Assembly (NCBI GenBank): GCA_021927905.1
Contig: BLLK01000045.1
Location: 1,736,001-1,800,000 of the forward strand
Source of the DNA: Chaetoceros tenuissimus
Lineage: Eukaryota; Bacillariophyta; Thalassiosirophyceae; Chaetocerotales; Chaetocerotaceae
DNA length: 64,000 nucleotides
Direction: 5' to 3'
A program made the translations under genes and the position numbers. The notes below the pieces were generated by a model that saw nothing but the letters and a program-made list of their open reading frames with translations, did no database searches and was not told where the DNA came from. The stretch's first letter is position 1, and each line of letters opens with the position of its first letter. Below, piece after piece: positions 1-64,000 of the stretch.

Positions 1-1612
1 AGAAAGCAAGGTACAACACTTGAGTCGTCCTAAAGTTCACTGTGCTCCCGATTTCAACTTGGATACTGCTTTCGTCAAATTCTTTACATCCAATTCTTTC
101 TTTTGCTGTTTCGAAATCTTCAAAAAAGCAAATTGATGTGGATACTTCACTTGTACCGACTCTATCTAAAGAATACACCAGTCGTGTATTTTTGTTAATT
201 TCAATTTTTTCTGAAAGCTCGAAAATTCTGTATGTGGAGCCAAAAATTTCCATGGTGTTTTTCCCATATATAGCGATACCGCTGAAGCCATCATAAACAT
301 GATTATCAAGGTACTCATGAAGAGGTATGAAATTTGCCTCAACCGAATGACTTTCAATATTCTTCGGAGATAAAGCAAAAATATTTTTTGCTTTCAGACT
401 TGCTTCGTTTGTTATTTCTAAAGATAATCGTTCAGCTCCCAGACAACGCCCTTCGTCACAATTATTCACTTGACACTCATTATTTCTTGTACAAGATTCG
501 CCATCTTTTACACTTTGAAAATTCGTTGGCTCTTCGCTAGGAAGTAGAGATGGTTTTGAAGAAAACGAAGGACTGGGAGAAGGTTGAAGTGTTGTAGGTG
601 TAGTACTGGGTTTCATCGATATGGTTGGTCTCTGCGAAGGCGACATAGATATCGTGTCTGCTATGGTGGGATTATTTGAAAGAGTTGGAGACGTTGTGGG
701 GGTCGCAGTTGGTCTTTGACCACAACTTCCATCAACACATGGCACACATCTATCTGTAGACTCTCTAAGCACGTTACCACCTAGTATGTTTGTACTTTTG
801 TAACCAGAGAAACATTCACATTGGGCGTTAAACATGTTTCCATTGACACCAACTGGTTCAGCAAAACTGTCTCCACATTCTTTGACAAAAACAAAGTGAT
901 CGACGTCTTCATTTTGGTCAATGACATCAACCCGACCAAATTTCTCATTGATCGCTAAACCACCAAGTCCCAATTTTCTTTTTTGACCATTACCATAAAT
1001 TACATCATTCATCATCTCCCATTTGCCTTCTACGTACTGATAGACCAATACTGTGCCAACTTCTTCGTCGGCTCTATTTAAAGTCAAGGGTGCGGATACA
1101 GCAAGGGAACTACCATTCTCAGAAAGTGCTACTTTCCACCCAAAGGAGTCGAACTTTTTGTTCAAAATTTTTCGTTCAGACGTCAACTGCCCTCTTTCCA
1201 GATTGTATGTATATGCTGCATTTTCATGAGGACTGCCAATAGCAACCATTCTAGAATCTGGTGTAATATCTACACCATTACCATACTGACTGATCCAAGG
1301 TTGAGTATGTAATGCACCCTTTGTCATGTCCATGACATCAAAAATCTTCACCACACCTACCCCGTAAGATGCAAAGCCTACTACAGCGATTCCTTTGTCT
1401 GATATTGCAAAACTTCTTACTTGGCCTTGTTTGTCATGATAAGTATCCCCTTTTCGACTTTGTTTATCTTCCCTCAAAATTAATATCTCATTTGCATCAT
1501 TTTTCACTGCAATGAATTTGCCATTGGTGCTTGACGATTTCCGCATGGTACCTTGAACATTCAAATTATTGATGGAAACGTCATGAATTTGTGTCCATTG
1601 ACTTGATTCCTC
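1..1612 (-). other. last visible exon: FG-GAP-like propeller, PS stalk, EGF-like knot and beta module
   Basis: The exon encodes repeats resembling integrin-type FG-GAP blades (VAIGSPHENAAYTY, then VALSENGSSLAVSAP), a Cys cluster ending at VDGSCGQRPT, a short threonine/proline/serine linker, and a knot GESCTRNNECQVNNC. After it comes a beta-rich module ending in ICFFEDF. That module matches the one in the exon at 2824-2373, which ends in ICVYEDY and is likewise preceded by a GESC knot. The GESC-beta unit is therefore used at least twice. The reading frame is open at base 1. Confidence 0.75.
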
Positions 1613-4600
1613 CTTCAATTGTAAAAATGAAAGAATCAGCATAAAAAATCAACATTTATGATACAAACTATAAAAAAAGAAGCAGACAAACTTACTTCGT
1701 CTAGATCAATTTCTATCTCGCTTTCTTCGACAAATATAATATCTTCTACAATACTAGCCACTGTGTCCGTGTTTTCAAAATCTTGAAGAAGTGCTATTCG
1801 GTTCATCTCCATATCAGCAAATCTTTAAAAAGAATACAAATGAGAAAATTAATGTAGGAGTAATGAGAAAATGAGTAAACATTTGACATACCGAAAAATC
1901 TCCCCAATTGGCAAATCAAAATCATAATATTCTCCGTAAACTTTTACTTCAGCCAAACAAAGGACCCTATTTTTTCCTTTCAAACTTAGTCTAACTTTTT
2001 GGCCAGTAATGCTATCAAGCTTTATTTCAATAGATGAAGATGACTCGTTATTTCTATCAATTGTTTTTCTTGACACTTCTCTATTAGAAGAATTTCTGAT
2101 GACTAATTCAAGATTTGACAAGTCGTCACCATATTCACCCAATCTTTTGAAAATAATTAGTTTCTTGATAACGAAGTCCTCTTCTAGATCAACTTCCCAC
2201 CATGGATCATCTTCAACATCAGTTTGAGTGACACTATTGCTTTCCCATCCAATATTGTCGAGCATTTGGTCGTCTTTACCGCTGAAGAAAAAGAAAATAT
2301 ATTAGAATTAGAAAAGATTTTTTATCAATATCAACATTCAATTTGGTTCTGGTGTATGTATATGATACTTACTCCACGGCAAGCTCTGGCCATCCAGGTG
2401 CAACCACAGTACTCGCGTCAGCAGACTTTTTCAAAGCTAGGTTTCTTTGCTTTCCAGAAAGCGACTCATGCCTATCTTCCAGCAGAACATTACGGTTCCG
2501 AATTGATAGGTTTCCTCCTAGAAGTTGGACACAATAAATATTAAGATCTTCAAATGGGACCAAGTAGTCTTCATACACACAAATCCCAATACCATCGGCT
2601 TTTTGAATTTCCTTCACCAAAAATTGGATTCTGGTTAAAAAGTTCGTAGGTATCTCGAAATTGAGATGGAACTGTACTCTGACATTCCCAAACATTTGAA
2701 TAGAATCTTTTGGCGAAAATAATACTCCTCCGGATTTTTCAATAGCTTTTGGCCACTTTTTCGTTTCAATGATGGAAATTTGAGTTTCACTGACAAAATC
2801 TTTTCTGTAGGATAAGTCAAATGACTTGAATGTAAAATTCATGTGTCAAAAAACTGTTGTAGAATTCTTCAATTTGACAAAGCTAAACTATTGACATGAA
2901 CTTACCTCGGATATACAAATGTTTTCTTCGCAGATTCCATACACACACTCTAAATTTGCTCGACATGATTCACCCTCATATAAAGATTTGTACATTGTGG
3001 GAAAGCTTGACGGGGATGAAGAAGGAGTTCTTGTAGGAATCTCCGAGGGCATTGATGACGTTGACGGAGCATTAGAGTTAAATTCAGAAAATGTTGGACT
3101 GTTTGTTGGAGTTGAAGTTGGTTTTTGAGAGAGTGAGGGACTTGGAGAAGGGATTTGAGTTGGTCTGTAGCTAGGACTCTTGCTTGGAAATTTACTTGGG
3201 GACGCTGATGGAACATTAGTTGGCCTCAACGATGGTTCTGGTACTGGTCGTTCTGAAGGAGCAATGGATGGAACTTCTGTTGGGGAAGTACTTGGCCGAG
3301 AACTTGGATGAGATGAAAGAACCACACTCGGTGTAATGGATGCACGTAAACTTGGACTTGATGATGGTTTAGAACTGGGCGGAACTGATTGTTCAGTAGA
3401 TGGTTCTGTGGAGGGAAAATATGAGGGTAAAGATGATCCTGTCAGTGTCGGAGCAAGAGAAGGTTCTATCGATGGTAATGAAGAAGGTAGTTTTGAGGGA
3501 GATGATGATGGCTCATTTGTGGGTTTACTCGATGGAGAAGATGATGGATTTACTGACGGTATCATACTCGGTAAGTAAGAAGGAGTCAATGATGGAAAGC
3601 TACTGGGATCCTTTGATGGTAGAAGTGATGGTGCATCCGTAGGGTTTATTGATGGCCCATCTGAATGTAAAATAGAGGGAGTTATTGAAAACTGTAATGA
3701 CGGAATGGAGCTTGGTGCAGAAGAAGGTGAGCTTGAAGGACTTAATGAAGGCAAATCTGACGGTCTCAAAGATGGAAGGCTACTTGGTTGATCAGATGGT
3801 ACGTCTGACGGAATATCTGATGGCATCGATGACGGAAGCAAACTTGGTTGATCAGATGGAATGTCTGACGGAATATCTGATGGCATCGATGACGGAAGCA
3901 AACTTGGTTGATCAGATGGAATGTCGCTCGGAATATCTGATGGCATCGATGACGGAAACAAACTTGGTTGATCAGATGGAATGTCTGACGGAATATCTGA
4001 TGGCATCGATGACGGAAGCAAACTTGGTTGATCAGATGGTACGTCTGACGGAATATCTGATGGCATCGATGACGGAAGCAAACTTGGTTGATCAGATGGA
4101 ATGTCGCTCGGAATATCTGATGGCATCGATGACGGAAGCAAACTTGGTTGATCAGATGGAATGTCTGACGGAATATCTGATGGCATCGATGACGGAAGCA
4201 AACTTGGTTGATCAGATGGTACGTCTGACGGAATATCTGATGGCATCGATGACGGAAGCAAACTTGGTTGATCAGATGGAATGTCTGACGGAATATCTGA
4301 TGGCATCGATGACGGAAGCAAACTTGGTTGATCAGATGGAATGTCGCTCGGAATATCTGATGGCATCGATGACGGAAGCAAACTTGGTTGATCTGAAGGA
4401 ATGTCTGACGGAATATCTGATGGCATCGATGACGGAAGCAAACTTGGTTGATCAGATGGAATGTCGCTCGGAATATCTGATGGCATCGATGACGGAAGCA
4501 AACTTGGTTGATCAGATGGAATGTCTGACGGAATATCTGATGGCATCGATGACGGAAGCAAACTTGGTTGATCAGATGGAATGTCGCTCGGAATATCCGA

Positions 4601-7600
4601 TGGAATATCTGATGGCATCGATGACGGAAGCAAACTTGGTTCAGCTGACGGGAAAAGTGATGGTGCATCCGTTGGACTCAAAGATGGACCGTCAGAGTGA
4701 AGTACAGAAGGGGATATTGAAAAAGCAAGTGATGGTAGTGAGCTCGGATAAACAGATGGTTCAGAACTTGGATTAGAAGTTGGTAAGCTTGAAGGAGAAA
4801 CAGAAGGAATTGAACTTGGAAAGAAAGACGGTTCAGAACTTGGTTCTGAGCTTGGAGAACGACTTGGTTCGCTTGAAGGAATTAAAGTTGGCTCTGAGCT
4901 CGGAGAAAGACTGGGTTGGCTTGATGGTAGCAATGAAGGCTCCGAAGAAGGAAACAAGGATGGTTGACTTGAAGGAAGCAAACTTGGTTCTAGTGAAGGA
5001 AAAGTAGAAGGTGTAGATGTTGGAGAGGAACTGGGACGCATTGAAGGTTCAGCAGTCGGAGTGACTGAAGGTGATGAGCTCGGGCGTAGAGATGGGCTAG
5101 AACTAGGAACACCACTATGAACAATGGATGGTAAAACAGAGGGTTGTAGTGAAGGAACATCTGAAGGGTAGTTTGTGTCTTCAATCAATACTTCAACCGC
5201 AATGCCTCGCTTTTTATATAATCCTAATTTCAAACCATTTTCTGCGTTATTTCTTGTTTTCGCCGAAGATACCTTTGAGTTTGTAATTTCGACTTTCACT
5301 TCGCAAGAACTTGAATTTGAATTCTGCAACATTCTTCTTGAAGTAGATGATACCAACGTAAGTATGATATCATTTTCAGTGATGACAAGAGGTTTCATAC
5401 TTTGAATAATCAAAATCTTGATGTCAAGCTCAAGGTCTGCTGTCAATGTTGAAACCCCGTTTAGTTGCATTGTGAATTCTACGGATACACTTTCACTTAA
5501 TGTCGGAGAAATGGAAACAGTTGGTTGCGACGATGGCAAAATGGTCGGTAAACTTGATGGTACAGTTGTCGGTATATTTGATGGAAACATTTCAGTGTCG
5601 TCGAACCAGAATTGATCGGTACCATCATTCCTACATGGACTGACAATCAATCTAAAACTGTCATCGATATCAAGGCATAATGAGTCAATTCGCAACACAT
5701 AACGATTGTCGTCATGATCCCAGAGCATATATGGAGTACTTTCACAAGGGGCCAATGTAACATATCCATTGACGTTTGTTGAACGAGAAAGGCACTGGTT
5801 CATATATACTCCACCCAAAGCAGTTATCCTCCCATCTTCATGTATCTTAAAGTCTTGTTGTACGTTTCCATTGCAAGAGACCAAAAGTATTTCACCATTG
5901 TCAAAATATTCAATGCACTTGTCAGCATGTCCCGTCATATGAATACCTCGTACAATAGGAACATTCACTGATGGATACAAACTTGGGATTGATGAGTCAG
6001 ATGGTGAAGATGACGGTGAAGATGAAGGCAAACTGCTTGGTTGAAATGAAGGCGATACTGTTTGAGTTGGAGACAAACTTAATACGACACTTGGAGTGAC
6101 GCTCGATAATTTAGATGGAAAAGCACTTGGACTGTCTGGAGGTGGTTGTGCTCCGTATACTTCTACTTCAGTGAACATTAATACTTTCCCACTACCACCT
6201 CCAAGGGCTCCTTGAATTTTGAATTGATTTCCAATGACTTGTTGAATATTAACCATAATAGGGTTTGGTGGTGTTTCTGTTGCACTAATGTTGCTTTCGT
6301 ACACAACTTGGTTTTCGCGGAGTATAGTGAGTCTCGAACCAAGTAATCTATTACCAGTGTTTGCCTTGAAGTATATTTTGATCATATGTATCTCAAAATT
6401 TTGACTGAATTGCACTTGCCACCAGGGATTTGGGTCGCCCCAATATGTAGAAGAGGATCCTTTACTCCAATTCACATCTTTATTCCCATCAATTGCCTTT
6501 CCAGCACCAAATCCCCCACCAGTGGAAGATTGACTTGCTACTCCACCTGCAGTATTTCGTGCAACATTCACGGTGGGAGTATTTGAAGGTTGCGTTGAAG
6601 TCGATGGACTACTTGATATCGAAGGAGTTAATGTGGGCTGTGATGACGGCAATGAAGATGGAAACTGCTCTGAATCATCAAACCAAACCTGGTCTATGCC
6701 ATTATTACGACAAGCATTCACTACCAAAGTCAAACTATCAGACGAGTCCAAACACCACGACCCGACACGAGATGCAAATACTCCACCGACAAATGTCCAT
6801 ATCATGTAAGGATTCTCTCCACAAGGTACAAAATGAATAGACCTGTCGTCATCTGACACACGAGACAAACATTGATCAGCATATGATCCTGCCACGGCTG
6901 TGATTCGTCCGTCTTCATGAAACCTGAAATCTTGTTTCTGTGAGCTGGTATCACAAGTAGCAAGAATAGCAACTCCAATATCATTGTAGTCTAAGCACTT
7001 GTCAGCGTGTCCAGAGAGATGTATACCTTGAAAGAGAAGTGCAACGGCTGTAGGGGACGACGATGGAAACATTGAGGATGTTGATCCAGCTGATGGTGAC
7101 AATGAAGGCAAACTGCTTGGTGGAAATGACGGTTTTGCTGTTTGAGTTGGAGATAAACTTAACAAGACACTTGGAGTGTCGCTCAGCACTATGGATGGAG
7201 ATGCACTCGGATTGTCACTCTGCGATATCGAAGGAGTTAATGTGGGCTGTGATGACGGCAATGAAGATGGAAACTGCTCTGAATCATCAAACCAAACCTG
7301 GTCTATACCATTGTTAAGGCAAACATTCACTACCAAAGTCAAACTATCAGACGAGTCCAAACACCACGACCCGACACGAGATGCAAATACTCCACCGACA
7401 AATGTCCATATCATGTAAGGATTCTCTCCACAAGGTACAAAATGCACAGACCTGTCGTCATCTGACACACGAGACAAACATTGATCAGCATATGATCCTG
7501 CCACGGCTGTGATTCGTCCGTCTTCATGAAACCTGAAATCTTGTTTCTGTGAGCTAGTATCACAAGTAGCAAGAATAGCAACTCCACTATCATTGTAGTC

Positions 7601-10600
7601 TAAGCACTTGTCAGCGTGTCCAGAGAGATGTATACCTTGAAAGAGAAGTGCAACGGCTGTTGGCACATTACTTGGGGTAACTGAAGGACTGCTAGATGGC
7701 AAAGAGGATGGTGCCTCACTTGCTACGTATTCGGAAATAGACACGTCATTATAAACAACGGTTTGCTGCAGGTTCATATTCTTTGATGTCAAAGCAATTC
7801 CTACTTGTAAACTGCTTCCTTTACACACCGGTGCCATATTATCCGGAATTGTTATTAATGTTCCAACGTATTCATTGAAACATATATCTCCAGCGCTACT
7901 CAAATTAGTAAAACAACCGGATGGTCTATCATTTCTGGATGTAGTAGAAGAGCAAGTGTAAGTCTGAAAGTGAGAGGAAGAAAGAATATCAATGCTGGTG
8001 CACTCTTCGTATGTAACTTTGCTGCTCCCGTCAGGACACGAGTCTTTACTCCCGCTACCAGCAAAATAAAAATGAGAGGAATTCATATCAAATGTCTTGG
8101 ACGACATGAATTGCCAAGCATCGATGTTTGATTTGCGAAAATACGCAGTGAAAGTATTTTGTTGTCGAATCATACGAAGCTGACCGCCACCACTATTTGT
8201 TGATACTGTCGTTCCAGTAGTGGCTGCATCTTTAGAATCACGCCAATTAATAGCCAAACCATTATCTTGAGTCTGAAGGAGGCTAATATGTTTCGATCCC
8301 GGTTCGATTGTATCTCTAATGCTGATCCCAAACTTGGCGAAAGGATCACTATTCAAATTGGAATCAAATCCTGAATCAGTGTTGACATAAAAGTCAAAGT
8401 CAGAATAACCCCATTCCTGCCGAAAGTAAACAAATGAATCAGAAGTCCCCCAAATATCACCACTAGCACTCGTCATTGAAAACGAATCACTAGCCGATGT
8501 CAAGTCTGAAACTAAAACATCAGATCCAATTGCATCATGACTGAACGTTCCAGCGTAAACCTCACATTCTGCTATCCAAACTGCCAAGTCAGCAGGTATT
8601 TGAATTTTGACAACAGTACCTGCGACATTTGGAACAATAGGAACCCTAGTCACAGCTGAAGCACGTGCTGCATTATCAATGTAAGAGAAGACCTCTTTGC
8701 CATTATTGTATATTGTGAGTTTGAACCCATTTAATCTATCAAGACAGCAGGTATCTACACGATTGTACAATACCACAGATGATATCATATATTGTCTGTC
8801 CAATTGAACTTGCCACCAAGCATCCGTTTCGTCATCAGTGGTACTCACAGATCCGTTCCCAAAAACACCATCCGTATTTCCATCAATTGCTAATGACGCC
8901 GCCGAAGGATAAGTTGAGCTTTCTGATGATTGAGTGGCATATCCAGACAGTGCTACATTTGTATGAATACTGGGAATACTAGGATGAAATCTTTGGATTG
9001 AAAAATCACGGAAATCCACACTTTGTTGAATATCATCATGGGTGGACAATCCAATTCCAATCTCAAGTGAACGCTTACAAATTGGTTGAGGAATAGGCCA
9101 CATTGATTCCAAATCAATTTGAGAATTGTCCAAGGTATTAAATCGTACCCCATTAAAGAGTGTTGAAGAATAGCACCCTGATGGAAGTTTGTCATTAGAC
9201 ATAAGAGAAGCTGAATTGACTTGAAAGCCTGGACTAGAGTTCAATTCATGGCTGAAACATTCCTGGATGGATGTTACTTTCTTTGAACCAGTTGGGCAAA
9301 AATCTGTTCCGGGTTCCCCTTTGAAATACTTTGTCATGCCGACAACTTTTGAGCCTAAAATCTCCCATGAATCGACTGGAGTCTTGCGATAATATAGTCG
9401 AAACAAATCAAATTCCCGAGTGACTCTCAACCATACTCCTCCAGAATTGTCTGAAATGAATGAATGTTTTATGCCTGTATCAGATTCATCTCTCCATTGA
9501 ATACCTAGACCGTTTTGAGCACTTTGAACTGCCGCAACAATTTTTGCCCCCGGATCTGTTGATTCTTTTAACAACAAAGCCAGTTTTGACCATGGATCAC
9601 CTGAAGGATTTAGTCCAAATCCAGTTGGTGCATACATTCTCATGTCAAAGAAAAGCTCATCAGTTTGACTCCTAGCAAACAAAAAAGAATCTTTTGTACC
9701 ACGAAGATCTCCACTCGTACCTGACAAAGTGTAAACATCATTTTCAATGGAGAAATTATCCAATGATGATTGTGACCCTACTAGCTCTGGGATCCATTGG
9801 CCGGCATATACTTCAAGCTCTTTGAGCTGAATAATGTTGTAATAATCTAGACTGACGAGTTCGAATCGCACAATATTTCCCTTGACGGCAGGAGAGACTG
9901 GAATGTTTGTTACAAGGTTGACTGAAGTTGCAGAATCATTGTAATAGAAAACTGGGTCGTTATCATGGAAAATCACCAAACGGAAGTAATTGTTTCTATG
10001 AAGACAGCAGTGTGTTGAAATATAAGCAATAACCGATGAAATCATGTAATAATCGTCCAACTCTATTTGCAACCATGCAAGTTCGGACTGATCTACATCA
10101 GTGGCTTGAAAGTTCGACATTGAACCATCATTGACAAGATTCGCTGGATAATTGCTACTAAATGTTGAGGACTGCTGTGCAGTCCCTAGAAGTGCAACAT
10201 TTGTATGGACGGATGGTATTGGTGCGATGAATTTCTTCACCATAAAATCACTGAAAACAGTAGTTTGGGTGACAGATGATTGATTAGATGAAACCCCAAC
10301 CCCAACTTCCAAATTTCCAGACATTATAATATTTCTGGATCCCACATACTGCCATAAGTCGACATCTGTCTTTCTAAAGTAACATTTGAAGACATGATGC
10401 TCACGTGTGATTCTCAACCATCCTCCTCCTGTATTACTTACACCAGATATCCACTGATAATTCCCCCCTGTTTCTTCTCTCCATTGTATAACTATACCAT
10501 AACTTTTTGTCTGCATGATGCTAAAAAATTTAGAACCTGGTGAGGTTGTATCACGCATCATGAGTGCAATTTTTGAAAATCCATGAGCAGTCGGGCTACT

Positions 10601-13600
10601 GTCAAAACCATTCTGGGTGTACACAGAAACATCCAAAAATAATTCTTCATTTTCTTTCACAACACTGACTGGTATCCATTCGTTTGCTGCGTATTGGCCA
10701 AGAGTAGGCTCGTGAACATGTCGAACAGTGATCCATCTATCCCCGACAAACGCTTGTAGTTTCACACTTGTGACAACCCAAACATCATTGTAGTGTTTGA
10801 ATTCCGCCTATGTGCATCGAAATTAGATTTGGAAAATAAGAAAAAAAGTGGGTAAAAATGAACATTGGAACTGACCTTTGTAACGGCAACAATTCCACTG
10901 AATTCAAATCCAATGTACAGATCGCCGTTTGAATCAGCACGTCCTCCCCACCTACCACTGGAGACTAACACATTGTCTTGGTGATACGGACTCCCGTCAC
11001 TGTGCAAATGTGAACTAATGACCGCCGAGGGCTGAATTTCCTCATTATCCTCACTATACATTCGCAGTTCTGAAACATCCCATACATCTTCATCTAAATT
11101 ATTTTTGTTTTTCGCTGTCCCAAGAAGCCGCCATCTTTTCGCCCGAATCTACAAAGACAAAGGAGATATTAGTGCTTTGATAACTTGTACAGGCAATTCA
11201 AATAATCTCTCACACTTACCGGGCCTATTTGTCTTCGTGCAAAAGTAAAGGAGTCAGAACTTCCTACGATATCCGTTCCAGCATCCGCAGTAACTGTGTA
11301 TGAGTCGTTGATATGGTTGTAATTCAAATCCCCTGATGTTGTTCCAATCAACGATAAAGATAGCAGAGCCTAGAAGATTAAAAACAAGTGAGCAAATACG
11401 AACAAATCACAGAGATTTTTCTGCTACAAAACTCCGTCATAAACTTACAGATGTTTGAGACTGGAAATCGCTAAGACTCTCTGATGTGATGGAAAAATCA
11501 TATACTCTTATCTGTCCTCTCCATGGGCGTAACGCAATACTAGACACTTCTGTAGCGGTCGTGATTGCTGAATTACTCACTTCCACGTTATTTACATAGA
11601 ATTGAACATTTGTACCAGACCGTTCAATTCTGAAGAAAAATAATTTTGCACTCGATGTTGATAAATCTCCAAAGTCGGTGGCTACTGAGCCAAAAACTCC
11701 TGCTTGATAAGCAAAATTCCCACCATTGTGATCAAAATAAATTCTACCACCAAAAATCGAAAGTAATTCATGCATGGCATAACCATTTACTTTCAATTTC
11801 ATATCCAGAATAAAATCACCTGTTCCCAAAGGAATCGAGATTGACCAATCATCTGCTACTGAGGCTGAATAATGATCACCATTTATGGCCAGATAATATC
11901 CATCCTCGTCCATTTCAGTAGGTCTATCAACCGAGTCTGAAAAATTAGCCAAGTCTTCTGTTTGTATTCCATGTTTTACAAAATGAACCGTATTTGGTGC
12001 GCTAAAAGAAAAGTCTTTGAAGGGAAAAGAGGAGTCGACGGAATTTGCAGAGGCAAAAACTCCAACTTCCACATCATCTGACATTGTAGTATCAGTCGAA
12101 TCCAGAAAAAGCCATGGGTCGGTTGAGGTGTTTCTATGATATGTGTAAAACAGATTCAAATGTCGGCGGATTCTAAACCAACCTCCTGCTTTTATCTTCA
12201 TCTCAAAGGCATGAAAGCCGGTGTGACTTTTAAGAGTTACTGATTCTGTACACCCCATACAAGATCCTGGATTTTGGGAATGAGCATCGCCATAAACATA
12301 GTAATTACACTCATTAGTAGTTTGACAAAGCCGTGCACATTCTTCTAGTGTCATAGATTCATAATTTTTGAAAAGGCGATCAGCTGGGCATTTGGTATTG
12401 AGAGATACTAGTGGGTGGCCAAGAGTATAGACACTGTCAGGCGAAGTAGAGTGGAATTTTGTTACAAAAGCATGAAAGCCGTTATAACTTTCAAGAGTTA
12501 CTGATTCTGTACACCCCATGCAAGATCCTGGATTTTGGGAATTAGCATCACCATAAACATAGTAATTACACTCATAAGTACTTTGACAAAGCTGCGCACA
12601 ATCTTCTAGTGTCATGGATTCATAAATTTTGAAAAGCCTTTCCGCAGGACAAATGGTGTTGAGAGATACTAGTACGTGACCTTCATCATAATTATAAATA
12701 TTTTCGGAGGAATTTTCTGTAGAAGTAGATCGGAAATTTGCATTCACAGCATTTGGTCCTCCAGTGAAAACTGAAACAAATGAAGAGGATGAAGTCAAAT
12801 CATCACGAACCATTAATCCAAGTTTCGAGCTATTTTCCGATGTTATTCCATGATGAAAAAAGAATGGAATATAAACCATTGCATCAAAAACAATGCTTTC
12901 GCGTTGCTGCCTAGCAAATGATAGATTGCAGTCGGATCCAGTTGATACAGCACTATTGCTTCTGATAGCGTAATCAAATGAGGCTTCATCATAAGTAAGC
13001 TCGTTGACGAGGTGGCTTCCAATCCCATCAATGCTAAAATCTCCCCCATAAACTTCCACCTCAGCCAATGTGATTCCGCGGGGAGAATCTACTTCTATTC
13101 TAACTTTATCGCCCAAAGCTCCTCCTGTGATTGGAATTGTTGTCACTGCAGCTGCTCTGGAAGTAGTGTCTATATACTTGAACTTTTCAACCCCTTCAAG
13201 AGAAATTGTCATTGTAAATCCATTGATTCGATCAAGGCAAGTATCACATGTATCAATTCGATTGAAAACGGCAACAGTTGAAATCATATATTTCTTATCC
13301 AATTGAACTTCCCACCAAGCATTATCACTCCCATGCGTATGGGCCACTGACCCATTAAAAAATATTCCGTCCGTATTACCGTCGATAGCTAGCGAGGCAA
13401 CTGCACTCAAATCAGATAGAGTGAATGTAGAAGATTGAGATGCACTTCCTCTCAACGCTATATTGGTATGAAATCTTTTGTTGTCGTGAATAGTAAATGA
13501 ATCTAGGTCGACACAATAATCATGATCAGATACTGGACTGTCATCTATGCAATAAGGGACAGAAGGGTCGGCTCCAAAATGAACACACTTCAATCCTGTA

Positions 13601-14382
13601 GAACAATCAGAATCGCTATCGCAATTTCCTTCGCAGTGTCCAAGTAATGCAGTAGGATTCAATCCTTTATCGGTGGTTTGACCTACACAGTAGCCCCAAT
13701 CCTGGTATGCACTTCCTGAGCAAACAGTGGGTGCAGGGTCCCCAACATTTCGTCGACTACATACCAAGTTGGCTTCACAATCATCATCTGTGTAACAATC
13801 TCCTTCACAGAGACCAAGTTTGATTGGGTCTGCTTGTACACACCAATCATGAGTGTGGGAAAAAGGTGCAACATCACCTTTACATCTTGGAGGGTAAGGA
13901 TCACTTTCGACATCCCGAAGGAAGCAAGTCAAACCCACCGAGCAATGTGCATTGGAGTCACAATCCCCTTCACATTCATTAATTACTGCTGTATTACCAC
14001 CACCTTTGTTCACCAAAGGAGTCAAAGCTTCAACGTCTTTCAGAAGAGGAGATCGAAATGGAACACAATAATTATAATCTTGATAGGGACGGCCGACGCA
14101 TCCAGGTGGAGGTGGATCTCCTGTATTCCGGTACCAACATGTTAATCCACTACCACAATCATCATTATTAATACAATTTCCTTGACACTCGGTAAGACCA
14201 GTACCACCTACATTCTGCAATTGAACCATTTGAGCTGAAACTATTATAGAATTTTGTAGTAAACACAAAATAAAAATAGTATGTATCAATCTATTGTGGC
14301 GAGAAAAAATTTTCTTCTCTGCTTTTTGAGCCGATGATAGTATATCTCCCTCACTCATCTTTGAAGAAGTGGTACTACTCAT
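1..14382 (-). CDS. giant modular lectin-like surface protein, 8 exons, 3' end outside window
   Basis: I join eight exons: 14382-11449, 11369-11220, 11148-10876, 10807-2906, 2824-2373, 2281-1892, 1822-1696 and 1612-1. All have GT-AG borders and matching phases, giving about 4,613 codons without a stop. Order of parts: hydrophobic signal/anchor (about aa 30-50); four Cys-rich repeats of the C-E-G-[DN]-C type; discoidin-like (F5/8 type C/fucolectin) domains recognised by WW-x-V-x-L, AIDGN and EVEVYG; DUF1349-like beta-sandwiches (GGxWLRxxR, then GSK, then VGIGLS); two PAN/apple-like copies; three ricin-B-like domains; a very long PSxxPS mucin-like stalk; a GESC EGF-like knot; another discoidin-like domain; and an FG-GAP-like stretch. 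The family pattern suggests glycan binding at the cell surface or frustule. Function, substrate and true C-terminus are inference or unknown. A split into two genes is possible but nothing in the phases calls for it. Confidence 0.82.
3781..4640 (-). repeat. 60-base coding minisatellite, about 14 units
   Basis: Each unit encodes 20 residues built on SSMPSDIPSDIPSDQPSLLP. Three main unit types recur: one with DVPSD, one with a serine-codon switch in which a TCTGAC stretch reads TCGCTC on the plus strand, and the base form. One unit, near 4600, carries an extra 12 bases; one encodes LFP instead of LLP. Reading frame is preserved throughout. The array lies within a much longer Pro-Ser stalk (about 3000-5165) made of looser PSxxPS repeats and forms part of the rigid, probably glycosylated spacer. 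Confidence 0.95.
6615..7660 (-). repeat. 437-base direct duplication carrying a ricin-B-like domain
   Basis: Bases 6615-7051 and 7224-7660 are near-identical (roughly ten mismatches by eye, offset 609). Each encodes one whole ricin-B-like lectin domain (GIHLSGHADKCLDY start, QVWFDD end) plus part of a Pro-Ser linker. A third, clearly older copy lies at about 5610-5955. The two young copies differ mainly at a few residues close to the last cysteine. Confidence 0.85.
12190..12690 (-). repeat. tandem PAN/apple-like domain duplication inside a DUF1349-like domain
   Basis: Two copies share LVSLNT-x-CPA-[ED]-RLF, the C-A-x-LCQ-[ST]-T-x-ECNYYVYG core and CMGCTESVTL. They are strongly similar at both protein and DNA level, so the duplication is fairly recent. 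They sit between the front half of a DUF1349-like sandwich (ending near 12,720) and its GGWFRIRR strand (near 12,180), so they look like insertions in a surface loop. Confidence 0.7.
13508..14195 (-). other. four tandem Cys-rich repeats at the N-terminus of the giant protein
   Basis: Four copies of about 45-60 residues each begin C-[QE]-G-[ND]-C, continue with an acidic run and C-x-x-x-L-x-C, and end in Y/W-x-Y/W-C-V. Spacing of the six cysteines is conserved between copies, so each is probably a disulphide-knotted module. They follow directly on the hydrophobic leader, which fits an extracellular location. I cannot assign a named family. Confidence 0.75.
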
Positions 14383-15285
14383 GTTTGTACGATGGAGTGA
14401 GTCTGGAATAGGTGTGACTCTGAATTAGTATCGATATTAGCCCTAGCTAGGGGTGACTTAAATATAGTGTATGCAAGCTTTGGTAAGCTACTAGAGAGAT
14501 GCAGAAAGTAGAATAAATGTTAGATGTGAATTGAATACTCGTAGTAACAATTTCCATCACTGTCACGCCTTTTTGATTTTCTCACAACAGAAGATGAAGA
14601 GATGCTTTGTAATGGTACCTCGTATCAGTAATCAGACGATGATGTGTCACACTGAGGAAGACAAGAAACATTACTTTCTCCAATAACCTATGTGTCCATA
14701 CATACCTTGATGTCTTTTGCGTAAATATTATGTTTCGCAAGTTTTGCTGTGAGAAAACCTCGACTAAACCAAAACGTGAAAAGTAAATAGGTTCTACTAC
14801 TGTACTACATCTCTATCTTACCCTAACTCAGAGACGAAAATTTCGGTTTGGAAAACTTCGGAGCTTCCGTCTCGTAAGTACTGGTGTTTAGTACAAAAAA
14901 ATCATTCCCAAATCCTAAATATTTATATCTGTCTAAAATGGTCAAAAAGTACAATATCGATTATCATCAACGGTTAAAAAGCCAAAGAGGCTTGGGATAT
15001 TCTCTTTTAAACTATCACTAAATAGAAAATCCGTGTACGTATGTCAGGATAGTTATGAGAATCGACAAAGAACAAGAAAGAATATCTAAGGATAAAAATG
15101 GATGGTGGATGATGCATTATATTATTACGTGGCTCTCCTGCTCCCCATAAGTAGTAGGGGGATTATATCCTTCCTCTAGGAAAAGCAATCGATCAACAAT
15201 CAACATCACTCATCACTCATCACTCATCAAATGAATACTCTCATTCATCTCTAAAGAAAGATCCATAAAACCAAAAATTTAATTT
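14383..15285. promoter_or_regulatory. shared upstream region of two head-to-head genes
   Basis: About 900 bases separate the starts of the giant lectin-like gene (leftward) and the C2-domain gene (rightward). It contains no convincing open frame. A perfect 12-base palindrome CCCTAGCTAGGG lies at 14441-14452, about 60 bases before the leftward start. Short ATCACTC direct repeats lie near 15205-15230, probably in the leader of the rightward gene. Promoter role is inferred from position. Confidence 0.4.
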
Positions 15286-18200
15286 ATGCCATCAACAGTC
15301 AAAGTTCGCATCAATGCTGCGAGGGATCTCCCACCTTTGCAGCATGTGAAGCTTTCGGCAGATGCATATGTCTCATTTACCCTCGGTGGTCACTCGGAAT
15401 TCATATCTGATATAGAAGACATGTCTCCATCCTCAAACATGTTTAAACTTGGAAAATCTGCTCCCAAACGTAAATGCTACAAAGACAAAACCAGTGTTGT
15501 TCGTAGAAGTTTGAATCCAGAATGGAAGGAAGAATTCCGCTTGGACGTTGCTGATGATACACTCTTACAAGATGAGCCTTTGATCTTTACTGTGTATGAT
15601 GCAGACGCAATCTCCACTGGAGATGGTGCTATTGGATCTGTCTACATCGATTTAAATCCTCTTCTCATGAGAAGTGTATTTGAAGAGAATGATTCCAATG
15701 AAAAAGATCACTTGGAAATTGATGGATGGTTTCCTATTTTCTGTCCTTTAGAGGGAGTAAGAGGAGAATTATGTCTATCAATCAAATTGAATTTCATAGG
15801 TGACATCAATCCTTTTCGCGACTCTTCTGCTGGAGTTCAGTTGTTTCCATTCTCATCTTTTGACCAACATAGCAGTTTCCAAATTCGCCATGTATTTGGA
15901 TTCGTGGAGGAATTAGTAGTCAGTGAAGATGTTCATGGTGAATTTGAATTCACAGGTAATTTTAGATTGGCAAGGCAAGGTCATGAAAGAAGGCAAACTT
16001 TGATGTATCTTCTCGATGCTTCTGTACGCCGTAGAATGTGCAAGAAAGTACTTGAGATGGGAGGAAATGCTGTCATGGGATACTATCAGAGTTTTGACAT
16101 GGAAGGTGACTCATTGGTAGCAAGAGTTTTTGGTACGTGTGTATTGGTAGAACGTACTGATAAGAAATCAAATGTGCAACTTCTGCGAAATGCGCAGCTG
16201 TCTGGGAAAGATAGTGATGCTGGCGAAGATAGTGATCGTATTCATGAGAATGAAAACATTTCTGGTGCAATGAAAAACGATATGACCATGGCAACAAGAG
16301 CTGCGAAAAAGTATAAAGAAAGCTCTCAAGGTGAAGTTCAACTCCTTACCTTGAAAGAATTTGGCCCTCGGGTACGCGTAAGGATTGGAGGTCTTGTCAC
16401 TGCTAGAAGTGTGAAATATCTTGGAAAGCTAGCATCAAAGTTAAGCGACCAGGAAACAAGAGATGGATGGTGGAGTGAACTGAGGGATGAAATAAAATCG
16501 CACGCAAAAACGCTGGGATGTTCTCATGTTATTGGGTACTCAGAAGCGTCCACTATTCACGATGATGTCTGTGTATTATCCATTTCTGGTACTGCAGCAA
16601 CTGTGAGAGGTCTCCCTGACCTTACAAAGGAGCACGAAGTATGGATGCAACTAGAAAGAAGAGTCTTAAACGGAAATAGCAACTCATCTTGGAGCAGAAA
16701 GCGCCACCAGCGACTTTTGACTGGAAGTCCAAATCCAAGTGCCAATACAGGATACATTAATACACCTACAGCAAATGAGAAAGATGACGAAGATGACGAA
16801 GAGATTGACCCTGAAATAAGTAATTCAATGAGTGGTCAACTTGTCATTAGAGAGGAGATCTTGGAGCAACAAGAGCCGTTGTCGAAGAAAGTAATGAGAA
16901 GGCAAAAACATGAAAAAAGACTTGAAAAAAGGTACATGAAAGCAGTGAAAGGGTCTCAAAACAAGGAAATGCTTTCCAATCGTAGTCTCACTCAGCGAAA
17001 TAAAATCATGAGAGCAAGATTAGCGAGACCCTGTTCATATTGTCATGTTCCCTATCATCAGTAAGTACAGAGATAAGAAAAGGCATACTTTTGTCCCAAC
17101 GTCTGATTCTAAAGCTTCTTCTTCGTTTCATATCAAAGCAAATATGCACCATTCAGCAATATGAAACTTGTCCCTTGTCTATTATGTGGAAAGAAATGGG
17201 TTCCTGAGGTCATTCTTGCCACAACAGAGCCTCCGTCCCGTCTTCCGGTGAGAGGATCCGGAGTCTTCATTCAAGCTAGGGTTTGTCGTGCTAGACCAAA
17301 AAGTCACGGGGAACGTGATGCATTAGCTGTGAGCGAAGCGTTACCCTTCCTTGAATATGAAATTGCACGTCAGCTAATGCTAAAGTTAAAAGTGCTTGGA
17401 AGAAATGCTGCTTTTAGCTTGAAGTCCGAGATTGATATTGGTAGTCAACTCATAGTCGCGACCACAACTGCTACTGCTGTATACATTGACGCTCTACCAC
17501 CTCCTCGTGTTCTACGAATCAGTCGAAACATTGCAGTTCATGATGACGAAGACGAACAGCTTGTAAGGCTTCAAAAAAAGATAGAGCATATATCTGCCAA
17601 AAATAGAGAATGGCTACTTGCAGAGAGCTCACGACAACAGGGAAAAAATCGTAGGATAATTGCTAGAAAAATTAAGGAGGCCCAATTGAGGAAAGCCGCC
17701 GCAAAATTAGAAAGTAAGAAGCGACATGATGCTTTGATGCAAAGCGAAGGAAGATCCAGCCGTTTAAATTCAATCGATGTTCAGGAAGATTCCAAGAATA
17801 TCCCTTCCTATGAAAGAAAAAATTCAAGAGAAGAGAGAAAGTCCTCTGTTACTGCAAACCATGTGGTATCTGAAAACAACTCTGTGCCTTCAGATAGCTC
17901 ATCTGAATCAGAGAGCAGTAGCTCTTCTTCTAGTTCATCATCCAGTTCATCATCTAGTAGTTTTAGTTCTTCTTCTAGTGATGATGAGAAATTGCCATCC
18001 TTGGAGTCAAAGCAGAGAAGGCAACTTGTGAAGAAAGTGTCTTACACATCTTTAAAGAGTGTTGCAGAAACTGATGGCAGTCAGAATGATTCAGATGCTA
18101 TGTATGATGATGATATTTACTATAATGACGAATTTGGCCTCGAAAGCATTAATGAAAAGGGACCCGATCTTGAGGATTTTGACGAACTACAAGAAGATGT

Positions 18201-19525
18201 CGAAAATGAAGCGAGAGGAGGTAGTAGTCACGACAGACATCGTCGCCATAGAAGAGCTTACCGCGATGACAAGCTTCCATTCGTACTTGAGATTGATGAT
18301 GAAACCGATGAGGACATAATGAGTGTTTTGCTTGACAAACAATTGCCACAAGGTATTAGAGTTTGTACGACACAGCATGTGGTTGGTGCTACTCATCTTG
18401 AAATTGCAGATGTTCAAATGCTCATGAGTATGTTGCGTGTGAAGTGGAATCCAACTGCAAGAGAAACTAGAAGTAATCACTTTTTTACAAGTGCATTTCA
18501 AGAATTGTTCAAAAATCTCTGTACAAGACTAGAGCCTCTTGCTCCTGCTGCAATATGCGGTCTACGAACACAGGTAAATTTAACTCCTAATGATATGGTG
18601 GAACTAATTTGTACTGGTAAAGTGGTACTGGAGCACAGAGAAAGTAATACAGAGCGCTTAGAGGATGATGGTGATGATAGTGTCGACTCCGATGTTACAA
18701 CTGCTGAAATGGAAATGCGTGCCAGAGAAGAATCCGAACAGAGAGAGCTTTGGGGAGAAATTCAAGAATCTGTTGAAAGTACTTTCTCGAAGAAATTAGG
18801 TCCACATGAGTCGACTGTAATCATGACCATGTTATCAAGCAAAAATAGAAAGGTCTTGTTCGAACTTGACGATGACAGCCAACTCCCTTGGGACCCGAGA
18901 TTAACAAGTTTGGTTGACAGCACAAGTCATTCTAATTTAATGACCGAATCCATGCCTGCTTTACCTACACCTCTCAAAGTTGCGAGGACAAGCTCCACAG
19001 GAGAAATCCTGAAAAATAGGCACAGCTCTTCAACAGAGATTGATATGCCCGCCTTTGCAATGACAGCTGATGATGTTCCTGTCGAGTTGACACCTCTTTA
19101 CCACATCAATGGAGGCGCTATTAAAGAGTATCTCGGCACTGTGTCGATGCATTTTATCAGGGAATCCCGTATAGGAGAAGCAGCCGGGTTCCACAAATTC
19201 GTTACAGAATGCAATGCGATTGCTAGAGCTCATGTGGCATCTTTAGGCGGAAATGGTACGTAGCATTATTTGGTAGTGTGCTTTTTAAATTTGATCTTTT
19301 AGTCTAATTTTGAAATCGTATGTTTCCCTAGCCATGGTTGGATACAAAATAATCCCTGCCGAGTCTGGGGGTCGAGTCTACAAATCACTGGTGTACAATG
19401 TAATCACGCTTTCAGGTTGTGCAGTACGAGTAGACTTTCAAAAACTACGAGAAGAAAATGAACAGCCTTCGACACTTGGTTTGAACAGAAAGAAACTGGA
19501 AAGAGTGCATAGTACTTCTTTTTAA
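15286..19525 (+). CDS. C2CD5-like C2-domain membrane-traffic protein
   Basis: Three exons, 15286-17060, 17139-19255 and 19332-19525, join in phase to about 1,361 residues. The N-terminal C2 domain has the LxVxIxxARxLP start and the [14 protein letters not shown] strand. The long body matches what I know of animal C2CD5 (CDP138): [28 protein letters not shown]; the [17 protein letters not shown] segment; a zinc-like CSYCHVPY ... [12 protein letters not shown] pair; [12 protein letters not shown]; and [13 protein letters not shown] near the end. In mammals that protein binds Ca2+ and phospholipid and helps GLUT4 vesicles fuse, so a membrane-fusion role is the best guess here. A long serine/acidic tract (near 17,890-17,990) is lineage-specific. 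Its last base is 68 bases from the end of the convergent peptidase gene. Confidence 0.92.
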
Positions 19526-19593
19526 CTTTAATGATTGCTTTTACACTTCATTTAGGATTAAAGCAGTAATTCATGAGAATGAGCCTCGCAAAG

Positions 19594-21354
19594 CTATTCT
19601 ATTTCGGACGAAGAAGAGACCAGTGGTGATGCATTCTCCAGATGACTGTACTGTTCCCCTTGCAATATCGATATTATCCAGTCATAAATCACCTCACGAG
19701 TACGCATAATGCCAAAACCATCGCTTCCAACAGGACCATGAGTCCAAAAGTGGTGTGATGCTCCTATAGACCAATATGATTGTAAATTATTTTTCTTCAT
19801 ATCATCTGGATCCTTTGCTGGATTGTTCGCAATCGACTTAGAATTCCAAGGGTCGATATCCCCGTTCACACTAAGAATATTACTTGCTCTGATATTCCAT
19901 CCTCCGTAATCAGTCAAAGTTGATTCAACATTGTCCTTCACAATTTGTTCAGGGTTTTCGATACCAAATGCCCTTTCACAAATTTCCAAATCATCAGAAA
20001 GTTTGTGATAACCTCTTGCAAAAGGACAAGAAGAGTCTACAACGCACGTTTGATAAAAGCCAACTTCAGTGCATGTTTGCCATAACCAACTCCTTGTCCC
20101 TCCAACTTGTGCTTCATCTGAAGAAAGGAAATCAATCATTCCTTCCCAACTAATATCTTTACATTGACCGCCTTCCATCTCCCTTGATAATCTTGCCAAT
20201 ATCTCAATATTTGATAATTTGGATGTTGATGCCGATTCTGTAATATTGTTGCAAAATTTTTCGATACTACAAAGATCGCCATCACAGTGAGGATCGTTCT
20301 CTTGAACATCAAAAAATACTAAACCATCGCCTAAAAATGAATTGACATTCTTTTCGACTTTCAAACTATCTACTCCACCACATATATCAAACATGTTTGC
20401 AATATCCTCAAGAGTCTCATTATCATTCTCATCAAGTGCAGCGCTCAACTGACTAGCCAAATCTTCATGAGCAGAGTGAATAATGTCCAAACATTCCTGA
20501 CTTCCACCAACTATTGGATTCGATAAGGCGTTTGCATAGACATCCATATACTCTGTGAATTCAAGAGTAACCTGTAGTGGTGCCGAATTACTTACAGCTG
20601 CATCTACTAAATGAGGATATTTCAACCTAGACCATGCAGCAAGCATACCGGGGTAAGAGCCCCCAAATGTAAGAAAGGGCACTGATTCAACATCGTCTAC
20701 AACACCCACCAGATATTCCTTCTTTACAAATTGAATAAAGTGTGCTAGATCCTCTAATGCTTGGCGACTAGACAAAAATCTAAGATTTTCATTAGTCACT
20801 GGCGACACTTGACCAAAATCTGGATAGGATTCTCCATAATATCTATGCTCTAGGGCAAAAATGTATACATTTGCATTTCGCTCAGTGGAAAGTATAGAAG
20901 CCATACTCACCATATCACCGGAACAATGAGGACTATGTTGTGTTAGAACCTTTTTAGACATGGATGGACCTTCCCCGCCGACGCAAATGAATGCATAGGT
21001 TGGTGACGACTCTTGTATATTTTTTCGAATATGAGATCTTGGATTATTTGTGTAACGAGAGGTGTAAAAGTATCTTTGTGCAAATGTAAATGGCTGGGAG
21101 TCATTGGTAGATGGATATGTCGAGAAGTGATCTAGACGCTGATCTAGGAAAAGTTCTTGAACATCAGAAGTATCTACTTCATCGTCGTCCTGGAGAGATT
21201 GAGATCTTGATGAGGAGGAAGAAGTCAAGATACTTTTGTCATTCTTGATTTTTTTGGCAAACTTGTTCATTTCCGACACAGTTTTTCTCCGTTCAATACA
21301 GTGCACTCTCGGTACAAGAGATAGAACAAGAAGAATTTCGCGTACATATTTCAT
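19594..21354 (-). CDS. serine carboxypeptidase, S28 family (PRCP/DPP7-like)
   Basis: Single exon, 586 residues. A signal peptide (MKYVREILLVLSLVPRVHC) directs it to the secretory path, hence lysosome/vacuole or outside. S28 hallmarks are in order: FLDQRLDHF, FICVGGEGP, LEHRYYGES, the nucleophile motif GGSYPG (Ser near aa 235), NGDIDPW with the catalytic Asp, and the HHFWTHG segment with the catalytic His. S28 enzymes remove residues C-terminal to proline (PRCP) or N-terminal X-Pro dipeptides (DPP7); which one applies cannot be told. It ends at TAG, with a TAA in the same frame about 13 codons later. The start was chosen because it opens the signal peptide. Confidence 0.95.
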   Translation of the reverse strand: MKYVREILLVLSLVPRVHCIERRKTVSEMNKFAKKIKNDKSILTSSSSSRSQSLQDDDEVDTSDVQELFLDQRLDHFSTYPSTNDSQPFTFAQRYFYTSRYTNNPRSHIRKNIQESSPTYAFICVGGEGPSMSKKVLTQHSPHCSGDMVSMASILSTERNANVYIFALEHRYYGESYPDFGQVSPVTNENLRFLSSRQALEDLAHFIQFVKKEYLVGVVDDVESVPFLTFGGSYPGMLAAWSRLKYPHLVDAAVSNSAPLQVTLEFTEYMDVYANALSNPIVGGSQECLDIIHSAHEDLASQLSAALDENDNETLEDIANMFDICGGVDSLKVEKNVNSFLGDGLVFFDVQENDPHCDGDLCSIEKFCNNITESASTSKLSNIEILARLSREMEGGQCKDISWEGMIDFLSSDEAQVGGTRSWLWQTCTEVGFYQTCVVDSSCPFARGYHKLSDDLEICERAFGIENPEQIVKDNVESTLTDYGGWNIRASNILSVNGDIDPWNSKSIANNPAKDPDDMKKNNLQSYWSIGASHHFWTHGPVGSDGFGIMRTREVIYDWIISILQGEQYSHLENASPLVSSSSEIE

Positions 21355-21824
21355 ATTTGTGGGTCTTTGATTGTGAGAACTATTACGTAGCAGGTAGAGA
21401 TTATGAATTAGGATCGCCTCTATTCGGAAATTCTAAATTCTTTTGAAGTTACGAAGTTACGTATCTTCTAGTGATAACCTATTATTCCAGGTTTCAAATT
21501 TGGTGTATTTCTATTCGGAAGATCTTTTCTAACCTTTTGTATTGTATCATCGTACATTAAATTGTCTTTTTCAGATGCATTTATGCTTTTGTAGATATAA
21601 AATTGTCGTAGATATCATCACTAAGAATTGATTTCAATCAACAGCTGTCACTAACGGTTTTTGAGGAATGAATCTTGAGGAACATCAACGAATGAAATTT
21701 CAATTGAAACTAGACTGCATACAGCATTAGGCATCACAGAGGAATGTGTTCCCCATCTACATAAGCAGTAATTGAAACAAGAACAACAATTCATACACTA
21801 CTGAAAACCTCGAAAGGATCAATA
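21355..21824. promoter_or_regulatory. divergent upstream region, peptidase / transporter
   Basis: About 470 AT-rich bases between two head-to-head starts. I see a repeated AAGTTACG pair near 21,447-21,462 but no gene or clear core promoter element. Confidence 0.3.
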
Positions 21825-23583
21825 ATGAAAGAAGAAGAAGCACCACCAACACCAGTATCGTCTAATGCTCAGAAGAACTGTTGCCTTTCGAACAAGTTTC
21901 GTCTTGCCAACAATGATGCAACAGGTTTTCTTTATCAAGTAAGTACCATGTATGTGTGGTCTTAGATCACATGAGTCTTGACAAACCTTACTCGAGTATA
22001 ATTCAGTGCATCCTTCATTATCACGTTGACCTAATTCATTTTACCATGTAATTTCCATAGAGATGTGCCACTGGACCGGTCATCATGAGTAACATCTTCT
22101 TGAGTACTGCACTCATCACTCTTGCAGAGATGGAGCTTGGCTGTGATGATGACGGAGAAGAATGTGGAAAAATCTATGGTTTCAAGCCATCATCCTTGAT
22201 TTCAAATATTGCAGTGATCACAGGTATCCTATCTGCATTCTTTATGCCAATCATTGGAGCCATCACCGATTATACTAATCATAGACATACGCTTGGTATG
22301 GTTGCAAGTATCCTTTTGGTCACGATTCAAGCGATTCAAATTGGTACCGTTGAATCTACCTGGTTCCCAATGGCTATCTTGCAAGCTATCAATGGATTTA
22401 TTTATCAGATTATTACTTTGGTTAGTTATGCTTACTTTCCTGAAATTCAGGCAACAGTTGCAGAAAAGACTTATCAGGTGAGTTACGTATGCTGCTGTGA
22501 TGTGCACTATTGGTTCCATTTATTATTGAATCACGACTCATTGCAAGATTTTCTTTTTTAATGTAGTGGTATTCTTCCTTGTATATGATTACCATGTTTG
22601 CACACGAAGTTGTCTTTCTCATAATCATTGCAGCAATCACCATCGTGCTCAAAACTTCAGGTACGTAGGTCACTTGAGAGTTCAAATGTTTATTCGTTGA
22701 AAAAGCAGACACTCACGTTTTGACAAATTTCATCATCATAGATGTATTGACAGCACAAATTTCGCAAGCACTTGATACAGTCGTAACTGGTGTCTACTTT
22801 TATTTTACTTGGTACTTTTTCACAAAGAAGGAGAAAAAATCTGAATTGCCTGAGGGTGAAAACCTCCTTACCACGGGATTCTCACAAGTATTCAAAACTG
22901 CAAAGGGGTTGCAGAAACATTATCCAAGATCGATTGGAATTTATTTCTTTGCAGTAATCTTCACTGAAGCCGGAATTAATAGTTTCACCACTATCAGTGT
23001 CACATACATGAATGAAGTATTGGACTTCAAAGCTATGCAGTTGAGTATCATGTTTTTGATTGTATTGGTCAGTTCATTGCCTGGTTGTTGGTTTGCGAAT
23101 TGGATTGGAACAAAGATTGGAGTCTTGACTGCACTCAAGCTTCAATTGGCATCATTTATTGCACTGAACTTTGTAGCATTTTTGATCTTGACAGATCCAA
23201 GTAAAGGCACCATAGCATACGTATTTGGAGTATTTTGGGGATTTTGGATAGGATGGTATTATCCACTTGAAAATTTTGTGTACTCCATGATTGTACCACA
23301 GGGTCAGGAGTCCGAACTAGCAGGCTTCTTCCTCTACTGTACCCAAATCTTGACATTTTTACCTCCACTTATCTTCACTATCATGAACGAAGCAGGAATT
23401 AACTTGAAGTGGGGAGGTATCCATCTCAACATTTACCTATTCATAGGAATGGTCCTAATTCAATTTATGCTTCCTTGGGATGAATGTCTTGAAGCTGCAA
23501 AAGAAAACAAAATGAAGATCACCAAAAATCAGAAAACTTTGGACATTGATGATGAGGCCGATGTTCATCACGATAACGTTTGA
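21825..23583 (+). CDS. MFS transporter, UMF1/Atg22-like
   Basis: Four exons, 21825-21938, 22061-22477, 22567-22660 and 22742-23583, keep one frame for 488 residues. The first exon supplies a 38-residue cytosolic head. About twelve hydrophobic spans follow, with a D-Y-T-N-H-R-H loop after the second or third, equivalent to the MFS motif A position (GAITDYTNHRH). The second half has the WIGWYYPLENFVYS and GQESELAGFF segments that remind me of the UMF1 branch, which includes yeast vacuolar amino-acid exporter Atg22. Substrate is unknown. The C-terminus is short, acidic and cytosolic (DIDDEADVHHD). Confidence 0.8.
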
Positions 23584-24486
23584 ATTGAGCAAATGTCTTG
23601 AATTGTGTGGTTGTATTCGAAAATTGTTCATGTGTAATCAAATGGAATGGCAAATCTTTGCATAGGATTTTTCACAGGAAGAATTTTTCCTAACGATAAA
23701 TTGTAAATATATGTTATTGTTGACGATATATTTTATAATTGAAGACGTTCGCTTCTGAAGTCACTGCACATGGAGCCAATTTTCAAAACGAAACTGCATG
23801 ATAGACATGACATAGCATTAATCATTTACTTCGTCTAGATTACCACTTCATGGTTACCCGAATTGAGAAAGATGTTTTTGAGATAAGAGTAAGGTATGGT
23901 CTAAAAATGGTGCCTATGATTTACCTATGACGAGATTTCCTTCGTGTGCTTTCTTGCTTTCATACGTACTCAAATGCCTGCTGCTCTATCGGTCATTTTG
24001 AATTTCTTTTTCCTCGAGCTCTTTCCGGGGTCATTTTGAATTTCTTATTTCCTCGTGCTGAAGTCACAAGAAACCGAAACCAGGCGTACGTAGATACTAT
24101 CGGTTTTCCATTCCTCTACGTCATTGACTTCATTGACTGCTTCATTTTGGTCCCCGGCACATCACTTTTTCATCTGCAACGATTGAAATGTCTATGAGAC
24201 ACATTGTTATTTACTTTTTACACAATTTTAGAAGGGTCCTTCTCCAGCTTGAAGTTTGAAGAACCCCTTTCACCTATCACCGATTTGATGAAAGTAAAAG
24301 TTAATGATCACGTACAAGTCCACAGAGCAACAAAATTTTGCTTGTTCCGTTGGAATATTTAATAGCAGATTGGAAATTAATTCTTTTTCATTGTTCTTGT
24401 TTTGAAGTTTCGCAAACTACCCCTATCGCCTAACTAAAACTACGCCCCAACGCCGATCAATTTATCACAATTTATAAAGCAAAGAG
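23584..24486. other. intergenic, with a short direct repeat
   Basis: No supported gene. A 30-base motif beginning GGTCATTTTGAATTTCTT occurs twice, at 23991-24020 and 24029-24059, with small differences. An 83-codon open frame across it (23946-24197) is probably chance. The last 100 bases are presumably the promoter of the next gene. Confidence 0.5.
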
Positions 24487-25744
24487 ATGGTTTCGAGCTC
24501 CAAAAACAAAAGCATTGCCTTCATAGCAGTCATTCTTGTTGCTGCATATTGCCATCTTGAATTCTCGGCAACAAAAAACATTAGATTGCTGGAATCCAAG
24601 CCTTTAGATTTCCCCTACGATAATACATGTCCTCTCCTATGTCAAGAATATTTGGGGAATGGAGTCCATCCAGAAGAAGCACAACGCTTCTATGCCAACA
24701 GTGGTGCCCCTACGGTAATGCAGAAAGGCTTGTCCAAGATTTCAACAGAAGAGCAACAAAATATTGTGTTTGTAGGTGAGTACCTGGTATTCACATCATG
24801 CATCATGTATCAAAGAAGATGCTAGATAGCAGCACATAGATGCTTACCCGTATTCTTGTCATGTTCCTCATCATCTTCATCTCATCTAATACTTCCACAT
24901 CTCACTAGGTGATTCAAATATGAGACAAATATACATGAGCATAGCCTGTCATGCACATACTTCCAAGCTATAGGAGTCGCCTGAATCATACACCGCTGCT
25001 TGGGCTTCGGTCGAAAACCAAGCACAACCTCCATACAATGATGCCAGACTCAAGTTAAGAAACTCTTCGGAGCTTTTCTTTTCACCCAAAGCAGGAAAGA
25101 TTCAAATGTACTCATGGAAGAGAGAATGGGATGCAATGATCACCGACGACGATGGACAGGACTGGCTTCAGAGCTGCAAGAATCGTGAGATATTTGCTGT
25201 AGATACATATTCTTTGTTTGCTCCAAATGAACATGTACGTGAGTGGTCCAAACTCAATCCGGTTTTTGAGACGGTGCCTTTAGGGTCAGTTGACAAGGTT
25301 ATCATTAACGCGAGTATGCATGGTGTGCATGGTCAAGGAAGAAGGGAACATAATCTTAATCGACTTAATGAACTTTTAGATTGTATGGCTGATGCAAGAG
25401 AAAAAGGAGAAGATCCAGGCTGGCCTCAGCTGTACTACTTTCGAACGAACCAGCTTCATTTCAAAACAAAGGATGGAGGATTCGCTTCTGAGAAAGACTT
25501 TGGCTGTGCTGATTACAAAGACAGCATGTCAAATGAGTTTATAAAGGCAGAGGTGGACATGCTTCGCGGGAAGATACCACTGGTGGGATACGGCTTGAAT
25601 CTAGATCATTTGGGCAGGCTCCATATGGGTGGAAGAGATTGCGCTCACTGGTCAATGCCAGGAGTTCCAGATGTGTTTGGGAGAGAGATAATGAACGAAG
25701 TTTTTCTGGAGAATGAAGGACAACAGGCTACTTTGAAAGTGTAG
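24487..25744 (+). CDS. TBL/PC-esterase-like SGNH protein with an internal in-frame TAG
   Basis: Exon 1 is 24487-24775 and exon 2 is 24909-25744; the joint restores VFVGDSNMRQ. It has a single N-terminal membrane span (IAFIAVILVAAYCHLEF), the SGNH block I motif G-D-S with an R three residues on, and near the C-terminus DCAHWSMPGVPD, the D-x-x-H pair typical of TBL/PMR5 and Cas1p-type acyl-transferases. Those enzymes O-acetylate cell-wall glycans in the Golgi, so a similar role is likely. One TAG at 24971-24973 interrupts an otherwise intact frame just after the GDS block; 257 codons follow to the next stop. No splice pair removes it without losing the motif or using an intron of about 26 bases. 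It may be a null allele, a sequencing error, or read-through. Confidence 0.7.
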
Positions 25745-26913
25745 GAGAAGCCTTAGAGCAAAAGCTGTAGATAAAATCATATTCTAGAAACATTCTATAC
25801 TGATATTTCTAGGTTTAATCATATGTAGAAAGGCCATCTATTACAGAATTTGTAATCATCATCTTCATCACTATCATCGCGATCTCTCATAGCGTACAAA
25901 GACTGAGATTTCTTCATATAAACAGAGATTGTTTGTCATTTGATAGGACAGACCTGTTAATTCCCGCAAAAGTCAATAAAATAAAGAACACCAACTGTCA
26001 TCATAGTTGAAGAATAATCAACTTTGCAACAGCTACGACCATAGTGGCAACTTAAGCAATCGTCATGGGGGTGGCGAAAGGAAGCTTGGTTAGACGACTT
26101 GACTGTTGAATCGGACCAAGATGATATGAACATCACTTGACTCCTGTTGTTTGGGTGGAGTCAAAATAAAAAAAGGGTTTTCTTCTTGTTTGTAATTCTC
26201 TAAGTTACTTCATTATCGTGCTTCATCTATAGTGGCAAATTCAATGACAGAATAAACCTTAAATGAAGCGTCAAAAAGCAAATGATCAAAGAGTAGGAAG
26301 AAAGGGAATTGAAGAAGATAGTGAGTCAATGTTTGTAATTGTAGTTATGTCTAAAAGCGATGGCTATGAGTCTGAAAGTTCCAGTACTAGTATGTTGCGA
26401 AACTTACAAAATTTCAAGTCGTGTGCAGTTAGAATCCATCACAGGAAATGAGTTGGGGGATCCTGAGAGTCTAACTGATCCTTCTACTTCTCTCAAAAAT
26501 GGAAAGAAGAAAATTCTGAGAACTTGAGATTGTTGAATTTATTATATGATTTAACACCAAATGAGTTTGTGAGTGGAATGTAACTTAAATGGGAATCTTA
26601 CCACCAACAAGTGTTGCAGTTTTATTGCGTGAAATGAACCCCAAAATGGTTGTTTTAAAAAGGAGTAACAATTTACTTATGATTTTGGAGTGTCAACGTT
26701 ATAAATGATCTGAACAAAAACTATGTATTTTCTCTTGAGATATATGCCTACTTTCTAATCGAAATCAAGACCAGGAGACAAATATCCAACTTCAATCAAT
26801 CTCCTGTAACTTTCCTTCGACTACAATCACTTCCTCATAAACGTAACATCAAATTATTGCTGGTTCTTAAAAGTCTTCTCTATCTCTATCCCCCTCCCAT
26901 ACAATTGATTGCT
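25745..26913. other. intergenic with a possible weak coding relic
   Basis: No convincing gene. A 62-codon open frame at 26263-26451 (MKRQKANDQRVGRK start, Ser-rich end) is followed by a few dozen codons of protein-like text in shifting frames to about 26,600. This could be a decayed gene or chance. I recognise no family. Confidence 0.3.
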
Positions 26914-29548
26914 TTAGATATCTCCAAGATTGAGAAGCTGAATCTCACCTGAGTTGTCGTCGACTCCTGTTATCGTTCACGATCCATACTCCATCCGCGG
27001 TGTAGGCCAATCCCTCATACTTCTCAAATGGCAAAGCTCCGATATCATCAGTGATGTCAAGAATATCCTTCACCAAGGACTTGCTGAAAACATGTCCATC
27101 TCCAGACCACTCACTGACATCAATCTCATAAATCTTCTTTACTCTTGCATCGGTGTATCCCTGATTGTCACGTTCGATGACGTAGAACTTGTTCTCTCCA
27201 ACATAGGTAATGTCAGAAAGACCTACCCATCCACCAGCTGGAGAAGTAGCCGCGTCGAGAGGATAGTAACCGTATCCTACCCAGTCATCGTTGTCAAGAG
27301 AATATACCATAACGGCTTGGTTAGCATCGTCACCCCATGCTCTCTGAAGGTCAGCCACAAGAGTGTTTGAGTCTGGGTTGTAAGCTACGCCCTCCAAACC
27401 AAAACGGAGCTGCTTATCGTTCCATGCATCTGGAAGAGTAATGACATCAAGGATATCACCACTGTCGTTGACCTTGAAGATGAAGGTGAGAGACTCGATT
27501 GGGCTGTCTCCATCACCAACAGTTCCTTGTCCTTCATGTACAATGTAGAAGTTTCCTTCCCCGTCAGCTGCAATACCCTCAGAGTCGATATTTACAGTCA
27601 TATCATCATTGATCATTTCTGCAAGATCATCAGCGCTGAATTCTCCATATGGAGACACTGCTGCAAAGACACCATTGGTATCCTTAATATTGATTGCCTT
27701 CACAAGCTTACTAGCTTTTCCTGACTTGCCAGTCTTGATCTTGAAAAAGCGGCTCTTGTTGTAGAAACTATCTTCAACCGAGTATAAGACCCCATCCTTT
27801 GAAGGATCTGGTGAAAGACCAGAGAGAGCTGCAAATGCAATTGGTACTTCACTCTGTTGAAGATTGACAAGAAGATTAGATACCATATGATCAATTGTAC
27901 TAAAAAATCTGTTCAAAACATATCTTCATTGTAGAAACTTACTCCTTTTGGTTTCTTTGACTTGAGGGTTGGATACTGACGCTTTCCTTTCCCATACTCA
28001 TAGATGGTAAGAGTGGATCTCATCTTATCTCCACGATCATCCTTCTCCGATGCGATTACAAGAAGATTTCTCTCAGGGATTGCAAGGCCTCCTTCAGGGC
28101 CAACATTAGTTGGTAAGACTTGCTTGAACTTTGGTTTCTTGACCTTTGAAACATCGTAGACAAATACGAGACATGCTCTCTCAGCATTGACAAAGAGATA
28201 GTCAGTACCTTCAAAGGAACCGAAAGAAACATTTTCCGGCTCTACTCCTTTATTTCCACTTCTTTCATCTGGATAATGACCAATGGAAGCTGAGTATTGA
28301 TCCATGAAGCTGTCTGAGCCCCAGACAGGCTCCCCACATACATTCTAGATAGTAAATCCTCTGGATCCTCCGTCCATATCTCCTTCGTCTGCTGTTGCAA
28401 AGTAGTTAGGATTCATGAATACTACACCATCTGGCTCGCGAGGCACAGCATCAAGAGAAGAAGTCTGATCAATGATACCTTCTTCCTCAGTATCGATATT
28501 ATCAAGATCTACAGATCCAGCAGAGAAACTGCTTTCGACTGTTCCACTCTCGAGGTCGATGAGAATAATTGCATTATTCTCCTGTAGAGTAACCACAGCA
28601 AGATTGTTCTCATTGATGTGCACAAACTCTGGCTCAGGATCTTCAGGAATATTCACCCCATCAAGTCCAGTCACATCGATAACACTTGGAGTCCAATCAT
28701 CTAGTGATTCTGCAGTTGCGATGGACACAACAAAACCTGCAGGCATCTGTTTGAGAGGAAATAGGAATATTTGAGGTAAGATCCATCAATAAAAAATCAT
28801 ACACTTGCTCATAGAATACAGTCAGTACTAGTGGAATGAATTCAACAGGCTTACCTGTGGTGGAATTCCGTCTCCCAAATCTTCGTCACGTTCGTTCTCA
28901 ATTGCCACTACAATATATTTCCCATCTGGTGAGACAGCAACTGAGTCAGGTTGACCACCAAGATCCCAAGATTTGAGGATGGTCTGGGTCGCAATATCAA
29001 CTGCAACAAGAAGTCCACTTGTATTCACGTAATCTTCACTTGTGTTGACACCTACGACCGCAATAGAGTCATTCCAAACAGAGACAGATGTTGGTTCACC
29101 TCCAACATCCAATGTTCCGAGAGGTGATGGGCTGGTTGCATCAGTGATGTCAACAAACCCAATCACACCCATTGGAGAATCAGAATAGATCAAGGTATTG
29201 AGATCTCCAGAAACAGTCACGATTTCAGCAGCAGTCTCTGTATCTGTGTTACAATCAGCATCGAGCTGAGAACAAACAGGGAAGGTTGCGATTCTATTGA
29301 AGTTGTAGGATCCTTTGCCCTTGGAAGATTTGCCATTCTTCCACTTTTTGGTCCATAGGTCGCATTTGCCTTTCTTGAGGTCTCTTGTTTCTGCAAGAAC
29401 AGTGTCTTGGAAGAGAGGGAGTGAGAGGAGTAGAGCAGAAGCTAGCTTCTATGATGTTAGTGTGAATAGAATATGAAGTGTTTGTATTTTATGCGTTGTG
29501 AAAATAATGAGGTAGGGCGTATTTGTTTCTTTTATTTACAATACTCAT
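26914..29548 (-). CDS. secreted beta-propeller / phytase-esterase-like protein, apparently disrupted
   Basis: Proposed exons: 29548-29540 (start uncertain), 29448-28855, 28746-27943 and 27853 onward. The N-terminus MSIKLASALLLSLPLFQ forms a signal peptide. The first half is a YncE/choice-of-anchor-I-like propeller (GGQPDSVAVSPDGKYIVVA; EPEFVHINENNLAVVTLQE; FATADEGDMDGGSRGFTI; YPDERSGNKGVEPE). The second half is an esterase-like/phytase-like propeller (DSEGIAADGEGNFYIVHEG, EGVAYNP, EGLAYTADGVWIVNDN). Two oddities: a TAG at 28345-28347 right after RGFTI, with homologous sequence continuing in the same frame; and a frame change near 26,966-26,971, after which the other frame reads GVDDNSGEIQLLNLGDI and stops at 26914. 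Without the shift the frame stops at 26945. It may be a recent pseudogene or carry assembly errors. Confidence 0.7.
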
Positions 29549-29669
29549 TCTCGTCTACTTTACATAAGCACTCATGCTTTCATCTTCACTTCGTTCTAAA
29601 TTATTACGGAATAGCATAATGAGTACTCTTACTCAATGGAAAAGCGTATCGACTACCTCAGGATCTTTT

Positions 29670-31457
29670 TTACTGTGACAGCTCTCTAATTTTCTTCTCG
29701 ACAATTGTGACGTCTGAATCCAACTGTAGTAACTCCTCACGTAAAGGTGTCATGATATCTTCCGTCTGCTTCATGGACACTTCCAAATCATTTAGACCCT
29801 CTTGGTACTTGCTCTGTTGTTCAACCAACTCTAGCTGTAACTCTTCTAAACTACTGTTCACTGCTACTGTTTCAGGAACAATTGCACAAGCAGTTTTAGC
29901 AAACCTTTGCAGCGTGGAGGAGTTGTTCTCAAAGGAGTATGTTTGCTTTGGTGGAGAGTCAGTCTTCTCTACTGTTGAACGGAGGCGCGATCCAATTTTG
30001 ATCACTCGTCCTTCTTCTTCATCAGTCTCTTGCTCCGATTCTTCTGAAGACGATTCATTGAGCTTAGAAGCAAGAAAAGGTCTAGCTTTCAAAATTGGAA
30101 CCTTAGCATCAACCAAGTCTTCAATAATATCTTGGTCCTCTACATAATCATGTACCGCAGTTCTTGGTCGACCTGTAGCAGTCATTGGGCGGGCACCATT
30201 TGATTCCAAGCCTTTATCCAATTGCACATCATCGTTGACAAAAAAATGCTGTTTGGATTCGTTGGAATTTGCCTTTGACATCTTCTCACCAATATTTTCG
30301 ATAACTTCCTTTGCATCTGATGGTGACATTTCCTTTATAGACTGTTCCACATTCTTGTCATCACCAATCTTTACATTATTGATGATGTCTCTCAATGAAT
30401 CTTCTTTTGCAACTACTTTAACTTCTCCATTGTCTCTAACATTAGCTTCGTTTACAGTAGGAGGGATTTGAAACTCAATTGTGTTTCCGCCAAAAGATGA
30501 ATTTGGAAGGTTATCATGGTCTTCAGAATGCATTCTTTCATTCTTTGCCAGAGTAACAAAGAGCTGCAGCAATTTTCTTGTTTTCTCTGCATCTTTACCA
30601 GCTACGATCCTACTTGGGTTCATATCCAATTGAAGGCTGAACCTCTTTTCCACATGATCAATTAGTTTAATGAGAAAAGCGATCTTTGCTTCCTTCTCTT
30701 TTACATTGGACGAATTCAGTTCTGATTCACTGTAGCAGCAATGAATAAATATACAGTATGAATTGAAGGGTAAAGAGGGTCATTCCAAATGAGATACTTA
30801 CCTCAACACCTTTGTCAAGTCCATGTCCTCCGCACTGGCGATCGCTATGACAACATCATGAATGAATCTTAAAGGGGGCTTCTCCAGAAGCTTCGTCGAA
30901 CACCTTGGCTTACTGATTACACTATTTAACAGATATTTTGTTTGAGTTAGATCTCCAGTACAATTTCGAATCTGCTTCTTGAGATCACTTTGGATGTTTT
31001 TATCATTGCTAAAACTCTCAGCGTCCTTGTTCACAGCATCGAAAGAAGGAAAGCTTTCAATCGTACCCCCGCTCAAGCAATGAGCTACTGCTTCGTCGTG
31101 AGGAAATTTTTCGTCAAGGGCGATTTTGCCAAAGGAGTTCAACAACTGTAAAGTGTCTACAACTTCTACACCAGCAATAATGGAAGATGCTTTGACTTGG
31201 ACTTTCTTTCCTTGACAAACCCCAACAAGATGGAAGAGCTTCTCTAGAAAGGCAAGCTTTGCGTCTTTGTTTTCAAAATCGAATTCTTCCTTGGAATAGT
31301 ACTTGGCTGGGAACCCTTTTTTTGCAATCGTTGCTCGAACAACATCTGCTAAATAGCGAAGCGGAGGTCTTCTCAAAAGTTTTTCTGTGCACTTTGGCTT
31401 GGAGAAGATTTGTTGCAGCGTATGCTGAGTCTCTGAGATTGCAGCATCTAAATCCAT
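29670..31457 (-). CDS. IFT54: IFT54 (TRAF3IP1/MIP-T3) with duplicated N-terminal domain
   Basis: Exons 31457-30802 and 30729-29670 give 571 residues. The N-terminal domain matches MIP-T3/TRAF3IP1: KPKCTEKLLRRPPLRYLADVV, then KDAKLAFLEKL, then the SSIIAGVEV and ALDEKFPHDEAV segments. A second copy follows at about aa 170-290: KPRCSTKLLEKPPLRFIHDVV, KEAKIAFLIKLIDHV, PSRIVAGKDAEKT. Then comes an acidic, Ser-rich disordered middle and a C-terminal coiled coil (about aa 490-571). In other eukaryotes IFT54 is an IFT-B subunit binding tubulin and IFT20 for cilium assembly. Here it would serve flagellated sperm. The known family has one N-terminal CH-like domain, so the duplication is unusual. Confidence 0.93.
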
Positions 31458-31757
31458 GAATTCTACTTTTTGATGATTCTTTAGTAGTATAGTGAATTCT
31501 CCTTATTGATTCTAAGTAGAGTTTTTAATTCGTCCTCCTTGCTAGTGAAAGTCGTTCAAAAATTGAAATTACAGTTTTTTTTTGAAAAATGAAGAAATCA
31601 AACAAATTTTATTTGCAACAACAAATAGTTAGGAATCAAATGATTTTTAAAATTAAATATTCCCACAGAGAAAGTGATATCTGTGTTGTTAGCTGAAGTC
31701 AATGCCGGAAGCAGAGTCACATGTGAATATATTCATCTCTTACACCCAACAATATAA
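31458..31757. other. AT-rich spacer between two leftward genes
   Basis: 300 bases, with long A and T runs around 31,570-31,590. It should hold the promoter of IFT54 and the polyadenylation region opposite the end of the next gene. Nothing else is visible. Confidence 0.3.
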
Positions 31758-33062
31758 TTACTTGCTTCTCTTGTAAATCTTTTTCAAAAGGAGCTCAAAT
31801 ACATCTCTAGGCATCAAGGTTACCTTATCCAAAGCTTCTTGGATGTTTTTGTAAGATTGTTCCTCATAATCCTTGAAGATTTTCTCGATATCCAATTCTG
31901 CGTAAAGCTCTTTAACCTTTTTGACCTTTTCATCATCCCACTGTCCATAGTTATCTTCCAAAATCTTTCTTTGTTCATCAGATACTCTATCCAAAGCCTG
32001 TACTACGAGCCAAGAGCACTTGTTATCCTGAATATCAGTTCCCACCTTTCCAATCACAGATGGGTCTCCGTAGCAATCAAGGTAATCATCCTGAATCTGG
32101 AAGTATTCACCCATTTGACAGCAAATGTCTTTTGCAAGATCGTAAGCATCATCCGAAGTTACACGAGAAGTAATCATTCCAATTGCAACAGGTAGGTAAA
32201 AAGTGTAAAATGCAGTCTTGTACTTGACAATCTTTTGATATCTCTCAAGTGTAAACTTGGTCAAATCAATCTCTTCTGCGTCTTCGTCTTGAGAAGTCAA
32301 ATCAAGCAATTGTCCAAACTCAGTCTGCTGAATAACTTGAAGGAAAAGTTCAAGAAGCTGAAGGTAAAACTCTTCCTTTCCAAAATGTTTCTTGATCATG
32401 GTGAAGACATATGATTCCAAAAGGAATGAATCATTGATTGCAATATTTTTTACATGTGGGAGTTTGTACCAACATGGCTGTCCACGACGTGTCTTGGACG
32501 CATCCATGACATCATCTGCAACCAAAAAGAATGCTTGAAGGAACTCAATCGCCCATCCAAGTACTGCAGCCTTTGCAACTTCCAAGTCGGTAAGATCACG
32601 GTCCTCGTTCGCCTTGGTAAGGGTGCGGTGTACAGCAACAACGGTAACTCCTCTGTTTAGCTTTCCTCCTGGAACAGTGTAATCCATCATAGTTTTGCAC
32701 CACTCAATAGCTGCATCTGGCATTTCGTTCTCCTTCATATGTTCAAGCATTTCATCTCTGAGCATTGGGTAGACAGCGAGGAACTTGTCTTTATCATTGT
32801 CAGCTTTTGCAATTTCAGCAAGTGGATATGCCATGGTCTGTGGGGGATCGTGATCATGGTGATGATGATGAGCAGTAGGATCGAGAAAGTGAGAAATTTC
32901 TATGACGATGAATAGAATGCAAGACAGCACAGCAAGCAATGCGATTTGGGAAGAGACCGATAGATGGGTGAAGAAGATCGTTTTGAGTTCTTCGATGCAT
33001 CCTGTTGCGTACAGTTGACCCAATGCTACTGCCAAAATCACTGCAGGAATTGTGCTCACCAT
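31758..33062 (-). CDS. farnesyl diphosphate synthase-like, membrane-anchored
   Basis: Single exon, 434 residues. Both prenyltransferase aspartate motifs are present: DDVMDASKTRRG (first) and DDYLDCYGDP (second), with FEGQ-like TEFGQLLDLTS and KYKTAFYTFYLP between, and a basic C-terminus KKIYKRSK. This is the pattern of eukaryotic farnesyl diphosphate synthase, which condenses IPP with DMAPP/GPP for sterol and other isoprenoid synthesis. Most are about 350 residues; the extra 80 at the N-terminus hold one or two hydrophobic spans (about aa 5-20 and 37-58) and a HHHHHDHD run, suggesting an ER-membrane form. A geranyl or geranylgeranyl product cannot be excluded. Confidence 0.9.
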   Translation of the reverse strand: MVSTIPAVILAVALGQLYATGCIEELKTIFFTHLSVSSQIALLAVLSCILFIVIEISHFLDPTAHHHHHDHDPPQTMAYPLAEIAKADNDKDKFLAVYPMLRDEMLEHMKENEMPDAAIEWCKTMMDYTVPGGKLNRGVTVVAVHRTLTKANEDRDLTDLEVAKAAVLGWAIEFLQAFFLVADDVMDASKTRRGQPCWYKLPHVKNIAINDSFLLESYVFTMIKKHFGKEEFYLQLLELFLQVIQQTEFGQLLDLTSQDEDAEEIDLTKFTLERYQKIVKYKTAFYTFYLPVAIGMITSRVTSDDAYDLAKDICCQMGEYFQIQDDYLDCYGDPSVIGKVGTDIQDNKCSWLVVQALDRVSDEQRKILEDNYGQWDDEKVKKVKELYAELDIEKIFKDYEEQSYKNIQEALDKVTLMPRDVFELLLKKIYKRSK

Positions 33063-33405
33063 TTGTTTGATAGATAGAGAGTTTCCAAAGATTCCAATGA
33101 AGTTTCTGTTTTTGTGATAGTGAAAGAATGAAGCGTAAGTGGTGCAACAGCACTTTCACACATTCCGTTAGCGATACCATGCATATCTTTTAGAGAAAGA
33201 GAAGCGAAGCAAAGAGAAAGAGAGAGAGAAAATGGGACTGGACATGGGTGTACGTACATGACCTCGTATTGCTGCCACTATTGAAACACATCATCCTCTC
33301 CTCACGCAACAACATCATCCACAAAGAAAAAAAAGATCCAACATACTTTCATCAGCTTATGCTCATACGAGTATTCAGTTACGACAGATACCTTTCAATA
33401 ATACC
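33063..33405. promoter_or_regulatory. bidirectional promoter region with purine-rich tract
   Basis: 343 bases between the starts of the isoprenoid gene (leftward) and the lumen-protein gene (rightward). An almost pure GA tract lies at about 33,187-33,235, a polypyrimidine leader for the leftward transcript. Regulatory role is inferred from position. Confidence 0.4.
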
Positions 33406-34248
33406 ATGAAGCTGTCATCATCCTTACCTATATTGACTCTGACATGCCTGCAGTTCAACGGTGGTTTAGCTTGGACATCTCCAACTTCGGATTCAGCTTT
33501 ATCCAGAAGGCAGACATTTGAAAAAGCAGCATCAGCAATCTTAACCGGTGCAGCATTCACAAATACTGTTCTAGCCTCTCCACAGCCTGCTTTTGCTGAA
33601 TCTGTTCCTTCTGCAAAAGAATTATCAAAGCTCCAAAAAGGGCATGCAAGAGTTCGCTATCTACTTGAAAACTGGGATGATATTACAGAAATTTGTGGGA
33701 AAGGTGTCATGTCTGACCTTGAAAGAAAACAAGTGATTAGAACAGAAGGCGGTGGAGGAGGGTTTTGTGAAAAGTCTCCTCTGAAAGTACAAGATTACTT
33801 GGGCTACAAATCGACAGAAGGTAAATGGGCAAATATGGATTGATTTGTATGATGATTTTCGTGGTCTAACGTGTATTCTTTGATGAAGATCCTTTGTTCA
33901 AAGCAGATAAATTGATGTTGAAAGCTGCTCCTCTTGTAGATCCAGATAAGTTTGAAGATTATTTGGATGTTGTCGAGAAATATAGAGAGAAAGCAGATCA
34001 AGGTTCTATGATGGCATATACAAGTTCATGGGGAGAGGCAAATCCGTAAGTGACTCTTTTGTTCATATTTTTGTTGATGTTTATTTATGTTGTCTGATTT
34101 TCTTTTCTATTTCAGAGGTGGTGGAAAAGAAGTGATTGATGAATACTTGGAAAGAACGAAAGATGAAGTAGAAAAGACTGAACCCTTGTTGAGAGCAATT
34201 TTGGAATATTTGAATTTGGAGGTTTTGCCACCTTCCAAAGCTATTTAA
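33406..34248 (+). CDS. thylakoid-lumen helical-bundle protein, PsbQ-like in character
   Basis: Exons 33406-33820, 33889-34045 and 34116-34248 give 234 residues. The leader is tripartite: signal peptide, a FNGGLAW step typical of secondary-plastid import, then a twin-Arg lumen signal (SRRQTFEKAASA, cleavage near AFA-ES). The mature part is about 170 residues, mostly helical and charged (LENWDDITEICGKGVMSDLE; YLDVVEKYREKADQ; YLERTKDEVEKTEPLL), which resembles the PsbQ/Psb31-type extrinsic bundles of diatom photosystems, though I cannot assign it. It has two cysteines about 28 residues apart. It converges on the lumenal thioredoxin gene at 34420. Confidence 0.75.
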
Positions 34249-34419
34249 AAATAATGTGATAAAATGCAGAATCAAGGAGATGAATTAGGCAAGATTTGCT
34301 CGTAATGACTGTGTTTTGTGATGTTATAATTTATCAATCTAGTCCTAGTTATATTCAAAGATCATATCCTAAACTTATACTGTTTATTAAATATCTAATC
34401 TTTCTCCAAATACCTTGTT

Positions 34420-35200
34420 CTATGCACATGAACCAGATGAGGGTTTCACCTCTGGTCCTTCTAAAGTAACATCAAAACCACCTTTGTATCCAGAGAGCGA
34501 TACTATTCTTTCTAAAGGCATCTCGCCACTAACCCAATCTTTTCCTTTCTTATTGTTTGGAAAATGCCAAGTTGGAAATCCTTCGATGTTATTCTTTGCT
34601 TCTGCTACTTTTTGCGCATTGTAATAAAAACCGTTTGTGGAACATTCAATATAAGGTACTGTCTGCCATGCTTCACTACCAAATAATTCTTTTTGATGAG
34701 AACAATGTGGACACCAGTACGCTCCATACATTACTGCACCAATCTGAATCGCCAAGTTTGCAAAGAGATACATCGATCCATCGAAGTTTACATAATATTA
34801 TGAAAATGAGAATACTTTTTTCAAAACCTATCGAATGAGAAATTCCAACATACATCCTACTTACACTCTTTAGATATTGAGCAAGTTTGATACTCTGCTC
34901 ACTGCTTTTCCTTCTAACCTTTGCCGGAACATATACAGTTTCACCAGCTTTGTTTGTGACTGGAAAATATCCAAGTTCTTCAGCTATGATGGCTATAGGT
35001 GGCGCAGCAGATGCTTCACGTTTTTGAAACAAGGGAGATAAAGCTGTTCCTGCTGCTATACTTTGAATAAGCTGTCTTCTATCGACAGCATTTTCTGCAA
35101 AACACTTGGTCTTGGAAACTTTTCTAGTTTGCATAGATGTTTGAAATCCACAACTGAGAAATGGTAAAAGTGCGAGAATGATGGTTTGGTATCGAAACAT
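34420..35200 (-). CDS. lumenal LTO1/VKOR-type thioredoxin-like protein
   Basis: Exons 35200-34865 and 34743-34420 give 219 residues. MFRYQTIILALLPFLSCGF is a signal peptide with the plastid-type F at the cut, followed by a twin-Arg lumen signal (DRRQLIQSIAAGTA ... EASA). The C-terminal half matches the thioredoxin domain that follows VKOR in plant LTO1: MYGAYWCPHCSHQKELFG with the CPHC active site, VPYIEC, and IEGFPTWHF (cis-Pro). LTO1 forms disulphides in lumen proteins using phylloquinone through its VKOR half. That membrane half is absent here, so a separate VKOR partner is expected. A start 30 bases upstream is possible but would spoil the leader. Confidence 0.85.
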
Positions 35201-35692
35201 TTTACAACTGATACAATAAGCCCCAAGCAAATTATTCCACTAGCTTTCGAAGAAATGATTTAAATTGAAGGAAACAATTAGTCTCTACCTCTCCGGAATG
35301 AATGTTTAGATGAAGTTACAACAAATACGTAGTACAAATAATGAGTAAGAAGAATGTGATCAGTGAAAGGTGAAAGGTGAAAAAGAAGTTCGAGGGTGTG
35401 CCGAAATTTCTCAATTATGAAGTGTCTTCATCAAAAGAGGTTACGAACCTTCAAGCAATGACGATTTTCAACTTGAACTTTGATCGAAGCAGTCTGTCCA
35501 CCCCACCTACGTACCAAATAGAAGACACGTTCAAGGCCAAAAGAAAGATAGGACACAACACAATCCTGACTAGGTTTTTTCTCACCAAGTTCAACTCACT
35601 GCGTATTCCAAACACTTGTATTACTTCTTTGTACCAAAGTTGTAAAAAAGGAATATTAAACCTTTTTATATTTATTCTTTTGTTAATCTGAA
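35201..35692. promoter_or_regulatory. divergent upstream region, thioredoxin / desaturase
   Basis: 492 bases between head-to-head starts of two plastid-directed genes. A GTGAAAGGTGAAAGGTGAAA triple repeat lies near 35,362-35,381. No open frame of note is supported. Confidence 0.35.
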
Positions 35693-37287
35693 ATGAGGCT
35701 TTCACTTAGTGGCACAAATTTCGCGATCTTTGCGGCTCTCATGCTCAACAATGAGGCATATGCATTCGCACCTATTTCTTCCAAAACTTCTTCAGCTCGT
35801 ATTTCTACCCGTGTTGCGCAATCAAGCATCACTGCGAATGGAGATGTTGCAGGAGTAGACTCAACTATTGCAAGCCCAAAGGCATGGGAGTGTGACGAGG
35901 ATGCGAACTGTGTTCAGGTTGATGCATGCGATGAAGAACAATGTAGGACAACTTTGGACGTTCGTATTCACGGTGAATGGTACGACCTCAGTGGATGGCG
36001 TAAAGCTCACCCTGCAGGATCACATTGGATTGACTGGTATGATGGACGTGACGCAACTGAGGTTATGGACGGATTCCATTCTGAAAAGGCACGTAAAATG
36101 TTTTCTCGTTTGCCAAAGTCTGATCCAAAGACTGTTGCTCAGTTGGAGGCAGACGTGGTTCCTGATAGTGACATCCAAATTGCCTTCAGAGAGTTGAGAG
36201 ATCAATTAGAGGCTGACGGATGGTGGGAGAGGGATATGGCGCATGAAGCTAAACTCCTTGGAATCTGGTTCTCACTTTTTGGAGGAGCTATTGCTACTGC
36301 ACATACTCTCCCAGCTGTTAGTATTGTTTTGACAGGTCTTGCAATGACAAACGCTGGATGGCTTGGTCATGATTACATTCATGGAGTTGATAAGTTTTCT
36401 GATAGAATGAGAATGTTTGCAGCTACAGCAGCTGGACTAGGACCTACTTGGTGGAGTGATAAGCACAATAAGCATCACGCATTGAGTAAGTGTGATTCTT
36501 TGTTGATTGAAATTTCATGTCTAGTTATTTCGCTTTTCTAACTCCTACCATTTTCATAGCCAATGAAATGGGAGTCGACGAAGATGTCGCAACTGATCCA
36601 TTCCTTTTTCCATGGGCACCAGATCCAAAGCACGATAGTCCGCTTCGTAAGATCCAGCACTGGATTTTTTTCATTCCATTTTCATTCCTTTTTGCATTGT
36701 GGCGTGTTGATACCATGCAGGTAATTGTACAAGCAGTAGAAGAAAAGAGACCAAAGGCAAAGGAGGAGTTGTATGCGCTACTTGCACATTATTTCATCAT
36801 GTTGAGTGTACTTCCATTCCAAGTATGGGTTCCTGCTGTTTTCATGTCTGGTCTTATGAGTGCAATCATTGTAACACCAACTCATCAGTCAGAAGAAATG
36901 TTTGCTGAATACCAACCAGATTTTGTAACAGCACAGTTTGAATCCACACGTAATGCGGTAACAACTAATCCATTCAGCGAGTGGCTTTGGGGAGGTATGC
37001 AGTATCAACTTGAACATCACCTCTTCCCATCCATGCCTAGATCAAAGTATCCACTTTTGAGACCAATCTTACAGAAGTTCGCTGAGGAGAACAATGTTCC
37101 AGGAGGATACAGAGAGAGCGGAGAATTTGAGATTTTAAAAATGAATTGGGATTTGTACAAGAGAGTTGCAGAATCAGATCCAGTTCCAGGAGCTCCATAT
37201 TCTAGAGGACACGGACAGCTAGGTGCTATCAATCTAGGACTCTCTCCAGCTGCAGGGGGTGTAGGAGCTTTCAATAACCAAAGCTAA
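35693..37287 (+). CDS. plastid-targeted cytochrome b5-fused front-end desaturase
   Basis: Exons 35693-36485 and 36560-37287 give 506 residues. The N-terminus shows a signal peptide with an AYAFAP cleavage motif, the standard diatom plastid address. Next is a b5 domain (WYDLSGWRKAHPAGSHWIDWYDGRDATE), with HPAG in place of the usual HPGG heme motif. The three His boxes follow: HDYIHG (about aa 225), HNKHH (about aa 260) and QLEHH (about aa 414), whose Q for H is typical of front-end enzymes. Membrane spans lie between. It should insert a double bond between an existing one and the carboxyl end of plastid lipid acyl chains; regiospecificity (delta-6 or other) is not readable. Most diatom front-end desaturases are in the ER, so the plastid leader is notable. 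Confidence 0.9.
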
Positions 37288-37347
37288 GCTAGTTAGTACA
37301 TACAAACCTTATCCATTTGGTAATAATTAGAACAGATGTTGGATTGG

Positions 37348-39048
37348 TTACTTTATAATACCCATTATTGTTCGCTCTCCCTTTCTATTCGAAAATAAAT
37401 GATAGGTTCGAACATTTTCGACCTCTGCATTCTCCATCAGACGTTTCGCTTCCTCTTCCGCGAAGAAATCAAACGTTTCTTTTGAATGTCCAGTATTGAA
37501 TTTCAAGGTTAGAATGAAAAACGAGTTCTTTGCGAGAATTCCTTCTTTCTTTGCTTGAAGTAAATGATTTACTTGTAACGCTGGGTTTTGAAGGCACATA
37601 TCTGAAACCCATATCGAAATATCATTACATCCTTCTTGTTTTAGTGTGTCTATAGCATCGAAACCTTTCATTTGCATGTATCTTGTTCCTTCTAATTTCA
37701 ATACAGATTCATCTAACAGACCTGGATCACAACTGTAGACAGTTTTACACCCTTCATCGGCTATTAACCACTTTGTCCATCCACCAGGTGAACTACCGCA
37801 ATCAAAACCTACTTGTTCTTTGAATGAGGTATTCACTGAGGGTTCATCTCGTCGGTAATTATCCATAGCCTCCTGCAGTTTGAAATAGGCTCTGCAAATC
37901 TCATCATCATCATCATCATCATCTACTTGGTTTTCTACAGAAACCTCTTTTTGCTCACATTGAGGGATATTTTGAATTCCAACCAAGAAAATTTCGGGAA
38001 GAGTACATTCATCGAAATCTTTCATATTCTGCTCGTGCATTCTAGGATTAAAGATTTGTACACTGGAGAACAAATGGGTGAAGCCCGATGTTGCCATATC
38101 TATCTTTTGACCATAAAGATGTGAATATCTTTCGGATGATTTTTCTTCAATCTCATCTATGACTTTGTCCAAAGAAGCAACTATCTGATGCTGAATTTCT
38201 TTCTTCATTGGAAATGATTGAATTTTGAGGGTTATATCTTCCTGTTTCTTTAATGTGCACAGCATTGCATCAACCAATTTCTCTGCTCTTTTTGCATCAT
38301 CATCAGATGGATCAATTTCCACAATTTTATCAACAACATAAACTTTCCTTACACCAAATCTAATCAAAATTTTGTTGTTCACAAAATGGTTGTACCAGTA
38401 ATTTGTCGCGACATCTGCTTCATTTTCATTTCCAACATATATAAATGAAATATTTTTCGACTTTGTTTCGGAGGAAGCTATAAATTTTGGAATATCCCAA
38501 GCATGACTATCTTTGACCTTTTCCAAATCATGGATGTATTGAATCATTCGATGTAAATGAGATGAATGGACCTGAAGAATCATGTTTGGCTTATATTTTC
38601 CACGAAAGATTGCGTCAATCTTTTCCTTTTCTTCTATGCTCTGCCTAAACCGTTTGTTTACTCTCTCAACTGGTTTTTGCGCAAATTTTGCAATGTTAAA
38701 CAATAAAGTAGAGTTTTCTATATTCTGTTCCTTTTGTTTCTCAAGGTATGTGACGACACTTTGTGCATCTTTATCCGATGCAAAAGTTACAAATGCAAAT
38801 GGTTGCCTTTTTCGTTTCTTGTTCTTCTTCTGCCGCTGGTCACATGCAATCATATCAAAAGATGTGACTGGACCAAATTTTTCTAGCTCTTGTTGTAATT
38901 GCTCTTCTTTCATGCACGGCGGAAAACCAGAAAGGAAAATTCTATTGGTAAATGTTTCGCAAGTAGGAGATGGAACAGACATGATGCCAAAGATATTTTG
39001 AATATACAAGCAGATGAAGTAAACTCTGAGTAACGTTGTAGTTTTCAT
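37348..39048 (-). CDS. RRM-FtsJ-like RNA 2'-O-methyltransferase
   Basis: Single exon, 566 residues. An RRM lies at about aa 32-105 (RIFLSGFPPCMKEEQL; PFAFVTFASDKDAQ). A middle region of about 280 residues has no features I know. The C-terminal third is a Rossmann methyltransferase: VGFDCGSSPGGWTKWL (SAM loop I), YSCDPG, the DISIWVSDMC strand with the acidic residue, and FILTLKFN with a lysine, arranged as in FtsJ/RrmJ. That class 2'-O-methylates rRNA, tRNA or caps. The first 25 residues are hydrophobic and could be an organelle leader; an alternative start is the Met of MSVPSP. RNA target unknown. Confidence 0.8.
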   Translation of the reverse strand: MKTTTLLRVYFICLYIQNIFGIMSVPSPTCETFTNRIFLSGFPPCMKEEQLQQELEKFGPVTSFDMIACDQRQKKNKKRKRQPFAFVTFASDKDAQSVVTYLEKQKEQNIENSTLLFNIAKFAQKPVERVNKRFRQSIEEKEKIDAIFRGKYKPNMILQVHSSHLHRMIQYIHDLEKVKDSHAWDIPKFIASSETKSKNISFIYVGNENEADVATNYWYNHFVNNKILIRFGVRKVYVVDKIVEIDPSDDDAKRAEKLVDAMLCTLKKQEDITLKIQSFPMKKEIQHQIVASLDKVIDEIEEKSSERYSHLYGQKIDMATSGFTHLFSSVQIFNPRMHEQNMKDFDECTLPEIFLVGIQNIPQCEQKEVSVENQVDDDDDDDEICRAYFKLQEAMDNYRRDEPSVNTSFKEQVGFDCGSSPGGWTKWLIADEGCKTVYSCDPGLLDESVLKLEGTRYMQMKGFDAIDTLKQEGCNDISIWVSDMCLQNPALQVNHLLQAKKEGILAKNSFFILTLKFNTGHSKETFDFFAEEEAKRLMENAEVENVRTYHLFSNRKGERTIMGIIK

Positions 39049-39444
39049 GAGTCCAAGTAGTACTGCACGGTGGTAGCTTCAGGTGGTGGTAGACCCAGTT
39101 GACTAGATAATAGTAGTAGTAGTCAGTTGGAAATTCCGAATAGCCCTCATCCTTTTAGAATGCCAAAAATGTTCGAATTACTCGAAGGCGACGGACAACC
39201 ACACAAAAATTGGAAATTGTCTCGGTGTCAATTTTTGTCCAAATGCAAAATCTACCTGCAATAGATATGCAACAGGTTTTCATCCTAAACGTATGGCGAT
39301 CTTTGAACTTCAAGCTAGCAATGTCTGTCGTCGCGTCTTTCTCGTTCAATGCAAAAAGAGCAGCAAGTACACTACACCTACCACCAAGGAGTACACCTTC
39401 AACCTTATCTAAGCCTGAACATTATCTCAAATAATTCTTTCAAA
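39049..39444. promoter_or_regulatory. divergent upstream region, RNA methyltransferase / FCP
   Basis: 396 bases. An open frame runs on upstream of the FCP start to 39349 but shows no coding character. A TAGTAGTAG run lies near 39,110. Light-responsive elements would be expected here but I cannot identify any. Confidence 0.3.
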
Positions 39445-40277
39445 ATGAAGCTTGCAATCGTATCTCTCCTCGCAACCACTGCTGCGGCATTCACTACTTC
39501 TTCTCCCAGAGTAGCTTCCACTACTGCTCTTAACGAGTCCACTGATGATCTTAAGGACCTCGCGAAGAAGCTTAACCCTGTAGTACCATACTTCGACCCA
39601 CTTGGACTTTCCACCTCCAACTTCTGGGGAACTACCCAAGAGGAGACCATTGGATTCATCAGAGAATCCGAGGTTAAGCATGGACGTATTGCTATGTTTG
39701 CTTTTGTAGGATACATTGTTCATGCTAATGGAATCACCTGGCCATGGCCAATGCAATTGGACGGAACTCCTTTCCCAAAGGTTGACTCTGCTCCAGAAGC
39801 TTGGGATGCTATCCCAGACTCTGCTAAGTTGCAAATCTTTGCATTCATTGGATTCCTTGAGTTCGTAAGTTTTTCTGTCTATTTATAAATTATCTGATAG
39901 TTTCTATGGAAAGTTTGTCTAATTTGAACTTCTTCAACCCTTAGTGGCGTGAGTGTAATTCCGAGAAGCATTACATGAAGGGAGGAAAGATTGGAGAATT
40001 CCCAGCTTTCGATGCAAGTGTTATCCCAGGAGGAGCTCTTAACCTTTACGATCCATTTGGATGGCACAAGAACCGTTCTGAGGAGGCAAAGGCTGCTGGA
40101 CTTGTAAAGGAAATCAATAACGGAAGATTGGCTATGCTTGGAATTTTTGGATTCCTTAGTGCACAGACTATCGAGGGAAGTGTACCTGCACTTAAGGGAG
40201 TTGTTCCAGCTTACTCTGGCGAGGTTATGGCACCATTCACCAAGGCTATTCTTCCAGCTATCCCAACCCCTTTCTAA
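39445..40277 (+). CDS. fucoxanthin chlorophyll a/c light-harvesting protein
   Basis: Exons 39445-39864 and 39945-40277 give 250 residues. The leader MKLAIVSLLATTAAAF-T is the diatom plastid type. Helix 1 carries EVKHGRIAMFAFVGYIV and helix 3 carries EINNGRLAMLGIFGFLSAQ, the two E-x-x-H/N-G-R chlorophyll-binding signatures; helix 2 is LQIFAFIGFLEFWRE. It sits in the thylakoid membrane as antenna for photosystem I or II. The subgroup (Lhcf, Lhcr, Lhcq) is not settled by eye. The intron falls within helix 2. The chosen ATG starts the signal peptide, 96 bases inside the longer open frame. Confidence 0.96.
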
Positions 40278-40505
40278 ATTTTTTGCGTAATAATTAGGAC
40301 AGCAAATAGATAAATCTTCATTTGAATGAGAGATTTTTCATTCAATCTACATATAGTTACTGATCTCGATGAGAGATTTGCCCTTCATTCATACTAATGA
40401 AAGTATGATGTCTACCAGTTGATTAAATTAAGGAAAATTTAATGAGCGAACAACTATGCAAATAATGTACTGATACGTGTATTAATGAAACATAAATTGC
40501 ATTTC

Positions 40506-41894
40506 TTAGGAATCTTCGACAGATCCAGCAAAAGACACGAATGCAGAGGTATCTGAAAATTTCATTGGCTTTGTACTCTCTTTAAGAAGACCAGACTTTG
40601 TTACGTTGATCACACTATCGATCGCAGGGTTGTAGTTCAGTTTATACAGCTCTAGTTCTCCCATTTGAAGATGTGTCATCATGATACGTCTTCGAATTAG
40701 ACCATAGATGCAAAAGAATACTTGTAGTATCGTAAGAGAAATGAGATAAGTGTAGAGACACACGCGATCCAATTCTATCCTTTTTTCTTCAGTCATTGAT
40801 GCTGAGCCAATATAAGATACCACTCCCATCAAAACACAAATGAGGAAAAAGACGAGAAAGGTGTATTGATCGAGTACTGTCATATATGAAACATTTGGAA
40901 GATATTGCGCAACAATGTATTGAAAAGCTACACTGGAAAGTATCAAAGTAATGAGGAAGCCGATTCTATCACCCAAGTCATCAACTGGATTCATTGCAAA
41001 AGCACAGACCGATGCATAAGCCAAGAGTAAGTTGTAGAGACCTATGCGGTAAAGATATCCTGCTGCCTTTCTCTTCAATTGAATTCTCATGGTGACTTGA
41101 GACCAACGAAAAGCATCTTCTCCCATATATTCCTCGCCTCCGTAGCATGCACTCTTGAACTGAACGACACATCTTTCGATATCAAAGTCAGGAACTGTAC
41201 AGTATTGCCTATTAAGCGTCACCAAAGGTACATTAAAGTCAGCAGAACTCATGATGCTTTCACTCACACCAGTTGCTAGTTCATTCTCATCAGGTTTGGG
41301 AAATGCTCCTCTTCCTGGTACAAACATCGCCTTTTCTACTGGTGCAAACGACATGTCAAGTGTAACACTTATCTCTTGAATATCAAATGGAAAGCTATGA
41401 AGTTCCAAACGCTCAACACAGGTGAGATACACTAGAGTTCTCAAAAAGTTAAAATGTTTGCCATCAACTTCTTGAATTGTAAATGGATTTCCATTTACCA
41501 ACGCTCTTCGTTCCATAGTCTCCTCTTTTGCATTTGGAAATTCAAAGTTTGGTATAAATGCAGGTTTAAACTCCACATCATTAGCTTTCCAACTGTTGAT
41601 GTCCTCATTTGTTGCTGGCCACATCATATCATATCCAATTGCAATCTTGAATGATTGATCTATGGTATCAACGTCCGCAATATGCCTGATATACATTCCC
41701 TTGATTTCGACAGGAATCTCAGTTTTGTTCCAATCTTTTACTAAGCGCTCCATAGGTGGGACCAACTAATGATTTAGAGTTATGAAAGAAGTTTGTGAGC
41801 CCAATAAGTAGTAGATCGTGAAGTGGAAAAGAATTCGCATATCAAATTGTTTTACCTTGATTTCAGCGTTATCTTTGAAGCTTTCCTGAACCAT
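40506..41894 (-). CDS. pentameric ligand-gated ion channel (Cys-loop family) homologue
   Basis: Exons 41894-41856 (13 codons) and 41765-40506 give 432 residues. The first 230 form a beta-rich ligand-binding-like domain with ERLELHSFPFDIQ, the FPFD-x-Q loop of the family. The cysteine expected right after that loop is absent, as in prokaryotic members. Four hydrophobic spans follow (YNLLLAYASVCAFAM; IGFLITLILSSVAFQYIV; YTFLVFFLICVLMGVVSYIG; LYTYLISLTILQVFFCIYG). Animal and bacterial relatives are ion channels opened by transmitters or protons; the ligand here is unknown. I see no signal peptide, so an upstream exon may be missing. The final 60 residues are cytosol-like. Confidence 0.85.
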
Positions 41895-42290
41895 GTTATG
41901 AAAAAAGTAACTATCAATTGTATAAATATATCTCTGTAGGTTGTAGGCTTGGATTCTTGGTTTCTTTATGAACTAACTAGGATTGCCCTATTCTTTTTTA
42001 TAAAAAATACTCTAGTAGACTAGAGACTGTGCGTTTTTTGTTTTGTTCTGAAGAAATGCCAAAAAGATATGTCAGTTATTTACCGTTTTTGAAAGTTGAA
42101 GTTGGCTGTGTGGACAGATGGATTTCATGTCTTCAATCAACAAAACTTCAACACCGTTAAAATTCCGGAATAAATAATATGGCACATTTGTTCTTCATCT
42201 CGATTGGATTACAATTAAAAGCTGAGTTCTACTATCCGATCCAATTCAATAAACTCACAAAAAACTCAGTATCGTACTTTAGTCACCAGA
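41895..42290. promoter_or_regulatory. divergent upstream region, channel / thioredoxin fusion
   Basis: 396 bases between head-to-head starts, AT-rich, no supported gene. Confidence 0.3.
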
Positions 42291-44000
42291 ATGAGGCTCA
42301 CTATAAAAGCTCTTTTCTTCCTATCTTTGTTTCCTTCCTCGGAATCATTTCATATCCCTGCTAGAAGTCATAAAATCACCAAAGCTTTCCAGCTAGATGC
42401 AGTTTCAAGAGAACTCGTTGGTATGATCGATGGATCAAATTATAATGCTCTTGAACTCTTTACAGCTGCTGAAGGCAACTCTGTCCTCAAAGATGTATCG
42501 GTAAAGGGCGAAAAGATTGGTATTATCAAAATAGTTGCTGGATCTACTGATGAGAACCCTAAAGAGAGGATTGTAGGCGTTGCTGTTGACCCTGATTCTA
42601 CAAATGTGGAAACAGTTAGAATTTCTTCTAAAAATGGAGGTATTCATCTACAAAAGGATTCTGTAGCTGTGGTCCCACGTAGAATTTCTGACGAAGATGC
42701 AATGTCGACACTTTTTGCTTCTTTGACAGGTGTACATTGTGCCTTTCATGATCCGATTCGCAATGATGGTAGAGTAGTTGAAGGTGTCGGTGGCAGCAAC
42801 GATGATTTCATGGTCTCCTCTGACATGGATACTGAAGGCAAGAAAGTTGTGATTTTAGGAGGAGGGGAGTATTCCTGTTTCATTACAGATTCAATCGCCA
42901 CTTTAGGTGGCGATGCACAACAAATTACAGCAAATACGTCTCTTAAACCAAGAAAGAATGTTAGTAATGTGAAGGTGAACGGACCAGGCATAGGAGAAGA
43001 AGAATTTAGCTTCTCTTCAATCATGAATTTTGATGCATTAGTAGATACATTATCTGACGAGACAAAGCTAGGAGAAGCAGCATGTCGAGGATTGATGGAT
43101 AGCGATGCTATCCTAGGAGCGAATGAAGAATGTTCAAGTAGTGTCATCAAACTTTTGCAAAGGCAGAATCGTTGCAACAGATACATTTCTACCATGACAG
43201 CCCCACAGCAGAAAGTTCGCGATGAAGGAATTATTTGGGGAAGAGGGAAAGCAAACGATTTCACGAAGGATGCAAATGCAAAAGCATCGTCTACGATTAG
43301 AAAACATCTGTCAACAATGCATACTCCCAAAAGGTTTGGTAGAAAAACTTTACAACCATTGCTAGACGCAGGAGTTGTGTTTCAGCGTAAAGCCAAAGAC
43401 AATGTACTTTCGCATTCCTGGAATCTACAAGATTTCTGGGAACTTTTATCGTGGCCAAGAGATGCAGAGGGTGGAAATATTAGATTTGGTTTACCTGTAG
43501 TTGAAGATATTGACAGTTTAGAAATGGAGGGCGAGCGAATGATTTCAGCTCCTCCTTCCACTGGTAAATCGGGACCTGCAACACCTCGAGATGAATTCGC
43601 AGGCAAGAAAAATCCTTTCGTAGTTGATATCAATGATTTGAAAGAGTTATCACATGAAGTAATAGAGCAGGAAAAGGACTGTGTTTTGTTTCTATCTGCA
43701 GCATATTGTAGAACCTGCAAAAAGTTGAGTCCCCAATACACGAAACTTGCAAGAGATCACGCAAAAGCTGGCAACGGCATAACCTTTGCTAAGGCTAACA
43801 CTGCAGGCAAGCTTGGTAAGGATGTAGTAAAAGCTATGGGTGTAGATTCAGTTCCTGCTTTTGCTTTTTTCAAAGATGGCAAGCGATATGGATCCGTAAT
43901 CTCTATTTCGAAAATGCCTTCGAAAAAGCTAGATGTTGCAATTGACTTGTTACTATCCGGTGGCGAGTGGGACAAACAGAAAGTGAATTTTACACCGTAA
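42291..44000 (+). CDS. plastid-targeted protein with C-terminal thioredoxin domain
   Basis: Single exon, 569 residues. The leader MRLTIKALFFLSLFPSSESF-H is the signal-plus-F plastid type. At about aa 185-210 a strand-turn KKVVILGGGEYSCFITDSIATLGGDA resembles an NAD(P)-binding Rossmann start without the full G-x-G-x-x-G. The last 120 residues are a thioredoxin fold: VLFLSAAYCRTCKKLSPQY with CRTC near aa 473, GITFAKANT, and VDSVPAFAFFKDG with the cis-Pro. The middle is unassigned. A redox role in the plastid stroma is likely; partner unknown. Confidence 0.8.
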   Translation: MRLTIKALFFLSLFPSSESFHIPARSHKITKAFQLDAVSRELVGMIDGSNYNALELFTAAEGNSVLKDVSVKGEKIGIIKIVAGSTDENPKERIVGVAVDPDSTNVETVRISSKNGGIHLQKDSVAVVPRRISDEDAMSTLFASLTGVHCAFHDPIRNDGRVVEGVGGSNDDFMVSSDMDTEGKKVVILGGGEYSCFITDSIATLGGDAQQITANTSLKPRKNVSNVKVNGPGIGEEEFSFSSIMNFDALVDTLSDETKLGEAACRGLMDSDAILGANEECSSSVIKLLQRQNRCNRYISTMTAPQQKVRDEGIIWGRGKANDFTKDANAKASSTIRKHLSTMHTPKRFGRKTLQPLLDAGVVFQRKAKDNVLSHSWNLQDFWELLSWPRDAEGGNIRFGLPVVEDIDSLEMEGERMISAPPSTGKSGPATPRDEFAGKKNPFVVDINDLKELSHEVIEQEKDCVLFLSAAYCRTCKKLSPQYTKLARDHAKAGNGITFAKANTAGKLGKDVVKAMGVDSVPAFAFFKDGKRYGSVISISKMPSKKLDVAIDLLLSGGEWDKQKVNFTP

Positions 44001-44069
44001 TTTTACCATAGCTTTTGTCTGATGAACTTGTAAATTACCACTAAATAACTAATTCTAGTAGATTTCATT

Positions 44070-46460
44070 TTAATTACTTTTTTTGTATTTGATAAATCGA
44101 GTTCCATTCAATGCAACTTCCTTCAAGAATTCTGCGTCTTCAAAGTCAAGGTCGCCTTTACTTTCCTCAGATTTTATTTTTTTCTTCAACACTGGGACAC
44201 TTTTTTGGAATGCATCAAGGACTCCTTTGCTACGGAATACAGCTTCGTGATTACCAGGATCTCCCTCGTCAGCACTGTACATATCAATCAGTGCATTTAT
44301 AACTTCTCCAATCACCGAAGCGCTGATTTCCATCGAACGCGATAACAAAGTTAAGAATGTATCACAAATTCGTTCGTTTACAACACGTGGGTGAGTCTGT
44401 GAACACAGAATTCCTAGCATACCTATCGTTTCTTTCTGAATATCAGAAATGATATCCATTTCCTCTTCCGACTTGTTATTTGAAGGCGCTGTAATTAAAA
44501 CAAACGAAAGGATCATTTCCAAGTCTTGCTCATTCACTAGCTTTACCAAGAGAGGGTGGAATCTTAAGAATGCTCCCATTGTAGAAACAGCTGATGCGAT
44601 GGCAGATACATTGATATTCATGTTGCAGCTAGGATCCTTCGCAGCTTGAAGACATTGGCTAAGATCTTTCCAAACTGCAACCACGTCATTTTCTGAGATT
44701 TTCCAGGAATTTTGCGTGTTGCAAACGATATTTCCTAGACACTGACTGCACTTTCTCACCGCATCTGTTAGATCCTCTAATACTTCTGAATGAATAGATT
44801 CATTGTTTTTCCCGCTACTGACAATTGCAGTAAAGATTGAACCAAAAACGGCGAGCACGCTATCTGGTAACCCTGTTGAGATAATTTGATTGATGTACAG
44901 TTCATCATCTTTAGACAGAGCAAATTCTTGTTGCTGCGCCTCCGATGCAGCCAGAAATTCTTCTTCCTGGTCTGAGTTCCAACCCATATCGTCTTCACCA
45001 AAGTCTGCTCCTTCGCCTCTTTCGTTTGCATTTACAAGTGCAAATGCGTTCGTCACAATTTCAATCGAGAGTTTAAGTGGCAGACATGCATTCTTCCACG
45101 CGTTTACTGCCTTTTCAAATTTCTCTTCTGCCTCTTCTTTTGCCTGATCTGCATCGTCCATATCAACTTTACTTTCACTCATGTTTTTTTCTGTCTCTTC
45201 CATGTCTCCATTAGCCTTTTCAGCTTCCATCGCTTCTTTTGCCGCCTTCTTAGCTTCCGCCTTAATCTGTTTCTGCCTTCTAGCAATAAGTCTCGCGCTC
45301 TCCTTTTTCTTATCAACCATACGGATAATATCCTTTTCAACCATTTCATCCTTCTTCTCTTGTTCGACTACTTGATATGCTTCAGCCACTTGCTTGTGTA
45401 ACGCTGATGCGATATCATTAGAATAAACGGTACACTGTGCCAATAAAGGTAGAGATTGCTGCATCACTATTTGCGTCAATTCATCAGATTTTGTGATTTG
45501 GCGACAAATAATTGTGATTCCACAGCAGTGTAATCTTGCAAGAGTTGGCAAAACTGTATTACCAACTGATGAAATAATTAATGTTTTCCAGTCATTTCCT
45601 CCATTTGCAGCCAAAAGAGAAGAAACAAACTGTGGATTATCGTCACATGCAGAATGAATAGTTCTAATTGCATAAGTAACGACATCGGAGATGATATTTG
45701 ACTCATTTTCTTTTGTAGCGATACTCTTCTTCATGTTAGTATCTGGGGATGCCAAAACAGTAACCATTTCAGCTCCCAGTCTCAACGAACGTAAAGTAGT
45801 TCCCAAAAATAGTTCACGTTCGTGGTACAAAACCGACGATGATTCATTAGTTGTAGCAGTACTTTCAACCAATCCGCAAATAGCATGAAGACATAGCGAG
45901 AGTACAGACCATTGCTCCATAATAGCCAAAGTGAATTTCTCCATAGACTTTGCCACTGGCTTCTTACCTCCTTTCTTCTTCTTCTTCTTTGATTCAACGG
46001 TTTCCATATCTCCTTCTTGCGATGGTTGACTCTCTTCAAACGCAATCATCTCCTTCGCAATCGATTCCACTTCGTCACATGCTTGATTCATTTTTCTTAA
46101 TAGAATTGGAGTGAGTAATGTCTCAACCTGATTGGCATTCTTCTGAGACTCTTGAAACAAAATGTAATTTCCGAGACAACCGAGAGCTACCATGGAACAT
46201 GGAGTATCTTCATCCATAACTCTCTCCGATACAGCTTGAATGAGTTCAGTAGTGATGGGTGCATTCTTTGCCAATGATTCTGGTGCAAAGAGAGTAGCAG
46301 ATGCAGCTGTGAGAGCTCCATGTTTCAGACGTAGATCTCCATGGCGCAATCTTTGAACAAGGGATGACTTCGATGTAATAGGTGCTGCACTTCCTTGGTT
46401 GGGGCTTTTGGCAGCCCCAGACTTTTTGTTTCCTTTTTTCCTTCTGTTTTGCTTTCCCAT
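44070..46460 (-). CDS. HEATR3/SYO1-like HEAT-repeat chaperone
   Basis: Single exon; the ATG at 46460 gives MGKQNRRKKGNKK and about 796 residues. The basic head, HEAT-like helices (LRHGDLRLKHGALTAASATL; CSMVALGCLGNYI) and an internal acidic, coiled insertion (aa 390-460) precede a C-terminal block ending VIGEVINALIDMYSADEG ... LLKxxxPVLKKKIK-like, which matches my memory of HEATR3/SYO1. In yeast SYO1 escorts ribosomal proteins L5 and L11 into the nucleus with karyopherin. A lysine tract KKKKKGGKK may be a nuclear signal. Assignment rests on overall pattern, not on catalytic residues. Confidence 0.75.
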   Translation of the reverse strand: MGKQNRRKKGNKKSGAAKSPNQGSAAPITSKSSLVQRLRHGDLRLKHGALTAASATLFAPESLAKNAPITTELIQAVSERVMDEDTPCSMVALGCLGNYILFQESQKNANQVETLLTPILLRKMNQACDEVESIAKEMIAFEESQPSQEGDMETVESKKKKKKGGKKPVAKSMEKFTLAIMEQWSVLSLCLHAICGLVESTATTNESSSVLYHERELFLGTTLRSLRLGAEMVTVLASPDTNMKKSIATKENESNIISDVVTYAIRTIHSACDDNPQFVSSLLAANGGNDWKTLIISSVGNTVLPTLARLHCCGITIICRQITKSDELTQIVMQQSLPLLAQCTVYSNDIASALHKQVAEAYQVVEQEKKDEMVEKDIIRMVDKKKESARLIARRQKQIKAEAKKAAKEAMEAEKANGDMEETEKNMSESKVDMDDADQAKEEAEEKFEKAVNAWKNACLPLKLSIEIVTNAFALVNANERGEGADFGEDDMGWNSDQEEEFLAASEAQQQEFALSKDDELYINQIISTGLPDSVLAVFGSIFTAIVSSGKNNESIHSEVLEDLTDAVRKCSQCLGNIVCNTQNSWKISENDVVAVWKDLSQCLQAAKDPSCNMNINVSAIASAVSTMGAFLRFHPLLVKLVNEQDLEMILSFVLITAPSNNKSEEEMDIISDIQKETIGMLGILCSQTHPRVVNERICDTFLTLLSRSMEISASVIGEVINALIDMYSADEGDPGNHEAVFRSKGVLDAFQKSVPVLKKKIKSEESKGDLDFEDAEFLKEVALNGTRFIKYKKSN

Positions 46461-46788
46461 AATTGCCAATACTATCTAACAATGGAATGATAGATTTTAT
46501 ACAATAGTCCCTCCTTTTCAAAAGTGAAAAGTGAAAAAGAGTTTGGATAAAAATGAATGGCTATGACCTTGCTATGACGATCGATGTCATTTTCTATTTT
46601 AGTCTCACTCCCCTCATTTTTACACGTCATCCTTTTAGCGGCTTGGCGAACACGCAATCTTCTGTGTGTGTTTTCCCAAAACATCACGAGAAAACAAAAA
46701 GATATCATCAGATTACCTAGCTTATTATCATCTGATATACTCCTAAAGCTAATAGAAGAAGGTGTACTGTGTAGTGATTTCTTCCAGT
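46461..46788. promoter_or_regulatory. divergent upstream region, SYO1-like / ClpC-like
   Basis: 328 bases between two head-to-head starts. Short AGTGAAAAGTGAAAAAG repeats lie close to the leftward start (near 46,524-46,542). No gene seen. Confidence 0.35.
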
Positions 46789-49756
46789 ATGTTATTCAAC
46801 TTTAAAACTATAGTGCCTTTGGCTCTATTTGCTCTTTACAACGAAAATGCGCAGTTGTGGTCAGCATTGAGTCCATCCTCTTCAGGAATGCAAGTCCATG
46901 CCTTTTCAGCCACCAGCTCCTTTCTCAGTAGACCGACTTTAGTTCCATCTAAGTCAAGAGCTGATTTTAAGTCCAAACATTTGCAGCTTTCTATGGTAGT
47001 AGATCGTATGTCTGAAGAATGTGTTGCAGCAACTCAAGTAGCCCAAAGGATTGGAAATGAAATTGGTCTTCGCTTCTTGCAGAACGAAGTCTTGGTTGCT
47101 GGAATCTCCAACAGACCAGAAAAAGCTGGGAGAACGCTTGCAAAATACAACCTTGCGTATCCACTTATCCGTAAAGCTTCAGAAAAGACTTTACAAAATA
47201 ATGGTTTTCAGTTGAAAAATGAATTCAACAGAGATACACTCATGCAAAAGGATAAACCGCTCCCTTTCTCTGAGGACGTGAAAATTACTCTGAAAAATGC
47301 AGCTCAGATTGCAAGTTACTTTGATTCGAATAATATTAACTCTGAGCATGTTTTGCTTGCACTTATGGGATATAATTACGGAAAACCTATTGACCAACAG
47401 AATGTACCGGTTGGATTGGAGATATTGAGAAGTACAGAGAATGTTAATGACAATAAGTTTTCAGCATATGACTTTTGTGAGGAGTTGGTACAGGATATGA
47501 AGTTGCCATATGATCTTTCTGAAAATCCTGCTACAGAAGAAGTTGTAGTTATTGGTGGTGGTTCGACCAAAACCAATACTTTGGAGGAGGTAGGAGTTGA
47601 TTTGACTGAAATGGCTGTTCAGGGGAGACTAGATAGAGTTTATGGAAGAGATAATGAAATCAAAATGGCTCTTAGAACTCTTGGAAGAAGACGTAAGAAC
47701 AATCGTAAGTAAATGCTGTATTCATTCCTAACATATGACACATAAAATGCAGCCAATTTTGTAATTGCTAACTATCCCTTTAAATAAAGCATGTTTGATA
47801 GGAGATCCTGGTGTTGGAAAGACCGCAATTGCAGAGGCAATCGCTCAAGTTTTGGCGTCATCCTACCCATCTATGGAAATTAAAAAACCAAGCTTCCCAT
47901 CGACGACATTTAATCCTTTTGCAAATAATGGAGAAGGCGAGGTGATAAAGAATGAGATTGTCGACGATTATTCACTTCCTCCATGTCCAAAGGCGCTAGA
48001 AGGTTATCGTCTTATTAGTGTAGAACTGGCATCATTAGTTGCCGGTACTCGCAATCGCGGTGACTTTGAAGAAAAGGTGCAGAAGTTGATTAAGGAAGCA
48101 TCGAATACAAACATTATTCTTTTCATTGATGAAATTCATAATCTTATTGGAACTGGAGGTGGAGGAGATGGAGCTATGAACGCAGCTAACTTGATGAAAC
48201 CAGCGCTCGCTAGAGGTGACATTAGAGTCATGGGAGCAACAACCACCCCTGAATATAGAAGATACATCGAGAAAGATGCTGCCCTAGAGCGTAGATTTCA
48301 ACCACTTGATGTAGTGGAGCCTACTGTGGAGGAAACATTAGATATTCTGAATACAATTATGCCAAAGTATGCAGAATATCACGAAGTAGAATACACAACT
48401 AATGCAATTGAAGCAGCTGCAAAGTTGAGCGATCGCTACATTTCCGACAGATTCCTTCCTGATAAAGCTATTGATTTGTTGGATGAGGCAGGATCGATGG
48501 TTAAGATGTCTGAAACTTTCGACGAAGATTATTACGTAACTGAAGATGCAATCACTCAAGTAGTTTCAGAAATTAGCGGTGTTCCAGTTGGACGCCTCGA
48601 CACAGGAGAAAAGACTAGATTGAGAAATTTGGAGCTTGATATGGGAAAGAGAATTAAAGGACAAGAGAGAGCTGTAAAGGCTGTCGCAAAATCTATTCGT
48701 AGAGCAAGAAGTGGGATGAGAGACCCAAAGAGACCAGTCGCGAGTTTCTTATTTTGTGGACCAACAGGCGTTGGAAAGACAGAACTCTGCAAGTCTCTTG
48801 CGGATACATACTTTGGGCGTGAAAAAGATATGATTACCATTGATATGAGTGAATATATGGACCGTTTTGCAACAAGTAGACTCGTCGGGGCACCACCAGG
48901 ATACGTTGGATACGACGAAGGTGGACAGTTGACAGAGGCTGTACGACGTAATCCACACTCGGTGATTCTTTTTGATGAAGTTGAGAAAGCACATGAAGAT
49001 GTGCTCAATGTTTTATTGCAAATCATGGACGAGGGTAAGCTTACAGATGGTAAAGGTCGTGTTGTAAACTTCAAAAATGCGGTGATTGTAATGACTTCGA
49101 ATATTGGAAGCCAAAAGATTGTAGAATCCTCAAAAGAATCTACATCAGAAGAATTGACAACAAAGAGTCTTGAGACTGCGAGATTAGTACAAGAAGAACT
49201 TGAACAATCGTGGAAACCCGAGCTTCTAAATAGAATTGATGAAATTGTGATTTTCAGCCCACTCTCTTTCGAAAACCTGAGAGAAATTGCTGGAAATCTT
49301 GTCGATGAAGCAGTTGCAAGGGCAGGGTCTTCTCAGAAAATCTCCTTGTCTGTGGAACAGAATCTAATCAATGCAATTGCTCGTGAAGGTTCACTCTTTT
49401 CTGATCAATATGGTGCTCGGCCTGTAAAGAGAGCTGTGCAGCGATATCTCGAAGATACTCTCAGTGAAGCAATTATGAGAGACTTTTTGAAAGAGGGAGA
49501 TGAAGTGACAATGGAACTTTCGAGCATCAAGGAAGTCAAGGGTGTTACTCTATCCGATGATCAAGATGTTGTTCAAATTTCCAAGTTTACTGGCGCAGGC
49601 AGTGATAGTATATTGGTACCAGTTGAGGCTGAAGGTGGTATTGGAGGTGCAGTAGGAAAGGATTTGGAATGGCAAGCCCTGTATGGCGACCTTCCTAGCT
49701 TTGGGGATGATAATGATTCAAGTCCACCTAGAGAAAATGATGCAACTTGGGAATAA
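46789..49756 (+). CDS. ClpC/ClpB-type Hsp100 AAA+ unfoldase, nuclear-encoded, plastid leader likely
   Basis: Exons 46789-47704 and 47790-49756 give 960 residues. A hydrophobic leader ([17 protein letters not shown]) with VHAF-S downstream suggests plastid import. The Clp_N region lies about aa 75-200. NBD1 has GDPGVGKT (about aa 310, right at the intron), ILFIDEIH and the [20 protein letters not shown] loop; NBD2 has [26 protein letters not shown] and [12 protein letters not shown]. Such unfoldases thread proteins into ClpP or dissolve aggregates. The gap between the two ATPase modules is short, with no long ClpB-type coiled coil, which favours ClpC. The C-terminal 70 residues are unusual for the family. 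Plastid genomes of diatoms usually carry their own clpC, so this is a second, diverged copy. Confidence 0.92.
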
Positions 49757-49843
49757 AACTTATTTATCATTCAGTAATATTGTTAAAACCCTTCTATCTT
49801 ATCAATTATTTAAAAATTGGTAAAATGAAGCTTTACATTTAAA

Positions 49844-50890
49844 TTACAACATGAACTCATCGAATCGACTCTCTTCAAGAGTCTGAAGCAGCTTTGAAGT
49901 TAGACTGTCTGAGCATTGAAAGCGCAAAGATTTTGGAAGGGGAGAATCAGCACTTGCTGCCCCCCAAAAGACATTTACTTTCTTTACCAATTTCTCATCA
50001 AGAAACTTTTTATATATGGACCAAATTGGTTTTGCGATCGTAGGGATAGGAAATACATGAGTTTGGCACATCCTCTCAGGCATGGTGTCGGACAATATTC
50101 TAATCAAGTTTTTCACGAATGGAATTAAAGAAGTAGGGGACCCATTCGGCCATCCAACTCCAGCTCTAACATCTACCAGAATGTAAATACTCTCATCAGA
50201 GTTTCTGTCAAGCTTCATATCCAAATATATTGCTACACAAAGTGCGTAAAACTCAAGTGGAGCCATTTTCTTATCAATCATTCCAGGCAGGACTTGAACC
50301 AATCGTTTTGAATCTTTCGTTCGCAAGTCATTTCTGCCACGGCCAAACTTTACAATGCGAGGTAAAGACTTCTCCTGTTTCAAGCTTTGCTTAGATTGCT
50401 TCGACGCCCAGTTCACAGCAAAATCCCATGTATCCTCATCAGTTACTCCTTGTCTATTCTTGGACATAACTTGTTTTGCTCTATCCAAATCATAATCTTT
50501 TCTCCATTTCATATATATATCCATTTTCTCCGTTGCTCGTATCAGAGTTCTTCCTTGTAGAAATCTTTTGCGTTCGGCAAATGTTGACTGTGGGAATCTC
50601 CTTTGTAGTTCCTTTTCATTTGTTTTATAATCATCACTACTTGTACTGAGTTCACTCGCTACTGTTACAACACTACTAGAAGACAAATTTGTGTTTTTCC
50701 TCTTCATAAACCTTCGCAATCTCCTCCCTTTCTGTCTACGTTTCTTTCTCTTTTTCTTGTCTCCATTTTTCTTCCTGCGAAAGAATCTCCTCTTCTTCTT
50801 TTCAACAGGTATTTCCGTCACAACATTTTGTTCCTCAGTTTTCAACCCCAATAAATACAACAGATTGTCGAAATTTCCAAAACAAGACAT
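49844..50890 (-). CDS. CRAL-TRIO (Sec14-like) domain protein
   Basis: Single exon; from MSCFGNFDNLLYL it has about 348 residues. After a strongly basic stretch (KKKRRFFRRKKNGDKKKRKK) comes an N-terminal helix region (YMKWRKDYDLDRAK) and a Sec14-like lipid-binding domain: IYILVDVRAGVGWPNGSP, FVKNLIRILSDTMPERM, FPIPTIAKPIWSIYKKFL, KKVNVFWG. Sec14 proteins move phosphatidylinositol and other lipids between membranes. The basic tract may bind acidic lipid or direct it to the nucleus. It opens the all-minus-strand block that continues to the right edge. Confidence 0.8.
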   Translation of the reverse strand: MSCFGNFDNLLYLLGLKTEEQNVVTEIPVEKKKRRFFRRKKNGDKKKRKKRRQKGRRLRRFMKRKNTNLSSSSVVTVASELSTSSDDYKTNEKELQRRFPQSTFAERKRFLQGRTLIRATEKMDIYMKWRKDYDLDRAKQVMSKNRQGVTDEDTWDFAVNWASKQSKQSLKQEKSLPRIVKFGRGRNDLRTKDSKRLVQVLPGMIDKKMAPLEFYALCVAIYLDMKLDRNSDESIYILVDVRAGVGWPNGSPTSLIPFVKNLIRILSDTMPERMCQTHVFPIPTIAKPIWSIYKKFLDEKLVKKVNVFWGAASADSPLPKSLRFQCSDSLTSKLLQTLEESRFDEFML

Positions 50891-51190
50891 TCTTTTGTGG
50901 TATGCAAATTGTATGCCTTCGATGAGATTGTAAAGTATGTGACTACTCTCTTCTCTCAAAACGAATATGTATGAGAGTAGATGAAGATGTGAAATGTGAA
51001 AAAGGGATAAATAAAGACTTTTCATTTAACCGTTGAGCACCTTTTTGCTTCAGTCGTGCAAGATTCGATTTTAGCATGTATTCAATGACATTTCCAAAAA
51101 TGAATACGTAGTATGCTTCATTAAAATAAACATTATGATTCTCTACATGGATAGCAGCTATCATCAAACTCTTTATGTGAAAGTTTCTTA
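50891..51190. other. short intergenic region, no gene supported
   Basis: 300 bases between two leftward genes. A 74-codon minus-strand frame at 50943-51167 overlaps it; without family resemblance I do not call it, though it could be a further exon of the gene on its right. Confidence 0.3.
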
Positions 51191-51691
51191 CTATCCTCCA
51201 TATTTTTTACATCCAAATTTTTCAGTAATGTATTTCTTCCTCATGGTATGATCAATAGCCACAGACTCCGACTCTTTCTTTTTTATAAACGGAATTTCGT
51301 AGGGATCTCTTTTGTCATGTATTTTCGAAACTGTTTTCACATCAATATTTTCACATTTATCCCTTTTGCTGTTGTATAATTCCTGCAAATAGTCTTTTCT
51401 TTTTTGATGGAAATTCTCTTTGATATTCTTTTCCATGTCGATTCTTTCTTTTCTACAAATCCTGGCGTCCTCTTTCTTTCGAAGTTCTGAAAGCAAATGC
51501 ATTCTTCTATATGGGGTTACCTTTTTCTTTTCTCGATCGTCACTCAAGACTGTAGACTCAGAAGCCAAAGTTATGTTTGTGCTTGCGACAATTTCATTCA
51601 GGCCTCTTACATTATTCTCTGTGGAATCAAAGTCATCTCTAGTCTCCGTAATCACATTTCCTTCACCACCATTATTGTAGACAAGTTTCAT
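51191..51691 (-). CDS. small charged helical protein, array member 1, function unknown
   Basis: 166 residues from the ATG at 51691. Not recognised. It is rich in Lys, Arg and Glu, probably helical and without membrane spans or leader. Two segments resemble the next gene to the right: LLSELRKKEDARICRKE here and VLAEIMKKKEDAKKREM there; KRKDYLQELY and NRKDFLHEI; RKKYITEKFG and RKAYISEKQR. The two are therefore diverged relatives. It ends GGA-GGA-TAG-TAA; the TAG is also part of a possible donor (GTAAGAAAC), so a further exon cannot be excluded. Confidence 0.6.
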   Translation of the reverse strand: MKLVYNNGGEGNVITETRDDFDSTENNVRGLNEIVASTNITLASESTVLSDDREKKKVTPYRRMHLLSELRKKEDARICRKERIDMEKNIKENFHQKRKDYLQELYNSKRDKCENIDVKTVSKIHDKRDPYEIPFIKKKESESVAIDHTMRKKYITEKFGCKKYGG

Positions 51692-51989
51692 CGTTGCTTT
51701 TATGAAGATATGATAATGAATTCAACAAAAAATCTCCAATGAAGTACGCTATGGTAATAACTTGATGGCAAGAAGTCGGTCGACCTCATGGTTGTGGGAC
51801 AAAGACGTTGAAAGCTGTCTTGGATGTCTAGAGTTTTGGAAAATAGCTCAATCACACCAGATGAAGATGTGTGATATCAAAATGGAAAAAATGAGGCCAA
51901 ATAAAAAAACTCTAACTTTATCAAATACTACATACAACAACTTATCAAAACACTTCCCCTACTGAATTTTCCAATTTCTAAAGTCAAGA

Positions 51990-53030
51990 TCACCAACTGT
52001 CATATGAAGACCTTGAAGAATAAGTCGAGTAGGAATCATATGACGACGAACCTGAGTCTCTACTTGTGTAGTCACTAGAGCAAGTTGAAGAACTAGCAGC
52101 GAGTCCAAAATCATAAGCTTTTCTATTTGGTGAAGTTTTCTGATTTCTCATGAGAGGTCGGGAATGCATTTGCTGCATCACTCTTTCAGGATAAGTATGT
52201 GTAGGCACGGTTTCTTCCTCTCTACCTGTACCAAATATAGTGTTCTCCACAGCTCTCATGAATTTTACCTTGTTTTCTTTACTCATAATTCCATCCTCTA
52301 ACTTACTGATTGCCTGCGCGGAACGCTGCAAAAATGCTTGAGTGTCATGCAACATTCCTCTATCATTCTTACTCGACCTTTGCTTTTCGCTGATGTATGC
52401 CTTCCTCTGTTGATGGCTAATATTAGGAATGTAAATTTCCTTTAGTTCAAGGCTGACTTGAGCGACAACGTCAGGAATTTCTTCATCTTCCTTTTGAAGG
52501 AAGTTTCTTCTTATTTCGTGCAAAAAGTCCTTCCTGTTGGGAAGGAATGAGATTGTGTCCTCATTTTCTTTTTCAATCTCAACCACTGGAACCTTGTTCT
52601 TCGTCATGGATGCCTCTATCTTCTGCATCTCTCTCTTCTTTGCATCTTCTTTCTTTTTCATAATCTCAGCTAGAACTCGTGCTCTATTCCCTGGGGCAAT
52701 TTTTGATGAAATGCTCTTGGCCTCACTGTTCTTTGAAGAGACGGTGATATCACCTTCTTTGGACTCCAATGAGTTCTTTGTTGAATCATGAGTTGTTAAG
52801 GTTTCGTCATATGAATGCAAATCATGCTGGAATGCCTTTTCTTCTTCATAGATTGGATGGACTACTTGAGCCTTCAATGGGATTCTTGGTGGTGTTACTG
52901 GCTTCACAGCTTTTTTCGCTCTTCTCTCCTTTTCCTTGAGTGCTGCATAGATCTGAGATCTTGACCTTCTAGTGGTCGATGCATATGACATGCTGGCTGC
53001 ATCGGATACTGGATTTACAAAGGAATTCAT
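51990..53030 (-). CDS. disordered charged protein with Ser-Tyr-Asp tail, array member 2
   Basis: 346 residues, single exon, no leader and no known domain. Two central segments, VLAEIMKKKEDAKKREM and NRKDFLHEIRRNFLQ, recall the smaller neighbour. RKAYISEKQR follows. The last 45 residues are almost only Ser, Tyr, Asp, Thr and Arg (SSYDSYSTYSSRSSYDSW), a composition repeated at the end of the next gene. Such tails are candidates for phosphorylation or phase separation; that is inference. Confidence 0.65.
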   Translation of the reverse strand: MNSFVNPVSDAASMSYASTTRRSRSQIYAALKEKERRAKKAVKPVTPPRIPLKAQVVHPIYEEEKAFQHDLHSYDETLTTHDSTKNSLESKEGDITVSSKNSEAKSISSKIAPGNRARVLAEIMKKKEDAKKREMQKIEASMTKNKVPVVEIEKENEDTISFLPNRKDFLHEIRRNFLQKEDEEIPDVVAQVSLELKEIYIPNISHQQRKAYISEKQRSSKNDRGMLHDTQAFLQRSAQAISKLEDGIMSKENKVKFMRAVENTIFGTGREEETVPTHTYPERVMQQMHSRPLMRNQKTSPNRKAYDFGLAASSSTCSSDYTSRDSGSSSYDSYSTYSSRSSYDSW

Positions 53031-53542
53031 TCTTTCAAGCGAATGCTGTTTTCAATGACTCTTGTTTCTCTGAAATAGATTCTGTTTTGATATTATTATC
53101 TACAATATCCTCCTTTCTTGTTCTCGTGCAGGTTGTTCTCTCATGTTGGAAGTCCGATGTTCTTCAACGGGCGTGTTTATTTCACGACTGAGCGCTAAAT
53201 ATACTTTTAGAGACAAAAATGAAATCGTTAGAGACACAATCGTGAAGTCAAAATATCAGTAACGGAAGCCCTTATTGTAAAAAACAATTTCGTATCTTTT
53301 ATGGTTGGAGGTATTATCTAGTTTGTTTTCGTTATAATTGTACATGTAATGCTACGAACCCTTCCTTTACTTCTCGTTCTTTTGAATCTAATTCGGGATA
53401 TCATAATTTTTAAAACCTCTACAAGTTCATTTCAGGTATGTAGACTTCTCAAAATAGAAGTGAAATCAATGTTGCTGTGTTGGAACAAGTTGATTTTGTA
53501 AGACATATATTATTTTCAATCTACCTTGATCTACCAAGTATT
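53031..53542. other. intergenic, AT-rich
   Basis: 512 bases between two leftward genes. I see no gene, repeat or RNA. It should contain the promoter of array member 2. Confidence 0.4.
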
Positions 53543-56500
53543 TTAATAATCTGATGAGTATTCACTATCATATGAATCGTATGACCTACTTGAATCTGAA
53601 TAAGAACTAGATGAAGAGTATTCAGATGAATATGTAGAACCTGAGTCCATTCTACTACTTGAGTAATCCGATGAGTGAGAGCTAGAAACTATTGCCGAGA
53701 ACGTTGACTGATCCAGCGACTGCTGTTCACTCTCTCTCGACATGCTCCTATCTCTGCCTTTACTTCTTTTATTCAGAGAGTTTCTTCGTTTCCTTGTTTT
53801 TGTGGATGGAGCTGATTCTCTATTTTTTCTCGATCTATTTTTTTTGTAATCTTCAAGAGACATTACTTTTGTTTCAACCTTTTCATAAGTACATTCTTGC
53901 AAGAGACTTCCGTCTTGAAAGGCATTCTTTTTTACAGCATCTTCTTTTTTTGAAATGTCCATAGTTTGTTTTTCGTCAGACGAATTCACGTTTTGAACTT
54001 TGACATCTTTTTTATCGGAGGGTTTTGTTGGAGGTGGATTCTTACCTCTGGATGGACTTCGTTCTGACTCTTTGACATGTCTTTTTTGTTTCGAAGAATC
54101 GTTGTCGTTGTCTTTCGGTCTCTCTTTTTCTCGGTCAATTTTTGTTTGGTATACCTTGGTTTGATCTTTTCTAGGTTTTGATTCCTCATGAGTACTACAA
54201 TAGTCTTCCTCTGATTTAGTATGCATACTTTCTTGTGCTACACTTGATGACAATACAATATTTGTGGGTTCTTTGCTAGAGTTAGCATTGCTGGAATAAT
54301 TCGATCTAGATCTAGAAGGAGACGAAGATTCAAATTCTGCAAAAGATTTATCATTCGAACATACGTTTGTCTGATCGTGCGATATTTCCTCCCATTCTAT
54401 CTTAACCTCCTTAGAAAGTGGAACATGGTCGGTTTCCCCACTGTGTTCGTCCTCTTTGCATTTTTGAATGTGGCTAGCTGATGATTCAGTGTGCTTGTTA
54501 TCAATATGTGGGGGTGAGAATGACCAAGACACTGCCTTCTTCTTGAGAGTAAGTTCATCTCGTCTATTCATTTCTTGAGTATCAACGGGAATGGATGTAT
54601 TATTTTGTGAAGGAGGGTAAGAAGTATTGTTGTTCTCCATTGAGCACCCCTGCCCATTCAGTTTTAGGCGTTCAGTAGAGTCTAATGATGATGTCTTAGG
54701 CTTGTCATCAACATTTGGGGGTGAGAAAGATCGAGATGCTGTTCTGTTTCTGATAACACTTTGGTGAGAACCAGCTGATTTAGACTCTTTGTCTATATTC
54801 GGAGGTGAGAATGACCGAGATGATGTTTTCTTCTTGATTAGACTTTCTTCTCTATTCAGTTCAAAATCATCGGTTGAGCTAGCCTTCTTCATATTTCGCG
54901 AAGATGAGAAAGATCGAGATATACTTTTGTTTTCGACTGAGTTTTGTTTTTCGATCAATTGACTGCTTTTAGTAGATCCTATTGACGACCTCGTGGACTT
55001 TTCATCAATATTTTGAGGTGAGAAAGATCGAGATACTGAATTATTCTTGCTCAGGCTTTCTTTCCCTCTCACAGAATTGAATGATGATTGAGTATGTTCG
55101 CTATTAATGTCTGTAGGTAACCTCTCATTGAGTGATGATTGGACTGGTTTGCTATCATTATGTCGAGGTGACCTCTCTTCATAATGAGGACTTTTTTGAT
55201 GTGGGAATGTATTGACGACAGGTGTGCACTGATGGTTTATCATGGCGTCATTTAGAAGTTTGTTTGGTGCAGGTTGGAAAAACTGTCCTGATATTGGATC
55301 CATGTATACTATTGTTCCATCATTTGATTGAAATGGTTGCAGTTGCATTTTCCTTTGTCCAAAGTACCCATCATTCCTTTGATACACATTTTGTAATTCT
55401 ACTTTTCCCATGGTTGAATCGTGAGGAGAAGGTTCATCCAATGTGGCAGGCTCAAGGATATCCTGAGTATTGAGCTTTGGATCATAAGATATACTTGAAC
55501 TTGTGAAATTATTTGAATCTCCCGACTTCTTCTGCATTCTTTTAGAAACTATTTCTTTTGCTTTTTGTTTTTGCAGAACTGCATGTGCCTCATTACATTT
55601 GTCGTTACCCATATCCTTATTTATACTCAATGACGGCGGGAATGCATCTGATTCATCTATATTACTTTTTTCTTGAGATTTTGCTTCGATTTCTACTTCA
55701 TGGTCCATATACCTCATACTATCACGATCAGGTACACCATTCTTTTGCACATCAGGAAGTGATGCAGCTCTAATTGTAGACTTTGAAGATCTCATTGTTT
55801 GCAGTTTCGTTAAAATAGAACTCTCACTTTTTCTAAGCGTCCTTTTCAGCTCCTTTTTTGATATATATGTATTTCCCTTTTCCAATTCCCTACGAGCTAC
55901 CAACAAAGGAATGCATGATAAAACAAGTTTTAGTCAAATCTCCAATATAGATGTTATAGCTAAGTTGAAATAATAGGAATCTTACCTGTATGGGCCAATG
56001 CCAGAGCTTTTGCAATTTCTTTCACGTCTGATTTCTCTCCCCAATTTTTCTCCAAAGCATGTGAAAGACTATGTTCCACATCTTTTAGATTGTCAAGGTC
56101 TCTGCTGCGCTCATCAATCTTCTTATGTTCTTGTCTCGAATGTGATTCATTCTCTTCCTTCTCGTGCTGAATATCGTCCGCAAAACTTACGCTTCTAGTT
56201 TTATTTACATGTACTTCATCTTTCCTAATTGAGTTTGTCTTGAAAATGCTTTGTCTATTCTGCTGGGTATTATTATTAACATGCACTTGGTCAGATTGCA
56301 CTACTTCTGATTCTTTTTCGTGACTTTTCTCAATATGATTTCTGTTAGCACCTCTTTTTTGCTCGATTGTATGGATTGGATCTAATCTAGACTTTGATTT
56401 CATTGACCGCAGTGATTGTAGGTATTGCAATCGTTTGGAGGTGCTAGTATTATCAACTGTCCTTGTACTCATGCTTCTCATGGATGAATACGGATTTGAC

Positions 56501-56901
56501 TTGGATTGATTTCCATTGCCTTGAATATTTTTTGATGCTTTCGCATTTTGGTTTTGTTGCCTTTCTCTATACAATCCAGAGTCGTTCTGGTTTCCGCTTT
56601 TATCTAAACTTGTGGGGGGTGGACTGTGTGAAGACCTCACATCTCTTTCAGAAGACCTTTCATTTCTGTACGACCTAGATGCCCTTGAATTTGTAGGGCT
56701 TCTATATTCGTAACTATTTCCCCTGGTGTCCGGGCCACTAGTAGGAGACTTTTGTTTCGTTGAAGATTGATGAGCGTTATATGTATTCTTAGCTACTGAC
56801 TTCGCCTCTATGTTACTTCTCTTTTCGCTAGCATCCCCATACTTCTTTAGAGACCGAAGTCTGCTCCTTAAGGTTGAGTATGAGTATCCCTCCGAAGGCA
56901 T
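53543..56901 (-). CDS. large disordered Ser-rich protein with SFSPPNID repeats, array member 3
   Basis: Exons 56901-55986 and 55896-53543 join G|CT to make ALAHTARRELEKG, 1,089 residues in all. No known domain. N-terminal motif MPSEGYSYSTLRSRLRSLKKYG; a possible PP1-docking site TRSVSFADD; then at least five copies of a [SW]-x-SFSPPxxDxK unit (SRSFSPQNIDEKS, SRSFSPPNIDKES, SRSFSPPNVDDKP, SWSFSPPHIDNKH and a degenerate SRSFSSSRN), which look like proline-directed kinase sites. The tail repeats Ser, Tyr and Asp (SSSSYSDSSRSYDSYDSEYS), as in array member 2. Everything points to a heavily phosphorylated, cytosolic or nuclear scaffold; a cytoskeletal or splicing-speckle role is only a guess. Confidence 0.7.
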
Positions 56902-57179
56902 TACTATCAAAATGTATACCAGTGCGAGTACTATGTTCTTGATATTTGATCAAGTAACAACTAGTAAGAAAAGAAGAAAGTTTTTTTTCAGAAAAGAAGG
57001 ATTTTCTGCGATAAGGTCTGCCTAAATTAGTACATGACATGTCTTTTACAGACAATTTTGGATCCGTTGTAAAAAACACTTTCAATTTCAACCAAATTAA
57101 ACAAATAAACTGTATCTAACGAAAAACATTAATATTCAGACTACTACTGCTATTTTATTTAGTAACTTTTTTTGAACAT

Positions 57180-59984
57180 CTAGAAGAGACGAAAGAATCT
57201 CTTTGAAAATCTATCATCCGTCAGCTTGCCAATGTCTCTCTCTAGGTTTGAATTTTGAAGTCCAAATGAAATGCTTGCATGATGGTTTTTACTCTTGGTC
57301 TCCATGTTATCCATACTTGACGTTGAGCTATCTTTATTTAAGAAAAATAGCCGAGTGTATTTTCTATCAACTAAGTCACCCAAGTCACTTTCTTTCTGTT
57401 TTGGTATTGATGCTACATGTTTCGCGCTTTTTCTTTTGGACATGAAATTGTGCCATTGTTGTGACATGGGAGTATCATCATGTTTGCTTTCACTACTGCA
57501 GCTACCACTTGAGTTGGAACCCATCGAAGCAGATCCAGATAACTCCCTTTCTGTTGTAGAGAAAGTTGAAACTTTATCTGTATCTGATGATTCGCCCGAT
57601 GTCGATTTGTGATTACTCACTTCGCCATCCATCGTAGAAAACGAGTATGTCCTAGAGGCAGATTGACTGATAGTTTGACTTCCTGATGGTCTACTTCTTG
57701 ATCGATATGAGTATGAATCATTCATTGAATTTGTATAGCTTTTCATGACATTCTTGTCCTGAAACATGCTATTTTCCTTCCGTTTCTTGTCATTGGAGAC
57801 CGGTAGGTCTGAAGAGAAACCCGAAAGAGAGACTTCAATACCATCACCAGTGTAAAGAATAGAGTCTTCAGACTTCGCCATTTGCGTCTCTCTTCTCTTT
57901 GTGTTTTTACCAATACTGTTGATTGAAGAAGCGTCTTCACTAAAATCGTGCAATCTTGAAATTGTCGATTCTGATCTGAATGTAGTACTACCGGACGAAA
58001 CAGACGATGAATTTGAAGAATCAAAAGAAAGTCTGTCTGCATTGTTGTATTTAGATGCGATACGAGAACCACCACTGCAAGTACTACTTGATACACGAGC
58101 CTTTCTCTTTATAAAGCTGTTGAAACGAATATGCTCATTTACCGACGACGATGTAGATTGCTCATCTTTTGGAACTTGGTTACGACCATTCTTGTCAATA
58201 CTCATTTGATACCGAGAAACTGGTGATGATAGTACTTCTCTATTTCTACCCATGCTGTGAACTACTACCTTTTCAGATGGAATTTTGTTCGAAATTGTAT
58301 TTGTAATTTTCTTCGATGATGATTTGGAAATGAAACTAGCATCATCACTACCTGAAATATATGGCATCATAGGATCGTGACTGAAAGTCTCACTGGATCT
58401 TTTTTTAATAATGGACTTTGCGATATCAACCTTCGTTGTTTTCTCGGGCGGTTTCAGGTCTTGTGTCACGTCCTTACTTCTTGTCCTTCCATTCACGATA
58501 TTTCTTGCTGTATTGATTACATTTGAATCTCTTCGCTTTTGAGTAGATGAATCCTTTTTCAGTTCTACTGGTTTTGGAGACTGAGTTCTTTCTTCTGAGT
58601 CTACTTCTTTACTCTTTTCAACGCCAATCTGGATGAGCTCACTAGTTTCTCCCACTTTGTTACTTTCGTCTTTTCTAAATATCTCAAGTAATTGATCTTG
58701 CCATTCAATGTTCGAATCATTATCTTCTCCTACTTTGATTTTCCCTCGAAAATTGTCGAAAAAATTGCTTACTGTTTCTTGGAGTTTGTTCACGGATATT
58801 TTTACTTCGTTGGAAGCATCAATGCTTAATGCATCTGTGCTTATTGTATCTTCTTCGTATGCTAAAGATGAATTGGATGCATATTCTTTGTTTTCTGTGT
58901 GCTGCCAATGATCACCCAGATCTTCCTCTTCAACTACACTTTCACTATCACTCAAGTTGCCAGTAACTTGAGTCTGATGAGAAAGTATATTCTCTTTATC
59001 AAAAGGATTGCTCTTTTCATCATGGTTCTGGTTGTTGTCAGAGCAAAGATGTTGTGGAGAGTCACCAATGACGCAAGTGCTTTCTTTTTTCGTTTGAGTT
59101 ATTTCAGAAGTCTCGCCACAATCTTTTTCAGAACTTGATTTGTCATTATCCAGAGCATTTTGAAATCTTTTGGCCTGTAAAGCCGCTAATCTATTCTTTC
59201 GCCGAAGTATCTCTTTCTTATAAATATCGGCTCTGCTTGTAATATTATCCTTGCTTTCAGATTTATGGATAGGACTCTCATTTATAGCTCTGCTAAATCT
59301 TTCAGCTTGTTTTGACGCAATATGTGAACTCCAGCTCCTCATGTATTTCATGCTATTATTCTTCCTGATTTCATTTGTGGCATTATCTTCATTTGCAGTC
59401 GGAGGAGATCCATCAGATGTCTCGCTTTGAAGTGTTGTATTAGGAGTTGGGTCAAAAGCATCACTTGCAGTGCCTTCGTATGCTGATTTATCAATTTCCT
59501 GTTCAAAATGTTTCTTGGAACCATTTATTTCCATAGCCTTTGATGCGATAGCTCTAGTAAACCTCTCAGCCTGCAAGTGTGCAAATGTATTATCTTTCTT
59601 TCGTACATTTTGATTTGGGCTCTTCCTAGATTCTTCTGAAGGTGTCATTGTACTCTCCTGTACGTTTGATGGTCGCTGTCTTGTGGGTGTTACAGACCTA
59701 CTAAATCTTGCAGCTTGAAGCGTGGCGATTATCGCTCTATTTTCCCTTTGCTCATTTGACATGATTGATTGCGTTGGAGTTATTGATTTACTACAGCTTT
59801 TTCCAATAGCTTTTGAAGATTCATTTGATTTCATTTCTCCTACTCGTACAGATGAAGATGAAGATGTTGTTGGTTTGCAATTCACAGCATGTTGAAAATT
59901 ACTTGGATAGATGTAGTCATTTCCTCCACAAAAATCATCACTGCCCCCAGCTCTTCTATAATATCTACCATTACTAGAGACCAT
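57180..59984 (-). CDS. large disordered protein with four LQAxRF repeats, array member 4
   Basis: Single exon, 934 residues, no leader. The N-terminal third has four spaced copies of a short helix: TLQAARFSRSV, HLQAERFTRAI, SKQAERFSRAI and ALQAKRFQNAL. The middle is acidic and Ser-rich with many [ST]P sites. Towards the C-terminus YTRLFFLNKDSS echoes KRLFYFNKLKA in the rightmost gene, and the protein finishes DDRFSKRFFRLF, probably a true end at TAG. The spaced amphipathic helices look like repeated binding peptides for one partner. No known family. Confidence 0.7.
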   Translation of the reverse strand: MVSSNGRYYRRAGGSDDFCGGNDYIYPSNFQHAVNCKPTTSSSSSVRVGEMKSNESSKAIGKSCSKSITPTQSIMSNEQRENRAIIATLQAARFSRSVTPTRQRPSNVQESTMTPSEESRKSPNQNVRKKDNTFAHLQAERFTRAIASKAMEINGSKKHFEQEIDKSAYEGTASDAFDPTPNTTLQSETSDGSPPTANEDNATNEIRKNNSMKYMRSWSSHIASKQAERFSRAINESPIHKSESKDNITSRADIYKKEILRRKNRLAALQAKRFQNALDNDKSSSEKDCGETSEITQTKKESTCVIGDSPQHLCSDNNQNHDEKSNPFDKENILSHQTQVTGNLSDSESVVEEEDLGDHWQHTENKEYASNSSLAYEEDTISTDALSIDASNEVKISVNKLQETVSNFFDNFRGKIKVGEDNDSNIEWQDQLLEIFRKDESNKVGETSELIQIGVEKSKEVDSEERTQSPKPVELKKDSSTQKRRDSNVINTARNIVNGRTRSKDVTQDLKPPEKTTKVDIAKSIIKKRSSETFSHDPMMPYISGSDDASFISKSSSKKITNTISNKIPSEKVVVHSMGRNREVLSSPVSRYQMSIDKNGRNQVPKDEQSTSSSVNEHIRFNSFIKRKARVSSSTCSGGSRIASKYNNADRLSFDSSNSSSVSSGSTTFRSESTISRLHDFSEDASSINSIGKNTKRRETQMAKSEDSILYTGDGIEVSLSGFSSDLPVSNDKKRKENSMFQDKNVMKSYTNSMNDSYSYRSRSRPSGSQTISQSASRTYSFSTMDGEVSNHKSTSGESSDTDKVSTFSTTERELSGSASMGSNSSGSCSSESKHDDTPMSQQWHNFMSKRKSAKHVASIPKQKESDLGDLVDRKYTRLFFLNKDSSTSSMDNMETKSKNHHASISFGLQNSNLERDIGKLTDDRFSKRFFRLF

Positions 59985-60278
59985 TGCTCAATTTCAATCT
60001 TTCTATTATAATACCAGTATGGGCTTAGGCATTGTACCTTTATAAAAATAGAATGAAGATAATCCATCGGAAATCGTTTCAGAAAAAGGAAAGAACACCC
60101 ATCAGCGATCAAGACTAAACTAATTTAGTAATACTACTTTGGAACTAACTGAAAAGAATCCTTTTCTCAAATCTATCCATTACATACTAAATCATACCGC
60201 TTGCTAAAAAACTATCTACACGATCTTGAAACATGAATATTTAAAAGTTTAAATAATAAAACACAAAAACAGCACACT

Positions 60279-61085
60279 CTAAAATAGGCCTTGGATTGCA
60301 GCGCCAACCTGCCTGTAGCTTTCAGCAAGAAAGCCTCCAATTGAAATTACACTTGCATCATCATCATCCTCGTCATCATTCTTTTTGGCACTTCTTTCAT
60401 CGTGATGTTTGTCATAACTTCTATCTCTAGTTTGAACCAAATGTCTCTCTCCAGTTTGGGATTTTAATGTATTCCTTCTTTCTACAGTACCACTCTGTTC
60501 TACATTGAATGTATCTTTTTGGTCAATCTTTGCCTGTCTAGAAGTTGTAAACATTTGTTCCTGAGCTTTTTGAGCCTGCTGAAATTTGGACTGTTTGTCA
60601 GATAAGAAAGAACTTCTGGTAGATGCCGATATAGTAATGTTTTCTACTTGTTTTGCTTTCCTTGTCACAGCATTTGATTTTGCAGTGTATGTGTCGGCTT
60701 TTTGTCTACGTTCCTTTGCCAATTCTTTCAACATTCCCTTTCTATCTATACTTTTTGTTTCGGCTTCTTTCTTATGTTCTAGCCTCTTCAAATTTTTTGA
60801 TCTTGACGTCTGAATTTTTGTAAGATACTGCGAGATGGGCTTATCCAAATTCACCGACAGTGGGGTTGGAGGTCTCAATCTCGAAGTAGTAGAAAAGAAA
60901 CTAGGATTACCTCTTCCTACGTCAACACTGACTCCTTCTCTCGTGGCATTTGATTCGCTTTCAAATGTACTAAGCTCTTGGTCTTGACGCTCCTCAATTT
61001 GAAAATTAATGTTATTGGCTGCATCATGAACGGACGACGCCTTATTCTCCATCTCCTTCTTTGAAACATAAGTTTCAAAATTCAT
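60279..61085 (-). CDS. charged helical protein with conserved-looking C-terminal helix, array member 5
   Basis: 268 residues, single exon, not recognised. The N-terminal half is polar; the centre is Lys/Arg/Gln-rich and likely helical (LEHKKEAETKSIDRKG; FQQAQKAQEQM). An acidic run DDEDDDD leads into ASVISIGGFLAESYRQVGAA and ends IQGLF. That last hydrophobic-amphipathic helix after an acid stretch could be a membrane-touching or docking peptide. A 208-base duplication lies just upstream, in its presumed promoter. Confidence 0.65.
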   Translation of the reverse strand: MNFETYVSKKEMENKASSVHDAANNINFQIEERQDQELSTFESESNATREGVSVDVGRGNPSFFSTTSRLRPPTPLSVNLDKPISQYLTKIQTSRSKNLKRLEHKKEAETKSIDRKGMLKELAKERRQKADTYTAKSNAVTRKAKQVENITISASTRSSFLSDKQSKFQQAQKAQEQMFTTSRQAKIDQKDTFNVEQSGTVERRNTLKSQTGERHLVQTRDRSYDKHHDERSAKKNDDEDDDDASVISIGGFLAESYRQVGAAIQGLF

Positions 61086-61714
61086 TTTGATTTCTATAGT
61101 TCACGAAGAAGAAGTTGGAGGAGAAAAAAAGAATTGTTAATCGATACAAAGTAGTTGAACACAGGTAAGTTAGGGATGTGACCACATTTCATTTTTCAGA
61201 AGAAACATTTTCCGAAAATTTGAACAACGGAAGACGGTTGAGAGTAAAAATTGAAGGAAAAGATTCTTTTTAGACTGTCAAATCCAACATTTTATGCTAT
61301 TTTGGTAGATATATGAGACTGACATCTCTGGGCCTGGCGAACAATGATGTACCAAATTTTCAAACCACTTCTTCGCATTTCGACATAACAAAGCTTTCAT
61401 TTTTCAGAAGAAACATTTTCCGAAAATTTGAACAACGGAAGACGGTTGAGAGTAAAAATTGAAGGAAAAGATTCTTTTTAGACTGTCAAATCCAACATTT
61501 TATGCTATTTTGGTAGATATATGAGACTGACATCTCTGGGCCTGGCGAACAATGATGTACCAAATTTTCAAACCACTTCTTCGCATTTCGACATAACAAA
61601 GCACTTTTTATTCTACACTACAATACATAAATATGACTATGATGATATATATATAATATCATGCATTCTATTATCTTTCTATAATTACCTTTCTATTACT
61701 AATTCTATTTTGTG
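61086..61714. other. intergenic region holding a fresh tandem duplication
   Basis: 629 bases between two leftward genes. Two-thirds is a direct duplication (61187-61602, listed separately). The remainder is AT-rich, with a TATATATATAA run at 61645-61656. Confidence 0.6.
61187..61602. repeat. 208-base tandem direct duplication
   Basis: Copies 61187-61394 and 61395-61602 look identical, with TTTCATTTTTCAGAAG at the start and CATAACAAAGC at the end of both. There is no spacer, no inverted ends and no coding character (a 65-codon frame through copy 2 is chance). This fits replication slippage or unequal crossing-over, very recent, or an assembly artefact. It lies 100 bases upstream of the gene starting at 61085. 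Confidence 0.95.
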
Positions 61715-63948
61715 TTAACTACGAGCAGATGAGTCATCATCCGAGACGAATGATTCAAATGACGCATCTTCACTTTTGCTTTCACCGAGTAGTGTTGATA
61801 GCTTCTTCATACTTTTGTGAAATAAAACTTTCAATGACGTCTCTTTTTCATCTAGAGAAGATGATTCAGAAGAGTCACTACTGGATAACAATGATTTCGT
61901 ATGGTATTTGATCTCTTCCTGCTCGCTTTCTTGTCCGAGAGGATTACATCGTACCATCTCTTTCGCACTACCATCTTTTCTTCTGTGTTTGTTTTGATCT
62001 AGAGTCTCTTCATGTATAGTTTCTCTTTCTGAATCTGATCTTGCAGCAATACTTTTTCTGTCTGAGATTCTTGAAGAGAGTTTCGTAGAAAATTGAACTT
62101 CATCTTGCTGTGTTGTAGTAGCTACTACATTGTGTGTAGACAATGACACAGAGGGATCTACAGAACGCTCTTTTCCCCTTGACTTTGATTGTACACTCTT
62201 CTTCTCTTCTTCGCCATATACCAAAACTTGGTTTGGGATATCACTAACTTGCATAGTAGCTACTTCATCAACTCCGGCCTGAAATACTGACTCTTGCGTC
62301 GAATGTCCGTGTTCTTTCTGCAGTAGCTTAGATACAACCGTATCTATCTCTTCGTGACTCTGTATGAAAATTTGTTTCGGTATTTTATCGGGTAAGTTGG
62401 GTTCAGAAATAATCGTCATTAACATCTCTTGTATTGGATCAGTTCGATTTCTGGATGATTCTTTCTGCAGAACTGACTTGAGTCTTCCGTCCTCGATATC
62501 AGTGTCTTCTTGATGCTTCTTCGTGTCTGCTTTCATAATTTCGTTTGTGAAAAAGCTATGAGCAGCTCTAAAGTTATCAATGAAGGCATTTTTCTTCGTT
62601 TCATTTTCATTGACATCCACCTTCATCGGTTCATCTTCGTTATTAAGCTCAATCTCGGTCCTCTGTGTATTTGCCTTTTCTAGTGTGAAAAAGCTTTGAG
62701 CTGCTCTAAAGTTGTCAAGAAGGAAGTTTTCCCTTCTTTCTGAACCAATATCGAAGTCCTCCTCTGTATTTGCAGACTTCTTTTGCTGATCGTCAAGTCT
62801 TTTGTAAGATCTTGCCCTAGAAAGCAGTTCCTTCCTTCGAGCTGTGTTCCTTTTCTTCATCTCTTCCTGATTTCCGGTCTCTTCGTCATGTTTTGGCACT
62901 GCGTAGAAAGTTCGAGGCTCTATGCTTTCATGGAATCGACTCTTCCGACTGCTATATTCCTTCACATGATTGAGAAGTGTCGTTCTCTCTTTTATGACGG
63001 ACTTCTTTGTGCGTTCAAGTTCCATTCTTCTTTTTTCATTCCTCAATTTCCTCAGTATATTTTGTCTATCTTCGTCAGATGATTTCTTCTGAAAATTATT
63101 GAAAGAACTTGCACGTTCCTCTTTCGAGATTGGCGAACAAACCGTTGATTTTGGTATATCCTCGCTCTGGGGGTCATTCTTGGCAGCTTTCAACTTGTTA
63201 AAGTAGAAGAGTCTCTTTGATGGAGTTACTTCGAAGGGAGACTTTAGCTGGTTTGTAACAATAACTCTGCCTGCAGGTTTTGGAGTATTGGATACAAAGT
63301 TGCGTACGGATGCAGTTGTGTTTGTGGTAACCAACGTCCTATCTGAACTCGAATGCAAGGCAATCATTCTCTTCAAAGCCATGTCTTCGCTCTCCTTTTC
63401 CTTCCAATTCTTGGAATTGTTTTGCCCAGAAGCATCGATATTCATTTTCGGAACTGACCTTAAGGCACAGGCTGCCTTATGGTCGAAAGCGGCCATAGCA
63501 GATGCATACGATGAAATCACGTTCTTTTTCGGTTGTTTTGTCTCTGGTTGTATCGCTGTATATTTATGCGAATGGATTGTAGCCTTTCTAGATTTGATTA
63601 CATATTTTCTCATTTCAGACATTAACAAGCTTCGACTCTCATATTCTTGAGAAGAATCTGCAGTGAGTTTGGTTTCTTTTTCCACTGAAGACGACCTTTC
63701 ACTTGGGGTAAAAACTGACACTGGGGTCTCATCCTCCTTTATAGTTTCTTCGGTACTACTTCTTGTTTGTTCAGAGTTGAGGGAATCAACTGGAACATGA
63801 TGTGAAGTCTGAGAAATTTCTTCATCTTGTCTTGTCTCTGTATTTTTTTGTGCTGGTTCTTTCGCACTTTCCACTACCCTTCCAATTTCAACCGTTTTGC
63901 TCTTGTAAATTTGCAATTCATGTTGCTTGGGATCTTCTCCTCTCATCC
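61715..63948 (-). CDS. large charged protein with DNFRAAxSFF repeats, array member 6, 5' end probably outside
   Basis: At least 743 residues. The visible coding sequence begins at MRGEDPKQHEL (63946); just ahead of it TTGCAG-GG could be an acceptor, so earlier exons may lie beyond the window. Features: SYASAMAAFDHKAACAL; KRLFYFNKLKA (shared with array member 4); a KLRNEKRRMELERTKK coiled-coil-like stretch; RRKELLSRARSYKRLDDQ; and two copies of DNFRAA[QH]SFFT about 45 residues apart. The tail is acidic and Ser-rich. No known domain. It probably shares a function with its left-hand neighbours. Confidence 0.65.
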
Positions 63949-64000
63949 CTGCAAGTAAGCCTAACTCTATATCAGTAAACTATGAAAATGAAAAAGGATT

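Follow-up and report, generated by a model that had tools for sequence, protein, structure and literature searches.

F-type lectins such as eel agglutinin (AAA), striped-bass FBP32, the pneumococcal fucose-binding modules and the lectin domain of lectinolysin share one fold, and their fucose site is described by the motif H x24 R x D x4 (R/K) (PMC5712786). Oyster sperm bindin carries one to five such domains, several of them as repeats in one secreted protein, binds the egg envelope and shows positive selection at its fucose pocket (PMC5712786). In diatoms, F-type lectins occur within multi-domain proteins (PMC5712786), and an 85-gene discoidin-enriched cluster (PMC5124317) and expansions of ricin-B lectins (PMC7335047) have been described; with the GDPH/vWD adhesive proteins, these families make extracellular carbohydrate binding or adhesion a theme of the group (PMC5124317, PMC7335047). 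DUF1349-type sandwiches (PF07081) are found in Verrucomicrobia and Planctomycetes, where copies are repeated within one frame and are accompanied by PA14, laminin G and Ig-like modules in the six ORFs scanned.

The gene analysed here lies on the minus strand of a 64,000-nt stretch of diatom DNA (the window; Table 1), the Pro-Ser theme and the gene content agreeing with a diatom host. Unlike in the F-type lectins named above, the F-type domains of its product are repeated, alternate with DUF1349-type sandwiches and belong to a giant stalked chain; as in oyster bindin, several are joined in one secreted, as predicted, protein. The number of lectin types in the chain had been called striking by the initial annotation, a claim that has to be weakened because F-type, discoidin-enriched and ricin-B families of diatoms are already in print. 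This particular architecture does not appear among the titles listed in the literature searches, which cover few subscription papers. The GDPH motif is absent from all 4,613 aa, and none of the six ORFs scanned with Pfam matched vWD.

Table 1. Features of the giant gene (window coordinates; aa, residues of the predicted protein)
Feature	Position	Strand	Basis or remark
Whole gene model	1..14382	-	8 exons, 4,613 aa, open at window edge
N-terminus, signal-peptide-like hydrophobic stretch, aa 32-51	14230..14382	-	Kyte-Doolittle window 1.92 at aa 32
Four 6-Cys repeats A1-A4, aa 61-292	13507..14202	-	mutual similarity, E 3e-14 to 5e-6
D1, F-type lectin domain, fucose triad H348, R375, R385	13027..13476	-	PDB FBP32 E 1.6e-24
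C1, DUF1349-type, aa 453-566 + 728-800	11983..13026	-	complementary profile halves, split by insert
Two PAN-like modules inside C1, aa 567-727	12202..12684	-	PAN_4 2.3e-5, just below cut-off
LG module, aa 798-975	11458..11991	-	no Pfam match
C3, DUF1349-type, aa 986-1026 + 1172-1316	10217..11369	-	exon 2 and exon 4 parts
E3 segment inside C3, aa 1027-1171	10652..11225	-	spans exon 3; breaks C3 at model position 41/42
D3, F-type-lectin-like, triad lost (D,S,R)	9797..10225	-	PDB fucolectins 2e-5, 3.2e-5
C4, DUF1349-type with nested Cys-rich X1 (9328-9074)	8975..9796	-	split at model position 146
D4, F-type lectin domain, His to Thr (T,R,R)	8552..8986	-	PDB FBP32 E 5.8e-24
C5, DUF1349-type with nested Cys-rich X2 (8074-7817)	7715..8551	-	profile, AF2 and Foldseek
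R1, ricin-B beta-trefoil	7274..7657	-	Pfam Ricin_B_lectin 1.5e-35, exon-4 ORF, three stretches
R2, ricin-B beta-trefoil	6668..7051	-	97% identical to R1, recent duplicate
D5, F-type-lectin-like, by eye no intact triad	6140..6577	-	PDB FBP32 E 4.1e-12
R3, ricin-B beta-trefoil	5579..5953	-	Pfam and internal similarity
Small module, aa 2893-2998	5171..5488	-	no Pfam match
Pro-Ser stalk, 726 aa, 56% P+S	2990..5167	-	Pfam PT repeat 2.2e-36
Cys-mini M1 and module B1	2444..2986	-	end of exon 4 and exon 5; repeated as M2-B2
D6, F-type-lectin-like, exons 5-6, by eye no intact triad	1912..2443	-	PDB FBP32 E 1.9e-18
FG-GAP-like propeller candidate	881..1612	-	FG-GAP_2 5.5e-4, below cut-off
Cys-rich segment, second Pro-Ser stalk, M2, B2	2..880	-	continue off window edge

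Gene model and overall layout

Eight phase-matched exons encoding more than 4,600 residues had been proposed for this gene, and the model was borne out. The exons (14382-11449, 11369-11220, 11148-10876, 10807-2906, 2824-2373, 2281-1892, 1822-1696 and 1612-1) are separated by seven introns of 68-91 nt, all GT..AG, with phases 0,0,0,0,2,2,0. The spliced translation runs through 4,613 codons with 0 stops, of which exon 4 by itself supplies 2,634, while exons 2, 3 and 7 are short; GC content is 41% in exons, 28% in introns and 30% at the third codon position. One open spliced frame is confirmed. Introns 2-5 are supported by modules that run on across them: one part of C3 is encoded by exon 2 and the other by exon 4, exon 3 lying within the insert, which backs introns 2-3; intron 4 interrupts a unit made of Cys-mini and B, of which a second, uninterrupted copy lies in exon 8 (M1-B1 versus M2-B2, 2.9e-5 and 4.8e-4); and D6, when joined over intron 5, matches a solved fucolectin at residues 2-143 of 145. 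Introns 1, 6 and 7 were placed by splice sites and phase alone. The C-terminus of the protein is outside our view because the gene runs off the window.

A signal-peptide cleavage site probably follows the N-terminal hydrophobic stretch. The Cys repeats behind it matched no Pfam family above cut-off and had no relatives in the viral collection when the diatom alignment was the query; a search of 199 genomes from a single bacterial phylum, which carries little weight, found none either. The LG module was considered as a further DUF1349 copy, but this is unsupported, the DUF1349 profile giving no match. The main stalk contains a 60-bp minisatellite (3782-4603, 13.7 copies). Matches to circumsporozoite, ARID and OCM3 were discounted because they are located in this low-complexity stalk, and those to SdrC/SdrD were discounted along with them. 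A second module set lies past the 726 residues of the stalk and begins repeating at the window edge. The module types listed by the initial annotation (discoidin-, DUF1349-, PAN-, ricin-B-, Cys-knot- and FG-GAP-like) were largely right, except that two of them stay below the curated cut-offs: PAN_4 reached 24.8 bits versus 27 (PAN_2, 19.3 versus 21.1) and FG-GAP_2 20.5 bits versus 23.

F-type and ricin-B lectin domains

Discoidin-like domains had been recognized from the start, and F5/8-type C indeed passes the Pfam cut-off in the window ORFs, but their closer identity was overlooked. All five (D1, D3-D6) match solved F-type (fucose-binding) lectins, D3 weakly, which suggests that they are F-type fucolectins. 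D3 is 36-43% identical to D1 and D4, and D6 resembles D1 at 1e-13, with a Pfam match of 4.4e-10 for its exon-6 part. The AF2 model of D1 had a pLDDT of 90.1, and its jellyroll is closest to the fucolectins: chains of this family took ranks 1-11 in the Foldseek search, with query TM values of 0.81-0.84, and were 27-32% identical to D1 when aligned by structure. A fold search had been suggested as a check on the lectin assignment, and lectin-like folds were found for both modules modelled, D1 and C5.

To place the fucose triad, an alignment of 30 rows was used, comprising three window domains and 27 rows of our choice from 81 fetched F-type loci (80 of the 113 bacterial loci found and one from the viral collection, with flanks of up to 5 kb on each side). 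Its triad columns hold His in 27/30, Arg in 29/30 and Arg in 29/30 rows. Among D1, D3 and D4, for which the triad was tabulated, it is kept in D1 only. In D1, H348, R375, D377 and R385 are all present in the family columns, and 26 residues separate the His from the first Arg (counted in the alignment), the same gap as in AAA, which also has the His-Arg-Arg triad. The loop between the arginines is longer in D1, RxDx7R versus the published RxDx4R. The cation motif (small hydrophobic)2-D-G-x is present in D1 as AIDGN, in near-invariant columns. We infer that D1 binds terminal alpha-L-fucose. The ricin-B profile was matched at 122.6 bits versus a cut-off of 29, and the QxW motif reads QVWF or QFWF in the third repeat and QDF in the first; these trefoils would be expected to bind galactose-type ends.

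Selection was estimated between module copies. Five of eight pairs gave dN/dS values of 0.28 (R1/R2), 0.28 (P1/P2, the PAN-like pair), 0.27, 0.23 and 0.17, dS being not estimable for the other three. Because dS is near saturation (2.3-3.2) in the last three of these five, the firm values are those of R1/R2 (about 9 differences) and P1/P2. The ratios point to purifying selection on the copies, firmly for these two pairs.

Modules nested within DUF1349-type sandwiches

The identity of C1, C3, C4 and C5 as DUF1349-type modules is proposed through bacterial relatives and fold, Pfam DUF1349 giving no match in the six window ORFs scanned. PF07081 matched 30 of the 35 rows of an alignment led by C4 (best 5.5e-10), C4 itself, row 1, giving no match; the bacterial rows, similar by profile, are 17-28% identical to C4. 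When the DUF1349-type sequence profile was run against the PDB, 3o12 (0.0039) and 3mep (0.013) were the sole matches. The same two entries, which we take to be DUF1349 structures, occupied ranks 1-4 in the Foldseek search with the C5 model (3o12 at 2.1e-6), lower ranks including ERGIC-53/VIP36 lectins, alginate lyases and GH43 xylosidases. On that assumption, the C5 model has the fold of the solved DUF1349-type structures.

All four modules are interrupted, in three different places, by the PAN-like pair, by E3 and, twice, by a Cys-rich module, an arrangement that the initial annotation had missed. The PAN-like pair derives from a 261-bp tandem duplication (tandem repeat 12204-12673) whose copies are 81% identical. 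E3 had no match in Pfam, PDB or profile searches, which leaves the idea of a further F-type lectin unsupported. A profile built from bacterial relatives only gave matching break points in three of the four modules: in C5 the large part was found at E 5.4e-26 and the small part at 0.0021, whereas in C4, the weak case, the second part was missed on the whole protein and scored 0.39 on the module alone. It is C5 alone whose nesting has the support of a predicted structure, its sandwich closing around a low-confidence insert.

In contrast, the bacterial copies appear uninterrupted: none of 59 near-full matches (49 loci) has an insert of at least 40 residues, as against four of four nested modules here, although this count could have missed split bacterial copies, since hmmsearch usually gives one full-length match. 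Among the partial matches in bacteria, the four stronger ones listed were inspected by eye; three lack a large insert and one (L113) is cut too short to judge. The DUF1349 modules had no relatives in the viral collection (diatom alignment as query), and among the 81 F-type loci a single one (L075) contains a DUF1349-type match, which lies in a separate open frame.

Proposed role and alternative explanations

With its lectins, stalk and nested modules, the giant protein may serve at the cell surface to retain the alga's own slime or to bind other cells. From the sequence, we give about an even chance that it is secreted and acts in the diatom cell coat as a stalked, multivalent binder of glycans. 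The F-type domains and the sandwiches with their inner modules would form a binding array, the nested modules serving as extra binding or cross-linking heads mounted on the sandwich. The stalk would keep the array off the wall, and a C-terminal part beyond the window would anchor the chain in wall or membrane; no such anchor is visible within the window portion of the protein. The product might then hold fucose- and galactose-rich mucilage at the surface, for example the cell's own fucose-containing sulphated polysaccharide (FCSP), and glue cells or particles together. An adhesion role is plausible, with cell-cell, gamete or frustule contacts as putative forms of it. FCSP, which diatoms secrete, was found in 8 of 8 diatom species tested and is partly retained on the cell surface; it resists bacteria and sticks particles together, by which it may help carbon to sink (PMC7896085). 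It is a candidate ligand. The sections of PMC7896085 consulted do not address what keeps FCSP on the cell, and the word lectin is absent from its main text. Terminal fucose may be exposed too sparsely for such a lectin, because macroalgal fucans have a backbone of sulphated fucose bearing fucose side branches (PMC7896085). Against a coat lectin also speak the restriction of the triad to D1 (D5 and D6 lack it by eye, as D3 and D4 do in the table) and the arginine spacing of D1, which exceeds that of the published motif.

Several alternatives were weighed. A protein for recognition of gametes or mating partners, acting as oyster sperm bindin does through F-type repeats that bind glycans of the egg coat, seems improbable. 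Some sexual genes of diatoms do encode surface proteins that bear beta-propellers and EGF-like modules (PMC8027222), and internal duplication is evident here in R1/R2, P1/P2 and the stalk minisatellite. Yet the triad is lost in D3 and D4, and comparison of the copies gives no hint of positive selection (dN/dS 0.17-0.28 in five of eight pairs), for which within-species data would be the proper test. Oyster bindin is not known to have a stalk or nested modules. Recognition or trapping of bacteria, as phycosphere control or defence, is about equally doubtful: the analogy draws on F-type lectins that function in innate immunity elsewhere (PMC5712786) and on tandem duplicates of the diatom Seminavis that include ricin-B-like lectins (PMC7335047), but a signalling domain was not found in the ORFs scanned.

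If the lectin modules were mostly degenerate, the protein might be a structural component of wall or mucilage in which the stalk does the work. The triads missing from D3 and D4, and by eye from D5 and D6, and the 726-aa Pro-Ser stalk fit this, but the D1 triad is kept and dN/dS is low in R1/R2 and P1/P2, which makes the explanation a little less probable again. Least probable is an artefact, two or more genes fused by the model or a pseudogene. The gene is truncated at the window edge, its model comes from genomic sequence, exons 2, 3 and 7 are short, and module support is missing at introns 1, 6 and 7; against this stand the stop-free frame, the length of exon 4 alone, the modules that cross introns 2-5 and the purifying selection.

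The cell-coat lectin remains our preferred reading. A narrower form of it, in which the protein is a surface tether for FCSP, built as a fucolectin array, and the bacterial-type sandwich a socket that accepts different binding modules in different loops, is rather unlikely; if true, one stalk would carry nested lectin heads in a set that can change. Having a fucolectin site and ricin-type domains, the predicted surface protein would be a concrete, cloneable candidate for the holder of FCSP, D1 being about 150 residues long. The predicted chain is also a clear natural case of nested domain insertion, since its one family of sandwiches bears inserts of three kinds, at three sites.

Coding status and module content

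The gene is real, coding, very large and modular. Eight exons on the minus strand splice into a frame of 4,613 codons with zero stops, which bears out the eight exons and more than 4,600 residues of the initial annotation. All seven introns are GT-AG and 68–91 nt long, and GC content is 41% in exons versus 28% in introns. Since the final exon is still open at the window edge, the C-terminus of the protein lies beyond what the window gives. Introns 2–5 are backed by modules that continue across them: exon 2 and exon 4 each hold part of one DUF1349-type module, the Cys-mini plus B unit split by intron 4 (M1-B1) is found again uncut in exon 8, and the discoidin-like domain D6, put together by the removal of intron 5, aligns with a solved fucolectin from residue 2 to 143 of 145. 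Introns 1, 6 and 7 are supported by splice sites and phase. Between module copies, dS could be estimated for five of eight pairs, and dN/dS in these was 0.17–0.28; because dS exceeds 2 in three of the five, the firm values are those of R1/R2 (ricin-B modules) and P1/P2 (presumably the PAN-like pair), 0.28 each.

Among the module types listed at the outset, the discoidin-like (F5/8-type C), ricin-B (three stretches) and Pro-Ser (PT repeat) modules were found above the Pfam cut-off, and PAN_4 and FG-GAP_2 scored slightly under it. The N-terminus carries four copies of a six-Cys repeat. No Pfam family was matched by E3 (a segment inside the DUF1349-type module C3), LG (aa 798–975), a small module at aa 2893–2998 or the M1-B1 segment; nor did E3 match PDB sequences or the F-lectin profile, or LG the DUF1349 profile. 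The Pro-Ser theme is known from diatoms and, together with the genes nearby, suggests a diatom host. The minisatellite of the stalk may vary in length from strain to strain.

Features of the gene, of its surroundings and of a fetched viral-collection contig
Position	Strand	Feature
14382 to window edge	minus	Eight-exon lectin gene
3782–4603		60-bp minisatellite, 13.7 copies, 94% match; encodes part of PSxxPS stalk
29670–31502	minus	Adjacent ORF pair, 33% over 87 residues in common; perhaps a single gene or a tandem pair
35687–36541		Cyt-b5/desaturase ORF; AYAFAP close to N-terminus resembles the motif for plastid targeting in diatoms and their relatives
40506–41765	minus	419-aa ORF, ligand-gated-channel-like by eye; no Pfam family at 1e-5
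51990–63979	minus	Six long Ser/Lys-rich low-complexity ORFs in a row; no mutual similarity by BLAST at 1e-3
53543–55933	minus	One of these six; no Pfam family at 1e-5
61187–61602		Perfect tandem duplication of 208 bp (2 copies, 100% match) with a minus-strand ORF on either side
428–7766 of L081		Two large ORFs, F-type lectin domains beside repeated segments

F-type lectin domains, predicted fucolectins

The domains first described as discoidin-like are present, and their identity can be sharpened: they are predicted fucolectins, D3 weakly so. In PDB sequence searches D1 and D4 matched striped-bass fucolectin FBP32 best (1.6e-24 and 5.8e-24), with FBP32, eel agglutinin and bacterial fucose-binding modules before all others. 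Fucolectins also came first for D6 (1.9e-18), D5 (4.1e-12) and, weakly, D3 (2e-5), and the complete exon-1 and exon-4 frames likewise matched FBP32 best. D1 retains H348, R375, D377 and R385, the fucose triad being H348/R375/R385. We aligned 30 rows, three from the window and 27 picked from 81 fetched loci (26 bacterial, one viral-collection). The histidine was conserved in 27 of 30 and the first and last arginines in 29 each; D3 and D4 are among the three rows lacking the histidine. In D5 and D6, which lie outside this table, the triad is missing by eye. The arginine-arginine spacing in D1 exceeds that of the F-type motif as published in the excerpted text of PMC5712786. A structure model of D1 (pLDDT 90, pTM 0.88) gave fucolectin chains at Foldseek ranks 1–11, with CBM32 behind, so that the expected lectin-like fold was recovered for this domain.

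On the viral-collection contig L081, the second ORF has the H-R-D-R residues, and the first was judged by eye; the two look as if they were virion or tail protein.

Nested inserts in the DUF1349-type sandwiches

Full-length alignment of the four DUF1349-type modules (C1, C3, C4, C5) requires that one stretch be excised from each. The insert of C1 consists of two PAN-like modules, 81% alike, in a 261-bp tandem repeat; that of C3 is E3; C4 and C5 share a Cys-rich module, 38% identical. With a mixed profile of the four excised diatom copies and 31 bacterial copies, each module was matched in two parts, broken at the insert site (model position ~105 in C1, 41/42 in C3, 146 in C4 and C5); the first match of C1 extends into the insert, up to 142. 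A profile of the 31 bacterial copies alone, run on the whole protein, gave parts 58–114 and 105–167 for C1, 2–40 and 55–171 for C3, and 2–147 and 145–172 for C5. For C4 it gave the first part only, the second appearing at 0.39 on the single module. No match to this profile was reported in 200 shuffles of the protein. DUF1349 itself was matched by 30 of 35 aligned members, and C4 did not match it.

With the insert included, C5 was modelled by AlphaFold at a mean pLDDT of 68. It can be seen that the sandwich lies mostly at 70–90 and the insert below 50, and that the two final strands, past the insert, rejoin the sandwich at about 86. Foldseek placed 3o12 and 3mep on top; later matches include ERGIC-53/VIP36 lectins, again lectin-like as anticipated, as well as alginate lyases and beta-xylosidases.

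Contigs of Pedosphaera parvula and Isosphaeraceae, members of the Verrucomicrobia and Planctomycetes, led to two phyla. With a limit of E 1e-8, relatives were present in 32 of 288 genomes of one phylum and in 8 of 199 of the other. None of 59 near-full bacterial matches has an insert of at least 40 residues (the largest is 12), whereas all four modules of the window are split. In bacteria, none of the 81 loci fetched for an F-type domain showed a DUF1349-type module sharing that domain's open frame.

Possible role of the protein

In the portions of the sources consulted, F-type lectin domains are reported from diatoms, mostly fused to other domains (PMC5712786), the discoidin domain is enriched in a cluster of 85 Cyclotella cryptica genes (PMC5124317), and Seminavis robusta has ricin-B-like lectins in tandem (PMC7335047); the component modules are thus of known kinds. 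Fucolectins alternating with guest-bearing DUF1349-type sandwiches had no match among the titles listed by searches of the open-licence literature.

The anatomy suggests that the protein is secreted and combines an array of lectin heads with a long stalk and one more modular section. That it serves in gamete recognition is unlikely, but this reading is retained because oyster bindin, of the same F-type lectin family, has that role (excerpt of PMC5712786). Binding or recognition of bacteria by the protein seems to us improbable as well. Fucose-containing sulphated polysaccharide was found in eight of eight diatoms examined, according to excerpted text of PMC7896085, and a surface array of fucose- and galactose-type lectins would be a natural partner for it. 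The main value of the gene lies in the testable fucose site of D1 and in the clear nesting of its domains.
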